DNA of 64,000 bases from Streptomyces sp. NBC_00461 (GTDB taxonomy: Bacteria > Actinomycetota > Actinomycetes > Streptomycetales > Streptomycetaceae), in NCBI RefSeq assembly GCF_036013935.1, contig NZ_CP107902.1, positions 8,093,001 through 8,157,000 on the forward strand, read 5' to 3'. Shown piece after piece: positions 1-64,000 of the stretch. The notes under the pieces are model-generated. The model was not told where the DNA came from, did not search any database, and saw nothing but the letters and a program-made list of their open reading frames with translations. Positions within the stretch are counted from its first letter, which is position 1. Each line of letters starts with the position of its first letter. A program made the position numbers and the translations under genes.

Positions 1-1438
1 CACCGCGGCCAACGAGACCTACAACGCGGCCCTGACGACCGGAGGTTCGGTCAGCTTCGGGTTCCAGGGCACCTACAGCGGCTCCAACGCGATCCCGGCC
101 ACCTTCAAGCTCGACGGTGTGACCTGCAACGTCGACTCCACCGGCCCTACGGACCCGACTGATCCGACCGACCCGCCGGGACCGGGCACCAAGGTCGACA
201 ACCCGTACTCCGGCGCCAAGGTGTACGTGAACCCCGAGTGGTCCGCGAACGCCGCCGCCGAACCGGGCGGCTCCCGTGTCTCCAACCAGCCCACCGGCGT
301 ATGGCTCGACCGCATCGCCGCCATCGGCGGCGCGAACGGCCGCATGGGGCTGCGCGCCCACCTCGACGCGGCCCTCGCCCAGAAGGGCAGCGGCGAGGAG
401 GTCGTCCAGCTGGTCGTCTACGACCTGCCCGGACGTGACTGCTCGGCCCTCGCCTCCAACGGTGAGCTCGGCCCGACGGAGATCGACAAGTACAAGACGC
501 AGTTCATCGACCCGATCGCGGCGATCCTGTCCGACAGCAAGTACAGCTCGCTGCGGATCGTCACCACCATCGAGATCGACTCGGTGCCCAACCTGGTCAC
601 CAACACCGGCAGCCGCGCCACCGCCACCCCGCAGTGCGACACGATGCTCGCCAACGGCAACTACCAGAAGGGCGTCGGTTACGCGCTCGCCAAGCTCGGC
701 GCGATCCCCAACGTCTACAACTACATCGACGCCGGCCACCACGGCTGGCTCGGCTGGGACGACAACTTCGGCCCCTCCGCCGCGCTGCTCCACCAGGCGG
801 CCACCAGCGAGGGCGCGACCGTCGACGACGTGCAGGGCTTCATCACCAACACGGCGAACTTCAGCGCCCTGAAGGAGAACAACTTCGCCATCGGCGACTC
901 GGTCAACGGCACGTCCGTGCGCCAGTCCAAGTGGGTCGACTGGAACCGGTACGTCGACGAGCTGTCGTACGCCCAGGCCTTCCGCAACCAGGCGGTCTCC
1001 GCCGGTTTCAACCCCGGCATCGGCATGCTGATCGACACCTCCCGCAACGGCTGGGGCGGTACCGCCCGGCCCGCCGGACCGGGTGCCAAGACCAGCGTGG
1101 ACACCTACGTCGAGGGCGGCCGCTACGACCGCCGCATCCATGTCGGCAACTGGTGCAACCAGTCCGGCGCCGGCCTCGGCGAGCGTCCGCAGGCGAACCC
1201 GGCCGCCGGGATCGACGCGTATGTGTGGATGAAGCCGCCGGGTGAGTCCGACGGCGCCAGCTCGGCGATCCCGAACGACGAGGGCAAGGGCTTCGACCGC
1301 ATGTGCGACCCGACGTACACGGGTAACGCCCGCAACGGGAACAACATGTCGGGTGCGCTGCCGAACGCTCCGCTCGCCGGGCACTGGTTCTCGGCGCAGT
1401 TCCAGCAGCTGATGACGAACGCGTATCCGCCGCTCTAG
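1..1438 (+). CDS. Secreted GH6 cellulase (cellobiohydrolase type), 5'-truncated by window
   Basis: Only the C-terminal part is present because the start lies upstream of the window; the frame begins at base 2 and stops with TAG at 1436. It opens with the tail of a cellulose-binding module of CBM2 type (ending GVTCNVD), followed by a Pro/Thr/Asp linker (TDPTDPTDPPGPG) and a complete GH6 domain from about base 200. GH6 hallmarks are VVYDLPGRDCSA, NYIDAGHHGWLGW, the GIGMLIDTSRNGWGG segment and the C-terminal AYVWMKPPGESDG region. GH6 enzymes are inverting hydrolases that release cellobiose from the non-reducing end or cut internally. The long loops and close match to actinobacterial exo-enzymes favour cellobiohydrolase, which is an inference. 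It acts outside the cell. Confidence 0.93.
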   Translation, partial: TAANETYNAALTTGGSVSFGFQGTYSGSNAIPATFKLDGVTCNVDSTGPTDPTDPTDPPGPGTKVDNPYSGAKVYVNPEWSANAAAEPGGSRVSNQPTGVWLDRIAAIGGANGRMGLRAHLDAALAQKGSGEEVVQLVVYDLPGRDCSALASNGELGPTEIDKYKTQFIDPIAAILSDSKYSSLRIVTTIEIDSVPNLVTNTGSRATATPQCDTMLANGNYQKGVGYALAKLGAIPNVYNYIDAGHHGWLGWDDNFGPSAALLHQAATSEGATVDDVQGFITNTANFSALKENNFAIGDSVNGTSVRQSKWVDWNRYVDELSYAQAFRNQAVSAGFNPGIGMLIDTSRNGWGGTARPAGPGAKTSVDTYVEGGRYDRRIHVGNWCNQSGAGLGERPQANPAAGIDAYVWMKPPGESDGASSAIPNDEGKGFDRMCDPTYTGNARNGNNMSGALPNAPLAGHWFSAQFQQLMTNAYPPL

Positions 1439-1441
1439 GCT

Positions 1442-1466
1442 CCGGCGGTTGCGCTGCGTCCGCCGG
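1442..1466. terminator. Candidate hairpin between convergent genes
   Basis: CCGGCGG and CCGCCGG form a 7-bp perfect stem around an 11-nt loop, just after the cellulase stop and just before the end of the convergent dioxygenase gene. There is no T-tract, as usual for high-GC actinobacteria. It is a short stem, so this is a moderate call. Confidence 0.4.
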
Positions 1467-1468
1467 GG

Positions 1469-2239
1469 TCAGGCCTCGTGGGTCAGGCCCCGGCGGATGG
1501 CGAACTCCACCGGTGAGTAGTCGCCGTCCGGGCGCTGTAGGTCATAGGGAACCGCGGGGTGCAGCGGCGGCTGTGCCATGAAGCGGGGACGTGTGCCGTG
1601 ATGCGGCTGGGCGGCGTGCACCAGGAACGGGTGGCAGAGGTACACGTCGCCCGGGCGACCGGTGGCGTAGGCGAGAGGGCGGTCGGCCGAGGCCGCGTCG
1701 ACCTTCGGGCCGAGCTCCAGGAACGACGCGCCCTCGTCGCCGTACGGCTCAAGGACCGAGGGCACGTCGAGGTGCGAGCCCACCCGGACGCGGGTCGGGG
1801 CGTCGGCCTCGGTGACCTCGCTGAAGAGGAACAGCATGAGCAGGGCCCGCTCCCTGGACCGCAGGTTGGTGTGCCACAGGGTGGCGCCTTCGGGGAGGTA
1901 GCTCCCTTCGATGTGCCAGCCCGTGTCCTCGGGTTCCTCCTCGTGCGGGAACCGGAGCGGGAAGGTGCCGAGCGAGTAGCGCGGCGCCCAGCGGCGCTCG
2001 CCCACCAGCAGGTCGAACGCCTCATGCAGAACAGGGGAGTTGACCGCGGCCGCGAACGGTCCCTGTGCCATCCCGGCCACCCGCACCACCGGGTCCTTCC
2101 AGGTGCCGGGGTCCTCGGGGTCGTATCCCGTCTCCCGCCACAGCAGCCGCGCACAGTCCTCGGCGACCCTCGGCGGAAACGCTCCCTCGATCTTCACGAA
2201 CCCGTCCTCGAGGAAGTTCTCCACCAGCCTGTCATCCAT
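1469..2239 (-). CDS. Phytanoyl-CoA dioxygenase (PhyH) family protein
   Basis: A 256-residue protein starting at ATG 2239 (MDDRLVENFLEDGF). The open frame runs further upstream, but there is no better start and the upstream codons look non-coding. PhyH proteins are Fe(II)/2-oxoglutarate oxygenases of jelly-roll fold. The first metal-binding pair is visible as H109-I-E111 (an HxE variant of HxD), and the distal ligand and 2-oxoglutarate anchor are probably H208 and R217/R219 in the HPFLVHAA...GTRPRF region. The substrate cannot be told from the sequence. In many Streptomyces such proteins hydroxylate small molecules and are not true phytanoyl-CoA enzymes. It is divergent from the methyltransferase at 2403. 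Confidence 0.8.
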   Translation of the reverse strand: MDDRLVENFLEDGFVKIEGAFPPRVAEDCARLLWRETGYDPEDPGTWKDPVVRVAGMAQGPFAAAVNSPVLHEAFDLLVGERRWAPRYSLGTFPLRFPHEEEPEDTGWHIEGSYLPEGATLWHTNLRSRERALLMLFLFSEVTEADAPTRVRVGSHLDVPSVLEPYGDEGASFLELGPKVDAASADRPLAYATGRPGDVYLCHPFLVHAAQPHHGTRPRFMAQPPLHPAVPYDLQRPDGDYSPVEFAIRRGLTHEA

Positions 2240-2402
2240 CGGGCCATCGTCGGCGACCGGCCTCCGACCACGCACCTCATTTTCCGGCGTGCTCCATCCC
2301 CGCGTTTCTTGCCGTGGTTTTTTGCTGCCTCGGCAATGGCACTGGCCGCGCCCCGGTGCGTCGGCGCACGCTGGGCCGGACGCGGACGAGAGGCTGACCA
2401 CC

Positions 2403-3287
2403 ATGGCGCACGGACACCACCACGGACACGGCGAGCACGACCACACCGACATCGACTGGGTCGAGATGGCCCCGTTGCTGGAGTCGCAGGCCGAGCTCAT
2501 GACGTCCCTGTACGAACGGGCCATGGCCTGGCTGACCGACAAGCAGACCGAACCGGGGCTGATCGTCGACGCCGGCAGCGGGCCCGGCGTCGTCGCCTGT
2601 CTGCTCGCCGAGGCGTTCCCGGGTGCGCGGGTCGTCGCGGTCGACAGCTCCGAGCCGCTCCTGGAGCGGGCCCGCACGCGAGCCGACCGGCTCGGCGTCG
2701 GGGACCGCTTCGGCACGCTCGCCGGTGAACTGCCGGGCGCGCTGGACGAGTTGGCATACCCGGCGGATCTGCTGTGGGCCAGCCGCAGCCTGCACCACCT
2801 CGGCGACCAGCGGGCCGCCCTCGCCGCCTTCGCCGCACGGCTGGCACCCGGCGGCACGCTGGCGATCATGGAGGGCGGTCTGCCCGCGCGCTTCCTGCCC
2901 CGTGACATCGGGATCGGCCGCCCGGGCCTGCAGGCCCGCCTCGACGTGCTGGAGGAGGAGTGGTTCGCGCAGATGCGGGAGAGCCTGCCCGGCGCGGTCG
3001 CCGAGACCGAGGACTGGCCGGCCCTGATGACGGCCGCGGGCCTCAGGTCCACCGGCACCCGCACCTTCCTGCTCGACCTGCCCGCACCGGCCAAGGACCG
3101 TGCGCGTGCCCATGTCGCCGCGACCCTCTCCCGTATCCGCGAGGGCTTCGGCGACCAGCTCGACCCCGAGGACCGCACCACCCTCGATCGCCTCCTCGAT
3201 CCCGACGACAAGGCGAGCGTCCACCACCGGCCGGACGTGTTCGTGCTCGCGGCACACACCGTGCATACGGCGGCGCACGCGATGTGA
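2403..3287 (+). CDS. Class I SAM-dependent methyltransferase with His-rich N-terminus
   Basis: A 294-residue protein from ATG 2403. The SAM-binding motif I is LIVDAGSGPG (residues 53-62), followed by an acidic residue at the end of strand beta-2 (AVDSSEPLLERA, D81). A SLHHLGDQRAAL segment matches the post-motif-III region of Methyltransf_25/12-like enzymes. The first 14 residues carry seven histidines (MAHGHHHGHGEHDH), which could bind a metal or be a low-complexity extension. The substrate is unknown. It is divergent from the PhyH dioxygenase, sharing a 163-bp intergenic region, and is followed by an SDR on the same strand 118 bp later. Confidence 0.82.
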   Translation: MAHGHHHGHGEHDHTDIDWVEMAPLLESQAELMTSLYERAMAWLTDKQTEPGLIVDAGSGPGVVACLLAEAFPGARVVAVDSSEPLLERARTRADRLGVGDRFGTLAGELPGALDELAYPADLLWASRSLHHLGDQRAALAAFAARLAPGGTLAIMEGGLPARFLPRDIGIGRPGLQARLDVLEEEWFAQMRESLPGAVAETEDWPALMTAAGLRSTGTRTFLLDLPAPAKDRARAHVAATLSRIREGFGDQLDPEDRTTLDRLLDPDDKASVHHRPDVFVLAAHTVHTAAHAM

Positions 3288-3405
3288 GCCGTGCCGTACC
3301 GCGGCACCCGCGGCTCTTGACTTCGAGAAGGCTCCAACTGATCTACTCCCACCGTCGGTCCGGGACACCGGGTCGAGACACGAGGACGAGACACCGGGGG
3401 TAGTC

Positions 3406-4116
3406 ATGTCCAACAGCACCGAATCTCCCGTCGCCCTGATCACCGGCGGGGCCACCGGCATCGGCGCCGCCGCCGCGCGGCAGCTGCTCGGCGCCGGGCA
3501 CCGGGTGGCCGTCACCGGGCGCCGAAAGGAGCGGCTGGACGCGCTCGCCGAGGAACTCGGCGGTCCCGAAGGGCTGTTGACGATCGTCGGCAACGCGTCC
3601 GAGTACGCGGATGTGCAGGCGGCGGTCGACAGTACGCTCAAGGCATTCGGCCGACTGGACACGGTCGTGGCCAACGCCGGCGTCGCGACTCACGACACCG
3701 TCGCCGACGGTGACCCGGCCGGCTGGACCGAGATGGTGCTGACCAACGTCCTCGGCCCGGCCCTCCTCGTCCGCGCCTCCGTCGACGCGCTGAAGGAGAC
3801 GCGGGGCCGGATCGTCCTGGTCGGCAGTGTCGCCGGTTTCGTGAACGGGCCGGGCAACATCTACGGGGCGACCAAGTGGGCGGTGACCGGCCTCGCCGAG
3901 AACACCCGCCGTCAGGTGACGGAGTTCGGCATCGGCGTCACGCTGATCGCGCCGGGCCGGGTCGAGACCCCGTTCTGGGACGGCATGGGCAGCCTGCCGC
4001 CCGGCCATCTGCTGACGGCCGACCAGCTTGCCGAGTCGATCGTCTGGGCCATCCGGCAGCCGGAGGGCGTCGACGTCAACACCGTCGTCGTACGGCCGAT
4101 CGGGCAGCCCAACTGA
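3406..4116 (+). CDS. SDR family NAD(P)-dependent oxidoreductase
   Basis: A 236-residue classical short-chain dehydrogenase/reductase from ATG 3406. The nucleotide-binding motif is TGGATGIG (residues 13-20), NAG appears in VVANAGVA, the catalytic Ser in LVGSVAGF, and the Tyr-x-x-x-Lys in IYGATK. The TGRRKERL segment after beta-2 carries basic residues, which favours NADP(H); this is inferred from the family pattern. The substrate is not recognisable. It is not overlapped with its neighbours, so it may have its own promoter in the 118-bp gap. Confidence 0.88.
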   Translation: MSNSTESPVALITGGATGIGAAAARQLLGAGHRVAVTGRRKERLDALAEELGGPEGLLTIVGNASEYADVQAAVDSTLKAFGRLDTVVANAGVATHDTVADGDPAGWTEMVLTNVLGPALLVRASVDALKETRGRIVLVGSVAGFVNGPGNIYGATKWAVTGLAENTRRQVTEFGIGVTLIAPGRVETPFWDGMGSLPPGHLLTADQLAESIVWAIRQPEGVDVNTVVVRPIGQPN

Positions 4117-4165
4117 CCCCGCCGCAAAGGCCGGTCGGGCCGCCCGAAGCCCTCCCCGGGCGGTT

Positions 4166-4861
4166 CTAGTTGTTCTGCAGGAACTGTTTGGCCAGCTTGT
4201 CGCCCAGCGTGACTGCCGCGCTGTGGCTCTCGATGGGGGAGACCTGCGAGTTCTTGAACACGATGTAGGTCACGCCGGAGTCGGTGCCACCGGTCTCGGG
4301 GTTGGAGTCGATACCGAGGGCCTGGGCGGTGGCGTAGGACGCCTCGCCGATGATCTTCGTCGGTCCGGTGTCGCCGACCACGGCGTACTCGACCTTGTTG
4401 TTGTAGATGACCGCGACCACGCCGCCGCCCTTGATGCCGGCTCCGGAGTAGTTCCAGATGCTGCTGGAGCTCGGCACGACCACGTACGGCAGTGAATCGG
4501 CCTTGAGCGGCTTGCCGTTGGACTGGTGGAACGCCGTGTCGTCCTGATACCAGGGGTCGGTGTCCTCGTTGCACTTCGAGGTGCGCTGACCGTCGCAGTC
4601 GATGTCCATGTCGGCCTTCCAGAACACCGCGCCGTTCTTCCCGCACACGGGGATGCCGGCCGACGTCTCGTCGTCCGTCTTGTACTTGCCGTTCGAGATC
4701 TGCTGACACGACGTCACCTTGGCGAGCAGGTCGGCCGCGCTGACCGAGCCCTCCTGGGTGGACGCGGGTCCTGCCGTTCCGGAGGCGCTGGCGGGGAGCA
4801 CTCCGGCGGCGAGCAGGGCGGCCCCGGAGGCCGCGGCGAGGGTCAGTGTTCGTATGCGCAC
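4166..4861 (-). CDS. Secreted GH75 chitosanase
   Basis: A 231-residue protein starting at GTG 4861, with AGAAGGG about 9 nt upstream as ribosome-binding site. A Sec signal peptide (RIRTLTLAAASGAALLAAG, cleaved near ASA) is followed by a GH75 (fungal-type) chitosanase domain. Typical segments are CGKNGAVFWKADMDIDCDG, the acidic pair around VVGDTGPTKIIGEAS (the catalytic Asp and Glu in this family) and the C-terminal TYIVFKNS. It should hydrolyse chitosan outside the cell. The 190-bp upstream region to the divergent ABM-like gene presumably holds both promoters. Confidence 0.9.
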   Translation of the reverse strand: MRIRTLTLAAASGAALLAAGVLPASASGTAGPASTQEGSVSAADLLAKVTSCQQISNGKYKTDDETSAGIPVCGKNGAVFWKADMDIDCDGQRTSKCNEDTDPWYQDDTAFHQSNGKPLKADSLPYVVVPSSSSIWNYSGAGIKGGGVVAVIYNNKVEYAVVGDTGPTKIIGEASYATAQALGIDSNPETGGTDSGVTYIVFKNSQVSPIESHSAAVTLGDKLAKQFLQNN

Positions 4862-5053
4862 TGTGGGGGACCCTTCTGTTAGGAAAGTTTCCTTACTCGG
4901 GTGCCGTACAAGGTGGCCCCCTTTGCATGCGCTCGTCAACCCCCCTGGTCCAGACTTCTGTAACCCACCCTGATTGCAGTGATTTGCCCGGAGGGGAAGA
5001 CTGGCCATATCGAACATTCCAGATATGTGGCCACTTCTGGGAGGCGAGGCGTC

Positions 5054-5665
5054 ATGTTCGTTCGCACCGTGTACGCGACCGGAGATCCCTCGAAGGTCGA
5101 AACGGCCCTCAGGGCGTTGAACTCGCAGGGGCGGGACCTCCTGGAGGAGCGCCCGGGATACCGCGGGTCGGGCATCTTCGTGGACCGTGAGCTCGGCAAA
5201 CTGCTGGCGGTGAGCTGGTGGGAGTCCGAGGACACCCGGCGCAACAGCGACGAGGTCATGCGTGAGCGGCGGGCGTCGCTCCTGGAGCCGTTCGCGGCCA
5301 CGACCGCCGTCGACAACTACGAGGCGGTGGTCTTCCATCAGGTCCGGCAGCCCGCGGCCGGCGGCGGACTGCGGCTCACCAGGCTGGAGTTCGACCCCAT
5401 GGACGCGGACCTGCTCGCAGAGACCTTCCGCGCGTCGGTGGTCCCCAGGCTGGAGACCCTGGCCGGCCTGGCCAGGGCGTCCCTGCTGGTCGACCGGGAG
5501 CGTGGGCGCGGCCTGGTGGGCGCGCTGTTCACGGACCGCCACTCCCTCACCGCGTCCCGCGGGGCCCAGGCGGCGGCCCGGCACGAGGGCGCGGCCAAGG
5601 CGCATGTGACCGTGACCTCGCTGGAGGAGTTCGAGGTCGTCTTCACGGACGTGCGAGGCGGCTGA
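5054..5665 (+). CDS. Tandem ABM-fold (dimeric alpha-beta barrel) protein
   Basis: A 203-residue protein from ATG 5054 with GGGAGGCGAGG upstream. The sequence looks like two copies of the antibiotic biosynthesis monooxygenase-type alpha-beta barrel half: residues about 1-100 (FVRTVYATGDPSKVE... GIFVDRELGKLLAVSWWES) and about 105-203 (RLEFDPMDADLLAET... LLVDRERGRGLVGALFTD). Such proteins act as small oxygenases, or merely bind ligands. No catalytic residues can be assigned with confidence. It is convergent with the aldo/keto reductase and followed by a 22-bp tandem repeat and a strong hairpin. Confidence 0.6.
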   Translation: MFVRTVYATGDPSKVETALRALNSQGRDLLEERPGYRGSGIFVDRELGKLLAVSWWESEDTRRNSDEVMRERRASLLEPFAATTAVDNYEAVVFHQVRQPAAGGGLRLTRLEFDPMDADLLAETFRASVVPRLETLAGLARASLLVDRERGRGLVGALFTDRHSLTASRGAQAAARHEGAAKAHVTVTSLEEFEVVFTDVRGG

Positions 5666-5669
5666 CGCA

Positions 5670-5825
5670 TGTCGGGCGTGACTGCGACCCACCGTCCGGC
5701 GTGACGGCGACCCACGTCCGGTCTGACGGCGAACTACGTCCGGTCTGACGGCGGAACGCGTCCGGCCCAGCGACTGACGCACATCCGGCCTGACGGTGAG
5801 ACACGTCCGCCCCGCCGCGCGGGAG
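5670..5825. repeat. Degenerate 22-bp tandem repeat after a stop codon
   Basis: Seven units start at about 5670, 5693, 5715, 5737, 5759, 5782 and 5804. The best-conserved core is CGTCCGGTCTGACGGCGAAC, and the spacing is 22 bp (23 twice). The array begins within 8 bp of the upstream stop and its last unit forms the left arm of the terminator hairpin. The copies are only partly alike and contiguous, with no spacers, so this is not a CRISPR. Confidence 0.85.
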
Positions 5826-5844
5826 TCGCGTGGCGGGGCGGACG
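5804..5844. terminator. Strong bidirectional hairpin
   Basis: A perfect 13-bp stem: CGTCCGCCCCGCC (5804-5816) pairs with GGCGGGGCGGACG (5832-5844) across a 15-nt loop. It sits between two convergent genes ending at 5665 and 5874, the expected place for a shared intrinsic terminator. Confidence 0.75.
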
Positions 5845-5873
5845 CCTGTGCGGGCCGGGCGTAGGTGTCGGTG

Positions 5874-6710
5874 TCAGCCCATGTTGAAGGTGGTCGGGTC
5901 GGGGCCCAGGCGCCGGTCCTCGTTCAGTGCGCTGATCGCCGCCAGGTCCTCGGTGTCCAGGCTGAAGTCGAAGACCTCGATGTTCTCCTTGATCCGGGAC
6001 GGCGTCACGGACTTGGGGATCACGACGTTGCCGAGCTGGAGGTGCCAGCGCAGCACGACCTGGGCCGGGGTGCGGCCGTGCTTCTGGGCGATGGCGACCA
6101 CGGCCGGGACCTCCAGGAGGCCCTTGCCCTGGCCCAGCGGCGACCAGGCCTCGGTGGCGATGCCCTGCTCCGCGTGGTACTCGCGGGCCGCGTGCTGCTG
6201 CAGGTGCGGGTGCAGCTCGATCTGGTCGACGGCCGGGATGACCGACGTCTCGTCGATGAGCCGCCGCAGGTGGTCCGGCTCGAAGTTGGAGACACCGATC
6301 GCGCGGATACGGCCGTCGGCGTGCAGCTTCTCGAACGCCTTGTACGTGTCGACGTACTTGTCCCGCTGCGGGGTCGGCCAGTGGATCAGGTACAGGTCGA
6401 CGTACTCGAGGCCGAGCTTCTCCAGCGACGTGTCGAACGCGCGCAGCGTGGAGTCGTACCCCTGGTCGGAGTTCCAGAGCTTGGTGGTGACGAAGATGTC
6501 CTCGCGGGGGACACCGGAGGTGGCGATCGCCTTGCCGGTGCCCTCTTCATTGCCGTAGATCGCCGCTGTGTCGATGCTGCGGTACCCGGACTCCAGCGCG
6601 GTGGCGACCGCCCGCTCCGCCTCGTTGTCCGGCACCTGCCAGACGCCGAAGCCCAGCTGGGGCATCTCGACGCCGTTGTTGAGGATGATCGGGGGGACCT
6701 TGCTGCTCAC
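5874..6710 (-). CDS. Aldo/keto reductase
   Basis: A 278-residue protein from GTG 6710, chosen because AAGGA lies 10 nt upstream and the match to the family starts right there ([21 protein letters not shown]). The ATG at 6758 would add 16 residues of non-coding character. The AKR catalytic tetrad is visible: D47 and Y52 ([12 protein letters not shown]), K77 (VTTKLWN) and H110 (LIHWP). The family reduces aldehydes, ketones or 2,5-diketogluconate-like sugars with NADPH. The substrate is open. Divergent spacing to the pqq locus is 334 bp. Confidence 0.92.
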
Positions 6711-7044
6711 GAGCTTTTGATCCTTACGGTTGTCGTCAGGTGGCACTCCCATCGTCAACGATCACGGGCCGTGATGCATTCCTGACGGGAGAATCCACAG
6801 AGGATCCACTGAGATTCCACCGGAACTGACCCGTGAGTCAGTGCCCCGCGGTCGAGGTTGGCCGGAAATGCATCCGACGTCTTCGGTCCGGACCATTGAC
6901 CGCCACCCCTTTCTCCAGCAACTCTGGATCGCGCCACCGAACGAGTTCATGAACTTGGTGCATGCATGTGAACGCCTCGCGCCTGTCTGGGCATCTGAGA
7001 CGCATTTGAGACCCCCCACCCCTCAGGGAAGCAGGTACAGCCAC
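6711..7044 (+). promoter_or_regulatory. Upstream region of the pqqA-led operon
   Basis: This 334-bp stretch holds no convincing gene; an open frame overlaps it but lacks a ribosome-binding site and coding bias. It must contain the promoter of the pqq operon and of the divergent aldo/keto reductase. Visible structure: the perfect palindrome GTTCATGAAC (6945-6954), then TGCATGCA (6959-6966) followed by GTGAAC, a plausible operator cluster about 90 bp before pqqA. A TTGACC hexamer (6896-6901) could be a -35 box, but no good -10 partner is seen. Confidence 0.4.
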
Positions 7045-7194
7045 ATGAACGAGACGCTTCTTCACGCCCTCCGGACGGACCAGCCCGCCCTGGAATCGCC
7101 GGAGACATCGGATGAAAAGGTCTGGCGAAGCCCCGGTTACATGGTCGTGGAGACCGCACTTGAGGTGACCGCCTACGCCCTCGGCGACCGCTGA
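7045..7194 (+). CDS. pqqA: PQQ precursor peptide PqqA, N-terminally extended
   Basis: A 49-residue peptide from ATG 7045, with GCAGG 9 nt upstream. PqqA is the ribosomally made substrate whose Glu and Tyr are crosslinked by PqqE to make pyrroloquinoline quinone. The C-terminal 24 residues line up with classical 22-24-residue PqqA without gaps: W27, P30, Y32 and the ExxxY core E40-V-T-A-Y44. The first 25 residues (MNETLLHALRTDQPALESPE...) have no counterpart in the proteobacterial peptides I know, and codon 26 is GTC, so the core has no start of its own. It lies 22 bp before pqqC. The identity is strongly supported by pqqC, pqqD and pqqE next door. Confidence 0.88.
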   Translation: MNETLLHALRTDQPALESPETSDEKVWRSPGYMVVETALEVTAYALGDR

Positions 7195-7216
7195 CCGGCC
7201 GTACGGCGACCGCGCC

Positions 7217-7951
7217 ATGACCGCCACACCCGTGCTTGCCGACGGCGCCACCGCCCGGGGGACCGCCGAGTTCCCCGAGCGGCTGCGCGCCGTCGCCGCG
7301 GAGCGCTACCACCACCGTCACCCCTTCAACCTGCGGATGCATCGCGGTGAACTGAGCCCTGCCGAGCTGCGCCGCTGGATCGCCAACCGCTTCCACTACC
7401 AGCGCCACATCCCCGTCAAGGACGCCCTGATCCTTGCCAAGCTGGACCGGCCGGAGCTGCGCAGATCGTGGTTGCGCCGTATCCAGGACCACGACGGTAC
7501 GGCCGAGGGGGAGGGCGGGATCGAGCGCTGGCTGCGGCTCGGCGAAGCGGCCGGCCTGCGCCGCGACGAGCTGTGGGACGGCTCCCGGGTGCTGCCCGGA
7601 GTGCGCCTCGCCGTCGACGGATACGTCAACTTCTGCCGTCTGCGTCCGGCGCTGGACGCGATCGCCGCCTCCCTGACCGAGCTGTCCGCACCCGACCTGA
7701 TGCGCACCCGCATCGCCGCCTTCGAGCGCCACTACAACTGGATCGACCCCGACGGCCTCGCCTACTTCCGCACGCGCATCGGACAGGGCGGCCGCGACGG
7801 AGCCGAGGCCCTGGCCCTGGTCCTCGACCTCGCCCGCACCCACGAGCAGCAACAACGCGCCCTGGCTGCACTTGAGTTCAAGTGCGACGTGCTGTGGTCG
7901 CTGCTGGACGCGATGGACGGTTCCGACGTGGTGCACGGGAGCGGGCCATGA
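7217..7951 (+). CDS. pqqC: Pyrroloquinoline-quinone synthase PqqC
   Basis: A 244-residue protein, about the usual length (250). PqqC is the cofactorless oxidase that performs the last ring closure and eight-electron oxidation to PQQ. Family segments are visible: HPFNLRMHRGELSPAELRRWIANRFHYQ near the N-terminus, IPVKDALIL, and HYNWIDPDGLAYFRTRI, whose Tyr and Arg correspond to active-site residues of characterised PqqC. It is cytoplasmic. The stop overlaps the pqqD start (ATGA, 7948-7951). Confidence 0.95.
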   Translation: MTATPVLADGATARGTAEFPERLRAVAAERYHHRHPFNLRMHRGELSPAELRRWIANRFHYQRHIPVKDALILAKLDRPELRRSWLRRIQDHDGTAEGEGGIERWLRLGEAAGLRRDELWDGSRVLPGVRLAVDGYVNFCRLRPALDAIAASLTELSAPDLMRTRIAAFERHYNWIDPDGLAYFRTRIGQGGRDGAEALALVLDLARTHEQQQRALAALEFKCDVLWSLLDAMDGSDVVHGSGP

Positions 7952-8202
7952 GGTGGCTCCCGGCGCTCTCCCGCGGCGTCGTCCTGCGCCACGACCGCGT
8001 GCGGGGCACCGATCTGCTGCTGCTCCCCGAGCGCGTGGTCGTGCTGCGCGGCAGCGCCGGCCCTGTCGTCCGCCTCTGCGACGGGACACGCGCGGTGGAC
8101 GACATCGTCACCGAACTCGGCGAGCGGTACCCCGGCGCGCCCGTCGCCGGCGAAGTCCCCGGCTTCCTCACGGCGTTGAGAAAGGAGGGCTGGCTGACAT
8201 GA
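7948..8202 (+). CDS. pqqD: PQQ peptide chaperone PqqD
   Basis: An 84-residue winged-helix RRE protein starting at ATG 7948 within the pqqC stop. PqqD binds the PqqA peptide and presents it to the radical SAM enzyme PqqE. Family features are RWLPALSRGVVLRHDRVRG, LLLPERVVVLRGSAG and CDGTRAVDDIVTELGERYPG. Its stop overlaps the pqqE start (ATGA, 8199-8202), so PqqD and PqqE are translationally coupled, as fits a physical complex. Confidence 0.94.
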   Translation: MRWLPALSRGVVLRHDRVRGTDLLLLPERVVVLRGSAGPVVRLCDGTRAVDDIVTELGERYPGAPVAGEVPGFLTALRKEGWLT

Positions 8203-9275
8203 CCGTGGAGGCCCCCTGGGCGCTGCTCGCCGAACTCACGCACGGCTGTCCACTGCGCTGCGGATATTGCTCCAATCCCGTCGAACTGGTCGGTCGGTCA
8301 AAAGAGTTGGACTCTGGTCAGTGGTCCGACGTGTTCCGGCAGGCTGCCGACCTCGGCGTCGTACAGACACACCTGTCCGGCGGCGAACCCCTGCTCAGAC
8401 GCGACCTGCCCCGCATCGTCACGGCCGCGGACGGCGCCGGCCTCTACACCCAGCTGGTCACCAGCGGGGTGGGGCTGAGCGAGCGGCGCATGTCGGAACT
8501 CGCCGAGGCCGGCCTGCGCAGCGTCCAGCTCTCGGTGCAGCACGCCGATCCGCGGGTCTCCGAACGCATCGCGGGCGCCCGCTCGTTCGCGGCCAAGGAG
8601 CGCGCCGCCCGGCTGATCCGCGCCTCCGGACTCCCCTTCGGCCTCAACATCGTGCTGCACCGCGCCAACCTCGACGCCCTGGACGACCTGATCGACCTCG
8701 GTCTGCGGTGGGGCGCCGGCCGTATCGAACTCGCGCACACCCAGTTCCACGGCTGGGCGCTGCGCAACCGCGCCGCCTTGCTGCCGACCCGCGAACAGGT
8801 CGAGCAGGCCCGGGCCTCGGTCGCACATCGGCGTGAACTCCTCGACGGATCGGTGGAGTTGGTGTGGGTCGCTCCCGACTGGGTGGACGCCACGGCGAAA
8901 CCCTGCATGGGCGGCTGGGGTGCGCTCTCGCTCACCGTCACCCCGGACGGCACGGTCCTGCCCTGCCCTGCCGCGGCAGCGCTGCCGGACCTCGACCAGC
9001 CCAACGTGCGCGACAGTCGACTCGCCTGGATCTGGCGGGAGTCGAAGGCCTTCAACGCCTACCGCGGCGAGTCCTGGATGCCGGACCCCTGCCGCGGCTG
9101 CGCGCTCCGCTCCACCGACCACGGCGGCTGCCGCTGCCAGGCCCACGCGCTCACCGGCGACGCGACCCGCACCGACCCCGCCTGCCGGCACGCCCCCGAC
9201 CACCATCTCGTACGTGAACTCGTGCAGGGGCCGCGCGGCGGCCTCGCGTACGCCTACCGAAAGGGAGGAACATGA
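8199..9275 (+). CDS. pqqE: PqqA peptide cyclase PqqE (radical SAM/SPASM)
   Basis: A 358-residue protein from ATG 8199, with AAAGGAGGG about 10 nt upstream. PqqE forms the Glu-Tyr carbon-carbon bond in PqqA using S-adenosylmethionine and Fe-S clusters. The radical SAM cluster ligands are C17, C21 and C24 (HGCPLRCGYCSNP). The C-terminal SPASM region has the expected cysteines (KPCMGGWG, LPCPAAA, DPCRGCALRSTDHGGCRC). Its stop overlaps the start of the secreted GH105 gene (ATGA, 9272-9275), tying cofactor synthesis to the hydrolase genes. Confidence 0.95.
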   Translation: MTVEAPWALLAELTHGCPLRCGYCSNPVELVGRSKELDSGQWSDVFRQAADLGVVQTHLSGGEPLLRRDLPRIVTAADGAGLYTQLVTSGVGLSERRMSELAEAGLRSVQLSVQHADPRVSERIAGARSFAAKERAARLIRASGLPFGLNIVLHRANLDALDDLIDLGLRWGAGRIELAHTQFHGWALRNRAALLPTREQVEQARASVAHRRELLDGSVELVWVAPDWVDATAKPCMGGWGALSLTVTPDGTVLPCPAAAALPDLDQPNVRDSRLAWIWRESKAFNAYRGESWMPDPCRGCALRSTDHGGCRCQAHALTGDATRTDPACRHAPDHHLVRELVQGPRGGLAYAYRKGGT

Positions 9276-10465
9276 GACGCAGTCGTCTGCGGACGGCACT
9301 GACGACCCTCACTCTCGTCACCGCCGGCCTGGTCACCCTGCCGGCGGCCGTCCCACCTCCGGCCGCCTCCGCGTCCGTCGTCCCAGCGCACCGTCCGGCC
9401 GCCGCCCCCGACTGGTCCGTGGCGATGGTCGACTCCACCATGGCCCGCTACACGTCGAGCACCATCGGCGGCTGGTCCTATCCCGTGGGCCTCTACCTCT
9501 ACGGCCAGTACCTCACCTACCGGCGCACCCACGACGCCCGCTACCTGACGTACATCAAGAGCTACGTCGACCGGTTCGTGAGGAGCGACGGCTCCATCGA
9601 CCAGTCCTTCAACAGCCTGGACAGCATGCAGGCCGGCCGACTGCTGGTGATCCTGCACCACGAGACGGGCCAGGACCGCTACCGCAAGGCGGCGAAGAAG
9701 ATCCTCGACCGCCTGCGCACCTACCCGCGCACGGATGACGGCGGCTTCTGGCACGCGGACACCTCCAGCCGCGCCCACCAACTCTGGGCGGACGGCGTCT
9801 ACATGGTCAACCCGTTCCTGGTCGAGTACGGCAAGGAGTTCCGCAACGGCGGGTACACGGATGACGAGGCGACGAATCAGCTCTCCGTGTACGGCAGCCA
9901 CCTACAGGTCGCGAACGGGCTGCTCAAGCACGCCTACGACGAGTCGAAGAGCGTGAGCTGGGCCGACCCGCAGACCGGGCTCGCCCCCGAGCACTGGTGC
10001 CGCGCGGTCGGCTGGTACTCCATGGCGATCGTGAACGTCCTCGACGCCGTCCCGGCCGATCAGCCCCGCCGACCCCAACTGCTCACGATATTGCGCAAGT
10101 TGGCGGTCGGTCTGGAGAAGTACCAGGATCCGGCGACCGGACGCTGGTTCCAGGTGATGGACAAGGGCGGCCGCAGCGACAACTGGACCGAGACCTCCTG
10201 CTCCAGCATGTTCACCTACGCCCTCTCGCGCGGCGTCCAGCAGGGCTATCTCGATCCGCACTACGCGGCCGTGGCCCGTCGCGGCTACCAGGGTGTGCTG
10301 GCGAAGCTGTCGGTCGGCTCCGACGGCCGGACGAACCTCGCCGACATCACGATCGGCACGAACGTCGGCGACTACGCGTACTACATCGACCGCACCCGGG
10401 CCACCAACGACTTCCACGGCCTGGGCGCCTTTCTGATCATGAACGAACAGCTGCGAGGTGACTAG
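9272..10465 (+). CDS. Secreted GH105 unsaturated uronyl hydrolase
   Basis: A 397-residue protein starting at ATG 9272 (GGGAGGAAC upstream) and overlapping the pqqE stop. A Sec signal peptide (RRSRLRTALTTLTLVTAG... to about residue 34) precedes an (alpha/alpha)6 barrel with GH105 features: GWSYPVGLYLYGQYL, TYPRTDDGGFWHAD and HQLWADGVYMVNPFL, where the Asp of ADGVYM is the likely catalytic residue. GH105 enzymes remove the unsaturated uronic acid left by polysaccharide lyases, classically from rhamnogalacturonan. Many family members are intracellular, whereas this one carries an export signal. The next gene encodes a lyase-like protein, which would make the substrate. Confidence 0.88.
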   Translation: MRRSRLRTALTTLTLVTAGLVTLPAAVPPPAASASVVPAHRPAAAPDWSVAMVDSTMARYTSSTIGGWSYPVGLYLYGQYLTYRRTHDARYLTYIKSYVDRFVRSDGSIDQSFNSLDSMQAGRLLVILHHETGQDRYRKAAKKILDRLRTYPRTDDGGFWHADTSSRAHQLWADGVYMVNPFLVEYGKEFRNGGYTDDEATNQLSVYGSHLQVANGLLKHAYDESKSVSWADPQTGLAPEHWCRAVGWYSMAIVNVLDAVPADQPRRPQLLTILRKLAVGLEKYQDPATGRWFQVMDKGGRSDNWTETSCSSMFTYALSRGVQQGYLDPHYAAVARRGYQGVLAKLSVGSDGRTNLADITIGTNVGDYAYYIDRTRATNDFHGLGAFLIMNEQLRGD

Positions 10466-10469
10466 TGTC

Positions 10470-11258
10470 ATGAACGCATCCAGAAGGGTGCTGCTGGGCG
10501 CAGCCCTGGGCGGAGCCGCCACCGCGGCCGTCGGGCTGCCCGCGACCACCGCCCACGCCGCATCCTGGCAGCAGAAGTGGTCCCCGTCCGCGAGCGGTGA
10601 CGGGCTCGGCGCCTTCGAGACGATCGAGGACGACCGCGCCGGCTCGCATCCCGCCGGCCATCCGCACATCCTCGCCACCGGGAACAACTGGCGCTTCAAC
10701 ATGCACACCGTCGACCGCGACACGTCGACCGACCGCCAGCGCCAGGAGGTCACCGGCCTGCGCAACGGCAGCGGCAGCAACTACCTGAAGTGGACCCAGG
10801 GCCAGACCTGGCGGCTCACCTACTCCATGTACATCCCGAGCTCGCTGAAGGCGACCACCACCTTCACCCACATCATGCAGATGAAGCAGCCCGGTACCGG
10901 CTCCTCGCCGATCGTCGTGCAGTCGCTCCGCAGGGTGAACGGCAAGCAGACCATCGAGCTGAGGCTGGCCATCGAGGACATCCTCGTCGGCCGCACCGAC
11001 CTGGACCCACTGCACGACAAGTGGACGGACGTCGACTTCCAGATCAAGGTCGGCAACGGCTCGGCCGGCTCGATCCGCTGGATCCTCAAGTCCGGCGGCT
11101 CCACCGTCATCGACGCCTCGAAGACCGGCGTCGACACCTTCCTGGCCGACCGCGTGCGCCCGAAGTGGGGCATCTACCGATCCCTCGGCGACACCTCCGG
11201 GTCCCTTCAGGACACCTACCTCCTGCTCACCGGTCTCCGGGGCTACCAGCTCGTGTGA
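10470..11258 (+). CDS. Tat-secreted polysaccharide lyase-like jelly-roll protein
   Basis: A 262-residue protein from ATG 10470 (GAGGTG 9 nt upstream; a GTG at 10458 is possible but inside the previous gene). The N-terminus has a twin-arginine signal (SRRVLLGAALGG). The mature part resembles heparin-lyase-I-like/Polysacc_lyase jelly rolls: WRLTYSMYIPSSLKATTTFTHIMQMKQP, DKWTDVDFQIKVG and the C-terminal KWGIYRSLGDTSG. The family and neighbour GH105 suggest beta-elimination at a uronic acid, but the catalytic residues and substrate (glucuronan, rhamnogalacturonan or gum-type polymer) cannot be fixed from sequence alone. Confidence 0.65.
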   Translation: MNASRRVLLGAALGGAATAAVGLPATTAHAASWQQKWSPSASGDGLGAFETIEDDRAGSHPAGHPHILATGNNWRFNMHTVDRDTSTDRQRQEVTGLRNGSGSNYLKWTQGQTWRLTYSMYIPSSLKATTTFTHIMQMKQPGTGSSPIVVQSLRRVNGKQTIELRLAIEDILVGRTDLDPLHDKWTDVDFQIKVGNGSAGSIRWILKSGGSTVIDASKTGVDTFLADRVRPKWGIYRSLGDTSGSLQDTYLLLTGLRGYQLV

Positions 11259-11270
11259 GGAGCAGTCCAC

Positions 11271-14200
11271 ATGAAACCCCCCACCGTTCCACGACACAGA
11301 GCGGCGGCCGTCGTCCTGTTCGTCCTCGCGGTCGTCCTCGGACTCACCCACCCCGCGGCCGTCGCGGGGCCACAGCGCGCCCCACGTGCCGCCGCCGTCT
11401 TCGACGTACGCGACTACGGCGCAAAGGGAGACGGCTCCGCCAACGACACGCCGGCCATCAACAAGGCGATCACGGCAGCGAGTTCGGCCAGTGGCGGCGG
11501 CACCGTCCGCTTCCCCGCCGGCAGCTACAAGTCCAGGAACACCATCCACATGAAGAGCCATGTGACGCTCCAGGTCGACAAGGGCGCCACGATCCAGGGC
11601 TCCAGCGCGGACACCTACGACAAGGCCGAGTCCAACCCGTACGACGCCTACCAGGACTACGGGCACAGCCACTTCCACGACGCCATGATCTACGGCGACA
11701 AGCTGACCGACATCGGCTTCGTCGGACAGGGCGCGATCGACGGCATGGGCAACCTGATCACCGGCAACCCGAAGTCCGGCGAGGCCGACAAGATCATCTC
11801 GCTGACCCGCTGTGACGGCCTCCGCATCGGGGACGGGCTCACGCTCCGCCGCGGCGGCCACTTCGCGGCCCTCGTCAACGGCTGCGAGAACGTGACGTCG
11901 GACCACCTCACCATCGACACGGCGAGCGACCGCGACGGCTGGAACGTCATCTCCACCACGGACGTCACGATCACCAACGCCCACATCGAGGCCAACGACG
12001 ACGCGCTGGTCTTCAAGAGCGACTACGCCCTCGGCGCCAAGCTCGCCAGCGGCCACGTACGCGTCAACGACTCCTATCTGTCGGCCCGTTGCTGCAACGC
12101 CCTGATGTTCGGCTCCGAGACCTGCGGCGACTTCTCCGACTACCGCTTCGAGAACATCCGCATCGACGGCGCCGAGAAGTCAGGGCTCGGCATGGTGTCG
12201 ATGGACGGCGCGAAGATCTCCGACGTCCACTACCGCGACATCACGATGACGAACGTCCACTCGCCGATCATGCAGAAGATCGGCACCCGAAAGCGATGCG
12301 GGAACAGTCCCGGCATCGGATCGATCAGTGACATCACGTACGACAACATCACGGCCACCGGCAGCGGCCCCTCCTTCAGTCCGACCCTGTGGGGCGAGAC
12401 CGGCCACCGCATCGACGGCGTCAGCTTCAACAACGTCAACATCACGGTCCCGGGCGGCAACGGCACCCTGTCCACCGCGGTGCCGGGCAACGACCCGAAC
12501 GACTACAACCCCAAGAGCATCGGCACCCGGCCGGCGTACGGCTGGTATCTGCACAACGCCGACAACGTCCACTTCACCGACAGCTCGGTGAAGTTCGCGG
12601 CGAACGACGGCCGGCCGGCCGTCATCGCCAACGCGGCGAGCGGCATCCGTCTCACCCGGTTCACCGCGCAGAAGGGCAGCAACTCGCCGCACGACGTGGG
12701 CTTCCAGAACGTCACGGGCTACTGCCTGAGCGACAGCCACACCACCTCCGGCGGTGCGCTGCGGGTGTCGAGCAGCGGGTCGAGCGAGGACTGCGGTGCC
12801 GGTCCGGCCGTGAAGCCGCTCGACCTCGACAACCCCCGCCAGGACTTCCTCCGCGCCTCCGTCGGCGGCCTCTTCCTGCACTGGGGCCTGCGCACGGCGT
12901 CCGCCCACACCAGCTGCTCCGCCTGGGAGAACGACGTCACCAGCAGCGGCTGGACACCCGACTACTGGGTGGACGAGGCCCAGAAACTCCACACCCAGTA
13001 CCTGGTCCTCGCCACCTTCCACAGCCGCCTCGGCTACGCCCGCCCCTGGCCCTCCAAGATCCCCGGCTCCTGCTCCACCAAGCGGGACTTCCTCGGCGAG
13101 CTGATCACTGCGGCCAAGGCCAAGGGCATGAAGGTCATCCTCTACATGACCGACGACCCCCAGTGGCACGACGAGGGCGGTCACGAGTGGCTCGACTCGG
13201 CCGCCTACTCCGCCCACAAGGGCAAGAACGTCGACCTGACCACCCGCGACGGCTTCGGGCAGTTCAGCTACGACAACTTCTTCGAGGTCATGGACCGCTA
13301 TCCCGACCTCGGCGGCTTCTGGATCGACAACGACAACGCGTACTGGGAGAGCCACGACCTCTACCAGCAGATCTACCAGAAGCGCCCGAACTACACGCTC
13401 AGCAACAACAACGAAGACACGCCGATCATGGACATGATCAGCAACGAGCAGAAGACGGGAATGACCCCCGCCTACGACTACCCGCAGGCGATCTACACCG
13501 CCCAACCCCGCCTGACCGAGGCCGACTTCAAGCTGCCCTCGACCGGCGCCTGGTGGTACGACGGCTCCGACCCGGCCGTCGACAAGAAGCTCACCCTCGG
13601 CCGGCTGATCACCAACGCGGGCTCCTCCGTGAAGGCACTGATGGCCGAGACCGCCCAGGTCAACGGCCGCTTCCCCAGCAACCAGGCCTCCTTCAACACC
13701 TTCGCGAACTCCTATCTCGCCCCCATCTGGGAGTCCCTGCACGGCACCGAGGGCGGCGGCTACATGTACGGCGGCCTCAAGCCCGGCTTCTGGAACGACG
13801 GTGCGCACGGTGTCACGACGATCAGCAAGACGGACCCGAACCGGCAGTACGTGCACGTCCTGACCCCGCCCGGCACCAGCACCCTGCGTATCCGCGACAA
13901 CGGCTACCGCATCGCCTCGGTCACCAACCTCCGTACGGGAGCGGCGGTTTCATGGTCGCAGTCGGGCGGCGTGCTGACGCTGACCGGACTCGGCGGCTGG
14001 GACCCGTACGACACCGTGTTCAAGGTCATCACCGCCGGACGGCAGGGCATCCTCACCGGCGTCGACGCGACCGCGAGCACCTCCGCGAGCGGCCACGCAG
14101 GGTCGGCCGCGAGCGACGGCGACCACCTCACCTACTGGGACAACAACAAGAAGCTGCCCGCGAACCTCACCTTCGACCTCGGCTCGGCCAAGAAGGTCCA

Positions 14201-14522
14201 GTACATCGGGCTCAACCAGCGCGAGGACTCCGTCGCCTACGCCCGCTCGGACACCGAGCAGTCGGCGCGGATCAAGGACTACAAGGTGTACCTGAGCAAC
14301 GACGGCTCGACCTGGGGGAGCGCCGTCAAGACAGGGCAGCTCCCAAGTCGCCGTGGAATCCAGGGCATTGACCTCACCGCGGCCGATGCCCGCTACGTCC
14401 GCCTGGAGGTCGACACCACCTGGGCCGGGTCCGGCGACACCACGCGCTACAAGCGGCTGCGGATCGACGAGGCATGGATCGGCACCAGCTACGCGACGCC
14501 CGTGAACGGGGGACATTCATGA
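11271..14522 (+). CDS. Secreted GH28-GH29-CBM32 fusion
   Basis: A 1083-residue three-module protein from ATG 11271. Signal peptide to about residue 34. Residues about 43-505: right-handed beta-helix of GH28 (polygalacturonase/rhamnogalacturonase) type, with VFDVRDYGAKGDG at its start and the acidic motif EANDDALVFKSD. Residues about 525-870: GH29 fucosidase-like domain with GLFLHWGL, TQYLVLATFHSRLGY and the nucleophile region GGFWIDNDN. Residues about 925-1075: F5/8-type C (CBM32-like) domain. GH28 cuts galacturonan backbones; GH29 removes alpha-L-fucose or similar terminal sugars. Both activities on one chain suggest a decorated pectic substrate. Its stop overlaps the next start (ATGA, 14519-14522). 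Confidence 0.85.
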   Translation: MKPPTVPRHRAAAVVLFVLAVVLGLTHPAAVAGPQRAPRAAAVFDVRDYGAKGDGSANDTPAINKAITAASSASGGGTVRFPAGSYKSRNTIHMKSHVTLQVDKGATIQGSSADTYDKAESNPYDAYQDYGHSHFHDAMIYGDKLTDIGFVGQGAIDGMGNLITGNPKSGEADKIISLTRCDGLRIGDGLTLRRGGHFAALVNGCENVTSDHLTIDTASDRDGWNVISTTDVTITNAHIEANDDALVFKSDYALGAKLASGHVRVNDSYLSARCCNALMFGSETCGDFSDYRFENIRIDGAEKSGLGMVSMDGAKISDVHYRDITMTNVHSPIMQKIGTRKRCGNSPGIGSISDITYDNITATGSGPSFSPTLWGETGHRIDGVSFNNVNITVPGGNGTLSTAVPGNDPNDYNPKSIGTRPAYGWYLHNADNVHFTDSSVKFAANDGRPAVIANAASGIRLTRFTAQKGSNSPHDVGFQNVTGYCLSDSHTTSGGALRVSSSGSSEDCGAGPAVKPLDLDNPRQDFLRASVGGLFLHWGLRTASAHTSCSAWENDVTSSGWTPDYWVDEAQKLHTQYLVLATFHSRLGYARPWPSKIPGSCSTKRDFLGELITAAKAKGMKVILYMTDDPQWHDEGGHEWLDSAAYSAHKGKNVDLTTRDGFGQFSYDNFFEVMDRYPDLGGFWIDNDNAYWESHDLYQQIYQKRPNYTLSNNNEDTPIMDMISNEQKTGMTPAYDYPQAIYTAQPRLTEADFKLPSTGAWWYDGSDPAVDKKLTLGRLITNAGSSVKALMAETAQVNGRFPSNQASFNTFANSYLAPIWESLHGTEGGGYMYGGLKPGFWNDGAHGVTTISKTDPNRQYVHVLTPPGTSTLRIRDNGYRIASVTNLRTGAAVSWSQSGGVLTLTGLGGWDPYDTVFKVITAGRQGILTGVDATASTSASGHAGSAASDGDHLTYWDNNKKLPANLTFDLGSAKKVQYIGLNQREDSVAYARSDTEQSARIKDYKVYLSNDGSTWGSAVKTGQLPSRRGIQGIDLTAADARYVRLEVDTTWAGSGDTTRYKRLRIDEAWIGTSYATPVNGGHS

Positions 14523-16786
14523 TCCGGATCAGATCACTCGCGGCGACCGTGGCCGGCCTGCTCGTCGCCGCCGCCGTGCCGCTCATGGGCACCGCGCACA
14601 CGGCGGCCGCCTCCGACAACGGCCAGTCGGTCCGCCCCGCCATGGGCTGGAGCAGCTGGAGTTTCGTGCGTCGCACGCCGACCGAGGCGAAGATCAGGGC
14701 CCAGGCGGACGCGCTCGTGTCGAGCGGCCTCAAGGACCACGGTTTCGTCTACGTCAACCTCGACGACTTCTGGCAGAAGTGCGACTCGAACGGCTTCGTC
14801 GTCGACAACTACGGCCGCTGGACGGCCGATTCGGCCAAGTTCCCGGCCGGCATCAAGGCACTGGCCGACTACGTCCACTCCAAGGGCCTGAAGTTCGGCT
14901 TCTACGTGACGCCCGGCATCGCCAAGAACGCCGTCACCAGGAACACGCCGATCGAGGGGACCTCGTACCACGCGAAGGACATCGCGGACACCTCGAAGAC
15001 CGAGAAGAACTACAACTGCAAGAACATGTACTACATCGACTACTCCAAGCCGGGAGCGCAGGAGTTCGTGAACTCGTGGGCCAGGCAGTTCGCCTCCTGG
15101 GGAGTCGACTACCTGAAGATCGACGGCGTAGGCAGCCAGGACGTCCCCGACGTGCAGGCCTGGGACAAGGCCCTGCGGGCGAGCGGACGGCCCATCAACT
15201 TCGCGCTCTCCAACAACCTGCCGATCGCCGACGCCACCACCTGGCGCAAGCTCGCGAACAGTTGGCGTACCCAAGGTGACGTCGAGTGCTACTGCGGCCC
15301 CGGCTCCAACGGCAGCGGCTATCCGCTCACCGACTGGTCTCATGTCTCGGCCCGCTTCAACACGGCCGCGTCCTGGCAGCCGCACGCAGGTCCGGGCGGC
15401 TGGAACGACCTGGACTCGCTGGAGGTCGGCAACGGCGATCAGGTGGGCCTCACAGCCGATCAGCGCCGCTCCCACTTCACGCTGTGGGCGATGGCAGCCT
15501 CGCCGTTGCTGCTGGGCACCGACCTCACCCACCTCGACTCCGTCGACAAGGCGATGCTCACCAACGACCGGCTGACAGGCGTGGACCAGGATGGGGTCGC
15601 CGCGAAACGGGTTGTGAACAGTGGTGTCAAGCAGGTCTTCAGTAAACGGGAGAACAGCGGCGAGTACGTGGTCGCGCTGTTCAACACCGGGACGTCCGGC
15701 AATGCCACGGTCAGTGTGAACTGGTCGCAGGTCGGCTTCACCGGTTCCGGCGACGTCACCGACCTGTGGTCCGGCGCGCACAAGGGCGTGATCGCGGACT
15801 CGTACAGCGCAACGCTGCGACCGGGTGAAACACGACTTGTGCGTGTGAAGCCGGTTAACAGCGACAACGTTTCTGCAGCCTCGGTGACCACCGCAGCCGC
15901 CCCCGGCATGGCCGTCGCCCCCTACGAATACCTCGGCTGGGGCAACCCGCAGAACCCCACCTCCGTGATGTCCGCGACCGGCGTCAAGTGGTTCACCCTG
16001 GCCTTCGTCCTCTCCGACGGCACCTGCAACCCGAAGTGGGACGGTTCCCGTCCGCTGACGAGCGGCAGCGACCAGTCCACGATCAACGCGATCAGAGGGG
16101 CAGGCGGTGACGTCGTCGTGTCCGTCGGCGGCTGGAGCGGCGCGAAGCTCGGCGAGAAGTGCTCCAGCGCCGCCAAGCTCGCCGGCGCCTACCAGAAGGT
16201 GATCGACGCCTACAGGCTGAAGGTCCTCGACATCGACATCGAGAACACCGAGTGGTCCAACGCCACCGTCCGTCAACGTGTCGTCGACGCGCTGAAGACG
16301 GTCAAGGCGGACAACCCGGGCCTCAAGACGGTCATCACCTTCGGCACGACCACCAGCGGCCCCGACTCCACCGGCGTCGACATGATCAAGCGAGCGGCCA
16401 ACTCCGGTCTGGCGAACGATGTCTGGTGCATCATGCCGTTCGACTTCGGCGGCGGCTCGACCACCATGGGCACGCTCACCACCCGGGCCATGGAAGGCCT
16501 CAAGGCCAGGGTCAAGTCGGCATACGGCTACAGCGACGCCAGTGCCTACGCGCACATCGGCCTGTCGTCGATGAACGGCAGGACCGACGACTCCGGCGAG
16601 CGCGTCCGGGTCGCCGACTTCAAGACCATGCTCGCCTATGCCCAACAGCACCACATCGGGCGCCTCACGTACTGGTCCGTCAACCGCGACCGCGCCTGCG
16701 GCTCCGGCACCGACGGCGACTCCTGCAGCGGTGTCCCGCAGCAGCCCTACGACTACCTCAAGGTCTTCACCCAGTACACGGGTTGA
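14519..16786 (+). CDS. Secreted GH27-GH18 fusion
   Basis: A 755-residue protein from ATG 14519, overlapping the previous stop. Signal peptide to about residue 30. Residues about 34-450: GH27 alpha-galactosidase with PAMGWSSWSFV, the nucleophile in DYLKIDGVG and acid/base in GGWNDLDSLEVG, plus a C-terminal beta domain. A short Ala/Thr linker follows. Residues about 468-755: GH18-like barrel with VVVSVGGWSGAKLG and the DxDxE signature as LDIDIEN. GH27 removes terminal alpha-galactose (or beta-L-arabinopyranose); GH18 acts on GlcNAc-type linkages. Two such unlike activities on one chain are unusual; the GH18 part could also serve as a binding domain if the wider active site is altered. Confidence 0.87.
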   Translation: MIRIRSLAATVAGLLVAAAVPLMGTAHTAAASDNGQSVRPAMGWSSWSFVRRTPTEAKIRAQADALVSSGLKDHGFVYVNLDDFWQKCDSNGFVVDNYGRWTADSAKFPAGIKALADYVHSKGLKFGFYVTPGIAKNAVTRNTPIEGTSYHAKDIADTSKTEKNYNCKNMYYIDYSKPGAQEFVNSWARQFASWGVDYLKIDGVGSQDVPDVQAWDKALRASGRPINFALSNNLPIADATTWRKLANSWRTQGDVECYCGPGSNGSGYPLTDWSHVSARFNTAASWQPHAGPGGWNDLDSLEVGNGDQVGLTADQRRSHFTLWAMAASPLLLGTDLTHLDSVDKAMLTNDRLTGVDQDGVAAKRVVNSGVKQVFSKRENSGEYVVALFNTGTSGNATVSVNWSQVGFTGSGDVTDLWSGAHKGVIADSYSATLRPGETRLVRVKPVNSDNVSAASVTTAAAPGMAVAPYEYLGWGNPQNPTSVMSATGVKWFTLAFVLSDGTCNPKWDGSRPLTSGSDQSTINAIRGAGGDVVVSVGGWSGAKLGEKCSSAAKLAGAYQKVIDAYRLKVLDIDIENTEWSNATVRQRVVDALKTVKADNPGLKTVITFGTTTSGPDSTGVDMIKRAANSGLANDVWCIMPFDFGGGSTTMGTLTTRAMEGLKARVKSAYGYSDASAYAHIGLSSMNGRTDDSGERVRVADFKTMLAYAQQHHIGRLTYWSVNRDRACGSGTDGDSCSGVPQQPYDYLKVFTQYTG

Positions 16787-16797
16787 GGGGAACACCC

Positions 16798-18828
16798 ATG
16801 AATCTGAAGAGAGTCCTGCCGTACGGCGTGGCCGCGGCCCTCGCCCTGCCCCTCGCGGGCCTGAGCCAGGGCACCGCGCTCGCCGCCACCGACTACCAGG
16901 CCGAGAACGCCCAGATCTCGCAGGGCACCGTGGCCACCAACCACACCGGATACACGGGCACCGGCTTCGTCGACTACACCAACGTCAAGGGTTCCTCCGT
17001 GGAGTTCACGGTGAGCGCGGCCGCCGCGGGCACCTCGGCGGTGACCTTCCGGTACGCCAACGGCACGTCAGTGGACCGCCCGATGGACATCTCGGTGGGC
17101 GGCACGGTCGTCGCCTCCGCTGTGTCCTTCCCGGCCACAGCCGACTGGAACACCTGGACCACGAAGACCGTCAACGTCCCGCTCACCGCCGGCTCCGACA
17201 AGATCCGCGCGACCGCCACCACCGCGAACGGCGGCCCCAACCTGGACCGGATCAGCGTCGACGCGGCGGCCGACGCCCAGGCTCCGACCCGCCCCGGCCC
17301 GCCCAGTTGCTCCGACATCGGGGAAGACACGCTCACCCTGGCCTGGGGTGCCTCGACGGACAACGTGGCCGTGACGGCGTACGACCTGTACGAGCACGGC
17401 AACAAGATCGGTGAGGTGCCGGGGAGTTCGACCTCCAGGACGCTGACCGGGCTGACCCCGAACACCACCTACGACCTCACCGTCATCGCCCGCGACGCGG
17501 CGGGCAACACCTCCTCCGCCAGCCCCGTCGTCGACTGCACCACCAAGCCCAGCTCCGACACCACCGCGCCGACCAGGCCGGGCACCCTGTCCGCCGCCGG
17601 CGTCACGGCGAACAGCGCCGACCTGACGTGGGGTGCCTCCACGGACGACCGGGCCGTCGTCGCCTACGACGTGCGCAGCGCCGGCACCGTCTACAAGACC
17701 GTTACCTCCGGCACGTCCACGACGCTCACCGGGCTCGCCTGCAACAGCCCGTACTCGCTGAACGTGGCAGCCCGCGACGCAGCGGGCAATGTCTCACCGG
17801 AGAGCAACACGGTGAGTTTCACGACCAAGGCGTGCGCGACGGACGGCGGCGTCCCGTCCTCCGTCTCCACCCTCTCCACCGGCTGGACCATCCCCTGGGG
17901 CACCTACTGGATGCCCGACGGGAAGACCGCGCTGGTCACCGAGCGGGACGACTTCCGGGTCTGGAAGGTGACCAAGGACGGCACGCGGACCCAGGTCGGC
18001 ACGGTCCCCAACGCCGTCACCACCAACGGCGAGGGCGGTCTGCTCGGCGTGGCGGCCGACCCCAGGTGGGACACCAACCACTACGTCTACTTCATGCACA
18101 CCGCGTCCGAAGGCAACCGCGTGGTCCGCATGACCTACGACGGCACGAGTCTCAGCGACTACAAGGTCCTGCTCCAGGGCATCAAGAAGAACCGCTACCA
18201 CAACGGCGGCCGCCTCCTCTTCGGCCCCGACGGCTACCTGTACGTCTCCACCGGCGAGGCCCAGACGCCCGACCTCGCGCAGGACAAGAACTCCCTCAAC
18301 GGCAAGATCCTGCGCATGACGACGGACGGGAAGGCGGCCCCCGGCAACCCGTTCGGCAACTACGTCTACAGCCTCGGCCACCGCAACCCGCAGGGCCTCG
18401 CCTTCGACCGCAACGGCCGCCTGTGGGAAGCGGAGTTCGGCAACAGCTCCAAGGACGAACTGAACCTCATCAAGCCGGGCGCCAACTACGGCTGGCCCAC
18501 CTGCGAGGGCAACTGCAGCGTCTCCGGGATGACCAACCCGAAGGCCACCTGGAACGTCTCCGAGGCCTCGCCCAGCGGCATCGCGATCGTCCGCAACGTC
18601 GTCTACATGGCCTCGCTGCGCGGCGAACGGCTGTGGCGGATCCCGATCAACGGCGACAACGAGAGCGTCGGCACACCGACGGCGTACTACGTGGGAACGT
18701 ACGGCCGTCTGCGGACCGTGACCAAGGTGCCGGGCTCCGACCAGCTGTGGCTGTCGACCACCAACTGCGACAACAACGGAAACGAGCCGGACGGATCGGA
18801 CAAGCTCTTCCGGGTGAACATCAGCTGA
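16798..18828 (+). CDS. Secreted PQQ-dependent sugar dehydrogenase with CBM and two FN3 domains
   Basis: A 676-residue protein from ATG 16798, 11 bp after the GH27-GH18 stop. Signal peptide to about residue 30; CBM35/CBM6-like module about 31-158 (YQAENAQ... NLDRISVD); two FN3 domains about 165-345; then a six-bladed beta-propeller of the soluble glucose/sorbosone dehydrogenase family to the end. The PQQ-site His is in RYHNGGRLLFGPDGYLYVS (H468), and the Arg follows in GHRNPQGLAFD. It would oxidise a sugar or oligosaccharide released outside the cell and pass electrons on. It is the natural user of the cofactor made by the pqq genes at the head of the same gene run. Confidence 0.88.
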   Translation: MNLKRVLPYGVAAALALPLAGLSQGTALAATDYQAENAQISQGTVATNHTGYTGTGFVDYTNVKGSSVEFTVSAAAAGTSAVTFRYANGTSVDRPMDISVGGTVVASAVSFPATADWNTWTTKTVNVPLTAGSDKIRATATTANGGPNLDRISVDAAADAQAPTRPGPPSCSDIGEDTLTLAWGASTDNVAVTAYDLYEHGNKIGEVPGSSTSRTLTGLTPNTTYDLTVIARDAAGNTSSASPVVDCTTKPSSDTTAPTRPGTLSAAGVTANSADLTWGASTDDRAVVAYDVRSAGTVYKTVTSGTSTTLTGLACNSPYSLNVAARDAAGNVSPESNTVSFTTKACATDGGVPSSVSTLSTGWTIPWGTYWMPDGKTALVTERDDFRVWKVTKDGTRTQVGTVPNAVTTNGEGGLLGVAADPRWDTNHYVYFMHTASEGNRVVRMTYDGTSLSDYKVLLQGIKKNRYHNGGRLLFGPDGYLYVSTGEAQTPDLAQDKNSLNGKILRMTTDGKAAPGNPFGNYVYSLGHRNPQGLAFDRNGRLWEAEFGNSSKDELNLIKPGANYGWPTCEGNCSVSGMTNPKATWNVSEASPSGIAIVRNVVYMASLRGERLWRIPINGDNESVGTPTAYYVGTYGRLRTVTKVPGSDQLWLSTTNCDNNGNEPDGSDKLFRVNIS

Positions 18829-18858
18829 GTGAACATCAGCTGAGCGAACGTCGCCTGA
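18814..18858 (+). repeat. 15-bp tandem triplication across a stop codon
   Basis: GTGAACATCAGCTGA at 18814-18828 is repeated exactly at 18829-18843 and, with four changes, at 18844-18858 (GCGAACGTCGCCTGA). Each copy encodes V/A-N-I/V-S/A-stop, so the dehydrogenase gene ends in three stop codons in frame. Confidence 0.95.
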
Positions 18859-18871
18859 CGGGACGTCAGGC
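18853..18871. terminator. Hairpin at the end of the pqq/GH operon
   Basis: GCCTGACG (18853-18860) pairs perfectly with CGTCAGGC (18864-18871) around a 3-nt loop. It overlaps the stop of the convergent acyl-CoA synthetase gene and may act in both directions. Confidence 0.55.
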
Positions 18872-20692
18872 CCGGTAGAGCGCCTCGACCTCGTTGGCGT
18901 AGGCGTTCTCGATGGCCTTCCGCTTCAGCTTCAGGGACGGGGTCAGCAGACCGTGTTCCTCGGTGAACGGCTGGGCCAGTATGCGGAAGGTGCGGATCGA
19001 CTCGGCCTGGGAGACGAGGGTGTTGGCGGCGACCACCGCGCGCCGCACCTCCGTCTCCAGGTCGGCGTCGCGCACCAGCTGGGCCGGTGACATCTGCGGC
19101 TTGCCACGCATCGTCAGCCAGTGCTCGACGGCCTCCTGGTCGAGGGTGACCAGGGCGGCGATGTACGGGCGGTCGTTGCCGACGACTATGCACTGGTTGA
19201 CCAGCGGATGGTCGCGGACACGCTCCTCCAGCACCGCCGGGGAGACGCTCTTGCCGCCGGAGGTCACGAGGATCTCCTTCTTGCGGCCGGTGATGGTGAG
19301 GTAGCCGTCCTCGTCGAGGGCGCCCAGGTCACCGGTGGCGAGCCAGCCGTCGTGCAGGGTCGCGTCGGTGGCCTTCTGGTTGTTCAGGTAGCCCTGGAAG
19401 ATGTTGGCGCCGTGCAACCAGATCTCGCTGTCGTCCCCGATGTGCACGGTGACGCCCGGGATGGGCTGCCCGACGGTGCCGTAACGAGTGCGCCCCGGCG
19501 GGTTGGCGGTCGCGGCCGCCGTCGACTCCGTGAGGCCGTAGCCCTCGTAGATCTGCACACCCGCGCCCGCGAAGAACAGGCCGAGCCGCCGGTCCATCGC
19601 CGAGCCGCCCGAGATGGCGTTGCGGAGGCGGCCGCCCATGGCGGCCCGGACCTTGGAGTACACGAGCTTGTCGAACAGCTGGTGCTGCATGCGCAGACCC
19701 GCCGACGGGCCCGGACCGATGCCCCAGGCCTTCGCCTCGACGGCGTCCGCGTACTTCACGGCGACGTCGACGGCCTTCTCGAACGGCCCCGCCTTGCCCT
19801 CCTTCTCGGCCTTGCGGCGGGAGGCGTTGAAGACCTTCTCGAAGATGTACGGCACCGCGAGGATGAACGTCGGCTTGAACACCTGCAGGTCCGGCAGCAG
19901 TGCGGCGGCGTTCAGCTGCGGCTGGTGGCCGAAGCGGATCCCGTGGCGGATCGCGGTGACCTGCACCATCCGCCCGAAGACGTGCGCGAGCGGCAGGAAC
20001 AGCAGGGTCGCCGCCTCGTCGCCCTTCTTGGAGTGGAACACCGGCCCCATGTGCTCGGCGACCGTGTCCGCCTCGTACATGAAGCTGGCGTGCGTGATGA
20101 CACAGCCCTTGGGGCGGCCCGTGGTGCCCGAGGTGTAGATGACCGTCGCGGTCGAGTCGGGCGTGACCGCCTGACGGTGCCGGTGGACCACGTCGTCGTC
20201 GATGTACGCGCCGGCGTCGTACAGCTCCTGCACGGCGTCGGAGTCGAGCTGCCACAGCTGGTGCAGGTGCGGCAGCCGGTCGATGACGGTGGCGATCGTC
20301 ATCGCGTGGTCCTCGTGCTCCACGACCGCCGCCGTGCACTCGGCGTCGTACAGCGCCCAGAAGCACTGCTCGGCCGACGAGGTGGGGTAGATCGGCACCA
20401 CCTGCGCGCCGATCGTCCACAGCGCGAAGTCGAAGAGGGTCCACTCGTAGCGGGTACGGGACATGATCGCGACGCGGTCGCCGAACCGGATGCCGCGGGC
20501 GAGCAGCCCCTTGGCGAGGGCCAGCACCTCGTCCCGGAACTCGGCCGAGGTCACGTCACGCCACTGTTCCTGCTCGTCCTTGCGGCCGAGAGCGATGTGC
20601 AGCGGGTCGTCCTGGGCACGCTCGAAGACGACGTCGGCCAGGCCGCCCACCGGCGGTGACAACGCCAACGGAGGGTTGGTGAACTCGCGCAA
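18866..20692 (-). CDS. Long-chain fatty-acid--CoA ligase (AMP-binding)
   Basis: Called as 608 residues from TTG 20692 (LREFTNPPLALSPP), with GGGGAG just upstream. The frame stays open to a GTG at 20821 (651 residues), but the extra codons have many A/T third bases and look non-coding. ATP/AMP motif YTSGTTGRPKG, a SGGSAMDRRLGLFF helix, YEGYGLTES, the hinge DLGALDEDGYLTITGRKKE and the catalytic Lys region LKLKRKAIENAY are all present. It activates fatty acids to acyl-CoA for beta-oxidation or lipid synthesis. It stands alone, convergent with the PQQ dehydrogenase. Confidence 0.92.
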   Translation of the reverse strand: MREFTNPPLALSPPVGGLADVVFERAQDDPLHIALGRKDEQEQWRDVTSAEFRDEVLALAKGLLARGIRFGDRVAIMSRTRYEWTLFDFALWTIGAQVVPIYPTSSAEQCFWALYDAECTAAVVEHEDHAMTIATVIDRLPHLHQLWQLDSDAVQELYDAGAYIDDDVVHRHRQAVTPDSTATVIYTSGTTGRPKGCVITHASFMYEADTVAEHMGPVFHSKKGDEAATLLFLPLAHVFGRMVQVTAIRHGIRFGHQPQLNAAALLPDLQVFKPTFILAVPYIFEKVFNASRRKAEKEGKAGPFEKAVDVAVKYADAVEAKAWGIGPGPSAGLRMQHQLFDKLVYSKVRAAMGGRLRNAISGGSAMDRRLGLFFAGAGVQIYEGYGLTESTAAATANPPGRTRYGTVGQPIPGVTVHIGDDSEIWLHGANIFQGYLNNQKATDATLHDGWLATGDLGALDEDGYLTITGRKKEILVTSGGKSVSPAVLEERVRDHPLVNQCIVVGNDRPYIAALVTLDQEAVEHWLTMRGKPQMSPAQLVRDADLETEVRRAVVAANTLVSQAESIRTFRILAQPFTEEHGLLTPSLKLKRKAIENAYANEVEALYRA

Positions 20693-20947
20693 ACCCCGCT
20701 CCCCGCTCCTCAGCGCCCTGTAATGAGTGACACTCCGTGCAGCGCCGTGAAAGCTACCCCACACGGGGAGAGGGCGGGAGGGGGGTCGAAGCCGGGCGGT
20801 GGCCTCGTGCGTGCTGGTCACGGCCCGGAAAATGCGCTCACATCGGTAAGGGTCGGACAGAAACCTGACGGTTGAGTAAGTTTCGGTCCCCTAATCTCCA
20901 CCGAATCTGTACGACCTTGCCGCGGCCCCCGCCGCACGTCAGCGGCC

Positions 20948-21556
20948 TCATCCGCGGGCCCCGGTCCTCTCCCCCGTCAGCGCAGGAACGGCGGATTCCG
21001 TCACACCCTTCCGGGGCGCCCGCACCGTCCTGACCAGCGTGGCCACGAGGGCTCCCGCGGCCGTCGCGGTCAGTCCCGCCACCACCGCCGCCGAGTTGAG
21101 CCCCGAGGCGAACGCGGCCCGCAGCGTGTGTTCGGAGAAGGTGCCGCGCAGTGCGCCGGCCGCGCCGCCCGCCAGGGCGTGGGCCGCGTCGTGCGGCAAG
21201 GTGCCTTGCATACGCGATGTCACCACGGTTCCGTAGACCGCGATGCCGAGCGCATAGCCGAGCTGGCGGAAGGTGTTGACCGCGCCGCCCGCCATCCCCG
21301 ACCGCTCCGGCTCCACGGCGGCCAGCGCCGCACCCGCTATACCGGGTGAGACCAGCCCCGTACCGACACCGACCAGTACCAGTCCCGGCACCAGCGCTGT
21401 CGCCGTCGACTCCGCGCCCAGGACGGTCGTGCAGAACTGCCCGGTGCCGACCAGCAGCAGCCCTCCGCCGACGGTGATCCGGGCCGGCACACCGTGCAGC
21501 AGCCGTCCGCCGACCCCGGCCACCACGAAGGCCGGCACGGACATCCAAAACTCAAG
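20948..21556 (-). pseudogene. C-terminal fragment of a DHA2-type MFS drug transporter
   Basis: About 200 codons from the end of an EmrB/QacA-type efflux protein. Membrane segments such as ITVGGGLLLVGTGQFCTTVL and ALVPGLVLVGVGTGLVSPG and the signature GMAGGAVNTFRQLGYALGIAVYG are intact, but the first roughly 300 residues of a 480-520-residue family are missing. The frame continues upstream of ATG 21544 as LEFW and stops exactly at the TAG that ends the LysR gene, so the 5' part was lost by a deletion joining the two. The remaining half cannot make a functional transporter. Confidence 0.8.
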
Positions 21557-22429
21557 CTAGCCGGTGCGCCGGCGCTGCAGCCGGTCCCCGCCCGCCAGGA
21601 TCACTCCCGCGAGGGCGTCCGCCGCGCCCTGTGCCGAGGCGCGGCGGCGGCCGTGGACGAGGACGAAGTCGACGCGGCCCAGCTCGGGGAGGCCGGAGCG
21701 TTCGGGGACGCGGACCAGGCCCGGCGGGACCAGACCCCGGGAGTGGGCCATCACACCCAGGCCCGCGCGGGCCGCGGCGATCAGCCCGTTGAGGCTGCCG
21801 CTCGTGCACGCGATGCGCCACTGCCGCCCCTGGCGCTCCAACGCCTCCAGGGCGAGGGCACGCGTGATGCCCGGCGGCGGATACACGATCAGCGGCACCG
21901 GGCGGTCGGCGTCCAGACGCAGCCGTTCCGCGCCGATCCACACCAGCTCGTCGTGCCAGACCAGCTCGCCCCTCGGCTCCTCGGGGCGCCGCTTGGCCAG
22001 CACCAGGTCCAGCTTCCCGGCGGCGAGCTGCTCGTGCAGGGTGCCCGACAGCTCGACCGTCAGCTCCAGGTCGACCTCGGGATGATCGTGCCGGAAGCCC
22101 TCCAGGATCTCCGGCAACCGGGTCAGCACGAAGTCCTCGGAGGCGCCGAAGCGCAGCCGACCGCGCAGCCGGGTGCCCGTGAAGAACGCCGACGCCTGCT
22201 CCTGCACCTCCAGGATCCTGCGCGCGAACCCGAGCATCGCCTCGCCGTCCTCCGTCAGCTCCACGGAGTGGGTGTCCCGGGTGAACAACTGCCGCCCGGT
22301 GGCGTCCTCAAGCCGCCGCACATGCTGGCTCACCGTCGACTGGCGCAGCCCGAGCCGCCGGGCGGCCTGCGTGAAGCTCAGGGTCTGGGCGACCGCCAGG
22401 AAGGTACGCAGGTGAGAGGGGTCGTACAT
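21557..22429 (-). CDS. LysR-type transcriptional regulator
   Basis: A 290-residue LysR protein with the N-terminal winged HTH (HLRTFLAVAQTLSFTQAARRLGLRQSTVSQHVRRLED) and a substrate-binding effector domain (LRFGASEDFVLTRLPEILEGF, LDLVLAKRRP, GLGVMAHSRGLVP). It is divergent from the BASS-type transporter at 22515. The 85-bp spacer holds a LysR-type inverted repeat (22450-22464), so it probably controls that transporter and itself. The downstream MFS fragment is presumably what remains of a former operon partner. Confidence 0.93.
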   Translation of the reverse strand: MYDPSHLRTFLAVAQTLSFTQAARRLGLRQSTVSQHVRRLEDATGRQLFTRDTHSVELTEDGEAMLGFARRILEVQEQASAFFTGTRLRGRLRFGASEDFVLTRLPEILEGFRHDHPEVDLELTVELSGTLHEQLAAGKLDLVLAKRRPEEPRGELVWHDELVWIGAERLRLDADRPVPLIVYPPPGITRALALEALERQGRQWRIACTSGSLNGLIAAARAGLGVMAHSRGLVPPGLVRVPERSGLPELGRVDFVLVHGRRRASAQGAADALAGVILAGGDRLQRRRTG

Positions 22430-22449
22430 ACCGACAACGGTAGCCGCTT

Positions 22450-22464
22450 ATCGCGGAACGCGAT
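22450..22464. promoter_or_regulatory. LysR-type operator (T-N11-A)
   Basis: ATCGC-GGAAC-GCGAT, a perfect 5-bp inverted repeat with 5-bp spacer and the T-N11-A core expected for LysR proteins. It lies in the lysR/BASS divergent region. Confidence 0.6.
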
Positions 22465-22514
22465 GACAGTCAGAGCGGTATGACGGATTCCCGATCAGCT
22501 GCCGGAGGAGGACG

Positions 22515-23621
22515 ATGAACAGGGGCCCTGCGGGCCTCGGACAGCGACCAGCAATCAGCAAGTGGAGCACCGTGAAACGCCTGCAATGGCCGGCTTGGAT
22601 GCCGATCGACCCGTACATCCTGCTGCTGCTCGGGACGGTGGGTCTCGCGGCCCTCCTCCCGGCGCGCGGGGCCGCGGCCGACGTGGCCTCCGGCGCCTCC
22701 ACGGCAGCGATCGCCTTCCTCTTCTTCCTGTACGGCGCACGGCTCTCGACCCGTGAGGCGATGGACGGGCTCAAGCACTGGCGGCTCCACGTCACCGTTC
22801 TGGCCTGTACGTTCGTGATCTTCCCGCTGCTGGGCCTGGCCGCCCGCGGTCTCGTCCCGGTCCTGCTGACCCAACCGCTCTACCAGGGCCTGCTCTTCCT
22901 CACGCTCGTCCCGTCGACCATCCAGTCCTCGATCGCCTTCACGTCGATGGCCCGCGGAAACGTGCCCGCCGCGATCTGCGCGGGCTCCTTCTCCTCCCTG
23001 GTCGGCATCGTCATCACCCCGCTCCTGGCGGCCGCCGTGCTCGGCAACAGCGCCGGCGGGTTCTCCACCGACTCGCTCGTCCAGATCGTGCTGCAGCTGC
23101 TGGTGCCGTTCCTGGCGGGACAGCTGCTGCGCCGCTGGATCGGCGGGTTCGTCGCCCGGCACAAGAAGGTCCTCGGCCTGGTCGACCGCGGCTCGATACT
23201 CCTCGTCGTCTACACGGCGTTCAGCGAGGGCATGGTCCAGGGCATCTGGCACCAGGTGAGCCCTGCCAGGCTGGGCGGTCTGCTGGTCGTCGAGGCCGTG
23301 CTGCTCGCCGTGATGCTCGCCCTGACCTGGTACGGCGGCAGGGCACTGCGGTTCAACCGGGAGGACCGGATCGCCATCCAGTTCGCCGGCTCCAAGAAGT
23401 CCCTCGCCTCCGGACTGCCCATGGCGAGCGTCCTGTTCGGCGCGCACGCCTCACTGGCCGTGCTGCCGCTGATGCTCTTCCACCAGATGCAGCTGATGGT
23501 GTGCGCGGTGATCGCCAAGCGCCGCTCGCACGATCCCGTTGAGGAGAACGCGCAGGTCACCGGGTCCGCGCCAGCCGCACCGTCACGAACCGCGGTCGGT
23601 ACAGGGTCACGTTCGCGTTGA
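22515..23621 (+). CDS. Bile acid:sodium symporter-family (BASS/SBF-like) transporter
   Basis: A 368-residue membrane protein from ATG 22515, chosen for the strong GGAGGAGG just upstream; GTG 22572 is an alternative closer to the conserved start (VKRLQWPAWMPIDPYILLLL). About ten hydrophobic helices are seen, with SBF-like signatures STAAIAFLFFLYGARLS, LVPSTIQSSIAFTSMARGN and QFAGSKKSLASGLPMAS. The family exchanges or takes up organic anions with Na+ or H+. Regulation by the divergent LysR protein is likely. The last 65 bp overlap the convergent secreted protein gene at 23557. Confidence 0.87.
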   Translation: MNRGPAGLGQRPAISKWSTVKRLQWPAWMPIDPYILLLLGTVGLAALLPARGAAADVASGASTAAIAFLFFLYGARLSTREAMDGLKHWRLHVTVLACTFVIFPLLGLAARGLVPVLLTQPLYQGLLFLTLVPSTIQSSIAFTSMARGNVPAAICAGSFSSLVGIVITPLLAAAVLGNSAGGFSTDSLVQIVLQLLVPFLAGQLLRRWIGGFVARHKKVLGLVDRGSILLVVYTAFSEGMVQGIWHQVSPARLGGLLVVEAVLLAVMLALTWYGGRALRFNREDRIAIQFAGSKKSLASGLPMASVLFGAHASLAVLPLMLFHQMQLMVCAVIAKRRSHDPVEENAQVTGSAPAAPSRTAVGTGSRSR

Positions 23622-24783
23622 TGCTCGCCGAAGCGCCGCCCGTCTCCAGCCAGTTGACGTCGTAGCTCAGCACCAGACGTCCGTCGCCGCTCAGTTCGGG
23701 ATGCACCTGCGGGTTGTACGCGGCGACTCCCGCACCGGGCAGCGAGGGGCTGAAGTCCTTCGCCGGGCCGTGCCACGGCCCGGTGGGGGAGCAGGACCAG
23801 TACGAGGTCACCGTGGTCAGCCCCGCGGTGCCGGCGGCCATCGTGAACAGCACGTACGTACCGCCCTCCCGCACCACCGAGAAGGCGCTGCCCACCCCGG
23901 TGCGCCGTCCGTCGCCGAGCACCGCGCGCGGGCGCGCACCGGTCGCCCACCCGGAACCGTTCCAGTACTGCCAGGCGGCCGGCTCCCCGAGCCGCCCCCT
24001 GGGCACCCGCGCCACATACGCCGACGAGGCCGGCCGGGACGCGGCCTGCCCGTCGTCACCGCCGAACACATACGTCCAGCCGCCCTTCGCGACCAGCGTC
24101 GTGCCGAACAGGACCCGCCGCGAGGGATCGGCGACCAGGCTCTGGTCGAGCACCCTCACCACCGACTCGACCCGCAGACCGGGCAGCGAGAGGGTGGCCA
24201 CCTCGGTGGCGGTCGGCACCCCGTAGATCCACGGCGGCTGCCCGGCGGCCCGCACCCACAGCAGCACCCGGACGACCTGCTCCGAGGAGCCGGGGGAGCG
24301 GGGCTCGACCCGGGCCGCCACGGGCCAACGCCACTGGCCCGGGGCGGGGTCGGGGAAGAGCGGGGCGGGAAGCGTGCGCTTCAGCCGGCCCCCGCCGTCC
24401 ATCACCACGGCCGAGTTGCGCACCAGCGGAGCCGTCGCGTCCCGCCAGGCGGATGACTCGCCGACCGGGCCGGGCGGGCCGTGCACCCGGCCGAGATAGG
24501 TGTCGGAGAACAGCCACAGCAGCCGCCCGTCCGGCAGCCGCACCGAGTGGGTGCCGTCGCCGCCGGTCCAGTCGTCGCTGCGGCCGGCGTCGTCGCCGTA
24601 GCGGGAGAACTCGTCGGTGAGGCGGTCGTCCGCCGACCACGCGGCGACCGTGTGCGGGGTGCAACCGCCCTCCCGTTCACCGTCGTCCGGGAGGGCGGTG
24701 AGCAGCACGGCCCCGAGAACCAGGGCCAGCAGCAGGCCGAGGCCGGTTCCCGTCCGCTGTCGTGCTCGTACGTCGTCGGGCAC
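23557..24783 (-). CDS. Secreted or membrane-anchored beta-propeller protein, function unknown
   Basis: A 408-residue protein with an N-terminal hydrophobic segment (GLGLLLALVLGAVLLTALP, residues 14-32) acting as signal peptide or anchor. The rest looks like a five-bladed propeller related to DUF4185/DUF5005 or GH43/GH32-like folds: LPDGRLLWLFSDTYLG, VRNSAVVMDGG, YVFGGDDGQAASRPASSAYVARVP, and GGTYVLFTMAAG. I do not recognise a specific enzyme. The 3' end overlaps the convergent transporter by 65 bp. It lies 10 bp downstream of the sialidase on the same strand, so the two are probably co-expressed. Confidence 0.7.
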   Translation of the reverse strand: MPDDVRARQRTGTGLGLLLALVLGAVLLTALPDDGEREGGCTPHTVAAWSADDRLTDEFSRYGDDAGRSDDWTGGDGTHSVRLPDGRLLWLFSDTYLGRVHGPPGPVGESSAWRDATAPLVRNSAVVMDGGGRLKRTLPAPLFPDPAPGQWRWPVAARVEPRSPGSSEQVVRVLLWVRAAGQPPWIYGVPTATEVATLSLPGLRVESVVRVLDQSLVADPSRRVLFGTTLVAKGGWTYVFGGDDGQAASRPASSAYVARVPRGRLGEPAAWQYWNGSGWATGARPRAVLGDGRRTGVGSAFSVVREGGTYVLFTMAAGTAGLTTVTSYWSCSPTGPWHGPAKDFSPSLPGAGVAAYNPQVHPELSGDGRLVLSYDVNWLETGGASASINANVTLYRPRFVTVRLARTR

Positions 24784-24793
24784 CCACGGGACG

Positions 24794-26659
24794 TTAGTGG
24801 CTGCCGCTCACATGGTCCATGGGCAGCCACAGGACGGTGTCCCGCCTGGAGGAGTCACGGCCGGCGAGTTCCTCGTCGCTCAGCGCCCGGTCCCACACGC
24901 GGACGTCGTCGATCGCACCGGTGAAGAAGGCCCGGCTGTCCATGCGCTGCCCGATGTGCACGCCGAACGGCGAGTTGCGGCTGACCGACCCCGGTACGTC
25001 CGCGGCGCTCGACTGCACCCCGTCGACGGCGATCGTCAATTGGCCCCCGCCGCGCCGCAACGTCAGGTGGTGCCACCGGCCGTCATTGTGGGCGCCGGCC
25101 GCGCGGACGGACACCGACCGCGGGGCCGAAGCGCCGTCGCGCACGGTGATCAGGCCCTGGATACGGTCGCTCGCGGGTTCGCCGCGCAGCCAGACCTGGG
25201 GCTGAGTGGTGCCGATCCCGCCCATCCACAGCAGCGGCTGCTCACCGCCGGCAGCCGTGTACCGGAACCACAGCGATGCCGTGAAGTCCTTGGTACCGAG
25301 CGGGAGTTCATCGCGATACGGCAGCCGTACGGCGTCGTCGGCACCGTCGAACTCCAGCGCCCCGCCGAACACGCCGTCCGTCCTGCGGGCGCCGCCCAGC
25401 ACGGCCGCGGGCTCGGCGTGCGGAGCGCGGTCCACTGTGGTCGGATCGGGACCGCGGCGCGGCTGCAGCCAGTCCTCGGTGAAGCGGGCGAAGCGGATCT
25501 CGTCGCGCGCGTCGACGGCACCGCCCTCGTACATCAGCCCCACCATGTCGTGGTCGATACGCACCATGTCGGAGTAGCCGGACCAGTCGGCGGTGACGAC
25601 CGTGCCGCGGTCCACGCTGTCCCAGGTGCGTCCGCCGTCGTAGGAGGAGCGGATCATCATGGTGCGGCGGCGGTCGGGGTCGCCGGGGCAGGACAGCAGG
25701 ATGCGCTTGCCCAGGCGGAGCGTCGCGCCCTGCACCTGCGGCGCGTAGAGGTCCGGCAGACCGCGGAAGGGGGCGGCGAAGCTGTCGCCGCCGTCGCGGC
25801 TGACCGTCTGGGTGCGGTGCCCGAGATCGGTACCGTCCTGTTCGCGGCCGCTGATCAGGATCGAGCCGTCGGTGCGCTCGGTGACCGTGACCTCCGAGGG
25901 CTTCTGCCGGAAGGTGCCGTCGTCGGCGATCGGCCAGGAGTCCGTGGCGCCGATCCGCCAGTGGTCGCCGCCGTCGTCGCTGACGATCAGCGCCGCATGG
26001 TTGGCGGTGACCCGACTCCCCTCCCAGGTCTCGGTGTTGACCCCGAGGACCAGCCGGCCGGCGTGCCTGCCGCGGGTGAGCTGGATGCCGTGCACGGGTC
26101 CGGTGGCGTACCAGGAGTTCCAGTTCGCGGGCAGGATCTCGGAGCGCAGGTCGCGGGGCCGGGACCAGGTGAGCCCGTCGTCGTCGCTGTACTGCAGGTG
26201 CGGGGTGCGGTCGCAGGGCACCGTGCAACTCGCGCCGTCCGTACGGCCCGTGTTGTACGTCTCGGCCAGCAGGATGCGGCCGGTGTCGCGGTCCACGACC
26301 GGTGCGGGGTTCCCGTGGGTGTCGCCGTCTCCGCGGGTGACGACCTGGAGCGGGCCCCAGGTGCGGCCGTCGTCCGTGGAGCGCTTGACGACGATGTCTA
26401 TGTCGGCGGCGTCCCCGCAGTTGAGGACCCGCCCTTCGGCGAACGCCAGCAGAGTGCCCTCGGTGGTCCTCACCACCGCCGGGATGCGGAAGCAGGCGTA
26501 ACCGGGGTCCTGGGAGGCCTTGAAGAGGACCTGCTGCTCGAAGTCGGGTGCGGGGGTGGGAGGTTGGGCGTGTGCCGTACTCGGCAGCGTGAGCAGTGCG
26601 GCCGTGGTGAACACGGCGGTGAGGGTTGCTCTCAGACGTGCGCGAAGACGTGACGGCAT
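24794..26659 (-). CDS. Secreted GH33 sialidase with LamG-like domain
   Basis: A 621-residue protein from ATG 26659 (GGCAGG about 8 nt upstream). The open frame extends far upstream, but only as non-coding sequence. Signal peptide to about residue 31. Residues about 38-400: six-bladed sialidase propeller with the FRIP motif (F57-R58-I59-P60) and Asp boxes STDDGRTWG, SDDDGLTWS, SDDGGDHWR, SRDGGDSFA and SYDGGRTWD. Residues about 420-600: LamG/concanavalin-like domain (FDGADDAVRLPYRDELPLG). It should release terminal sialic acid outside the cell. The propeller gene 10 bp downstream is its likely operon partner. Confidence 0.92.
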   Translation of the reverse strand: MPSRLRARLRATLTAVFTTAALLTLPSTAHAQPPTPAPDFEQQVLFKASQDPGYACFRIPAVVRTTEGTLLAFAEGRVLNCGDAADIDIVVKRSTDDGRTWGPLQVVTRGDGDTHGNPAPVVDRDTGRILLAETYNTGRTDGASCTVPCDRTPHLQYSDDDGLTWSRPRDLRSEILPANWNSWYATGPVHGIQLTRGRHAGRLVLGVNTETWEGSRVTANHAALIVSDDGGDHWRIGATDSWPIADDGTFRQKPSEVTVTERTDGSILISGREQDGTDLGHRTQTVSRDGGDSFAAPFRGLPDLYAPQVQGATLRLGKRILLSCPGDPDRRRTMMIRSSYDGGRTWDSVDRGTVVTADWSGYSDMVRIDHDMVGLMYEGGAVDARDEIRFARFTEDWLQPRRGPDPTTVDRAPHAEPAAVLGGARRTDGVFGGALEFDGADDAVRLPYRDELPLGTKDFTASLWFRYTAAGGEQPLLWMGGIGTTQPQVWLRGEPASDRIQGLITVRDGASAPRSVSVRAAGAHNDGRWHHLTLRRGGGQLTIAVDGVQSSAADVPGSVSRNSPFGVHIGQRMDSRAFFTGAIDDVRVWDRALSDEELAGRDSSRRDTVLWLPMDHVSGSH

Positions 26660-26765
26660 GGTGCGAACCTGCCCTTCAGAGGTCTGGACATCTGGACATC
26701 CCACGTCCAACGTCCGTGTCACAGAGGCTAGTTGGGGTCTCGGGAGCCTCACAAGAAGCGTGCGG

Positions 26766-27527
26766 CTACTCGACGGGATCGCGGCGGCGCAGTACCGGCA
26801 GGACCGGGAGTACGGCCGCGGGAGCGGGAGTCGGCGCCGGTGCGCCCGCGCCCGCCTTGCGGCAGACCAGGGCGTCCGGGTCGGTGGCGGGAACCTGGAG
26901 GCTGTAGCCGTCGGGGCAGGCGGGGCCGGGGTCGCCCTTCGGGCCGGGTTCCCCCTTCTCCCCTCTGGGGCCTTGGACGCCCTGGGTGCCATCGCTGCCC
27001 GAGCGGCCCTCGGGACCGGCGGCACCGGTGAAACCGTCGGCCCCCGCGGGACCGGGATCACCGGGCGGCCCGGACGGACCCGGGGAGCCCTCCGGCCCGT
27101 CCTGGCCCTCGGGTCCGGGTGGCCCAGACGGGCCGGGCTCGCCGCGCGGTCCCGACGCACCGCCGGCCCCGGCCGCGCCGCCCGAGCCCGTGGCCCCGCG
27201 CTCGCCCTTCTCGCCGCGCGCGCCGGGCAGGGCCGCGGGCACCCGGATCCTGTCGAGCAGGTCGTCGACCGCCTCGGAGGGATCGGGGGCCGCCGGGGTG
27301 CCGCCACCGGCCCGGACCTGGGCACGCAGGGCCCGCACGTCTCGGGCGAGCGTGGACACGGCCTTGCCGCGCCGGTCCACCTCGTCCTGCATCTGGTCGG
27401 CGCGGCGGTCGCCGGCATCGATGCGCGCCCAGAGGATCACGGCGACGCCGCAGAGCGTGATCAGCACGCAGACGAGGAAGACGCTGCGCCATCGCGGGGC
27501 GAGCAGCCGCTCGAATCGGGACCTCAC
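26766..27527 (-). CDS. Membrane-anchored collagen-like protein
   Basis: A 253-residue protein. A basic N-terminus is followed by one membrane segment ([20 protein letters not shown], residues 15-34), a coiled-coil stretch with heptad-like pattern (about 40-72), then 34 uninterrupted Gly-X-Y triplets (residues 102-203) rich in GPP, GEP and GEKGE, and a tail with a Cys pair (ACPDGY... ALVC). The layout predicts a trimer: coiled coil nucleating a collagen triple helix on the cell surface. The start overlaps the stop of the small membrane protein upstream (ATGA, 27524-27527). Confidence 0.8.
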
Positions 27528-27796
27528 GGCGCACCTCCCAGTCGGTGGATGTCCAGCCTGAGCCGCGCGATCTCCGACTGGTCGGCCGCGTGCAGCGTGG
27601 ACAACTCGCTGATGCGCGTGTCCCGTTCGGCGACCTGGCGTTCCAGGCGGTCGCGCTCGGTCTGCAGCTTGTCGGTCAGGCTGGAGTAGCCGCTCAGTGC
27701 GTTCTCCCCGCGCTTGCCCAGGTACGCCACGGCGGCTGCCCCCAGCACGCCCGCGGCTGCCAGTAACGAGCCGAGCAGGGTGGTGCCGGCATCCAA
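27524..27796 (-). CDS. Small membrane coiled-coil protein coupled to the collagen-like gene
   Basis: A 90-residue protein from TTG 27796, supported by GTAGGAGG with a 7-nt spacer. A hydrophobic N-terminal helix ([23 protein letters not shown]) is followed by a charged coiled coil ([23 protein letters not shown]...[12 protein letters not shown]). The shape recalls holin-like or phage DUF2746-type proteins, but no family is certain. Its stop overlaps the collagen-like start, so the two products probably work together. Confidence 0.65.
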
Positions 27797-27960
27797 GTGA
27801 CTGCCTCCTACTTGGACGACGGGTCGCACCGGTCGCGACCCGCAGAACTCACCACACACAACGAGCCACTCGCCAGCGGGGTGTGCCGCGCCTGTGGACT
27901 ACGCCGCACGGGTGGTGACGGGGCGTCAGGGCTGACGCATAGATGCAGGTTTCGGCATGA

Positions 27961-28194
27961 TCTGGCGCGGAACCCAACCAGGGGCTTCTCCTCTGCCGGG
28001 CGTGCGGGGTCGTTGCCCACGCCGACCGGAACGCTTCCCACAACATCGCCACCCGTGGCGAGAGCGTGTGCAATGCGGGGCGTGAGCACGCGTCCCTGCC
28101 ATCCCATAACGGGGTGTCTGGACGCAGGAGTCCACCCCAGCAGCCAGCTGGGCACTACCTCCAAGCCCGGTCCTTCAGGGCCTGGTCAAGTTGA
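27961..28194 (+). pseudogene. Remnant of an IS200/IS605-type TnpB (OrfB) gene, C-terminal zinc-ribbon part
   Basis: About 77 codons in one frame following a TGA at 27958. They carry the hallmark end of TnpB: LCRACGVVAHADRNASHNIATRG, that is the second CxxC of the zinc ribbon plus the ADRNA-xxNI block with the last RuvC-type Asp. The first CxxC (GVCRACG) is visible around 27890 in another frame, so the gene is broken by a frameshift as well as by loss of the N-terminal part. No intact tnpA or tnpB is nearby. The tail runs 9 bp into the end of the convergent oxidoreductase gene. Confidence 0.7.
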
Positions 28195-29109
28195 CGGGCG
28201 CAGGACCACCTTGCCCAGGTTGCTCCGCGATTCGATCACCGCGTGCGCCTTGGCCGCGTCCTCCAGCGCGAACTCCTCGTGCACGGCGGGCTTCAGCGAG
28301 CCCTCGGAGAACAGCCGCCACAGCTCCTGACGCCATCGCTCGTACACCTCCGGCTTTCCGCGGGCGATCCGCGCCATCTGGAAGCCGATCACGGACTTCG
28401 CGCCGACGAGAAGGTCGTACGCGTGGATCGTCCCGCCGCCCGAGCTGTACGCCACCAGGCGGCCGCCCGGAGCGAGCGCGGCGACGGCCGGGGTGAGCAG
28501 GTCGCCGCCGACCGCGTCGAGTGCGTAGTCGACGGGATCTCCCCAGCCCGGCTCGGCGTACGTGACGACCTCGTCGGCGCCGAGGGCCCGGACGAAGTCG
28601 GCCTTGCCCGGATCGGAGACGGCGCCCACCACGCGGGCCGCACCCCGTAGCCCGGCCAGCTGCACGGCGAGGTGGCCGACTCCGCTCGCGGCGGCTGTGA
28701 CCAGCGCCGTCTCGCCCGGTTCGGGGCGCGCCGCCTCCAGGGCCCCGAGGGCGACGAGGCCGCTGCGGACGAGGGTGACCGCGTCGACCGCGGAGGCACC
28801 TTCCGGTATCGGGGAGGCCATGTCTTCCCGCAGGGGCGCGAAGTCGGCGTAGCCGTGCCCGAAGCACAGTCCGGTCACGCGGTCGCCCGCGCGGAAGCGG
28901 GTGGCGCCGTCGCCGACGGCCACGACCTCCCCGGCGATCTCGCCGCCGAGCGGGATCGGCTCAGCGGCCTCGGTGACCTTGCGGACGACGGGGAGCGTCA
29001 CGCCCACCGCGTCGCAGCGTACGAGGAGCTCGCCCGGGCCGGGCTCCGGCACCGGGACGTCCTCCGGGAACAAGGGGCCGCCGGTGGACTCGTAGCGGAC
29101 TCGGCGCAT
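28186..29109 (-). CDS. Zinc-type/quinone oxidoreductase (MDR family)
   Basis: A 307-residue medium-chain reductase from ATG 29109. N-terminal GroES-like domain (PLGGEIAGEVVAVGDGATRFRAGDRV), nucleotide-binding TAAASGVGHLAVQLAGLRG and ALDAVGGDLL. No structural or catalytic zinc cysteines are seen, so it belongs to the NADPH:quinone reductase branch. It is divergent from a MarR gene with paired palindromes between them, a layout typical for stress-induced quinone or enone reduction under MarR control. Confidence 0.9.
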   Translation of the reverse strand: MRRVRYESTGGPLFPEDVPVPEPGPGELLVRCDAVGVTLPVVRKVTEAAEPIPLGGEIAGEVVAVGDGATRFRAGDRVTGLCFGHGYADFAPLREDMASPIPEGASAVDAVTLVRSGLVALGALEAARPEPGETALVTAAASGVGHLAVQLAGLRGAARVVGAVSDPGKADFVRALGADEVVTYAEPGWGDPVDYALDAVGGDLLTPAVAALAPGGRLVAYSSGGGTIHAYDLLVGAKSVIGFQMARIARGKPEVYERWRQELWRLFSEGSLKPAVHEEFALEDAAKAHAVIESRSNLGKVVLRPST

Positions 29110-29161
29110 GGCACCTCCAGGGGTCGTGGGAATGGATCCCCGCTGAAGCCGGCTGGATTCA

Positions 29162-29203
29162 TTGGGGATCCCAACGGTATTGCGTTTTCATTGGGAAGTC
29201 CAA
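29162..29203. promoter_or_regulatory. Paired MarR-type operator palindromes
   Basis: TTGGGGATCCCAA (29162-29174) and TTGGGAAGTCCAA (29191-29203) share TTGG-N5-CCAA and are 29 bp apart, close to three helical turns. They lie between the divergent quinone oxidoreductase and MarR genes and overlap the expected promoters, so autoregulation and joint repression are likely. Confidence 0.7.
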
Positions 29204-29226
29204 CGATTTCTCGCTAGGCTGCGGCC

Positions 29227-29685
29227 ATGTCCGAAGCCCCGAAAGCCCCGGAAGCCCCCCTTGCCGAGATCCGTTCCCTGCCCAGCTGGCTGCTCGGGCG
29301 CGCCGCCGCCCGTGGCCGGGACCTGGTGGCCGAGGCGCTGGCCGTGGAGGGGCTGAAGATGTGGCACCACGTGGTGCTCTCCGCCGTCCGCGACCTCGCC
29401 CCCGTCGCCCAGGCCGACCTCGGACGCGGCGTGCGGCTCGACCCCAAGGACCTGGTCGGCATCCTCAACGACCTGCAGTCCGCGGGCCTCGCCGTGCGCG
29501 AACCGGACCCCGCGGACCGGCGCAAGAACGCGGTGTCACTCACCGAGCCGGGTGCGCGACTGCTGAAGCGCTGCGAGCGGGCGGCGCGCACGGCCAACGA
29601 CGAGTTGCTCGCGCCGCTCTCGGCGGCCGAACGCGACCAGTTCATGGACCTGTTGATCCGGATCTCCGGTACGGAGGGCTCATGA
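29227..29685 (+). CDS. MarR-family transcriptional regulator
   Basis: A 152-residue winged-helix protein from ATG 29227: recognition region QADLGRGVRLDPKDLVGILNDLQSAGLAVREPDPADRRKNAVSLTEPGARL carries the typical DxRR wing. MarR repressors release DNA on binding phenolics or on oxidation; no cysteine stands out, so a ligand is more likely. The divergent quinone oxidoreductase and the paired palindromes at 29162-29203 are its likely targets. A hydrolase gene follows 16 bp downstream and may be co-transcribed. Confidence 0.92.
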   Translation: MSEAPKAPEAPLAEIRSLPSWLLGRAAARGRDLVAEALAVEGLKMWHHVVLSAVRDLAPVAQADLGRGVRLDPKDLVGILNDLQSAGLAVREPDPADRRKNAVSLTEPGARLLKRCERAARTANDELLAPLSAAERDQFMDLLIRISGTEGS

Positions 29686-29701
29686 CGGATAACGTTCCGT
29701 C

Positions 29702-30229
29702 ATGACCGCACCCCTGGCCCTCGATCCCGCACGCAGCGCCCTCGTCCTCGTCGATCTGATGGACCGGATCGTCGCGCTGCCCCTGGAGCCCCGCAAGGGC
29801 ACCGAAGTCCTGTCCGCCGCCGAGGAGTTGGCGACCGCCTTCCGTACGGCGGGTGCGACCGTCGTCCTCGTTCGGGTCGAACGCCCCGGCGTCGCCGAAC
29901 AGCCGCCAGGCAGCGGCCTCGCGGCCGGACTCGCCCAGGACGGCGACCTGGAGGTGGTGAAGCGCACGATCGGCGCATTCCAGGGCACCGGCCTCGACGG
30001 TCTCCTGCGCGAACGCGGCGTCACGACCCTCGTGTTCGGGGGCATCGCCACCAACCTCGGAGTCGAGTCCACCGCCCGCGCCGCCAAGGACCTCGGCTAC
30101 GACCTGGTCTTCGCCGAGGACGCCATGGCCGCGTTCACGGCCGCCGAGCACGACGCGTCGGTACGGCTGGACTTCCCACGGCTCGGCACGGTGGTGACGG
30201 TGGGCGAGGTGCGGTTCGTGGCGGGCTGA
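29702..30229 (+). CDS. Isochorismatase-family hydrolase lacking the usual Cys
   Basis: A 175-residue protein from ATG 29702. The family Asp (LVLVDLMD, D18) and Lys (VVKRTIGAF) are present. The nucleophilic Cys of amidase-type members, expected in a TDxCVxxTA motif, is Gly here (ATNLGVESTA). True isochorismatases such as PhzD/EntB, as I recall, also carry Gly there and use the Asp for vinyl-ether hydrolysis. It is therefore not a nicotinamidase-type enzyme and is either an ether hydrolase or inactive. It is 16 bp downstream of marR. A 15-bp tandem repeat follows the stop. Confidence 0.85.
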   Translation: MTAPLALDPARSALVLVDLMDRIVALPLEPRKGTEVLSAAEELATAFRTAGATVVLVRVERPGVAEQPPGSGLAAGLAQDGDLEVVKRTIGAFQGTGLDGLLRERGVTTLVFGGIATNLGVESTARAAKDLGYDLVFAEDAMAAFTAAEHDASVRLDFPRLGTVVTVGEVRFVAG

Positions 30230-30241
30230 CACCCAGGCGGG

Positions 30242-30316
30242 CGCAGAAGGGCTTCGCACAGCCAGGCCTGCCACAGTCAGGCCTGGCACAGCAAGGCCTG
30301 GCGCAGCAAGGCCGAT
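30242..30316. repeat. 15-bp tandem repeat, five units, after a stop codon
   Basis: Units at 30242, 30257, 30272, 30287 and 30302 follow the pattern CRCAGYMAGGCCTGG, with units 2-4 nearly identical. The array starts 12 bp after the hydrolase stop and lies in the 183-bp convergent gap before fdhD. No gene is seen in the rest of this gap. Confidence 0.9.
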
Positions 30317-30412
30317 CCCCGCGGCCGGTCGAACAAGCTGAGGCGGGGCCCCTGCGGCGCAGGGGGCGCTCCCCGCCGGCCGGGGCCCCGCCGCCGTGTC
30401 GCGGAGAGCCGG

Positions 30413-31261
30413 TCACCCCTGGGCGGCCGCGGTCCGCAGAGCGATGCGGTCCTCGCCCGCGTACACGTTCATGGAGCTGCCCCGCAGGAAGCCCACCAGG
30501 GTCAGCCCGGTCTCGGCGGCCAGGTCCACGGCCAGCGACGAGGGCGCCGAGACCGCCGCCAGGAGCGGGATCCCGGCCATGACCGCCTTCTGCGCCAGCT
30601 CGAAGGAGGCGCGGCCCGAGACCAGGAGGATCGTGCGGGACAGCGGCAGGTCGCCGTTCTGCAGGGCGCGGCCCACGAGCTTGTCGACCGCGTTGTGCCG
30701 GCCCACGTCCTCCCGTATGTCGAGCAGTTCGCCGTCCTCGGTGAACAGGGCCGCCGCGTGCAGACCCCCGGTCCGGTCGAAGACCCGCTGGGCCGCACGG
30801 AGCCGGTCGGGGAGGCTCGCCAGCAGCTCGGGTTCGACGCGGACCGGGGGAGTGTCGGCGATCGGCCAGCGCGCTGTCGTACGCACCGCGTCCAGGCTCG
30901 CCTTGCCGCACAGGCCGCAGGACGAGGTGGTGTAGACGTTCCGCTCCAGCGTGATGTCGGGGATCACGACTCCCGGCGCGGTCCGTACGTCCACCACGTT
31001 GTAGGTGTTCGAGCCGTCGACCGTCGCGCCCGCGCAGTACACGATGTTCTGCAGGTCGCTCTGCTCGGCGAGTACGCCCTCGCTGACCAGGAAGCCCGCG
31101 GCCAGCGCGAAGTCGTCGCCCGGAGTGCGCATGGTGATGGCGAGGGGCTTGCCGTTGAGCCTGATCTCCAGGGGCTCCTCGGCGACGAGCGTGTCGGGGC
31201 GGGTGGAGACGACCCCGTCCCGGATGCGGATCACCTTGCGTCGTTCCGTGACTCGTCCCAT
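30413..31261 (-). CDS. fdhD: Formate dehydrogenase sulfurtransferase FdhD
   Basis: A 282-residue protein from ATG 31261. FdhD moves sulfur from a cysteine desulfurase to the molybdenum cofactor of formate dehydrogenase. The CxxC needed for this is C115-G-L-C118 ([12 protein letters not shown]); other family blocks are [44 protein letters not shown] and [18 protein letters not shown]. It is the last gene of the formate dehydrogenase operon, 5 bp after the upstream stop. Confidence 0.97.
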
Positions 31262-31266
31262 GTGTC

Positions 31267-32123
31267 TCAGTCCCGGTTCTGTACGTGCTGGTAGCCGAAG
31301 CGGCCCTTGATGCAGAGGTTGCCGTGGGTCACCGGGTTGTCGTGTGGCGAGGTGACCTTCACGATCTCATTGTCCTGCACGTGGAGAGTGAGGTTGCAGC
31401 CCACTCCGCAGTACGCGCACACCGTCGTCGTCTCCGTCTGCGCCGACTCGTCCCAGGTACCCGCCGCGCGCATGTCGAACTCCGACTTGAACGACAGCGC
31501 TCCCGTGGGGCACACCTCGATGCAGTTGCCGCAGTACACGCACGCCGAGTCGGTGAGCGGGGCATCGTGCTCGACGGCGATACGGGCGTCGAATCCGCGG
31601 CCGGAGACCGAGATCGCGAACGAGTTCTGCCACTGGTCGCCGCAGGCGTCCACGCACTTGTAGCAGAGGATGCACTTGTCGTAGTCGCGCACATACAGAT
31701 CGTTGTCGACCCTGGGTTCCTCGTCCAGGCGGGCCGCGTCCGGGCCGAAGCGGTCCGGTTTCGCCTCGTACTCCTTGATCCATCCGGCGGCTTGCGGAGT
31801 CGTCGACAAGTCGACCGAGGAGGCGAGGAGTTCGAGGACGATCTTGCGGCTGTGGCGGGCCCGTTCCGTGCCGGTGCGGACCTCCATGCCGGGCTCGGCC
31901 CTGCGGGAGCAGGCCGGGACCAGGGTGCGCGAGCCCTCGACCTCGACGACGCACACACGGCAGGCGTTCTTGGGCGTGAGCGTGTCGCCCTGGCAGAGGG
32001 TCGGCACGTCCTTTCCGGCCGCCCGGCAGGCGTCGAGGATCGTCGAACCCTCGGGCGCCCGCACCGGCTCCCCGTCGATCGTGAACTCCAGCAGCCGGCG
32101 CGGGATCCCCAGCGGTGTCACGG

Positions 32124-32127
<4 letters not shown>
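31267..32127 (-). CDS. Fe-S N-terminal part of NAD-type formate dehydrogenase large subunit
   Basis: A 286-residue protein from ATG 32127. Order of domains: [2Fe-2S] ferredoxin/NuoG-like ([15 protein letters not shown]... NACRVC), NuoG His/Cys-type region, two 4Fe-4S sites ([13 protein letters not shown] and [14 protein letters not shown]), and a final molybdopterin Fe4S4 domain ([15 protein letters not shown]... NLCIKG). In FdsA/FdhA-type enzymes all of this is the N-terminal third of one chain; here it is a separate gene, with the catalytic part encoded at 33952-35871. The 4-bp overlap with the diaphorase gene (32124-32127) supports a common complex. Confidence 0.88.
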
Positions 32128-33950
<1,823 letters not shown>

Positions 33951-33951
33951 A

Positions 33952-35871
33952 TCACCTCACGATGGTCGCGACCGGGAGCTTCTCGATCCGGATCGCCGAC
34001 GCCTTGAACTCCGCCGTCCCCGCGATCGGACAGTTCGCCTCGATCGTCAGCTGGTTGGTGTCCACCTCGTCGGGAAAGTGCATGGTCATGAAGGCGAGCC
34101 CGGGCCTGAGCGCCGTGTCGATCCAGACGGGCGCCACGACCGCGCCCCGCCGCGAGGACACCTGGACCTCCTCGCCGACGACGACCCCGTAGCGTTCGGC
34201 GTCCTCGGGGCACAGCTCGATGTACTCGCCGCGCCGCAGCGGGGAGGCGTAACCGCCGCTCTGCACACCGGTGTTGTAGGAGTCGAGGCGCCGCCCCGTG
34301 GTCAGCCGGATCGGGTAATCCTCGTCCGTGAGGTCCACGGGCGGATCGTGCTGCACGATCCCGAAGGGCGCCGGCATTCCGCGCCGTGCGGGGTCCTTCT
34401 CCCACAACCGGCCGTGCAGATACGTCGGTTCGAGCCCGTCGGTGCTCGGGCACGGCCACTGGATGCCCTGGTGCTGCGCCAGGCGTTCGTACGTCATCCC
34501 GTAGTGGTCCGGCGAGACGGACCTCAGCTCGTTCCACACGGCCTCGGCGTCGGCGTACTTCCAGTCGTGGCCGAGACGCGCCGCCAGTTCACAGAGGATG
34601 TCGATGTCCTCGCGGGCCTCACCGGGCGGGGTCACCGCGGCCCGCACCCGCTGAACCCGCCGCTCGCTGTTGGTCGTTGTGCCGTCGGTCTCCGCCCAGC
34701 CGGCGGTCGCCGGCAGCACCACGTCCGCCAGCTCGGCCGTCCTGGTGAGGAAGATGTCCTGCACGACGAGGAAGTCGAGGGCCTGGAAACGTCGTACGGC
34801 CTGCTCGCTGTCCGCCTCCGACTGCGCCGGGTTCTCGCCGATGCAGTAGACCGCACCGAGCGTGCCTTCCTCCATCGCCTCGAACATCTCCGTCAGGGTC
34901 AGCCCGTAGTGGGGCTGGATGACGGTGTCCCAGGCCGACTCGAACTTCAGCCGGGTGTCGGGGTCGAGGATGTCCTGGAAGCCGGGCAGGCGGTTGGGGA
35001 TCGCGCCCATGTCGCCGCCGCCCTGCACGTTGTTCTGGCCGCGCAGCGGCTGTAACCCGGCGCCGTACCGGCCCACCTGACCGGTCAGCAGTGACAGGTT
35101 GATCAGCGCGCGGACGTTGTCCGTGCCGTTGTGGTGCTCGGTGATGCCGAGGGTCCAGCACAGCTGGGCGCGTTCGGCGCGGGCGTAGGTGTGCGCCAAC
35201 TCCCTTATGGCGCTCGCCGGTACGCCCGTCACCTTCTCGGCGAGGGACAGCGTCCACGGCTCGACCAGTGCCCTGTACTCCTCGAAGCCGGTGGTGGCCC
35301 GCTCGATGAAGGCATGGTTGGCCAGGCCCGCGTGGATGATCTCGCGGCCGATCGCGTGCGCCATCGGGATGTCGGTGCCGACGTTGATGCCGAGCCAGCT
35401 CTCCGCCCACTCGGCGGTGGAGGTGCGGCGCGGGTCGACGGCGTAGAGCCGGGCGCCGTTGTGGATGCCCTTGAGCACGTGCTGGAAGAAGATCGGGTGG
35501 GCGAAGCGGGCGTTGGAGCCCCACATCACGATGACGTCGGTGTGCTCGATCTCCTCGTACGAGGAGGTGCCGCCGCCCGAGCCGAAGGCCGCCGACAGGC
35601 CCGCCACGCTCGGGGCGTGGCAGGTGCGGTTGCAGGAGTCGACGTTGTTGGTGCCCATGACGACGCGGGCGAACTTCTGCGCCACGTAGTTCATCTCGTT
35701 GGTCGCCCGGGCGCAGGAGAACATGCCGAACGCACCGCGGTTGCGCTCCAGGCCCCGGGCCGCCCGGTCCAGTGCTTCCTCCCAACTCGCCTGCCGGAAT
35801 GGCTCGTTGCGGGAGTCCCGCACCAGCGGGTGGGTCAGCCGGGTGTAGGTCTTCGGTTGCCGTTTCCTCAT
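33952..35871 (-). CDS. Formate dehydrogenase catalytic (molybdopterin) subunit, Cys type
   Basis: A 639-residue molybdopterin oxidoreductase from ATG 35871, which overlaps the stop of the upstream reductase (ATGA). The Mo ligand and its partner are C84-H85 in VDSCNRTCHAPSVAGL, aligned with Sec/Cys-His of true formate dehydrogenases. GQNNVQGGGDMGAIPNRLPG and the C-terminal molybdopterin-dinucleotide domain (RLTTGRRLDSYNTGVQS) are present. It oxidises formate to CO2. The N-terminal Fe-S domains of one-chain homologues are missing and encoded by the gene at 31267-32127; together 286 + 639 residues match the length of an undivided FdsA-type chain. Confidence 0.93.
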   Translation of the reverse strand: MRKRQPKTYTRLTHPLVRDSRNEPFRQASWEEALDRAARGLERNRGAFGMFSCARATNEMNYVAQKFARVVMGTNNVDSCNRTCHAPSVAGLSAAFGSGGGTSSYEEIEHTDVIVMWGSNARFAHPIFFQHVLKGIHNGARLYAVDPRRTSTAEWAESWLGINVGTDIPMAHAIGREIIHAGLANHAFIERATTGFEEYRALVEPWTLSLAEKVTGVPASAIRELAHTYARAERAQLCWTLGITEHHNGTDNVRALINLSLLTGQVGRYGAGLQPLRGQNNVQGGGDMGAIPNRLPGFQDILDPDTRLKFESAWDTVIQPHYGLTLTEMFEAMEEGTLGAVYCIGENPAQSEADSEQAVRRFQALDFLVVQDIFLTRTAELADVVLPATAGWAETDGTTTNSERRVQRVRAAVTPPGEAREDIDILCELAARLGHDWKYADAEAVWNELRSVSPDHYGMTYERLAQHQGIQWPCPSTDGLEPTYLHGRLWEKDPARRGMPAPFGIVQHDPPVDLTDEDYPIRLTTGRRLDSYNTGVQSGGYASPLRRGEYIELCPEDAERYGVVVGEEVQVSSRRGAVVAPVWIDTALRPGLAFMTMHFPDEVDTNQLTIEANCPIAGTAEFKASAIRIEKLPVATIVR

Positions 35872-36839
35872 GCGGCGCTCCTCAGTGCGAGCAGGTCCGA
35901 GATGGCGTGCACGGTGCGCAGGGTGGGCACCTCGACGCCGGTGATCTCCGCCAACTCGACGACGGCGGCGAGCAGTACGTCGAGTTCGAGCGGTTTGCCG
36001 CGCTCCAGGTCCTGGAGTGTGGAGGTGCGGTGGTCGCCGACGCGTTCGGCCCCGGCGAGACGGCGTTCGATGGAGACGCCGACCTCGCAGCCGAGCGCCT
36101 GGGCGACGGCGAGCGTCTCGGCCATCATCGTCTCGATGACCTTGCGGGTGCCGCCGTGCAGGCACATCTGCCGCATCGTGGCGCGGGCCAGCGCGCTGAT
36201 CGGGTTGAAGGAGATGTTGCCGAGCAGCTTGAGCCAGACGTCGTTGCGCAGGTCCGGTTCGACGGGGCACTTCAGCCCGCCGGCCTGCATGGCCTCGCTG
36301 AGGTCCAGACAGCGCTTCGACACGCTGCGGTCGGGCTCGCCGATGGAGAACCGGGTGCCTTCCAAGTGCCGTACGACTCCTGGTCCTTCGAGCTCGGTCG
36401 CCGCGTAGACGACACAACCGAGGGCCCGTTCCGGCGCGATCACCGCACTGACCGCGCCGTCCGGGTCCACGCTCTCGACGCGGTGGCCGTCGTAGGGGCC
36501 GCCGTGTCGGTGGAAGTACCACCAGGGGATGCCGTTCTGGGCCGCCACGACCGCCGTGGTGTCGTGCAGGAGCGGCTCGATCAGCGGCCCGCACGCCGCG
36601 TACGAGTTGGCCTTCAGACCCAGGAAGACGTAGTCGGCCGGGCCGATCTCGGCCGGATCGTCGGTGGCATGGGCGTGCGCGGTGAAGTCGCCGCGCGGGG
36701 AGAGCACCCGTACTCCGTGCTGCCTCAGGGCCGCGAGGTGCGGTCCACGGGCTACGAGATGCACATCGGCGCCTGCGCGATGGAGCGCGGCACCGACGTA
36801 GGCGCCGATCGCACCGGCGCCGAGGACTGCGACTTTCAT
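35868..36839 (-). CDS. 2-dehydropantoate 2-reductase family protein (PanE/ApbA-like)
   Basis: A 323-residue protein from ATG 36839. Rossmann motif VAVLGAGAIGAYVGAALHRAG at the start (GxGxxG), LGLKANSY with the family Lys, AQNGIPWWYF, and the C-terminal ApbA domain with KLLGNISFNPISALARAT. The family reduces ketopantoate for CoA synthesis, but this copy is the first gene of a formate dehydrogenase operon, so a related 2-oxoacid (for example a glyoxylate-type compound) may be the real substrate; that is inference. The last 4 bp overlap the formate dehydrogenase start. Confidence 0.88.
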   Translation of the reverse strand: MKVAVLGAGAIGAYVGAALHRAGADVHLVARGPHLAALRQHGVRVLSPRGDFTAHAHATDDPAEIGPADYVFLGLKANSYAACGPLIEPLLHDTTAVVAAQNGIPWWYFHRHGGPYDGHRVESVDPDGAVSAVIAPERALGCVVYAATELEGPGVVRHLEGTRFSIGEPDRSVSKRCLDLSEAMQAGGLKCPVEPDLRNDVWLKLLGNISFNPISALARATMRQMCLHGGTRKVIETMMAETLAVAQALGCEVGVSIERRLAGAERVGDHRTSTLQDLERGKPLELDVLLAAVVELAEITGVEVPTLRTVHAISDLLALRSAA

Positions 36840-36934
36840 GACGGGGGAGCTCCGTTCGGTCGAGGGATACCGCGGAGATGGCTGCACTGCCGAACTCTGG
36901 CGAGCGCGGTCGAACGAAACGCACTGTCGACTGA

Positions 36935-36950
36935 ATATTGTCTACAGTAT
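36935..36950. promoter_or_regulatory. Putative GntR (FCD type) operator upstream of fdh and OFA genes
   Basis: ATATTGTCTACAGTAT is an imperfect 16-bp inverted repeat with a TTGTCTACAG core like those bound by FadR/FCD-type GntR proteins. It sits in the 252-bp divergent region of the PanE-like and OFA genes. A related site (AGACTGTAGACGAAAG, reverse orientation) precedes the gntR gene at 39710. Confidence 0.6.
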
Positions 36951-37091
36951 GGCGATGGGGGCAGCAAGGGTTCGCGCACGGTTCGGAAAACCGGTCGGTC
37001 CGACCGTTCGGCGCGTCCTGGACGCCGTTCATCGCATACGGTCGACGCGGCGCCTTCTCAACTCCCGTGGTACTCCCTAACGTTCGGGATC

Positions 37092-38432
37092 ATGAGTCCC
37101 CCTGTCGCGCCGGCCGGCTGGAGCCGCTGGCTCGTTCCCCCCGCCGCACTCTCCGTCCATCTCTCCATCGGCCAGGCCTACGCCTGGAGCGTGTTCAAGC
37201 CGCCTCTCGAGTCGGCGCTGGGCCTCAGCGGCACGCAGAGCGCGCTGCCCTTCCAGCTCGCCATCGTCATGCTCGGCCTGTCCGCCGCGTTCGGCGGCAC
37301 GCTGGTCGAGCGCAACGGGCCGCGCTGGGCGATGACCGTCGCCCTGATCTGCTTCTCGTCCGGCTTCCTGATCTCCGCTGTCGGCGCGGCCACCGAGCAG
37401 TACTGGCTGATCGTCCTCGGCTACGGCTTCGTCGGCGGCATCGGCCTCGGCATCGGCTACATCTCCCCCGTGTCCACGCTGATCAAGTGGTTCCCGGACC
37501 GGCCCGGCATGGCCACCGGCATCGCCATCATGGGCTTCGGCGGCGGCGCGCTCATCGCCTCTCCCTGGTCCGCCCAGATGCTGGAGTCGTTCGGCTCCGA
37601 CCACTCGGGGATCGCGCTCGCGTTCCTCGTGCACGGACTCGCCTACGCCGTCTTCATGTCGCTGGGCGTGCTGCTGGTGCGGGTCCCGCGCGCCGACGAG
37701 CGCAAAAGCACCGAGGGCGCACCGAGCGCCGTCCAGGGCCCGCAGGTCTCCGCCAACAGCGCCGTGCGCACTCCGCAGTTCTGGTGTCTGTGGGTCGTGC
37801 TCTGCATGAACGTGACCGCCGGCATCGGTATCCTGGAGAAGGCCGCCCCGATGATCACGGACTTCTTCAAGGACACCTCGACCCCGGTGTCGGTCTCGGC
37901 CGCCGCCGGCTTCGTCGCCCTGCTGTCCGCAGCCAACATGGCGGGCCGCATCGGCTGGTCGTCGACCTCCGACCTGATCGGCCGCAAGAACATCTACCGG
38001 GTCTACCTGGGCGTCGGCGCGGTGATGTACGCGCTGATCGCACTGTTCGGCGACTCGTCCAAGCCGCTGTTCGTCCTGTGCGCGCTGGTGATCCTCTCCT
38101 TCTACGGCGGCGGTTTCGCGACGGTCCCCGCCTACCTCAAGGACCTCTTCGGCACCTACCAGGTCGGCGCGATCCACGGGCGGCTGCTCACCGCCTGGTC
38201 CACGGCCGGCGTCCTCGGCCCGCTGATCGTCAACTGGATCGCCGACCGGCAGGAGGGCGCGGGCAAGCACGGCTCCGCCCTGTACACCATGTCCTTCGTC
38301 ATCATGATCGGGCTGCTCGTGGTCGGCTTCGTCGCCAACGAACTCGTCCGCCCCGTCCACACCCGCCACCACATCCCCGCCCCGCGGGAGGAGACCGTCG
38401 ATGTCGAACGACAGCAGCCAGAGTCCGCCTGA
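37092..38432 (+). CDS. OFA-family MFS transporter (oxalate/formate antiporter type)
   Basis: A 446-residue transporter from ATG 37092, about 12 membrane helices. OFA features: GQAYAWSVFKPPLESALGLS near the start, GGIGLGIGYISPVSTLIKWFPDRPGMATGIAIMGFGGG and the middle TPQFWCLWVVLCMNVTAGIGI. Characterised members exchange oxalate for formate or take up other monocarboxylates. The divergent formate dehydrogenase operon fits oxalate/formate traffic. Its 3' end overlaps the tiny partner gene by 32 bp. Confidence 0.9.
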   Translation: MSPPVAPAGWSRWLVPPAALSVHLSIGQAYAWSVFKPPLESALGLSGTQSALPFQLAIVMLGLSAAFGGTLVERNGPRWAMTVALICFSSGFLISAVGAATEQYWLIVLGYGFVGGIGLGIGYISPVSTLIKWFPDRPGMATGIAIMGFGGGALIASPWSAQMLESFGSDHSGIALAFLVHGLAYAVFMSLGVLLVRVPRADERKSTEGAPSAVQGPQVSANSAVRTPQFWCLWVVLCMNVTAGIGILEKAAPMITDFFKDTSTPVSVSAAAGFVALLSAANMAGRIGWSSTSDLIGRKNIYRVYLGVGAVMYALIALFGDSSKPLFVLCALVILSFYGGGFATVPAYLKDLFGTYQVGAIHGRLLTAWSTAGVLGPLIVNWIADRQEGAGKHGSALYTMSFVIMIGLLVVGFVANELVRPVHTRHHIPAPREETVDVERQQPESA

Positions 38433-38535
38433 CCGACGCCCGCTGATCGCCTTCGCCTGGCTGTGGGTGGGGGCACCGCTCGCCTACGGGCTCTACGAAC
38501 TCGTACAGAAGGCGACCCAGCTGTTCACCGGGTGA
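38401..38535 (+). CDS. Small single-helix partner of the OFA transporter
   Basis: A 44-residue protein from ATG 38401, backed by GGGAGGAG 8 nt upstream and an out-of-phase 32-bp overlap with the transporter gene. After a polar start (MSNDSSQSPPDRRP) there is one hydrophobic helix (LIAFAWLWVGAPLAYGLYELV). Similar mini-genes follow OFA transporters in other Streptomyces and are called MFS transporter small subunits, as far as I recall; the role is not known. Confidence 0.8.
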   Translation: MSNDSSQSPPDRRPLIAFAWLWVGAPLAYGLYELVQKATQLFTG

Positions 38536-38565
38536 CGTCCGCGCACACCGGGTGACCGTTCGGGA
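38526..38565 (+). repeat. 20-bp direct repeat across a stop codon
   Basis: CACCGGGTGAC occurs at 38526-38536, including the TGA of the small partner gene, and again at 38546-38556, in step with a 20-bp unit. Confidence 0.7.
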
Positions 38566-38708
38566 GGTGTCCGGGCGTCCGATCGTCTGACAGAAGCCGA
38601 CAACGCGGGCGCCCGTTTCCTGTCGCCTTACCTGCCGTCGTACCCGCGAGTCACTGATCAGACTGGTGGATCCCGCAACCCAAGGCAAGGCAACGAGGGG
38701 ACCCCCCA

Positions 38709-39647
38709 ATGAACGGCTCGCGCATCGCCGCCGTCGGCCACTACCAGCCCGCGAAGGTGCTCACCAACGCGGACCTGGCGGCCCTGGTCGACACCAGTGA
38801 CGAGTGGATCACGTCCCGGGTGGGAATTCGCACGCGCCACATCGCCGGGCCCGACGAGCCTGTCGACGAGCTGGCCGCCCACGCCGCCGCCAAGGCCCTC
38901 GCGGCGGCGGGCCTGGCTCCCGGCGACATCGACCTCGTCCTGGTCGCCACCTCCACCGCCGTCGACCGCTCGCCCAACATGGCCGCCCGCGTCGCCGCCC
39001 GGCTCGGCATCCCCTCGCCCGCCGCGATGGACCTCAACGTCGTGTGTGCGGGGTTCACGCATGCGCTGGCGACAGCCGATCACGCGGTCCGTGCGGGCGG
39101 ATCCACCCGTGCCCTGGTCGTCGGCGCCGACAAGATGTCCGAGGTGACGGACTGGACCGACCGCACGACCTGTGTCCTCGTCGGCGACGGGGCGGGGGCC
39201 GCCGTGGTCGAGGCCTCGGACGAGTCCGGCATCGGACCCGTGCTGTGGGGCTCGGTGCCCGAGATGGGGCACGCCGTGCGGATCGAGGGCACGCCCCCGC
39301 GGTTCGCCCAGGAGGGGCAGAGCGTCTACCGGTGGGCGACCACGCAACTGCCGCCCATCGCACGCAAGGCCTGCGAGCGCGCCGGGCTGGAGCCGGCCGA
39401 CCTCGCCGGAGTCGTCCTGCACCAGGCCAACCTGCGCATCATCGAGCCCCTCGCCGAGAAGATCGGCGCCGTGAACGCCGTCGTCGCGCGCGACGTCACC
39501 GAGTCCGGCAACACCTCGGCGGCGAGCATTCCGCTCGCGTTCTCCAAGCTCGTCGAACGGGGCGCGATCACCACCGGTGACCCGGTCCTGCTGTTCGGCT
39601 TCGGAGGGAACCTGTCGTACGCCGGACAGGTCGTCCGCTGCCCGTGA
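38709..39647 (+). CDS. Beta-ketoacyl-ACP synthase III family protein (FabH-like)
   Basis: A 312-residue thiolase-fold protein from ATG 38709 with GAGGGGACC upstream. The catalytic Cys is C113 (LNVVCAGF), and the His and Asn are in VLHQANLRI and ESGNTSAAS. DEWITSRVGIRTRHIA near the start is typical FabH. It condenses an acyl-CoA with malonyl-ACP. It stands alone, away from a fatty-acid operon, so it may start a specialised acyl chain instead of general lipid synthesis. Confidence 0.92.
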   Translation: MNGSRIAAVGHYQPAKVLTNADLAALVDTSDEWITSRVGIRTRHIAGPDEPVDELAAHAAAKALAAAGLAPGDIDLVLVATSTAVDRSPNMAARVAARLGIPSPAAMDLNVVCAGFTHALATADHAVRAGGSTRALVVGADKMSEVTDWTDRTTCVLVGDGAGAAVVEASDESGIGPVLWGSVPEMGHAVRIEGTPPRFAQEGQSVYRWATTQLPPIARKACERAGLEPADLAGVVLHQANLRIIEPLAEKIGAVNAVVARDVTESGNTSAASIPLAFSKLVERGAITTGDPVLLFGFGGNLSYAGQVVRCP

Positions 39648-39709
39648 CCTGCGCGTACGTCCCGGTGTGACGCAGACGACCCGCCGAACCACTGGTCACT
39701 GTGCGCCGT

Positions 39710-39725
39710 AGACTGTAGACGAAAG
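39710..39725. promoter_or_regulatory. Putative GntR autoregulatory site
   Basis: AGACTGTAGACGAAAG matches the reverse complement of the 36935-36950 site at 12 of 16 positions, including the block ACTGTAGAC. It is about 60 bp before the gntR start. Confidence 0.5.
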
Positions 39726-39786
39726 ACAATTCATACTGGCTTTCCGGCTGCAGTTGCTCCACGCTGCCCATGAGGGGGACCGACCG

Positions 39787-40464
39787 ATGCTGTCGACAGG
39801 ACTGCCACAGGGCGCGGTACCCAAGCTCGAACGGCCCGGCCCGCTGCGCGACCGCGTCTACGAGGCGCTGCTCGAACTCATCACCACCCGCGCCCTCCAG
39901 CCCGGCCAGCATCTCGTCGAGAGTGAACTCGCGGGCCACCTGGGCGTCTCGCGTCAGCCGGTGCGGGAGGCGTTGCAGCGGCTGAACACCGAGGGATGGG
40001 TCGATCTGCGGCCCGCTCAGGGCGCGTTCGTGCACGAGCCGACGGAACAGGAGGCCGACCAGCTCCTCACGGTCCGTACGCTCCTGGAGGCCGAGGCCGC
40101 CCGGCTCGCCGCCGCCAACGCGGGCAGCGCCGGCATCACGGTGCTCGAAGAGCTGTGCGCCGAGGGCGAGAAGGCCGTCGCCGCCGACGACGTGGACGTC
40201 GCGGTCGGCATGAACGCCCGCTTCCACACGAAGATCATGGAACTGGCCGGCAACGCGGTCCTCGCCGAACTCGCCGCACAGGTGGACCGCCGGGTGCGCT
40301 GGTACTACACACCGGTCGCCCGGCAGCGCGGACAGCAGTCCTGGATCGAACACCGCGCGCTGATCGCGGCGATCGCGGACCGGGACGAGCAGCGTGCCAC
40401 GCAGCTGATGCGCGAGCACACCGAGCACACGCGGCGGTCGTATCACGACCGGGCGAAGGACTGA
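39787..40464 (+). CDS. GntR-family regulator, FCD (FadR-like) type
   Basis: A 225-residue protein from ATG 39787 (GAGGGGGACC upstream; a further upstream start would add a non-coding leader). Winged HTH RDRVYEALLELITTRALQPG... VSRQPVREALQRLNTEGW, then an all-helical FCD domain with metal/ligand histidines (MNARFHTKIME, EHRALIAAI, REHTEH). FCD regulators usually sense small carboxylates. Given similar motifs before this gene and before the fdh/OFA genes, control of oxalate/formate use is the best guess. It overlaps the convergent ltrA-like gene by 22 bp. Confidence 0.9.
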   Translation: MLSTGLPQGAVPKLERPGPLRDRVYEALLELITTRALQPGQHLVESELAGHLGVSRQPVREALQRLNTEGWVDLRPAQGAFVHEPTEQEADQLLTVRTLLEAEAARLAAANAGSAGITVLEELCAEGEKAVAADDVDVAVGMNARFHTKIMELAGNAVLAELAAQVDRRVRWYYTPVARQRGQQSWIEHRALIAAIADRDEQRATQLMREHTEHTRRSYHDRAKD

Positions 40465-41621
40465 ACTTCCTTCACGCTGCCGCATGAACGGGCCTCGACC
40501 GTCAGCATGACCACCAACACCCCCACCAGGGCGAGGAGTTCGGCGACCGCCGAGACACGGACGCCGAGCAGGGTGGTGGCCAGGGCCACCGGAGCGGCGG
40601 CCGCCCGGAACCGCACCGGGTTCAGGCGCAGGACCGCCCGGAACGCCACGTCCCCCACGAGGAACAGCGCCACACCGCCCGCCAACGCAAGTGCCGGGCC
40701 CGTGTGCACATGTTCCGTGAGGTGGCCCAGCGTCTTCTTCACGCCCGTCGCCAGGTAGGCGATGCCGAGCAGCATCGGCAGGAAGGCGTAGTAGTACGCG
40801 TTCATCGCCAGACGCCAGCGATCCGGCGCCGGCGTCGCGTCGAACACCGCCTCGGCGCCCTCCTCGTCGCGCACGAAGTACGTCCACCACAGGGCGACCG
40901 CGAGCGCCAGCGAGAGGAACGCCCCGCCGAACAGACCAGGTGTGAGCGGCAGTTGGCCGACACCGGTGCCGATCGCGATGACGGACTCGCCGAACGCGAC
41001 GATCAGCAGCAGGCCATGGCGCTCCACGAAGTGCGCCGGGTCCAGACTGCCCAGCTGGACGCGCATGACGGCGGCCGACCGCTGTCCGTCCGCCCTGCCC
41101 GGCCCGTGCTCGGCGAAGAACGGCGTCACGAACTGGAGGAGGAGCGCGAGCAGCCAGAGGCCGTCCGCCGCGAGCCCGTCGAAGAAGCCCGCCGCCGTGA
41201 CGGAGAGGGCGGCCAGTGCGTTCGGGACGCCGTACCAGACGGAGTCCCGGCCGTGACTGCGGGTGTAGAGCGCGGTGTGCACGAGGACGACGGCCAGGAA
41301 GCCGAGACCGAAGACCACTCCGGTGTCGTCGAAGACACGCGGGATGGCGAGCGCGCAGACAAGGAACGCGCCCATGCCCAGCATCAGCAGGAGACGGCGG
41401 GAGAGGCGGTCCGGCGGTACCTGGTTGGTGAGGTACGCGTAGGCGCCGTACATCCAGAACAGCACCACGAAGATCAGCGCGACCCTGCCCGCCGTGGCGA
41501 ACGTCAGGTCGCCGGCGAGCAGAACGGTGAGCTGGGTGAGGGTGAAGACGAAGACGAGATCGAAGAAGAGCTCAAGGGTCGTGACTCTGCGGCCCGGATT
41601 CTCCGCCGTTGCGCTGTTCAT
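40443..41621 (-). CDS. Low-temperature-requirement protein A (LtrA) family membrane protein
   Basis: A 392-residue protein from ATG 41621 with GGGGGACAC upstream. The LtrA signature is at the N-terminus (VTTLELFFDLVFVFTLTQLT), followed by about ten membrane helices and HFVERHGLLLIVAFGESVIAIG. The family name comes from a Listeria cold-growth phenotype; the biochemical role is unknown. Not linked functionally to its neighbours as far as I can see. Confidence 0.88.
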   Translation of the reverse strand: MNSATAENPGRRVTTLELFFDLVFVFTLTQLTVLLAGDLTFATAGRVALIFVVLFWMYGAYAYLTNQVPPDRLSRRLLLMLGMGAFLVCALAIPRVFDDTGVVFGLGFLAVVLVHTALYTRSHGRDSVWYGVPNALAALSVTAAGFFDGLAADGLWLLALLLQFVTPFFAEHGPGRADGQRSAAVMRVQLGSLDPAHFVERHGLLLIVAFGESVIAIGTGVGQLPLTPGLFGGAFLSLALAVALWWTYFVRDEEGAEAVFDATPAPDRWRLAMNAYYYAFLPMLLGIAYLATGVKKTLGHLTEHVHTGPALALAGGVALFLVGDVAFRAVLRLNPVRFRAAAAPVALATTLLGVRVSAVAELLALVGVLVVMLTVEARSCGSVKEVQSFARS

Positions 41622-41814
41622 ATGTGTCCCCCTGGACCGATGCTGACCAGATCGTATGGGGTGGCCCGGCGCCGGGCGCGCGGGTGTCCTTTGTCCTGCC
41701 AGTGGAGAAAGTCGACGGCAATCCGTGCACGGCTTCTTCTCAGCCTCGCGGTTCGCTGCTACGTTCCCCTCGAAAGCCCGAACACAGTTGGCCGATTGAG
41801 GCGGGGAGGGGCTC

Positions 41815-43005
41815 GTGAGACGCATGACCGCACGACCCGGGAACGCTCATCAGGCCAAGCTGCTCAAGCTGTTGCGCGACGAAGGCCCCAACTCCCGTGC
41901 CCAGCTGGGCGATCAGGTCGACCTGTCACGGTCCAAGCTGGCCGTGGAGGTGGACCGGCTGCTGGAGACGGGCCTGGTCGTGGCCGACGGACTCGCCGCC
42001 TCGCGCGGCGGCCGCCGCTCCCACAACGTCCGGCTCAATCCGCAACTGCGCTTCCTCGGCGTGGACATCGGCGCGACCTCGGTCGACGTCGCCGTCACCA
42101 ACGCCGAACTGGAGATCCTCGGACACCTCAACCAGCCCATGGACGTACGCGAGGGCCCGGTCGCGGTCTTCGAGCAAGTCCTGTCCATGGCGGCGAAGTT
42201 GAAGGCCTCCGCGCTCGCGGAGGGGTACGACGGCGCCGGCATCGGCGTACCGGGACCGGTGCGCTTCCCCGAGGGTGTGCCGGTGGCTCCGCCGATCATG
42301 CCGGGCTGGGACGGCTTCCCCGTACGGGAGGCGCTCAGCCAGGAACTCGGCTGCCCCGTCATGGTCGACAACGACGTGAACCTGATGGCGATGGGGGAGA
42401 TGCACGCGGGCGTGGCACGCTCCGTGGGCGACTTCCTCTGCGTCAAGATCGGCACCGGTATCGGCTGCGGGATCGTCGCCGGCGGTGAGGTCCACCGCGG
42501 GGTGACCGGCAGCGCCGGCGACATCGGGCACATCCAGGCCGTGCCCGACGGACGTCCGTGCGCCTGCGGCAACCGGGGCTGCCTGGAAGCCCACTTCAGC
42601 GGGGCCGCCCTCGCCCGGGACGCCGTGGAAGCGGCCCAGCAGGGGCTGTCCGAGGAACTCGCCTCACGCCTGGCGGCGAGCGGCACCCTGACCGCCGTCG
42701 ACGTCGCCGCGGCAGCCGCCGCGGGCGACCCCACCGCCCTCGACCTGATCCGCGAGGGCGGCAACCGCACCGGCCAGGTCATCGCCGGCCTGGTCTCCTT
42801 CTTCAACCCGGGCCTGGTGGTGATCGGCGGCGGTGTGACCGGCCTCGGCCACACCCTGCTCGCCGCGATCCGCACCCAGGTCTACCGTCAGTCGTTGCCC
42901 CTCGCTACGGGCAACCTGCCCATCGTGCTGGGGGAGTTGGGGCCGACCTCCGGCGTCATCGGCGCCGCCCGGCTCATCAGCGACCACCTGTTCTCACCCG
43001 CGTAA
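41815..43005 (+). CDS. ROK-family transcriptional regulator
   Basis: A 396-residue protein from GTG 41815 (GGGGAGGGG upstream; ATG 41824 is an alternative). N-terminal winged HTH (LLRDEGPNSRAQLGDQVDLSRSKLAVEVDRLLETG), then a sugar-kinase-like ROK domain with the zinc motif CACGNRGCLEAH. Lacking a separate kinase gene, it should act as a sugar-responsive repressor of the ABC/oxidoreductase genes that follow on the same strand 88 bp later. Confidence 0.92.
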   Translation: MRRMTARPGNAHQAKLLKLLRDEGPNSRAQLGDQVDLSRSKLAVEVDRLLETGLVVADGLAASRGGRRSHNVRLNPQLRFLGVDIGATSVDVAVTNAELEILGHLNQPMDVREGPVAVFEQVLSMAAKLKASALAEGYDGAGIGVPGPVRFPEGVPVAPPIMPGWDGFPVREALSQELGCPVMVDNDVNLMAMGEMHAGVARSVGDFLCVKIGTGIGCGIVAGGEVHRGVTGSAGDIGHIQAVPDGRPCACGNRGCLEAHFSGAALARDAVEAAQQGLSEELASRLAASGTLTAVDVAAAAAAGDPTALDLIREGGNRTGQVIAGLVSFFNPGLVVIGGGVTGLGHTLLAAIRTQVYRQSLPLATGNLPIVLGELGPTSGVIGAARLISDHLFSPA

Positions 43006-43093
43006 GCACCGACGTCAGCACGGATCACATCAGTTCGGCGCCCTGCCTCGCCCTGCCCTGAAACCGGCCCGCACGCCCGCCAAGGGGAACCTC

Positions 43094-44611
43094 ATGGCAC
43101 CAGAACCACCGCTGCTCAGCATGTCCGGCATCACCAAGTCGTTCCCCGGAGTCCGGGCCCTCGACGGCGTCGACCTCGACGTCCAGGCCGGTGAAGTGCA
43201 CTGTCTGCTCGGCCAGAACGGGGCAGGCAAGTCCACCCTGATCAAGGTCCTGTCCGGTGCCCACCAGCCCGACACCGGCTCCATCCGCTGGCGCGGCGAG
43301 GAGGCCACCCTCCGCTCGCCGATCGCCGCCATGCGCCTGGGCATCGCCACCATCTACCAGGAACTCGACCTGGTGGAGCACCTGTCCGTGGCCGAGAACG
43401 TCCACCTGGGCCATGAGCCGACGGCCGCCGGATTCGTCGTACGGAAGAAGGCCGCGAAGGCCTCAACAGCCAAGCTGCTCAAGCGACTTGGCCACCCGGA
43501 AATCGATCCCGCCCGTCTCGTCGGCGAGTTGTCGGCGGCCCAGCAGCAGATCGTGTCCATGGCCCGGGCACTCTCCCACGACGTACGACTCATCGTGATG
43601 GACGAGCCGTCCGCCGCCCTCGACCCGGACGAGGTCGACAACCTCTTCCGGATCGTCGGCGGCCTGACCGCCGAGGGCGTCGCCGTTGTCTACATCTCCC
43701 ACCGGCTGGAGGAGATCAGGCGCATCGGCGACCGCGTGACCGTCCTGAAGGACGGACGGGCCGTCGCGGGCGGGCTGCCCGCGAAGTCGACACCGACGCG
43801 CGAGGTCGTGGCACTCATGACGGGCCGGAACGTCGAGTACGTCTTCCCCGAGCGGCCGGCGTCGGCTCCCAGTGGGGCTCCGGTGCTGCAGGTCCAGGGG
43901 CTCGCCAGGCAGGGCGAGTTCGAACCCCTCGACCTGGAGCTCCAGCCAGGTGAGATCGTCGGTCTCGCCGGACTGGTCGGCTCCGGGCGCTCCGAGATCC
44001 TGGAGACGATCTACGGCGCCCGCAAGCCCACCGCCGGTCACGTCCGCGTCGACGGACGGGCGTTGCGGCCCGGAAGCGTACGCGCTGCCGTTCGCGCCGG
44101 GCTCGGACTCGCCCCCGAGGAACGCAAGGCGCAGGCCCTGCTGATGCTGGAAACCGTCACCCGCAACGTCTCGGTGTCCTCCATGTCCCGCTTCTCACAC
44201 GGAGGGTGGCTCGACCGGGGAGCCGAACTGGGGGCGGCGCGGGCCGCCACCCGCGAACTCTCGCTGCGGCCCGACGACCCGTCCGTGCCCGTGCGCACCC
44301 TGTCCGGCGGCAACCAGCAGAAGGCCGTACTCGCGCGCTGGCTGCTGCGCGGCTGCCGGGTGCTGCTCCTCGACGAGCCGACCCGCGGCGTCGACGTCGG
44401 CGCCCGCGCCGAGCTGTACGCGGTGATCCGCCGCCTCGCCGACGAGGGCCTGGCCGTGCTGCTGGTCTCCAGCGAGGTCCCCGAGGTGCTCGGCCTCGCC
44501 GACCGCGTGCTGGTCCTCCGCGAGGGCCGCGTCGTACACACCGCGCCCGCCCGCGAACTCGACGAACACCGCGTACTGGACCTCGTCATGGAAGGAAGTC
44601 CGGCGTCATGA
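43094..44611 (+). CDS. Sugar ABC transporter ATP-binding protein (RbsA-like)
   Basis: A 505-residue protein with two ABC domains, as in ribose/xylose/galactose importers. First Walker A LLGQNGAGKST, signature LSAAQQQIVSMARAL, Walker B VMDEPSAALD; the second half has a degenerate Walker A (GLVGSGRSE) and an intact signature LSGGNQQKAVLARWLL. Stop overlaps the permease start (ATGA, 44608-44611). Together with the permease and the binding protein it forms one importer under the ROK regulator. Confidence 0.95.
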   Translation: MAPEPPLLSMSGITKSFPGVRALDGVDLDVQAGEVHCLLGQNGAGKSTLIKVLSGAHQPDTGSIRWRGEEATLRSPIAAMRLGIATIYQELDLVEHLSVAENVHLGHEPTAAGFVVRKKAAKASTAKLLKRLGHPEIDPARLVGELSAAQQQIVSMARALSHDVRLIVMDEPSAALDPDEVDNLFRIVGGLTAEGVAVVYISHRLEEIRRIGDRVTVLKDGRAVAGGLPAKSTPTREVVALMTGRNVEYVFPERPASAPSGAPVLQVQGLARQGEFEPLDLELQPGEIVGLAGLVGSGRSEILETIYGARKPTAGHVRVDGRALRPGSVRAAVRAGLGLAPEERKAQALLMLETVTRNVSVSSMSRFSHGGWLDRGAELGAARAATRELSLRPDDPSVPVRTLSGGNQQKAVLARWLLRGCRVLLLDEPTRGVDVGARAELYAVIRRLADEGLAVLLVSSEVPEVLGLADRVLVLREGRVVHTAPARELDEHRVLDLVMEGSPAS

Positions 44612-45627
44612 CGCAGCATGCCTCCCCGCCACGGGACAACACCGACAAGGTGCCGTCGGTGGGCCAACCCCCCGTGTGGCGCGGTCTGTTCGCCCGCACC
44701 GACGTCCGCACCCTCTCCCTGCTGGGCGTCCTCGCCGCGCTGATCCTCATCGGCGGGATCACCAAACCCGACGAATTCCTCGACACCCGCAACCTCCAAC
44801 TCGTCCTCACCCAGGCCTCGGTGATCGGCGTCGTCACCGTCGGCATGACCTTCGTCATCACCTCCGGCGGCATTGACCTGTCGGTCGGCGCGATCGTCGC
44901 CCTCTCCTCCGTGTGGGCGACGACGGTGGCCACCCAGGAGTACGGCTTCGCGGGCATCCTCTTCACCGCGGTGCTCGTCGGCGTCGGCTGCGGCCTGGTC
45001 AACGGGCTGCTCGTCGCCTACGGCGGAATGGTGCCGTTCATCGCCACGCTCGCCATGCTGGCCTCGGCGCGCGGCCTCGCGCTGCAGATCACCGACGGCA
45101 AGACGCAGATCGTCACCATCACCGGCGTCCTCGACCTCGGTGAGCGCGACGCGTACGTGCTCGGCGTCCCGCCGCTCGTCATCGTCTTCGCGGTCGTGAC
45201 GATCATCGGCTGGCTGATCCTCAACCGCACCACCTTCGGCCGCCGCACCGTCGCCGTCGGCGGCAACGCGGAGGCCGCCCGGCTCGCCGGCATCGACGTA
45301 CGCCGCCAGCGCCTCTACCTCTACCTGCTGTCCGGGCTCTGCTGCGGCATCGCCGCCTTCCTGTTGATCATCCTGTCCGGCTCCGGCCAGAACACCAACG
45401 GCAACCTCTACGAACTCGACGCCATCGCCGCCGCGATCATCGGCGGCACGCTGCTCACCGGGGGGCGCGGCACCATCACCGGCTCCGTGCTCGGCGTCCT
45501 GATCTTCACCACGATCACCAACATCTTCGCCCTGAACAACCTGCAGAGCGACGTCCAGCAGATCGCCAAGGGCGCGATCATCGTGGCCGCCGTGCTGGTC
45601 CAGCGCCGTACCGCGAGCACGACCTGA
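44608..45627 (+). CDS. Sugar ABC transporter permease (RbsC-like)
   Basis: A 339-residue membrane protein from ATG 44608, with about nine to ten helices and the branched-chain/ribose permease signature (GMTFVITSGGIDLSVGAIVALSS; GGNAEAARLAGIDVRR; AAAIIGGTLLTGGRGT). It pairs with the ATPase upstream and the binding protein 17 bp downstream. Confidence 0.95.
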   Translation: MTQHASPPRDNTDKVPSVGQPPVWRGLFARTDVRTLSLLGVLAALILIGGITKPDEFLDTRNLQLVLTQASVIGVVTVGMTFVITSGGIDLSVGAIVALSSVWATTVATQEYGFAGILFTAVLVGVGCGLVNGLLVAYGGMVPFIATLAMLASARGLALQITDGKTQIVTITGVLDLGERDAYVLGVPPLVIVFAVVTIIGWLILNRTTFGRRTVAVGGNAEAARLAGIDVRRQRLYLYLLSGLCCGIAAFLLIILSGSGQNTNGNLYELDAIAAAIIGGTLLTGGRGTITGSVLGVLIFTTITNIFALNNLQSDVQQIAKGAIIVAAVLVQRRTASTT

Positions 45628-45644
45628 GGAAAGGGTCAGTCCCC

Positions 45645-45716
45645 ATGTCACATTCCACCGGTAGCGCCATGTCGCCCACCACTCGTGGTGCCATGTCGCA
45701 TTCCACAAGTCGCCGA
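45645..45716 (+). repeat. 24-bp in-frame tandem triplication at a start codon
   Basis: Three units, each starting ATG, encode MSHSTGSA, MSPTTRGA and MSHSTSRR at the beginning of the binding-protein gene. The codons are also less GC-biased than the rest of the gene. Confidence 0.85.
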
Positions 45717-46733
45717 GGGCTGCTCTTCGGGACCGCAGCCGTCTCTGCCACCGCCTTCCTCGCAGGTTGCACGAGTAACGACGCCAAGGACGAGAAGCCG
45801 GCCGCGGGCGACCAGTCGGCCGCCGACGACAAGCCGGGCAAGCACGTCACCATCGGCTTCGCCGGCCCGCAGGCCGACCACGGCTGGCTCAACGCGATCA
45901 ACGACAACGCCAGGAGCCGCGCAAAGAAGTACTCCGACGTCACCCTGGAGAGCACCGAGGGCTCGAACGACACGGCCGCGCAGATCGGCCAGATCGAGAC
46001 CCTCATCAACAAGAAGGTCGACGTCCTGGTCGTGCTGCCCGCCGACGGCAAGGCTCTCACCCAGGTCGGACTCAAGGCGATGCGCGCCGGCATCCCCGTC
46101 GTCAACCTCGACCGGATCTTCAACTCCCCGCAGGCGTACCGCTGCTGGATCGGCGGCGACAACTACGGCATGGGTCTCAACGCCGGCACGTACATCGGCG
46201 AGAAGCTCAAGGACAAGAAGGGCGCCAAGGTCATCGAACTGGCCGGCCTCGACAACCTGGAGCTGACCAAGCAGCGCACCCAGGGCTTCGACGACGCCCT
46301 GAAGAACTACCCCAACATCAAGAAGGTGGCCCGTCAGGCGGCCGAGTTCACCGTCGAGTCGGGGCAGGCCAAGATGGCCCAACTCCTCCAGGCGCAACCC
46401 ACGTTCGACGCCCTGTGGAACCACGACGACGACCAGGGCGTGGGCGCGCTGCGCGCCATCGAGCAGGCCGGCCGCGACGGCTTCCTGATGGTCGGCGGCG
46501 CGGGCGCGCTGTCCGCGTTCCAGGCCATCAAGCAGGACAACGGCGTCCTGAAGGCGACCGTCCTGTACCCGCCGTCGATGGCCGCCTCCGCGATCGACCT
46601 CGCCCGGGCGCTCGGCCAGAGCAAGGGGATCAGCGGCCTCGCCGAGTTCGAGATCCCCGGCTCGCTGACCCTCTATTCAGCCGTCGTCGACAAGGACAAC
46701 GTCGACCAGTACATGCCGACGGGCTTCCGCTGA
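45645..46733 (+). CDS. Tat-type lipoprotein, sugar ABC substrate-binding protein
   Basis: A 362-residue periplasmic-binding-protein-like-I domain protein (VTIGFAGPQADHGWLNAINDNA, DVLVVLPADGKAL, LWNHDDDQGVGALRAIEQAG). The signal has twin arginines and a lipobox (SRRGLLFGTAAVSATAFLAGC). The start is ambiguous: three 24-bp repeats each begin with ATG (45645, 45669, 45693). The third would give the most ordinary leader; the first has AGGAAAGG upstream. It binds the imported sugar of the ROK-controlled operon. Confidence 0.92.
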   Translation: MSHSTGSAMSPTTRGAMSHSTSRRGLLFGTAAVSATAFLAGCTSNDAKDEKPAAGDQSAADDKPGKHVTIGFAGPQADHGWLNAINDNARSRAKKYSDVTLESTEGSNDTAAQIGQIETLINKKVDVLVVLPADGKALTQVGLKAMRAGIPVVNLDRIFNSPQAYRCWIGGDNYGMGLNAGTYIGEKLKDKKGAKVIELAGLDNLELTKQRTQGFDDALKNYPNIKKVARQAAEFTVESGQAKMAQLLQAQPTFDALWNHDDDQGVGALRAIEQAGRDGFLMVGGAGALSAFQAIKQDNGVLKATVLYPPSMAASAIDLARALGQSKGISGLAEFEIPGSLTLYSAVVDKDNVDQYMPTGFR

Positions 46734-46792
46734 CAGATCCCGCCCCGCACCCCCCACGGCGCCAACACGACCAGGACGAGGAGGACATCCGC

Positions 46793-48001
46793 ATGGGACA
46801 GCCCCAGCAGTCGGACGGATCGGAGGGCGGGAAGCCGCCACTGCGCGTCGGCATGGTCGGCTACGCCTTCATGGGCGCCGCCCACTCCCAGGGCTGGCGC
46901 ACCGTGGGCCGCGCCTTCGACCTGCCACTCCGCCCGGTCCTCGCCGCGATCTGCGGACGTGACGCGGACGCCGTGCGCCGGGCCGCCGTCCGGCACGGGT
47001 GGGCGGCGACCGAGACCGACTGGCGGGCCCTGATCGAACGGGACGACGTCGACCTCGTCGACATCTGCACCCCCGGCGACAGTCACGCGGAGATCGCCCT
47101 CGCCGCGCTCGCCGCCGGCAAGCACGTACTGTGCGAGAAGCCTCTGGCCAACACGGTCGACGAGGCCGCGGCGATGACCGAGGCTGCCGAAGTCGCTTAT
47201 CGACGTGGCCAGTTGGCAATGGTCGGCTTCAACTACCGGCGCCTGCCCGCCACCGCGCTGGCCCGGAACATGGTCGCCGAGGGCAGGCTCGGCCCCCTGC
47301 GGCACGTGAGGGTGACGTACCTTCAGGACTGGCTCGTGGACCCGCAGTTCCCGCTCACCTGGCGACTGCGCAAGGAACTGGCCGGCTCGGGCTCGCTCGG
47401 GGACCTGGGCGCACACATCGTCGACCTCGCGCAGTACCTGGCGGGGGAGACGCTGACGGGGGTCTCCGCCCTGACGGAGACCTTCGTACGGGAACGCCCC
47501 CTGCCCGTCGGCGCCACCAGCGGCCTGTCCGCCGTCTCGTCCGCCGGCACCGGACCGGTCACCGTCGACGACGCCGCCCTGTTCACCGGCCGCTTCACCT
47601 CCGGCGCCCTGGCCTCCTTCGAGGCGACGCGCTACGCGACCGGCCGCAAGAACGCCCTGCGCATCGAACTCAACGGCGAGCACGGCTCGTTGGCCTTCGA
47701 TCTGGAGCGCCTCAACGAACTGTCGTACCACGACGGTACGGAGCCCGGAACGCACGCCGGCTTCCGCCGCATCCTCGTCACCGAACCCGACCACCCGTAC
47801 ATGGACGCCTGGTGGCCGCCGGGGCACGGTCTCGGCTACGAGCACAGCTTCGTCCACCAAGCCCGCGACCTGGTCCACGCGATCGCCGAGGGCGGGCAAC
47901 CGGAACCCTCCTTCGCGGACGGGCTGCAGGTGCAGCGCGTGCTGGCCGCGGTGGAGGAGAGCGCCGAGAAGAACTCCGTGTACACGCCCATAACCGTCTG
48001 A
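46793..48001 (+). CDS. Gfo/Idh/MocA-family oxidoreductase
   Basis: A 402-residue protein from ATG 46793 (GAGGAGGAC upstream). Rossmann start RVGMVGYAFMGAAHSQGW, HVLCEKPLANT with the family EKP, GFNYRRLPA, and DLGAHIVDLAQYLAGE with the catalytic-region His. The family oxidises or reduces sugar hydroxyls, often at C3, with bound NAD(H). Position after an ABC importer and before a TIM-barrel isomerase suggests processing of the imported sugar. Confidence 0.92.
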   Translation: MGQPQQSDGSEGGKPPLRVGMVGYAFMGAAHSQGWRTVGRAFDLPLRPVLAAICGRDADAVRRAAVRHGWAATETDWRALIERDDVDLVDICTPGDSHAEIALAALAAGKHVLCEKPLANTVDEAAAMTEAAEVAYRRGQLAMVGFNYRRLPATALARNMVAEGRLGPLRHVRVTYLQDWLVDPQFPLTWRLRKELAGSGSLGDLGAHIVDLAQYLAGETLTGVSALTETFVRERPLPVGATSGLSAVSSAGTGPVTVDDAALFTGRFTSGALASFEATRYATGRKNALRIELNGEHGSLAFDLERLNELSYHDGTEPGTHAGFRRILVTEPDHPYMDAWWPPGHGLGYEHSFVHQARDLVHAIAEGGQPEPSFADGLQVQRVLAAVEESAEKNSVYTPITV

Positions 48002-48016
48002 GGAGGGTTCAGGAGA

Positions 48017-49015
48017 ATGCCGCGTCAGTTCACGCTCTTCACCGGCCAGTGGGCCGACCTGCCACTCGAAGAAGTCTGCCGCCTGGCCCGCGACTTCGGC
48101 TACGACGGCCTCGAACTCGCCTGCTGGGGAGACCACTTCGAGGTCGACAAGGCGCTCGCGGACCCTGCGTACATCGACTCCAGGAAGCAACTGCTGGACA
48201 AGTACGGCCTCAAGTGCTGGGCCGTCTCCAACCACCTGACCGGCCAGGCGGTGTGCGACGCGATCATCGACGAACGCCATCAGGCCATCCTGCCGGGCGA
48301 GGTGTGGGGCGACGGAGACCCGGAAGGAGTCCGGCGACGGGCGGCACAGCGCATGCAGGACACCGCGCGGGCCGCGGCCGCCTTCGGTGTCGACACCGTC
48401 ATCGGCTTCACCGGCTCCGCCATCTGGCACCTGGTCGCCATGTTCCCGCCCGCCCCCCAGGCGATGATCGAGCGCGGCTACGAGGACTTCGCGGAACGCT
48501 GGAACCCGATCCTGGACGTCTTCGACCAGGAGGGCGTGCGGTTCGCCCACGAGGTCCACCCGAGCGAGATCGCCTACGACTACTGGACAACTCACCGCGC
48601 CCTGGAGGCAGTTGGCGGCCGCCCCGCCTTCGGTCTGAACTTCGACCCCTCGCACTTCGTGTGGCAGGACCTCGACCCGGTCGGCTTCCTGTGGGACTTC
48701 CGCGACCGGATCTACCACGTGGACTGCAAGGAGGCCCGCAAGCGTCTCGACGGCCGCAACGGCCGTCTCGGCTCCCACCTGCCGTGGGGCGACCCGCGCC
48801 GGGGCTGGGACTTCGTGTCCGCGGGACACGGTGACGTCCCCTGGGAGGACGTCTTCCGGATGCTGCGGTCCATCGACTACCAGGGCCCCGTCTCCGTGGA
48901 GTGGGAGGACGCCGGCATGGACCGGCTCCAGGGCGCCCCCGAAGCCCTCACCCGCCTGAAGGCGTACGACTTCGAGCCGCCGTCGGCCTCCTTCGACGCC
49001 GCGTTCGGCAACTGA
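48017..49015 (+). CDS. TIM-barrel sugar phosphate isomerase/epimerase family protein
   Basis: A 332-residue AP_endonuc_2/xylose-isomerase-like barrel from ATG 48017 (AGGAGGGTTCAGGAGA upstream). Metal ligands can be read as the Glu in [13 protein letters not shown], the Asp/His in [17 protein letters not shown] and the Glu in VSVEWED. Such proteins epimerise or cleave keto-sugars, and in 3-keto-glycoside clusters work with Gfo/Idh and DUF1080 proteins. The gene is 15 bp after the Gfo/Idh stop. No signal peptide. Confidence 0.9.
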
Positions 49016-49092
49016 TCTTCCTGGACCGGTAACTGATCTTCCTGGACCGGCAACTCGTCTTTCAGGAGCGGCAAGGGATCTTCCTGGCGATA
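49009..49092 (+). repeat. 21-bp tandem repeat, four units, starting on a stop codon
   Basis: Units at 49009, 49030, 49051 and 49072. Units 1 and 2 (CAACTGATCTTCCTGGACCG type) differ at one base; units 3 and 4 are degenerate. The first copy contains the last codons and TGA of the isomerase gene. The remaining gap to 49180 holds the upstream region of the next gene. Confidence 0.92.
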
Positions 49093-49179
49093 TGTGACTG
49101 TTCGTCAGTTCTCCGGGATGACGGCGCATCCCGGCGCACCGCACCCGCCCGTACAACCGGCCCCTTACTGGAGGCATTC

Positions 49180-51684
49180 GTGCACGGGAACACCAGCAAC
49201 ACCAGCACCGACAGAATCGAGACCCACAGACGCCGCTTCCGCAGAGCCGTCGCCCTCCTCGGCGGCGCGCTCCTCGCGGGCGCATCCCTCACCTTCACGG
49301 CGCCTCAGGCCGGCGCAGCCGTCGCCGACCCGGGAGCCGCACCGGCGGCAGCCGCCGCCGAGGACTTCCAGCAGGTCACCCTCGCCAAGGGCGAACCGGA
49401 GGTCGGCGAGCCCATGTCGCTCGCAGTCCTCCCCGACCGCTCGGTCCTGCACACCTCGCGGGACGGCGAACTCCGGCTGACGGACGCCGCGGGCAACACG
49501 CGGCTGATCGGCAAGCTGAACGTCTACTCCCACGACGAGGAGGGCCTCCAAGGGGTCGGCGTCGACCCGGACTTCGCGACCAACCGCGCCATCTACCTCT
49601 ACTACGCGCCCCCGTTGGACACCCCCGCCGGTGACGCCCCGGAGACCGGCAGCCGGGCCGACTTCGCGCCCTTCGACGGCGTCAACCGTCTCTCCCGCTT
49701 CGTCCTGAAGGCCGACGGCACCCTCGACGCGGCGAGCGAGAGGAAGGTCCTGGACATTCCGGCCTCCCGCGGGCTGTGCTGCCACGTCGGCGGCGACATC
49801 GACTTCGACGCGGCGGGCAACCTGTACCTGTCGACGGGCGACGACACCAACCCCTTCCAGTCGGACGGCTACAGCCCCCTAGACGAACGCGCCGAGCGCA
49901 ACCCCGCCTTCGACGCCCAGCGTTCGGCCGGCAACACCAACGACCTGCGCGGCAAGATCCTGCGTATCAAGGTCGGCGCCGACGGCTCGTACAGCGTCCC
50001 CGACGGCAACCTCTTCGCGCCCGGCACGGACAGGACGCGGCCCGAGATCTACGCGATGGGCTTCCGCAACCCGTTCCGCTTCAGCGTCGACAAGAAGACC
50101 GGCATCCTCTACGTCGGTGACTATGGCCCCGACGCCGGCGCCGCCGACCCTGCCCGCGGACCCGCCGGCCAGGTCGAGTTCGCGCGGGTGACCGGCCCCG
50201 GCAACTTCGGCTGGCCGTACTGCACCGGCGCCAACGACGCCTACGTGGACTACGACTTCGCGACCAAGACGTCCGGCGACTCGTTCGACTGCAGCGCGCC
50301 GAAGAACAACTCCCCGCACAACACCGGCCTCACCGACCTGCCCCCGGCCCAGCCCGCCTGGATCCCCTACAACGGCCCGTCCGTACCGGAGTTCGGCGAC
50401 GGCTCCGAGTCCCCGATGGGCGGCCCGGTCTACCACTACGACGCCTCGCTCGACTCGCCGGTCAAGTTCCCCGAGGCCTACGACGGCAACTTCTTCGCCG
50501 GAGAGTTCGGCCGCCGCTGGATCAAGCGGATCGCCGCCGACGGCAGCGGAAACGTCCAGTCGATCAACGCCTTCCCCTGGACCGGCACCCAGGTGATGGA
50601 CATGGCCTTCGGCCCCGACGGCGCGCTGTACGTCCTCGACTACGGCACCGCGTGGTTCGGCGGCGACGAGCACTCGGGCCTGTACCGCATCGAGAACGCG
50701 ACCGACGGCCACTCGCCGGTTCCGCAGGCGGCGGCGAGCAGGACCTCCGGGCAGGCCCCGCTGAAGGTGCAGTTCTCCTCCGAGGGCTCGACCGACCAGG
50801 ACGGCGACGCCCTCACCTACAGCTGGGACTTCGGCGACGGCGGCAGGTCGACGGCGGCTGACCCGACGTACAAGTACAAGAAGAACGGCACCTACACGGC
50901 GACCCTGACCGCCAAGGACCCCACCGGCCGCACCGGCAGCGCGAGCGTGCAGATCGTCGTCGGCAACACCGCGCCCAAGGTGATGCTCGAACTCCCCAAG
51001 GACGGGCAGCTGTTCAGCTTCGGCGACGCCGTCCCGTTCAAGGTACGGGTTACCGACCCCGAGGACGGCACGGCCGTCGACTGCTCCAAGGTCAAGGTCA
51101 ACTTCATCCTCGGCCACGACACCCACGGCCACCCGCAGACCTCCGCGAGCGGCTGCACCGGCACCATCCAGACGAGCGCCGACGGCGGCCACGACGAGGA
51201 CGCCAACATCTTCGGAGTCCTCGACGCCGAGTACACCGACAGCGGAGGCGGCGGCCAGGCCCCGCTCACCTCGCACGACCAGAGCGTCCTCGAACCCAGG
51301 CACCGCCAGGCCGAGCACTTCGGCAACGGCTCCGGCGTCTCCGTCATCACCAAGGACACCGCGCACGGCGGCAGGACCGTCGGCGACATCGACAACGGCG
51401 ACTGGATCTCCTTCACGCCGTACGTGTTGAGCAACGCGAAGAAGATCACCGCGCGCATCGCGTCGGGCGGCGCGGGCGGCACCCTGGAAGTCCGGGCGGG
51501 CTCGTCCACCGGCACCCTGCTGGGCAAGGCGACCGTCCCCGTGACCGGCGGCTGGGAGACCTTCCAGGACGTCAGGGCCGACCTGTCCCGCGCACCGAGG
51601 GGCACGACCACCCTCTACCTGGTGTTCAAGGGCGGATCCGGCGCGCTCTTCGACGTGGACGACTTCACCTTCACGACCGGCTGA
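49180..51684 (+). CDS. Secreted PQQ-type sugar dehydrogenase with PKD and CBM6-like domains
   Basis: An 834-residue protein from GTG 49180 (GGAGG, 6-nt spacer). Signal peptide to about residue 47. Residues about 60-510: glucose/sorbosone dehydrogenase propeller with MSLAVLPDRSVLHTSRDGEL, the PQQ-site His region CCHVGGDIDFDAAGNLYLS and GFRNPFRFSVD. Residues about 515-605: PKD domain (YSWDFGDGG). C-terminal part: CBM6-like (AEHFGNGSGVSV... FDVDDFTF). It belongs to the broad PQQ-dependent family; whether it truly binds PQQ is inferred. It is followed after 14 bp by the ThuA-DUF1080 gene. Confidence 0.87.
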   Translation: MHGNTSNTSTDRIETHRRRFRRAVALLGGALLAGASLTFTAPQAGAAVADPGAAPAAAAAEDFQQVTLAKGEPEVGEPMSLAVLPDRSVLHTSRDGELRLTDAAGNTRLIGKLNVYSHDEEGLQGVGVDPDFATNRAIYLYYAPPLDTPAGDAPETGSRADFAPFDGVNRLSRFVLKADGTLDAASERKVLDIPASRGLCCHVGGDIDFDAAGNLYLSTGDDTNPFQSDGYSPLDERAERNPAFDAQRSAGNTNDLRGKILRIKVGADGSYSVPDGNLFAPGTDRTRPEIYAMGFRNPFRFSVDKKTGILYVGDYGPDAGAADPARGPAGQVEFARVTGPGNFGWPYCTGANDAYVDYDFATKTSGDSFDCSAPKNNSPHNTGLTDLPPAQPAWIPYNGPSVPEFGDGSESPMGGPVYHYDASLDSPVKFPEAYDGNFFAGEFGRRWIKRIAADGSGNVQSINAFPWTGTQVMDMAFGPDGALYVLDYGTAWFGGDEHSGLYRIENATDGHSPVPQAAASRTSGQAPLKVQFSSEGSTDQDGDALTYSWDFGDGGRSTAADPTYKYKKNGTYTATLTAKDPTGRTGSASVQIVVGNTAPKVMLELPKDGQLFSFGDAVPFKVRVTDPEDGTAVDCSKVKVNFILGHDTHGHPQTSASGCTGTIQTSADGGHDEDANIFGVLDAEYTDSGGGGQAPLTSHDQSVLEPRHRQAEHFGNGSGVSVITKDTAHGGRTVGDIDNGDWISFTPYVLSNAKKITARIASGGAGGTLEVRAGSSTGTLLGKATVPVTGGWETFQDVRADLSRAPRGTTTLYLVFKGGSGALFDVDDFTFTTG

Positions 51685-51698
51685 GAGGAGGGAACGTG

Positions 51699-53057
51699 AT
51701 GCGCTCAACCAACCGACTGGCAACCGCCGTTGTGGGTGCCGCGCTGCTCCTCGGCTGTGTCTCGGGGCCCGCCTCCTCACACACCGGCGGGCACCCCGCC
51801 GACGACGGGAAGCGGGTTCTGGTCTTCTCCCGGACGGCCGGCTTCCGGCACGACTCCATCCCGGTCGGCGTCGAGACGGTGAAGCAGCTGGGCGAGAGCG
51901 GCGGCTTCGCGGTCGACGCGACGGAGGACGCGGGCGCGTTCACCGCGAAGAACCTGCGCCGCTACGACGCCGTCGTGTTCCTGTCGACGACGGGAGATGT
52001 GCTCGACGCGACCCAACAGAGCGCCTTCGAGGGCTACATCCGGCACGGCGGCGGCTACGTCGGCATCCACGCCGCCGCGGACACCGAGTACGACTGGGCG
52101 TTCTACGGCGGCCTCGCCGGCGCCTACTTCCAGTCGCACCCGGCGATCCAGCCCGCGACGGTCGACGTCGAGGACCGCTCCCACCCGGCGACGTCGGCAC
52201 TGGCGCGGACCTGGAACCGCACCGACGAGTGGTACAACTACCGCTCGAATCCACGAGAGCGCGCCCATGTCCTGGCCTCGCTCGACGAGTCCTCGTACAC
52301 CGGCGGCACCATGAACGGCGACCATCCGATTGCCTGGTGCCAGAACTACCAGGGCGGCCGCGCCTTCTACACCGGCCTCGGCCACACCAAGGAGTCGTAC
52401 GCCGAACCCGCCTTCCGACAGCACCTGTCGGGCGGAATCCGCTGGGCGATCGGCGACGCACAGGCCGACTGCCGGCCGGAGAACGGCTACCGGCCGCTCT
52501 TCGACGGTTCCGCCGCGTCCCTGGCCGGCTGGAAACAGGCGGGCCCCGGCTCCTTCACCCTCGACGACGACGGCACGCTGACGTCGTCGGGCGGCATGGG
52601 CCTGCTCTGGTACTCCGCGTCGCGCTTCACCTCGTACTCACTGAAGCTCGACTGGAGGATGACCGGCGCCGACGGTGACGACAACTCCGGCGTGTTCGTG
52701 GGCTTTCCGCCCTCGGACGACCCGTGGTCGGCCGTGGACAACGGCTACGAGATCCAGATCGACGCCACCGACGTACCCGAGAAGACGACAGGGTCCGTCT
52801 ACGGCTTCCGATCCGCCGACCTGAAGAAGCGCGACCGTGCGCTGAACCCGCCGGGGGAGTGGAACACGTACGAGATCCGGGTGGAGGGCGAACACCTCCG
52901 CATCTGGCTCAACGGCGTGAAGATCAACGATTTCACCAACACCGATCCGGCCCGGAGCCTCGCCGACGGACACATCGGCCTCCAGAACCACGGAGCCGAC
53001 GACCAGGTGTCCTTCCGCGACGTCCGCATCAAGGAACTGCCCGGCAAGGGCAATTGA
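51699..53057 (+). CDS. Secreted ThuA-DUF1080 fusion (3-keto-glycoside hydrolase type)
   Basis: A 452-residue protein from ATG 51699 (AGGAGGG, 7-nt spacer; GTG 51696 is just upstream). Signal peptide (RLATAVVGAALLLGCVSG, possibly with a lipobox-like Cys). Residues about 38-265: ThuA domain (VLVFSRTAGFRHDSIP, GGYVGIHAAADTEYDW, YTGLGHTKESY). Residues about 270-450: DUF1080/3-keto-disaccharide hydrolase jelly roll (RPLFDGSAASLAGW, DNSGVFVGFP, NGYEIQID, GEWNTYEIRVEG, IGLQNHG). ThuA and DUF1080 are both tied to 3-keto-disaccharides. Its partner PQQ-type dehydrogenase could supply the keto sugar outside the cell. Confidence 0.88.
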   Translation: MRSTNRLATAVVGAALLLGCVSGPASSHTGGHPADDGKRVLVFSRTAGFRHDSIPVGVETVKQLGESGGFAVDATEDAGAFTAKNLRRYDAVVFLSTTGDVLDATQQSAFEGYIRHGGGYVGIHAAADTEYDWAFYGGLAGAYFQSHPAIQPATVDVEDRSHPATSALARTWNRTDEWYNYRSNPRERAHVLASLDESSYTGGTMNGDHPIAWCQNYQGGRAFYTGLGHTKESYAEPAFRQHLSGGIRWAIGDAQADCRPENGYRPLFDGSAASLAGWKQAGPGSFTLDDDGTLTSSGGMGLLWYSASRFTSYSLKLDWRMTGADGDDNSGVFVGFPPSDDPWSAVDNGYEIQIDATDVPEKTTGSVYGFRSADLKKRDRALNPPGEWNTYEIRVEGEHLRIWLNGVKINDFTNTDPARSLADGHIGLQNHGADDQVSFRDVRIKELPGKGN

Positions 53058-53065
53058 GCGACGAC

Positions 53066-53091
53066 GGGCGGGGGACGCCGGACCCCCGCCC
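53066..53091. terminator. Hairpin after the sugar-oxidation genes
   Basis: GGGCGGGGG (53066-53074) pairs with CCCCCGCCC (53083-53091), 9 bp, loop 8 nt, starting 8 bp after the ThuA-DUF1080 stop. Confidence 0.6.
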
Positions 53092-53183
53092 GCCGTCTTC
53101 CAGCCCGGTATCTCGTCCAGCACCGATAGCCCGTCTCGGGGGCGTGCACGAGGCACAGGACGCGCTCGACAAGGAGGCTGCCC

Positions 53184-54509
53184 ATGTCCGCGTCTGTTTC
53201 CGATTCCGATTCCGATCACGTTTCTGATTCTGATTCCGGTTCCACGCCGCGCGTCGGCGTTTGGCTGATCGGGGCGCGTGGCTCCGTGGCGACCACCGTC
53301 GTTGCGGGCTGCGCCGCCCTGGCCGCGGGCCTGCAACCGCCCACCGGTCTGGTCACCGAGACACCCGTCTTCGCAGGGGCCGGACTGCCGCCGCTCGCCT
53401 CCCTCGTCTTCGGCGGACACGACACCCTGGACTGCCCCCTGCCCAAACGCGCGGAGGCACTCGCGGCAGGCGGTGTCCTTCCCGTCGGCCTCCCCACGGC
53501 AGTGGCGGCCGAACTGGCCGCCGCCGACGGGGAGATCAGACCGGGCGGACCGACCCCCGGCGACACACGGAGCGAAGAGGAACTGATCGCCGCCTTCGCC
53601 GCGGACATGACCGACTTCGTACGGCGAGGCAGCCTGGCGTGTGCCGTGGTGGTGAACGTGGCCTCCACCGAGCCCCCGGCCACGGGCTCTGCCCTCCCGC
53701 CCAGCTCCCTCTATGCGGCGGCGGCCCTGCGCGCGGGCTGCCCGTACGTCAACTTCACCCCGTCGACCGGTCTGCACCACCCCGCTCTGGCGGACGCGGC
53801 GGCATCGAGCGGCCTGCCGTACGCGGGACGCGACGGCAAGACAGGCCAGACGCTGCTGCGTTCCGTCCTCGGCCCGATGTTCACCCAGCGGGCCCTCGCG
53901 GTTCGCGCCTGGTCCGGCACCAATCTGCTCGGTGGAGGCGACGGCGCCGCCCTGGCCGACCCGGCAGCCGCCGCGGCGAAGAACGCCGGCAAGGAACGCG
54001 TCCTCGCCGACACCCTCGCCGCCACCCCCGAGGGCGAGGTCCACATCGACGACGTGCCCGCGCTCGGCGACTGGAAGACCGCGTGGGACCACGTCGCCTT
54101 CGACGGGTTCCTCGGCACCCGCATGGTTCTCCAGACCATCTGGCAGGGCTGTGACTCGGCCCTGGCGGCCCCCCTGGTACTCGACCTGGCGCGGCTGCTC
54201 GCCCGAGCCGACGAAGCCGGGCTGTCCGGCCCGCTCGCTGAGCTCGGCTTCTACTTCAAGGACCCGGTGGGGGAGGGACCTTCGGCGCTGGGAGAGCAGT
54301 ACACGGCTGTGACCGGGTTCGCGGGGCGGCTGTCGGGTTCTCGGAGCGGTGGCGAGGTTGCTGGAGGAGGGGGACGAGGAGGGGGAGGGAGAGAGGACGG
54401 GAACGGGGGCGGGCGGGGTGTCGGTTCCGGTCGTGCCGGCGGTTCCGGTGGTTTCGGCCGAGCCGACGGTTCCGGTCGTACCGGTCGGCGGCTGGGGGAG
54501 TTGTGGTGA
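53184..54509 (+). CDS. Inositol-3-phosphate synthase-like protein of an ebo-type cluster
   Basis: A 441-residue protein from ATG 53184 (AAGGAGG upstream). Rossmann motif VGVWLIGARGSVATTVVAG; MIPS-type blocks NVASTEPP, CPYVNFTPST, GRDGKTGQTLL (where ordinary synthases have a GDDxKSGQT-like motif) and SGTNLLGGGDG...KERVL. The family closes glucose-6-phosphate to a cyclitol phosphate with NAD+. The N-terminus is a Ser/Asp repeat (residues 5-20) and the last about 60 residues are a Gly/Arg/Ser-rich tail outside the fold. It heads a coupled run of ebo genes; its stop overlaps the UbiA-type start (GTGA). Confidence 0.85.
   Translation: MSASVSDSDSDHVSDSDSGSTPRVGVWLIGARGSVATTVVAGCAALAAGLQPPTGLVTETPVFAGAGLPPLASLVFGGHDTLDCPLPKRAEALAAGGVLPVGLPTAVAAELAAADGEIRPGGPTPGDTRSEEELIAAFAADMTDFVRRGSLACAVVVNVASTEPPATGSALPPSSLYAAAALRAGCPYVNFTPSTGLHHPALADAAASSGLPYAGRDGKTGQTLLRSVLGPMFTQRALAVRAWSGTNLLGGGDGAALADPAAAAAKNAGKERVLADTLAATPEGEVHIDDVPALGDWKTAWDHVAFDGFLGTRMVLQTIWQGCDSALAAPLVLDLARLLARADEAGLSGPLAELGFYFKDPVGEGPSALGEQYTAVTGFAGRLSGSRSGGEVAGGGGRGGGGREDGNGGGRGVGSGRAGGSGGFGRADGSGRTGRRLGELW
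53196..53243 (+). repeat. 6-bp coding microsatellite (Ser-Asp)
   Basis: Eight 6-bp units of the form GATTCC/GTTTCT encode VSDSDSDHVSDSDSGS at the start of the cyclase gene. T-rich codons contrast with the surrounding GC-rich use. Confidence 0.8.
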
Positions 54510-55768
54510 GCCCGGCGCGGAGAAGCGCCCACCGCCTGAACCGCGGCCGTGCCTGGGCCGAACTGCTGCGTCTCCCGGCCCTGTTCACGGTTCCGGGCGA
54601 CGCTCTCGCCGGAGCGGCGGCTGCCGGCGCGGCCCCGAACTCGCGCACCCTGCTCGCCATCGGCTCCTCCCTGTGCCTCTACGAAGCCGGCATGGCCCTC
54701 AACGACTGGGCGGACCGCGAGGAGGACGCCGCCGAACGCCCCCACCGCCCCCTGCCCTCAGGCCGCATCCACCCGGCCGCCGCCCTGTCGACGGCCTGCG
54801 CTCTCACCGGAACGGGATTCGCCCTCGCGGCCCGAGCGGGCCGCCCCGCTCTCACCGTCGCCGTACCCCTAGCGGCCACGGTCTGGGCATACGACCTGAC
54901 CCTGAAGCACACCCCGACAGGACCCGTCGCCATGGCCGCGGCCAGGGCACTGGACCTCCTCCTCGGCGCCGCCGCCACAACGGGCCGCACCCGCGAGGCG
55001 CTGGGTTCCGCGGCACTGCTCGGCACCCACACCCTCGCGGTGACGGTCGTATCCCGTCAGGAGACGAGATTCGGCTCACCGCTGGCACCCTTGGCGGCCC
55101 TCGCCGCCACCGGGGTGCTGGCCCGGCTGGTCGCGCGCCGTACTCACCGCCCCCCGGCAGGCCCGCAGGAAGCAGCCACCCGCGGCCTGCCGGGAACCGG
55201 AGCGGAGGTCTTCGCAGCCGGCATGACCCGACACCGCCGGATCGGGCGCGGCATTGGGCGCGGTCCGGCAGAACCGGACGCAGCCGCGACCAGTCCGCAC
55301 GGCTCGTTCGGTGCGCAGGGTGCGCAGGGTGCGCAGGGTGCGCAGGGTGCGCAGGGTGTGCGGGGTGCGCCGGGTGTGCATGGTGCGCCGGGTGTGCGGG
55401 GTGTTCGGGGTGCTCCGGCTGTTCCCTGCGGCACCAACGCCCCGTCAGAGGCGGCCACTTGGCGTCGGTTCACCGCTCAGGGAGCCAATCGGGCCCATCA
55501 AACCGTGCTGTCGCAGCAAGCAGCCGCCACTGCCCTGCGCCTGGCCCTCGCCGCCGCCTACGCGGCAACCCCCGCCCGCTCCTACTTCCACGCCACCCTC
55601 AACCCTTCACCCCCACTCACCCAACGAGCCGTCACCGGCGGCATCCGCGCCACGATCCCCCTCCAGGCCGCACTCACCGCCCGCTCCGGCGCCGGTGCCA
55701 CCGCCCTGCTCGTCGCAGCTTTCGCCCCGCTCGGCAGAAGGTTCGCGAGGAAGGTGAGCGTCACATGA
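54506..55768 (+). CDS. eboC: UbiA-family prenyltransferase, EboC-like, with collagen-like insert
   Basis: A 420-residue membrane protein from GTG 54506 (GGGGAG upstream; GTG 54503 is in phase). The first Asp-rich motif of UbiA enzymes is NDWADREED (binding of prenyl diphosphate via Mg2+), followed by RPLPSGRI and several hydrophobic helices. Between helices about residues 215-330 there is a long low-complexity insert containing 12 Gly-X-Y triplets (269-304). The last helices and RRFARKVS end follow. It should prenylate a cyclic acceptor. EboC-type identity rests on the neighbours. Stop overlaps the next start (ATGA, 55765-55768). Confidence 0.8.
   Translation: MSPARRSAHRLNRGRAWAELLRLPALFTVPGDALAGAAAAGAAPNSRTLLAIGSSLCLYEAGMALNDWADREEDAAERPHRPLPSGRIHPAAALSTACALTGTGFALAARAGRPALTVAVPLAATVWAYDLTLKHTPTGPVAMAAARALDLLLGAAATTGRTREALGSAALLGTHTLAVTVVSRQETRFGSPLAPLAALAATGVLARLVARRTHRPPAGPQEAATRGLPGTGAEVFAAGMTRHRRIGRGIGRGPAEPDAAATSPHGSFGAQGAQGAQGAQGAQGVRGAPGVHGAPGVRGVRGAPAVPCGTNAPSEAATWRRFTAQGANRAHQTVLSQQAAATALRLALAAAYAATPARSYFHATLNPSPPLTQRAVTGGIRATIPLQAALTARSGAGATALLVAAFAPLGRRFARKVSVT
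55310..55417 (+). repeat. 9-bp coding repeat giving a collagen-like tract
   Basis: Twelve 9-bp units: five exact GGTGCGCAG (Gly-Ala-Gln), then seven degenerate units encoding GVR, GAP, GVH, GAP, GVR, GVR and GAP. In frame within the UbiA-type gene. Confidence 0.95.
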
Positions 55769-56739
55769 GCCACCCGCAGGCCCGGCGCCCGAGGAGCAGC
55801 GACCGCAACCCAGAGTCGGTTGATCGCGAGGCGCATGGCCACCTCCGCCGCAGCGCTCCCGCCACCTCCCTCCGTTTCGGCTACGGCACCAACGGGCTCG
55901 CCGACCTCCGTCTCGACGACGCCCTCGCCCTGCTCGCCGACCTCGGCTACGACGGCGTCGGGCTGACCCTCGACCACATGCACCTCGACCCGCTGGCCCC
56001 CGACCTCACCGCCCGCACCCACCGGCTGGCCGGGCGGCTCGGCGCGCTCGGTCTGGGCGTGACCGTGGAGACGGGCGCCCGCTACGTGCTCGATCCGCGG
56101 CGCAAGCACGGCCCCTCGCTGCTGGACCCGGATCCGGACGACCGGGCCCGACGCGTCGGCCTGCTGATCCGCGCCGTCCAGGTCGCCGCCGACCTCGGTG
56201 CCCACGCGGTGCACTGCTTCAGCGGGATCACACCGGCAGGGACGGACACCGACACGGCGTGGAAGCGCCTGGCCGAGGCGCTCACCCCCGTCCTGGACGT
56301 CGCCGCCACCGCCGGCGTCCCCCTCGCCATCGAGCCCGAACCGGGCCACCTCCTTGCCGCACTCGCCGACTTCCACCGACTCCGCGCCCTCCTCGGCGAC
56401 CCCCAGGACCTGGGTCTGACCCTCGACATCGGCCACTGCCAGTGCCTCGAACCGCTCTCTCCCGCCGGATGCGTACGCGCCGCTGCCCCCTGGTTGCGGC
56501 ACGTCCAGATCGAGGACATGCGCCGCGGCGTCCACGAACACCTCCCTTTTGGAGACGGCGAGATCGACTTCCCGCCCGTCCTCGCGGCCCTGGCAGCGAC
56601 CGGCTACCAAGGCCTGACCGTCGTCGAACTGCCCCGCCACTCGCACGCGGGCCCCCACTTCGCCGAGCACTCCCTCCCGTTCCTCCGCCGCGCGGCCGAA
56701 ACAGCCGTCGCCCTCCCCGACACCGCCCCCTCCCCCTGA
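55765..56739 (+). CDS. TIM-barrel sugar phosphate isomerase/epimerase family protein (ebo cluster)
   Basis: A 324-residue protein from ATG 55765. A polar, repeat-free N-terminal extension of about 35 residues precedes the barrel (LRFGYGTNGLADLRLDDALALLADLGYDGVGLTL). Metal ligands: the Glu in LAIEPEPGH, Asp/His in LTLDIGHCQC, HVQIEDM and the Glu in TVVELPRHSH. Family members isomerise keto/aldo sugars or related cyclitols. It is translationally coupled to the prenyltransferase. A second, quite different barrel (EboE) lies three genes on. Confidence 0.85.
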   Translation: MSHPQARRPRSSDRNPESVDREAHGHLRRSAPATSLRFGYGTNGLADLRLDDALALLADLGYDGVGLTLDHMHLDPLAPDLTARTHRLAGRLGALGLGVTVETGARYVLDPRRKHGPSLLDPDPDDRARRVGLLIRAVQVAADLGAHAVHCFSGITPAGTDTDTAWKRLAEALTPVLDVAATAGVPLAIEPEPGHLLAALADFHRLRALLGDPQDLGLTLDIGHCQCLEPLSPAGCVRAAAPWLRHVQIEDMRRGVHEHLPFGDGEIDFPPVLAALAATGYQGLTVVELPRHSHAGPHFAEHSLPFLRRAAETAVALPDTAPSP

Positions 56740-56784
56740 GATCCCTCCGCCACCCCCTCTCACGGCGATCCCTCCGCCACCCCC
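56740..56784 (+). repeat. 18-bp direct repeat after a stop codon
   Basis: GATCCCTCCGCCACCCCC at 56740-56757 is repeated exactly at 56767-56784, 27 bp apart, immediately after the isomerase TGA and filling the short gap before eboA. Confidence 0.95.
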
Positions 56785-56801
56785 GAAGGGAGCAGCACCG
56801 C

Positions 56802-57527
56802 ATGACGCACCCGAACACCACCTGGGACACCCCCGCGGCAGACCTTCCGGGCACCACCCCCGCCCTCACCTCGCCGACCGACCTGCACGAGCACCTGACG
56901 GCCCACCTCGGCGGAGCCGCCCGCGCCTGGCTCGACCAGGCCCTCGACGAGGCCGCAGCCCATCCCGGCATCCACGGGCCCATCTCCGTGTGGGAGCTGC
57001 GCGTCGCCGAAGCCGGACGCCGGTGCGGACCCGAACACGCCGACGCCGCCCGCGTGCTGATCCTGCACGCAGCCCGCGCCGGCACCGGCGCCCTCACCCG
57101 TGTCTACTTCCAGGGCACCGCCGCCGAACGCCGCTCCGTCCTGCACGCCCTGCCCCACCTGGTCGATGGCCCCGACGCCCTACCGCTGGTCGAGGACGCC
57201 CTGCGCACCAACGACACCCGCATCCTCACCGCCGCCGTCGGCCCGTACGCAGCCCGGCACCTCGCTCCCCACCACTGGCGTCACGCCGTCCTGAAGTGCC
57301 TCTTCACCGGCGTGGCCGTCGACGAGGTCGCCGACCTGGAGCGCCGCGCCCACGCCGACTCGGAACTCGCCCGCATGCTTCGCGACTGCGCCACCGAACG
57401 CACCGCTGCGGGCCGTCCCGTGCCCGAAGACCTGCACCGCGTCCTGACCCTGACCGACCCTACGGCCACCCCACCCACGCACGCCGTCCGGCACGGCGTG
57501 CGCGGCACCGACGGCAAGGAGTCCTGA
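56802..57527 (+). CDS. eboA: EboA-domain protein
   Basis: A 241-residue alpha-helical protein from ATG 56802 (GAAGGGAGC upstream). It matches the EboA pattern of helical repeats: LDQALDEAAAHP, FSxA-like SVWELRVAEAGRRCG, AARVLILHAARAG, HALPHLVDGPDALPLVEDALRTNDTRI and HHWRHAVLKCLFTGVAVDEVADLERRA. The molecular role of EboA is unknown; it is a marker of ebo metabolite-trafficking clusters. The stop overlaps the TatD start (TGATG at 57525-57529). Confidence 0.85.
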   Translation: MTHPNTTWDTPAADLPGTTPALTSPTDLHEHLTAHLGGAARAWLDQALDEAAAHPGIHGPISVWELRVAEAGRRCGPEHADAARVLILHAARAGTGALTRVYFQGTAAERRSVLHALPHLVDGPDALPLVEDALRTNDTRILTAAVGPYAARHLAPHHWRHAVLKCLFTGVAVDEVADLERRAHADSELARMLRDCATERTAAGRPVPEDLHRVLTLTDPTATPPTHAVRHGVRGTDGKES

Positions 57528-58375
57528 TGCGCATCTTCGACCCCCACATCCACATGACGTCACGGACCACCGACGACTACCAGGCCATGCACGCCGCGGG
57601 CGTCCGTGCCGTCGTCGAACCGGCCTTCTGGCTCGGTCAGCCCCGCACCTCACCCGCCTCCTTCTTCGACTACTTCGACTCCCTTCTGGGCTGGGAGCCC
57701 TTCCGCGCCGCCCAGCACGGCATCGCCCACCACTGCACGCTCGCCCTCAACCCCAAGGAGGCGAACGATCCGCGCTGCGTGCCCGTCCTCGACGAACTGC
57801 CCCGCTATCTCGTCAAGGACCAGGTCGTGGCCGTGGGCGAGATCGGCTACGACTCGATGACCCCCGCCGAGGACACCGCCCTCGCCGCCCAGCTCCAGCT
57901 CGCCGCCGACCACGAACTGCCCGCGCTCGTGCACACCCCGCACCGGGACAAGCTCGCCGGACTGCGCCGCACCCTCGACGTCGTGAAGGAGTCCGCGCTC
58001 GCCCCGGACCGCGTCCTGGTCGACCACCTCAACGAGACCACCGTCAAGGAAGCCAAGGACAGCGGCTGCTGGCTCGGATTCTCCGTCTATCCCGACACCA
58101 AGATGGACGAGGAGCGGATGATCACGATCCTGCGCTCCCACGGGACCGAGCAGGTGCTCGTGAACTCCGCCGCCGACTGGGGGCGCAGCGATCCCCTCAA
58201 GACCCGCAGCGTCGGCGACCTGATGCTGGCCGAGGGCTTCACGGAGGACGAGGTCGACCTGGTGCTCTGGCGCAACCCCGTGGCCTTCTACGGACTCAGC
58301 GGCCGTCTGAACCTCGACATCGCCGCCACGGAGGCCACCCACGAGGGCAACTCCGTCCTGCGCGGCGGTGCGTGA
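57527..58375 (+). CDS. eboB: TatD-family metal hydrolase (EboB-like)
   Basis: A 282-residue amidohydrolase-fold protein from ATG 57527. Metal ligands: HxH in FDPHIHMTS, Glu in AVGEIGYDS, His in LVHTPHRDK and VLVDHLNET, and Asp in NSAADWGRSDP. TatD enzymes are nucleases or small-molecule hydrolases; the EboB group is only known from ebo clusters. The EboE gene begins 3 bp after its stop. Confidence 0.9.
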   Translation: MRIFDPHIHMTSRTTDDYQAMHAAGVRAVVEPAFWLGQPRTSPASFFDYFDSLLGWEPFRAAQHGIAHHCTLALNPKEANDPRCVPVLDELPRYLVKDQVVAVGEIGYDSMTPAEDTALAAQLQLAADHELPALVHTPHRDKLAGLRRTLDVVKESALAPDRVLVDHLNETTVKEAKDSGCWLGFSVYPDTKMDEERMITILRSHGTEQVLVNSAADWGRSDPLKTRSVGDLMLAEGFTEDEVDLVLWRNPVAFYGLSGRLNLDIAATEATHEGNSVLRGGA

Positions 58376-58378
58376 GCC

Positions 58379-59584
58379 ATGCGATTCCGCCACCCCGACG
58401 GCACCACCGTCCACCTCGCCTACTGCACCAACGTCCACCCGGCCGAAACCCTCGACGGTGTCCTCGCGCAACTCCGTGACCACTGCGAACCCGTCCGCCG
58501 CCGCCTCGGCCGCGACCGCCTCGGCATCGGCCTGTGGCTCGCCAAGGACGCCGCACACGCCCTCGTCACCGACCCCTCCGCCCTGCGCGGCCTGCGCACC
58601 GAACTCGACCGGCGCGGCCTCGAGGTCGTCACGCTCAACGGCTTCCCCTATGAGGGCTTCGGCGCCGAGGAGGTCAAGTACCGCGTGTACAGGCCGGACT
58701 GGGCCGACCCCGAGCGCCTCGACCACACCACCGCCCTGGCCCGCGTCCTCGCCGGACTCCTCCCCGACGACGTCACCGAGGGCACCATCTCCACCCTGCC
58801 GCTCGCCTGGCGCACCGCCTATGACGAAGGCCGCGCCGAGAAGGCCCATGCGGCCCTCCTCACCCTCGCCGAACGCCTCGACGCCCTCGACGAACTGACC
58901 GGCCGCTCCATCCGCGTCGGCCTCGAACCCGAACCCGGCTGCATCGTCGAAACCACCGGCGACGCCCTCGCCCCGCTCACCGCGATCTCCCACCGGCGCA
59001 TCGGGATCTGCGTCGACACCTGCCACCTCGCCACCTCCTTCGAAGACCCGCACACCGCCCTGGACGCACTCACCGAGGCCCGTGTCCCCATCGTCAAATC
59101 CCAGCTCTCAGCTGCCCTGCACGCCGAGCAGCCCCATCTCCCCGAGGTCCGCGCAGCCCTCGCCGCCTTCGACGAACCCCGCTTCCTGCACCAGACCCGC
59201 ATGTCTCCCCCTCTCCACTCCGCGCGAACGGGAGCGACCCCCACCGCCGCCGGTCCGCGTGGCACCGACGACCTCGGCGAGGCCCTCGCGGCCGACGCCC
59301 TGCCCGACGAGGCACCCTGGCGCGCCCACTTCCACGTCCCGCTGCATTCGGCCCCCGCCGCGCCCCTCACCTCCACGCTCCCCGTACTCCAATCCGCGCT
59401 GACCCGGCTCGTGGGCGGCCCGCATCCGCTCACCCACCACCTCGAAGTGGAGACCTACACCTGGCAGGCGCTGCCACCCGGCCTGCGGCCCCGCGGCCGC
59501 GCCCAGCTCGCCGACGGCATCGCCGCCGAACTCACCCTCGCCCGCGACCTGTTGACGGACCTCGGTCTGAAGGAACTCCCATGA
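58379..59584 (+). CDS. eboE: Metabolite-traffic protein EboE (xylose-isomerase-like TIM barrel)
   Basis: A 401-residue protein from ATG 58379. EboE-type start HLAYCTNVHPAETLDGVLAQL, then TLNGFPYEGFG, VKYRVYRPDW and metal-site segments LEPEPGCIVE and GICVDTCHLATSFE. The C-terminal part (HFHVPLH, HHLEVETYTWQALP) is also typical. EboE is needed for ebo function in cyanobacteria, but its reaction is not known. The stop overlaps the next start (ATGA, 59581-59584). Confidence 0.9.
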   Translation: MRFRHPDGTTVHLAYCTNVHPAETLDGVLAQLRDHCEPVRRRLGRDRLGIGLWLAKDAAHALVTDPSALRGLRTELDRRGLEVVTLNGFPYEGFGAEEVKYRVYRPDWADPERLDHTTALARVLAGLLPDDVTEGTISTLPLAWRTAYDEGRAEKAHAALLTLAERLDALDELTGRSIRVGLEPEPGCIVETTGDALAPLTAISHRRIGICVDTCHLATSFEDPHTALDALTEARVPIVKSQLSAALHAEQPHLPEVRAALAAFDEPRFLHQTRMSPPLHSARTGATPTAAGPRGTDDLGEALAADALPDEAPWRAHFHVPLHSAPAAPLTSTLPVLQSALTRLVGGPHPLTHHLEVETYTWQALPPGLRPRGRAQLADGIAAELTLARDLLTDLGLKELP

Positions 59585-60978
59585 GCACCCACCGGGCCGG
59601 CCCGGACCCCACCCCGCTCCTCGTCCTTGACGTCGTCGGCCTCACCCCCCGCCTCCTCGACCACATGCCTCACCTCAAGACGCTCGCCCAGTCCGGTTCC
59701 CGGGCCCCACTCGGCACCGTCCTGCCCGCCGTCACCTGCGCCGCCCAGTCCACCTTCCTCACCGGCACCCACCCCTGCGAACACGGCATCGTCGGCAACG
59801 GCTGGTACTTCCGCGAGCTCGGCGACGTACTCCTGTGGCGGCAGCACAACGGACTGGTCGCCGGAGACAAACTCTGGGACGCGGCCCGCCGAGCCCACCC
59901 CGGTTACACGGTCGCCAACATCTGCTGGTGGTACGCCATGGGCGCCGACACCGACATCACCGTCACCCCCCGTCCGGTCTACTACGCCGACGGCCGCAAG
60001 GAACCCGACTGCTACACCCGACCCACGGCCCTGCACGACGAACTCACCGAGAAACTGGGCACGTTCCCCCTCTTCCACTTCTGGGGCCCCGGCGCCGACC
60101 TCGTGTCCAGCCAGTGGATCATCGACGCGACCCGCCACATCATGGGCACCCGGCACCCGGACCTGACGCTCTGCTACCTCCCCCACCTCGACTACGACCT
60201 GCAGCGCTTCGGCCCCGACGACCCGCGCTCCCTCAAGGCGGCCGCCGACCTGGACTCCGCCCTGGCCCCGCTCCTGGACGACGCCCGCACCGAGGGCCGT
60301 ACCGTCGTCGCGCTGTCCGAGTACGGCATCACCCGCGCGGACCGCCCCATCGACATCAACCGGGCCCTGCGCCGCGCCGGACTGCTGGAAGTGCACACGC
60401 AGGACGGCATGGAGTACCTCGACCCGATGGCGTCCCGCGCCTTCGCGGTCGCCGACCACCAGATCGCCCACGTCTACGTGCGCCGCCCCGAGGACCTCGA
60501 AGCCACCCGCGTGGCACTGTCCGACCTGCCCGGAATCGAGCAACTCCTCGACGACGAGGGCAAGAAGACCCATCACCTCGACCATCCGCGCTCCGGCGAG
60601 CTGGTCGCCGTGGCGGAGCCGGACGCCTGGTTCACGTACTACTACTGGCTCGACGACGCCCGTGCGCCCGACTTCGCGCAGCTCGTCGAGATCCATCGCA
60701 AGCCCGGCTACGACCCGGTCGAGTTGTTCATGGATCCGCTCGACCCCTACGTCAAGGTCAAGGCGGCTACGGCGCTCGCCCGCAAGAAGCTGGGCCTGCG
60801 CTACCGGATGGCGGTCGTGCCCCTCGACCCATCACCTATTCGAGGCAGCCACGGACGCCTCCCTGCGAGCGACGACGACGGTCCGCTGCTCATCTGCTCC
60901 ACCCCCCGCGCTGTCGGCGACCGCGTCGCGGCCACCGATGTGAAGTCACTGCTGCTCCAACTCGCCGGTCTCACCTGA
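59581..60978 (+). CDS. Alkaline phosphatase-superfamily phosphodiesterase/nucleotide pyrophosphatase (EboF-type position)
   Basis: A 465-residue protein from ATG 59581. N-terminal Asp of the metal site in LLVLDVVGL, nucleophile Thr in PAVTCAAQSTFLTGTHP, LCYLPHLDYDLQRFG and LSEYGIT, and a late His-rich segment. The NPP family splits phosphodiester or pyrophosphate bonds. No signal peptide is seen, so it acts in the cytoplasm or at the inner membrane face. It is the last overlapped gene of the ebo run. Confidence 0.87.
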   Translation: MSTHRAGPDPTPLLVLDVVGLTPRLLDHMPHLKTLAQSGSRAPLGTVLPAVTCAAQSTFLTGTHPCEHGIVGNGWYFRELGDVLLWRQHNGLVAGDKLWDAARRAHPGYTVANICWWYAMGADTDITVTPRPVYYADGRKEPDCYTRPTALHDELTEKLGTFPLFHFWGPGADLVSSQWIIDATRHIMGTRHPDLTLCYLPHLDYDLQRFGPDDPRSLKAAADLDSALAPLLDDARTEGRTVVALSEYGITRADRPIDINRALRRAGLLEVHTQDGMEYLDPMASRAFAVADHQIAHVYVRRPEDLEATRVALSDLPGIEQLLDDEGKKTHHLDHPRSGELVAVAEPDAWFTYYYWLDDARAPDFAQLVEIHRKPGYDPVELFMDPLDPYVKVKAATALARKKLGLRYRMAVVPLDPSPIRGSHGRLPASDDDGPLLICSTPRAVGDRVAATDVKSLLLQLAGLT

Positions 60979-61078
60979 CAGACCGGCCTCACCGGCCCGT
61001 CCGATCCAGGGGATCCGACTGGTCACAAGTGAAGCACTCACCTCTGACAACGCCCTCCGACACCGAGGAGTTCCAGGC

Positions 61079-62125
61079 ATGAGCCGCATCAACCAGACGG
61101 ATCCCGAACTCGCCCACCGCCTCACCAGACGAGGCATGCTAGGCGTTGCCGCGGGCGCCACCGCCGCCGCGCTGCTGGGCGCCGCCGCGTCCCCCGCCAC
61201 CGCGTCTGCCGCCACTGCGGCCGACGCCTCCACCGGCGGCCGCGGACGTCCCGTCCTGCCGCCCGGGCGTCTCGGCATCCAGCTGTACAGCCTGCGCGAC
61301 AAGGTCTCCACGCTGGGCTTCGCACCCGTCTTCGCCGAACTGGAGAAGTACGGGTACGACGAGGTCGAGTTCGCCGGATACACCCAGGGCTCCGCGGGCC
61401 CCATCACCCTCGCCCAGCTCAGGCGGCTGGCGAGGAACCACGGCCTCAACCCGATCGGCAGCCACGTCGGCTACTACGCCGCCGACCCCAACGCCTACAC
61501 CTTCGCCCAGAACCTCACCCAGGTCCTGGACGACGCCGAGGCCCTCGGCCTCAAGCACATCGGCACCGCATCCGGTCCGGGCCGCTACGGCAACACCGTC
61601 GACGGCTGGAAGCGAGCCGCCGAGGAATTCAACACCTACGGCGCCGCGGCCAAGGCGCGCGGCATGAAGTTCTACCAGCACAACCACTCCGACGAGTTCG
61701 GCTTCGCCACCGACAACCCCAAGGTCCGCCTCTACGACGTGCTGCTCGCCGAGACCGACCCCCGTCTCGTGTACCTGGAGATGGACATCTTCTGGGCGTA
61801 CGCGGGCCAGTTCCGTTTCTCGACGCGGCCCGACGGCAGCCCCGCGCCCTTCGAACCCCTCGACTACGTACTCAAGCAGCCCCACCGCTACCCGCTCTTC
61901 CACGTCAAGGACGGAGTGAGCGACCCGGCCAACGAGTTCGGCTACCGCATGGTCGACGTCGGCGACGGCGACATCGACTACCAGAAGTTCATCTCCGCGG
62001 TGACCCGACTGCGCGGCGAGCGCCTCGCCCACCACTGGCAGACCGAACACGACCAGCCCACCGAGTCGTTCACCTTCGCCCGCCGCTCCAGCGCGTACCT
62101 GCACTCCCTGTGCGAGAAGTGCTGA
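61079..62125 (+). CDS. Tat-secreted TIM-barrel sugar phosphate isomerase/epimerase-like protein
   Basis: A 348-residue protein from ATG 61079. Twin-arginine signal (LTRRGMLGVAAGATAAALLGAAAS) to about residue 45; then an AP_endonuc_2 barrel (GIQLYSLRDKVSTLGFAPVFAELEKYGYDEVEFAGY) with metal-site segments FYQHNHSDEFG, YLEMDIFWA, FHVKDGV. A barrel of this family outside the cell suggests a non-phosphorylated (keto)sugar or cyclitol substrate. It is 100 bp downstream of the ebo run and may be read from its own promoter. Confidence 0.87.
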   Translation: MSRINQTDPELAHRLTRRGMLGVAAGATAAALLGAAASPATASAATAADASTGGRGRPVLPPGRLGIQLYSLRDKVSTLGFAPVFAELEKYGYDEVEFAGYTQGSAGPITLAQLRRLARNHGLNPIGSHVGYYAADPNAYTFAQNLTQVLDDAEALGLKHIGTASGPGRYGNTVDGWKRAAEEFNTYGAAAKARGMKFYQHNHSDEFGFATDNPKVRLYDVLLAETDPRLVYLEMDIFWAYAGQFRFSTRPDGSPAPFEPLDYVLKQPHRYPLFHVKDGVSDPANEFGYRMVDVGDGDIDYQKFISAVTRLRGERLAHHWQTEHDQPTESFTFARRSSAYLHSLCEKC

Positions 62126-62132
62126 GCCGCAC

Positions 62133-62156
62133 GGTGCCCCATGGACATGGGGCACC
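62133..62156. terminator. Hairpin after the Tat-secreted isomerase gene
   Basis: GGTGCCCCA (62133-62141) pairs with TGGGGCACC (62148-62156), 9 bp with a 6-nt loop, 7 bp after the stop. Confidence 0.6.
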
Positions 62157-62181
62157 AGAGGCGTAAGGACGACCCATAGAC

Positions 62182-62221
62182 GTGAGGAGGCCCTCCCCAC
62201 AGCCGGGGAGGGCCTCCTCAC
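62182..62221. terminator. Strong bidirectional hairpin
   Basis: A perfect 17-bp stem (62182-62198 with 62205-62221, GTGAGGAGGCCCTCCCC and its complement) around a 6-nt loop. It separates the ebo-side genes from the convergent OFA transporter. Confidence 0.85.
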
Positions 62222-62235
62222 GCGCGCGCGTGCCG

Positions 62236-63642
62236 TCAACCCGCGGGCTGCGGCTGCGGAGTCAACGCGTCCGCGCTGCTGTGCCCCGGCTGCCGCAGCA
62301 GCAGCGCGATCGCCGCCGCGACCATCGAGACGCCGCCGGCCAGCGCGTACGCACCGTTGTAGCCCCAGGCCGCGACCACCATGGAGCCGAGTCCGCCGCC
62401 GAACAGGCCGCTGACCAGCTTGCCGCTGTACACCAGCCCGTAGTTGGTGGCGTTGTAGTTCTCCCCGAAGTAGTCCGGAGTGAGCGCCGCGAACATCGGG
62501 TAGAACGCGCCGCCGCCGAAGCCGGAGAGGAAGGCGAAGAACAGGAACATCCACTCGCTCTTCATCTCGCCGGCCAGGATCACGCCGAACTGGGCGAGCC
62601 CCAGGACGACGATGACGAACACCAGGGTCGACTTGCGGCCCCACTTGTCGGACAGCCAGCCGACCACGCCGCGTCCGACGCCGTTGATGACCGCCATGAC
62701 ACCCATCGAGGAGGCGGCCACGAGCGGGCCGAAGCCGACGTCCTTGGCGTAGTCGACCTGGAAGGAGATACCGAAGATCGACACACCGGCGGTCATCACG
62801 ATGGCCACCCACATCAGGGGCAGCATGCCCGTCCTGATGGCCTCCTTGGGCGTGAACTGCCGTACCGCCGGAGGGTTCTTGGCCAGGCTGTCAGCGTTCT
62901 TCCGGCTGCCGGAGAACGTCAGCGGGTCGATGTCCGCGGGCCACCAGTTCTTCGGCGGGTCCTTGAAGACGAACGCGCACCCGATGACGACGATCATCAC
63001 GTAGCAGCCGATCAGGTCCAGCACGCGGTGGTAGTTCGCGGTGTCGAAGGCGTAGTTGAAGATGAAGATGAACGGCAGCGATCCGTAGGCGAAGCCGCCG
63101 TTGACGAAGCCGGTCCTGGCGCCGCGCCGCTCGGGGAACCACTTGCCGACCATGTTGATGCAGGTCGCGTAGACGAAACCGGAGCCCAGGCCGCCCACCA
63201 CTCCGAAGCCGAGGATCGCCAGCCACACGTTGCCCAGGTGCGACAGGGAGAGGAAGCCGATCAGGCACATCCCTGAACCGAGGTACATGGCGTTGCGCGC
63301 CGTCAGGATGCCCTTCTCGCGCATCCAGCCCGCCGGGAAGGCGATGCCCGCCTGGAAGAACACCCAGACGCTGAGGATCCAGAAGGTGTTGCTCTGCGTC
63401 CAGCCGTGCGCGTGGGACAGGGTGTCCTCCGCGGAACCGTACGCGTATTCGGAGACGCTGATGGCCATCATGGCGATCCACGGGAGATAGACCATGAACG
63501 TGCGGGAGTGGCCGAGGATGTCGCGGTCGCTCTCGCCGACGCGATAGACGCGGCCGTGGGAGTCGGTCACTTCACGGTAGGAACGGTGTGCGGCGTCGGG
63601 GTCTGCCGACGAACTGCCGGCTGCGATGGGGTCCGCGGTCAT
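62236..63642 (-). CDS. OFA-family MFS transporter
   Basis: A 468-residue transporter from ATG 63642, about 12 helices. OFA-type segments: ISVSEYAYGSAEDTLSHAHGW, GFGVVGGLGSGFVYATCINMVGKWFPERRGARTGFVNGGFAYG, DYFGENYNATNYGLVYSGKLVSGL. These resemble the oxalate/formate antiporter group, and within it the larger actinobacterial branch with a long polar N-terminus. It begins 1 bp after the stop of a closely similar upstream gene, so the pair is a tandem duplicate and co-transcribed. Confidence 0.88.
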   Translation of the reverse strand: MTADPIAAGSSSADPDAAHRSYREVTDSHGRVYRVGESDRDILGHSRTFMVYLPWIAMMAISVSEYAYGSAEDTLSHAHGWTQSNTFWILSVWVFFQAGIAFPAGWMREKGILTARNAMYLGSGMCLIGFLSLSHLGNVWLAILGFGVVGGLGSGFVYATCINMVGKWFPERRGARTGFVNGGFAYGSLPFIFIFNYAFDTANYHRVLDLIGCYVMIVVIGCAFVFKDPPKNWWPADIDPLTFSGSRKNADSLAKNPPAVRQFTPKEAIRTGMLPLMWVAIVMTAGVSIFGISFQVDYAKDVGFGPLVAASSMGVMAVINGVGRGVVGWLSDKWGRKSTLVFVIVVLGLAQFGVILAGEMKSEWMFLFFAFLSGFGGGAFYPMFAALTPDYFGENYNATNYGLVYSGKLVSGLFGGGLGSMVVAAWGYNGAYALAGGVSMVAAAIALLLRQPGHSSADALTPQPQPAG

Positions 63643-63643
63643 G

Positions 63644-64000
63644 TCAGGCCATCTCCTCGCCGAGCGGGTGCGGGTTGGGGACGATGCGCCGGGCCTTCGG
63701 CCTGCCCGGGGACTTCAGGAAGAGCGCCAGTACCGCCGAGGCCAGGCCGATCGAACCGGCCAGCACGAACGCGCCGTGGTAGTCCCACGCGCCGACGACG
63801 ACCGCGCCCATACCGGAGCCGACGAGCCCGGAGATCAGCTTCGAGCTGTAGACGATTCCGTAGTTGGTGGCGTTGTTGTTCTCGCCGAAGTAGTCGGCCG
63901 TCATCGCGGCGAACAGCGGGAAGATCGCCCCGCCGCCGAAGCCGGAGATCATGGAGCAGAACAGGAAGAACGGCATGCTCCCCGTCTGGCCGGAGACCAG
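63644..64000 (-). CDS. OFA-family MFS transporter, 5' part outside window
   Basis: Only the last 118 codons are inside the window, with no start visible. The C-terminal helices match the downstream paralogue closely: MISGFGGGAIFPLFAAMTADYFGENNNATNYGIVYSSKLISGLVGSGMGAVVVGAWDYHGAFVLAG. The tail differs (KSPGRPKARRIVPNPHPLG). It lies 1 bp upstream of the second copy. Confidence 0.9.
   Translation of the reverse strand: MVSGQTGSMPFFLFCSMISGFGGGAIFPLFAAMTADYFGENNNATNYGIVYSSKLISGLVGSGMGAVVVGAWDYHGAFVLAGSIGLASAVLALFLKSPGRPKARRIVPNPHPLGEEMA

Follow-up and report, generated by a model that had tools for sequence, protein, structure and literature searches.

Operons for PQQ biosynthesis occur beside genes for methanol or glucose dehydrogenases, and are known as pqqABCDE operons of the Klebsiella, Methylobacterium and Pseudomonas types. 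A locus of the soil bacterium Streptomyces sp. NBC_00461 raises the question of why pqq genes should run directly into a polysaccharide-degrading cassette, an arrangement for which no description was found in the open-access literature, subscription papers being outside the scope of that search. The window is the whole stretch of DNA that was analysed, 64,000 nucleotides in length.

The nine genes that a first-pass annotation had placed on one strand were all located at their coordinates and strand, in the order pqqA-C-D-E, GH105, polysaccharide lyase, GH28-GH29-F5/8C, GH27-GH18 and CBM35-Fn3-Fn3-GSDH (Table 1). Its four 4-bp ATGA junctions are also found, at pqqC/D (7948-7951), pqqD/E (8199-8202), pqqE/GH105 (9272-9275) and GH28/GH27 (14519-14522), with the widest gap being the 22 bp from pqqA to pqqC. 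The lyase may start at GTG 10458 (an overlap of 8 bp) or at ATG 10470 (a gap of 4 bp), it is followed by a gap of 12 bp, the GH27 gene has an alternative start at ATG 14474, and 11 bp separate GH27-GH18 from the GSDH gene. Between 6700 and 19200 no terminator-like site was found on the plus strand and four were found on the minus strand, with shuffled sequence giving a mean of 4.8 when both strands are counted. The arrangement is not due to chance, as tens of species show the gene set in this order, some with fewer enzymes. The reading of pqq genes into enzymes for a uronic acid polymer and a quinoenzyme, whose secretion is predicted, is conserved. Gram-positive CAZyme gene clusters and polysaccharide utilisation loci are likewise made up of co-oriented CAZyme genes, but here genes for cofactor biosynthesis are present and no gene for a transporter, a regulator or an electron acceptor was found in the run 7045-18828.

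Table 1. Position of the features in and around the run, with the matches on which their assignment is based
Feature	Position	Strand	Description and match
GH75	4166..5782	-	chitosanase-family protein, syntenic neighbour of cassette; PF07335 85.8 bits; PDB chitosanase V-Csn 2.2e-11
Aldo/keto reductase	5874..6758	-	left flank common to this chromosomal site; PF00248
O1	6864..6887	+	conserved block just upstream of -35-like TTGACC; contains CATCCGACGTCTTC
-35-like TTGACC	6896..6901	+	conserved promoter region; CCATTGACC in most cassette upstream regions compared
pqqA	7045..7194	+	49 aa precursor; ExxxY = EVTAY; ends ...VVETALEVTAYALGDR
O2	7104..7117	+	RACATCSGAKGAAA, within the pqqA codons for (E)TSDEK; candidate operator
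pqqC	7217..7951	+	TIGR02111 281.9 bits (cut-off 240)
pqqD	7948..8202	+	TIGR03859 70.3 bits (cut-off 46)
pqqE	8199..9275	+	TIGR02109 481.7 bits (cut-off 381)
GH105	9272..10465	+	YteR-like unsaturated uronyl hydrolase, signal-like N-terminus; PF07470 304.6 bits; PDB 1nc5 YteR 7e-79
Polysaccharide lyase	10458..11258	+	glucuronan-lyase-like fold (predicted), Tat-like N-terminus
GH28-GH29-F5/8C	11271..14522	+	GH29 alpha-L-fucosidase-like; GH28 70.3 bits; GH29 41.2 bits (cut-off 25.2)
GH27-GH18	14519..16786	+	GH18 chitinase-like, DIDIE motif by eye; Melibiase_2 140.2 bits
CBM35-Fn3-Fn3-GSDH	16798..18828	+	quinoprotein sugar dehydrogenase; PF07995 234.3 bits; PDB 3das 9.7e-91
AMP-dependent acyl-CoA ligase	18866..20821	-	right flank common to this site; PF00501

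PqqC, PqqD and PqqE all score above their curated cut-offs and PqqA, which has no match among the family models of Pfam and NCBIfam, carries Glu-x3-Tyr. The order A-C-D-E is that of known pqq operons, but the run extends into five further genes, has an element inside pqqA and lacks pqqB, the sole TIGR02108 match of the whole genome being at 1.47 Mb. In PQQ synthesis PqqA is crosslinked by PqqE/D, with finishing by PqqB and PqqC. A complete GSDH-pqqABCDE cluster lies elsewhere in the same genome, 6.6 Mb from the run. It had been proposed that PQQ is made from the same transcript as the hydrolases; as the run is without pqqB and there is a second complete cluster, PQQ would not come from this transcript alone, and the interpretation first put forward is partly supported as a whole.

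The form of the locus without pqqB is one clade, and in 12/12 of its genomes pqqB is located elsewhere, thus the suggestion that such loci have lost the ability to make PQQ was rejected. Two loci at contig edges stand outside the 12, one with pqqB on another contig (G150) and one with no pqqB match (G218). The distant pqqB genes, mostly 37-46% identical to that of the window genome with 59% in one, are likely to serve the pqqB-less loci. The background of 17/306 may be low because the genome list of pqqB matches omits 7 pqqE genomes, in 6 of which tblastn shows pqqB beside pqqE.

That the last gene encodes a PQQ-type dehydrogenase, as first annotated, is upheld by its membership of the GSDH family and by the checked PQQ/His/Arg ligands (H,R,N,R,R,R), all present at the aligned positions, some of which are described in PMC6881789. 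The same paper puts the identity between AA12 and bacterial enzymes at 15-20%. The protein shares its sequence family and the His/Arg/Asn/Arg PQQ ligands with the soluble aldose sugar dehydrogenases (3DAS of S. coelicolor, 2ISM, 3A9G, s-GDH), but has in addition a CBM35 and a pair of Fn3 domains, and its gene follows pqq genes. The CBM35 assignment, of the uronate-binding type, is clear from a match to 2vzp (Chi-CBM35 of an Amycolatopsis exo-glucosaminidase, 1.2e-43 over 122 residues), with the Pfam score for CBM_35 just below cut-off (26.7 bits against 28) and that for CBM_6 above (42.3 bits). According to PMC4133262, the fungal AA12 enzymes CcPDH/CcSDH are secreted PQQ sugar oxidases that oxidise L-fucose and, like this GSDH with its predicted secretion, are joined to a carbohydrate-binding module. 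No CcPDH entry occurs among the 53 PDB sequences matching GSDH at 1e-3.

The assignment of GH105 follows from its match to PF07470 (GH88/105) and to a solved GH105 structure. The predicted fold of the lyase is nearest to glucuronan lyase 2zzj by the VIA ranking, whereas Foldseek ranks alginate lyases above 2zzj; there is no pectate lyase among the 50 matches listed in either ranking. GH28 is nearest to the rhamnogalacturonidase BT4146 (303 bits, under that model's cut-off of 500). Membership of GH29 in the alpha-L-fucosidase family is clear from the family score and the domain model, for which all 50 Foldseek matches listed are alpha-L-fucosidases. The window copy of GH18 has no Pfam match at 1e-3 and matches the PDB chitinase 9buf at 5e-47.

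What these enzymes attack was first taken to be a pectin-type polymer, a target that is now doubtful. Its basis is GH28 and the YteR-like GH105, and a zygomycete wall would fit at least as well, given GH29, CBM35 and GH18, the neighbouring GH75 gene and a predicted lyase fold that resembles glucuronan lyase. A GH75 chitosanase flanks 16/24 cassette loci against 0/77 other pqqE loci, although the 16 are not independent as all belong to one pqqE clade. GH8 proteins of some related cassettes were dropped as chitosanases, their nearest PDB entry being the 'Glucanase' 5xd0 (5e-100) with the chitosanases 7cju and 1v5c next (~1e-68), and for this reason the count is of GH75 only (16/24; 19 with GH8). 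Taken together the lyase fold, GH29, CBM35 and the GH75 flank suggest that the walls of Mucoromycota are the target. An attack on Mucorales walls with glucuronan lyase and chitinase, the same idea of enzyme pairing as here, is proposed in PMC7601620. The window lyase has a predicted fold similar to that of the Trichoderma glucuronan lyase TrGL (2zzj), but it has 12% sequence identity, is bacterial and stands in a run with PQQ synthesis genes.

The target may alternatively be plant rhamnogalacturonan-I or a fucosylated root mucilage or gum, with GH75 and GH18 unrelated or accessory. The nearest relatives of GH105 and GH28 point to it, GH27 also has a full-length match to a beta-L-arabinopyranosidase and a relative of the CBM35 is borne by a rhamnogalacturonan acetyl esterase (2w47, 1e-27). 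The lyase rankings, the GH75 association and the presence of GH18, fused or adjacent in the cassette, speak against a plant target, which is rated as a serious contender that will probably prove wrong. The YteR-like GH105 and BT4146-like GH28, the Foldseek ranking of alginate lyases, the confinement of GH75 to one clade, the 'Glucanase' match of GH8 and a run without transporter, regulator or electron acceptor genes nonetheless count against the explanation preferred below.

A second matter is how the run might be controlled. A sigma-70 scan gave 0 sites, with the TTGACC not called. O1 is kept before both pqq+ and pqq-less cassettes and possibly acts as an additional operator; its CATCCGACGTCTTC resembles the reverse complement of O2 in 12/16 bases, a weak likeness equalled by 36/1000 shuffles. 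O2 itself looks like an operator, as judged from its conservation. It persists before GH105 at loci without pqq, including 8 loci without detectable pqqA where it is inverted, 33-60 bp before GH105 and with at most one mismatch, and it is found at none of 76 non-cassette pqq loci at that stringency. Its rare codons, ACA (12/292 Thr) and GAT (13/258 Asp), are kept in most aligned rows. The pooled pqq+ counts in the codon and O2 comparisons are inflated because some named loci duplicate unnamed ones (the same genomes are doubled in L130/L145, L141/L147, L128/L166, L138/L168, L122/L173, L104/L182, L121/L198 and L117/L188), and L148, at a contig edge, was entered as a non-match for O2.

It could be that O2 is no operator and simply a conserved motif of the PqqA leader (ETSDEK), with relics of common ancestry left by decay. 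The motif does sit in frame within pqqA, several pqq-less loci are plain relics and related genomes are not independent of one another; the single exact copy of O2 in the genome and the weak likeness of O1 to O2 also favour this view. Yet the retained rare codons, the inverted copies without pqqA and the clean non-cassette loci argue the other way, and the leader motif is regarded as the less probable reading, with a substantial chance of being right. A genome-wide O2 regulon was rejected, there being one exact copy and four sites with one mismatch in the genome against one for a control sequence; within the window no second O2-like site was found at 2 mismatches.

The distribution of the cassette was surveyed in 392 genomes, one per species and some fragmented, and genes for GH105, GH28 or GH29 lie 3' of pqqE in 24 of the 86 that bear it. 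In 38 cassette genomes, chosen by hand with an identity of roughly 75% or more in the GH29 part, pqqE is enriched (p=8e-10, Fisher test with kinship ignored). An obligatory coupling of PQQ to the cassette does not hold, as 40/80 loci on the GH29 tree are without pqq and GSDH is still present in 30/46 named pqq-less loci. GSDH is missing within reach in the other 16/46, 6 of them Streptomyces, and it is missing or a fragment in 3/6 unlinked cassettes of pqqE-bearing genomes; the absence of pqq from half of the cassettes and the 16 losses of GSDH also weigh against the preferred explanation. All checked PQQ ligands are kept in 13/13 cassette genomes without pqqE (none at E<=1e-90).

In other cassette species the pqq genes have decayed or are missing, and several relatives have lost them but keep the oxidase. 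Six tblastn matches in pqq-less loci were considered as an intact orphan pqqA with a separate signal role, which was rejected as all are altered: pqqA is fused to the end of pqqE in L144, interrupted by stop codons in L149 and L172, without the Glu of ExxxY in L177, partial in L175, and in L155 otherwise open with the Tyr of ExxxY changed to Cys and followed by a pqqE remnant. That the pqq genes and hydrolases are mere neighbours, co-located without functional meaning, would suit these pqq-less cassettes and a genome already holding a complete pqq cluster, but is improbable given the 4-bp overlaps, the recurring order with GSDH last, the enrichment of pqqE, the promoter block and O2 common to cassettes and the GSDH gene that also adjoins the second cluster.

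The explanation preferred, to which a little better than an even chance is given, is of a Streptomyces operon for extracellular polysaccharide degradation whose 5' end provides the cofactor for the operon's own, presumably secreted, quinoenzyme. Gene content, order, overlaps, conservation, GSDH ligands, the pqqB-less clade, pqq decay and the conserved element are its sequence-based parts. One promoter would drive the whole run, with O2 in pqqA, and possibly O1, as operator of a putative regulator. PqqA would be crosslinked by PqqE/D and then completed by PqqC and PqqB supplied in trans. The enzymes are probably secreted; the lyase and GH105 would cut a GlcA-rich polymer whilst GH29, GH27, GH28 and GH18 would take off parts that consist of fucose, galactose, uronate and chitin. 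Through its CBM35, GSDH may be anchored on the uronate polymer and there, given PQQ and Ca2+, would oxidise the freed aldoses. In Mucoromycota fungi the wall of chitin/chitosan, glucuronan and fucose would be the favoured target. PQQ may also be obtained elsewhere, from the second cluster or from neighbours, and this would account for a pqq part that can be dispensed with. A more daring version, in which a zygomycete-wall operon has its own PQQ factory, pqqA doubles as operator DNA that outlives the gene, and PQQ synthesis is repeatedly dropped with the oxidase kept on neighbours' PQQ, is offered tentatively and is rather doubtful as a whole.

If true, the oxidation of sugars by an extracellular quinoenzyme would be tied to the attack on polysaccharide, perhaps of the fungal wall, in common soil bacteria. 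The cassette is a candidate enzyme set for mucoran and glucuronan, and O2 in pqqA offers a concrete site for finding the regulator. The loci that are intact, have pqqB split off, hold a relic or lack pqq would furthermore be a natural series in which to study the exchange of PQQ among soil microbes.

All nine genes that the first-pass annotation had placed in one run (pqqA-pqqC-pqqD-pqqE, GH105, a polysaccharide lyase, GH28-GH29, GH27-GH18 and CBM35-GSDH, the genes that follow pqqE being called the cassette here) were found in place when the junctions were re-checked on the sequence of this 10.37 Mb, single-contig genome, the closest named relatives of which belong to Streptomyces. The spacing between pqqA and pqqC is 22 bp, four junctions are ATGA overlaps and the remaining gaps are at most 12 bp. 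Family assignments are firm for PqqC, PqqD, PqqE, GH105, GH28, GH29, GH27 and GSDH, with the GH18 half recognised via PDB chitinases. The N-termini look signal-like by eye and the enzymes would be secreted, a single transcript presumably spans the run, and the production of PQQ, the substrate and the electron acceptor are all putative. Gene order, ligands, conservation and decay were demonstrated from sequence. The core arrangement proposed at first pass stands; the idea that the same transcript makes the cofactor and the suggested pectin-type target need correcting, the run being without pqqB.

Coordinates of the gene run, its candidate elements and neighbouring features
Feature	Position	Frame	Remark
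Gene run	7045-18828 (+)	window
ATGA overlaps (starts)	7948, 8199, 9272, 14519	window
O1	6864-6887	window	upstream of -35-like TTGACC
O2	7104-7117	window	inside pqqA
GH6 protein	119-1438	window	left part, glycan-enzyme-like
DUF4185 protein	23557-24783	window	left part, glycan-enzyme-like
BNR/laminin-G protein	24794-27418	window	left part, glycan-enzyme-like
ROK-family regulator	41815-43005	window
ABC ATPase	43094-44611	window
Second GSDH-domain protein	49180-51684	window	PKD and CBM6 domains
Second cluster	9836-14215	L010 (genome 1459000-1478999)	complete, GSDH-pqqA-pqqB-pqqC-pqqD-pqqE; order from sequence
pqqB (TIGR02108)	1470968-1471858	genome	sole hit of the genome, inside the second cluster

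The second cluster encodes a PqqE that is 71% identical to that of the window (tblastn). Across the genus, pqqB is present elsewhere in 12 of 12 genomes whose pqqE occurs only in readable pqqB-less loci, the test for a split pqqB having covered 17 of 17 loci, against a background of pqqB matches in 17 of 306 pqqE-less genomes, and PqqB would act in trans. The unlinked pqqB copies are mostly just 37-46% identical to the pqqB of the window genome. Two further Streptomyces clusters (L043 and L079) carry pqqB 3' of pqqE, in the order C-D-E-B, and their pqqE genes sit on long branches outside the main group.

Of 392 same-genus genomes, 86 have a pqqE over the cut-off, and 99 additional pqqE places were fetched and compared by tblastn with the window and L010, giving 101 rows. 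The neighbourhood recurs beyond the window, with GH105/GH28/GH29 genes downstream of pqqE in 24 rows (17 without pqqB, 7 with it), the enzyme set being incomplete in some (for example L118, L129, L132, L134 and L136). Downstream GSDH, lyase or GH18 only was found in 11 rows, and none of these six families is downstream in 66. Because GSDH is upstream or divergent in many of those 66, it is the hydrolase cassette that is special, the pqq-GSDH neighbourhood being common across the genus. The pqqE genes of the 17 pqqB-less loci fall into a single clade (100/97) that is nested within cassette and GSDH forms, and the 7 from pqqB-bearing loci are not one group. Flanking genes for an aldo/keto reductase (29 of 101 loci) and an acyl-CoA ligase (27 of 101) are shared, which suggests one chromosomal site. 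Four loci (L185, L188, L113 and L117) hold expanded cassettes with CBM35-like modules on many enzymes and also a GH8 gene.

A short element, O2, lies within pqqA of the run. The codons of (E/Q/K)TS(D/E)E(K/R) in cassette-heading pqqA genes mostly read RACATCSGAKGAAA, and O2 is matched with at most one mismatch before pqqB or pqqC in 43 of the 51 pqq loci whose pqqE is closely followed by cassette genes and in 0 of 76 other pqq loci, these totals coming from pooled collections with at least 8 genomes counted twice and, like all the O2 counts, being weakened by shared ancestry of the loci. Since ACA and GAT are rare in seven neighbouring genes (12 of 292 Thr and 13 of 258 Asp codons), the DNA, and not the peptide alone, seems conserved here. 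Upstream of pqq-less cassettes O2 is exact in 26 of 34 regions and within one mismatch in 28 (0 of 680 shuffled regions); 8 regions carry it in the opposite orientation, 33-60 bp upstream of GH105. The rest of the genome has four sites with one mismatch versus one for the control, and on these counts O2 looks specific to the cassette locus, where it may function as an operator. In most of the loci listed, both with and without pqq, the TTGACC box is preceded by the block O1; it agrees with O2 at 12 of 16 bases, a kinship that is only suggestive because 36 of 1000 shuffles equal it. A ROK-family regulator gene followed by one for an ABC ATPase also lies in the window.

The CBM35 at the start of the dehydrogenase aligns over 122 residues (1.2e-43) with 2vzp, a module of an Amycolatopsis exo-glucosaminidase and, according to PMC9843283, one of the uronate-binding CBM35s. 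A GH75 chitosanase-family gene is found just upstream of the run on the opposite strand, beyond the aldo/keto reductase gene. A fungal PQQ dehydrogenase oxidises L-fucose (PMC4133262), which makes fucose a candidate substrate of the GSDH, but the two enzymes are only distantly alike. A further GSDH-domain protein is encoded about 30 kb downstream.

GH28-GH29 relatives occur in 55 of 392 genomes, and 38 of these, which reach about 75% identity or more across the GH29 part, were taken as cassette genomes. Somewhere in 25 of these there is a pqqE and in 13 none, versus 61 with pqqE among the remaining 354 (Fisher p=8e-10). All 13 GSDH domains of the pqqE-less cassette genomes keep the seven residues examined (H R N E R R R), and in 12 the frame is open over its full length, with a signal-like N-terminus and CBM. 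The exception is L233, whose CBM part is out of the GSDH frame. In both L233 and L190 the frame stops short of the CBM/signal part with the domain ligands intact, possibly through a broken or rearranged 5' end. A simple account in which pqq is lost and GSDH kept faces counter-evidence, because 16 of the 46 named loci (of 75) that lack pqqC/pqqE, 6 of them Streptomyces, have no GSDH within the fetched flank (30 do), and of six cassettes unlinked to pqqE in pqqE-bearing genomes two are without GSDH and one has only a fragment.

Remnants of pqq are found in several loci: pqqA is fused into the end of pqqE in S. guryensis (L144), stop codons lie within pqqA in L149 and L172, and L155 has an open pqqA with Cys replacing the Tyr of ExxxY, then a pqqE remnant. 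The stages of decay differ among species (these four, L175 and L177). A GH29-domain tree was built for 80 cassettes, of which 40 have pqq and 40 do not (6 of the latter with a pqqA relic); on it the pqq label switches at least 10 times, 5 of them forced by well-supported branches. The relics show loss; part of the label changes could be gains. Such an arrangement was not found described in the literature searched; it is real and conserved.
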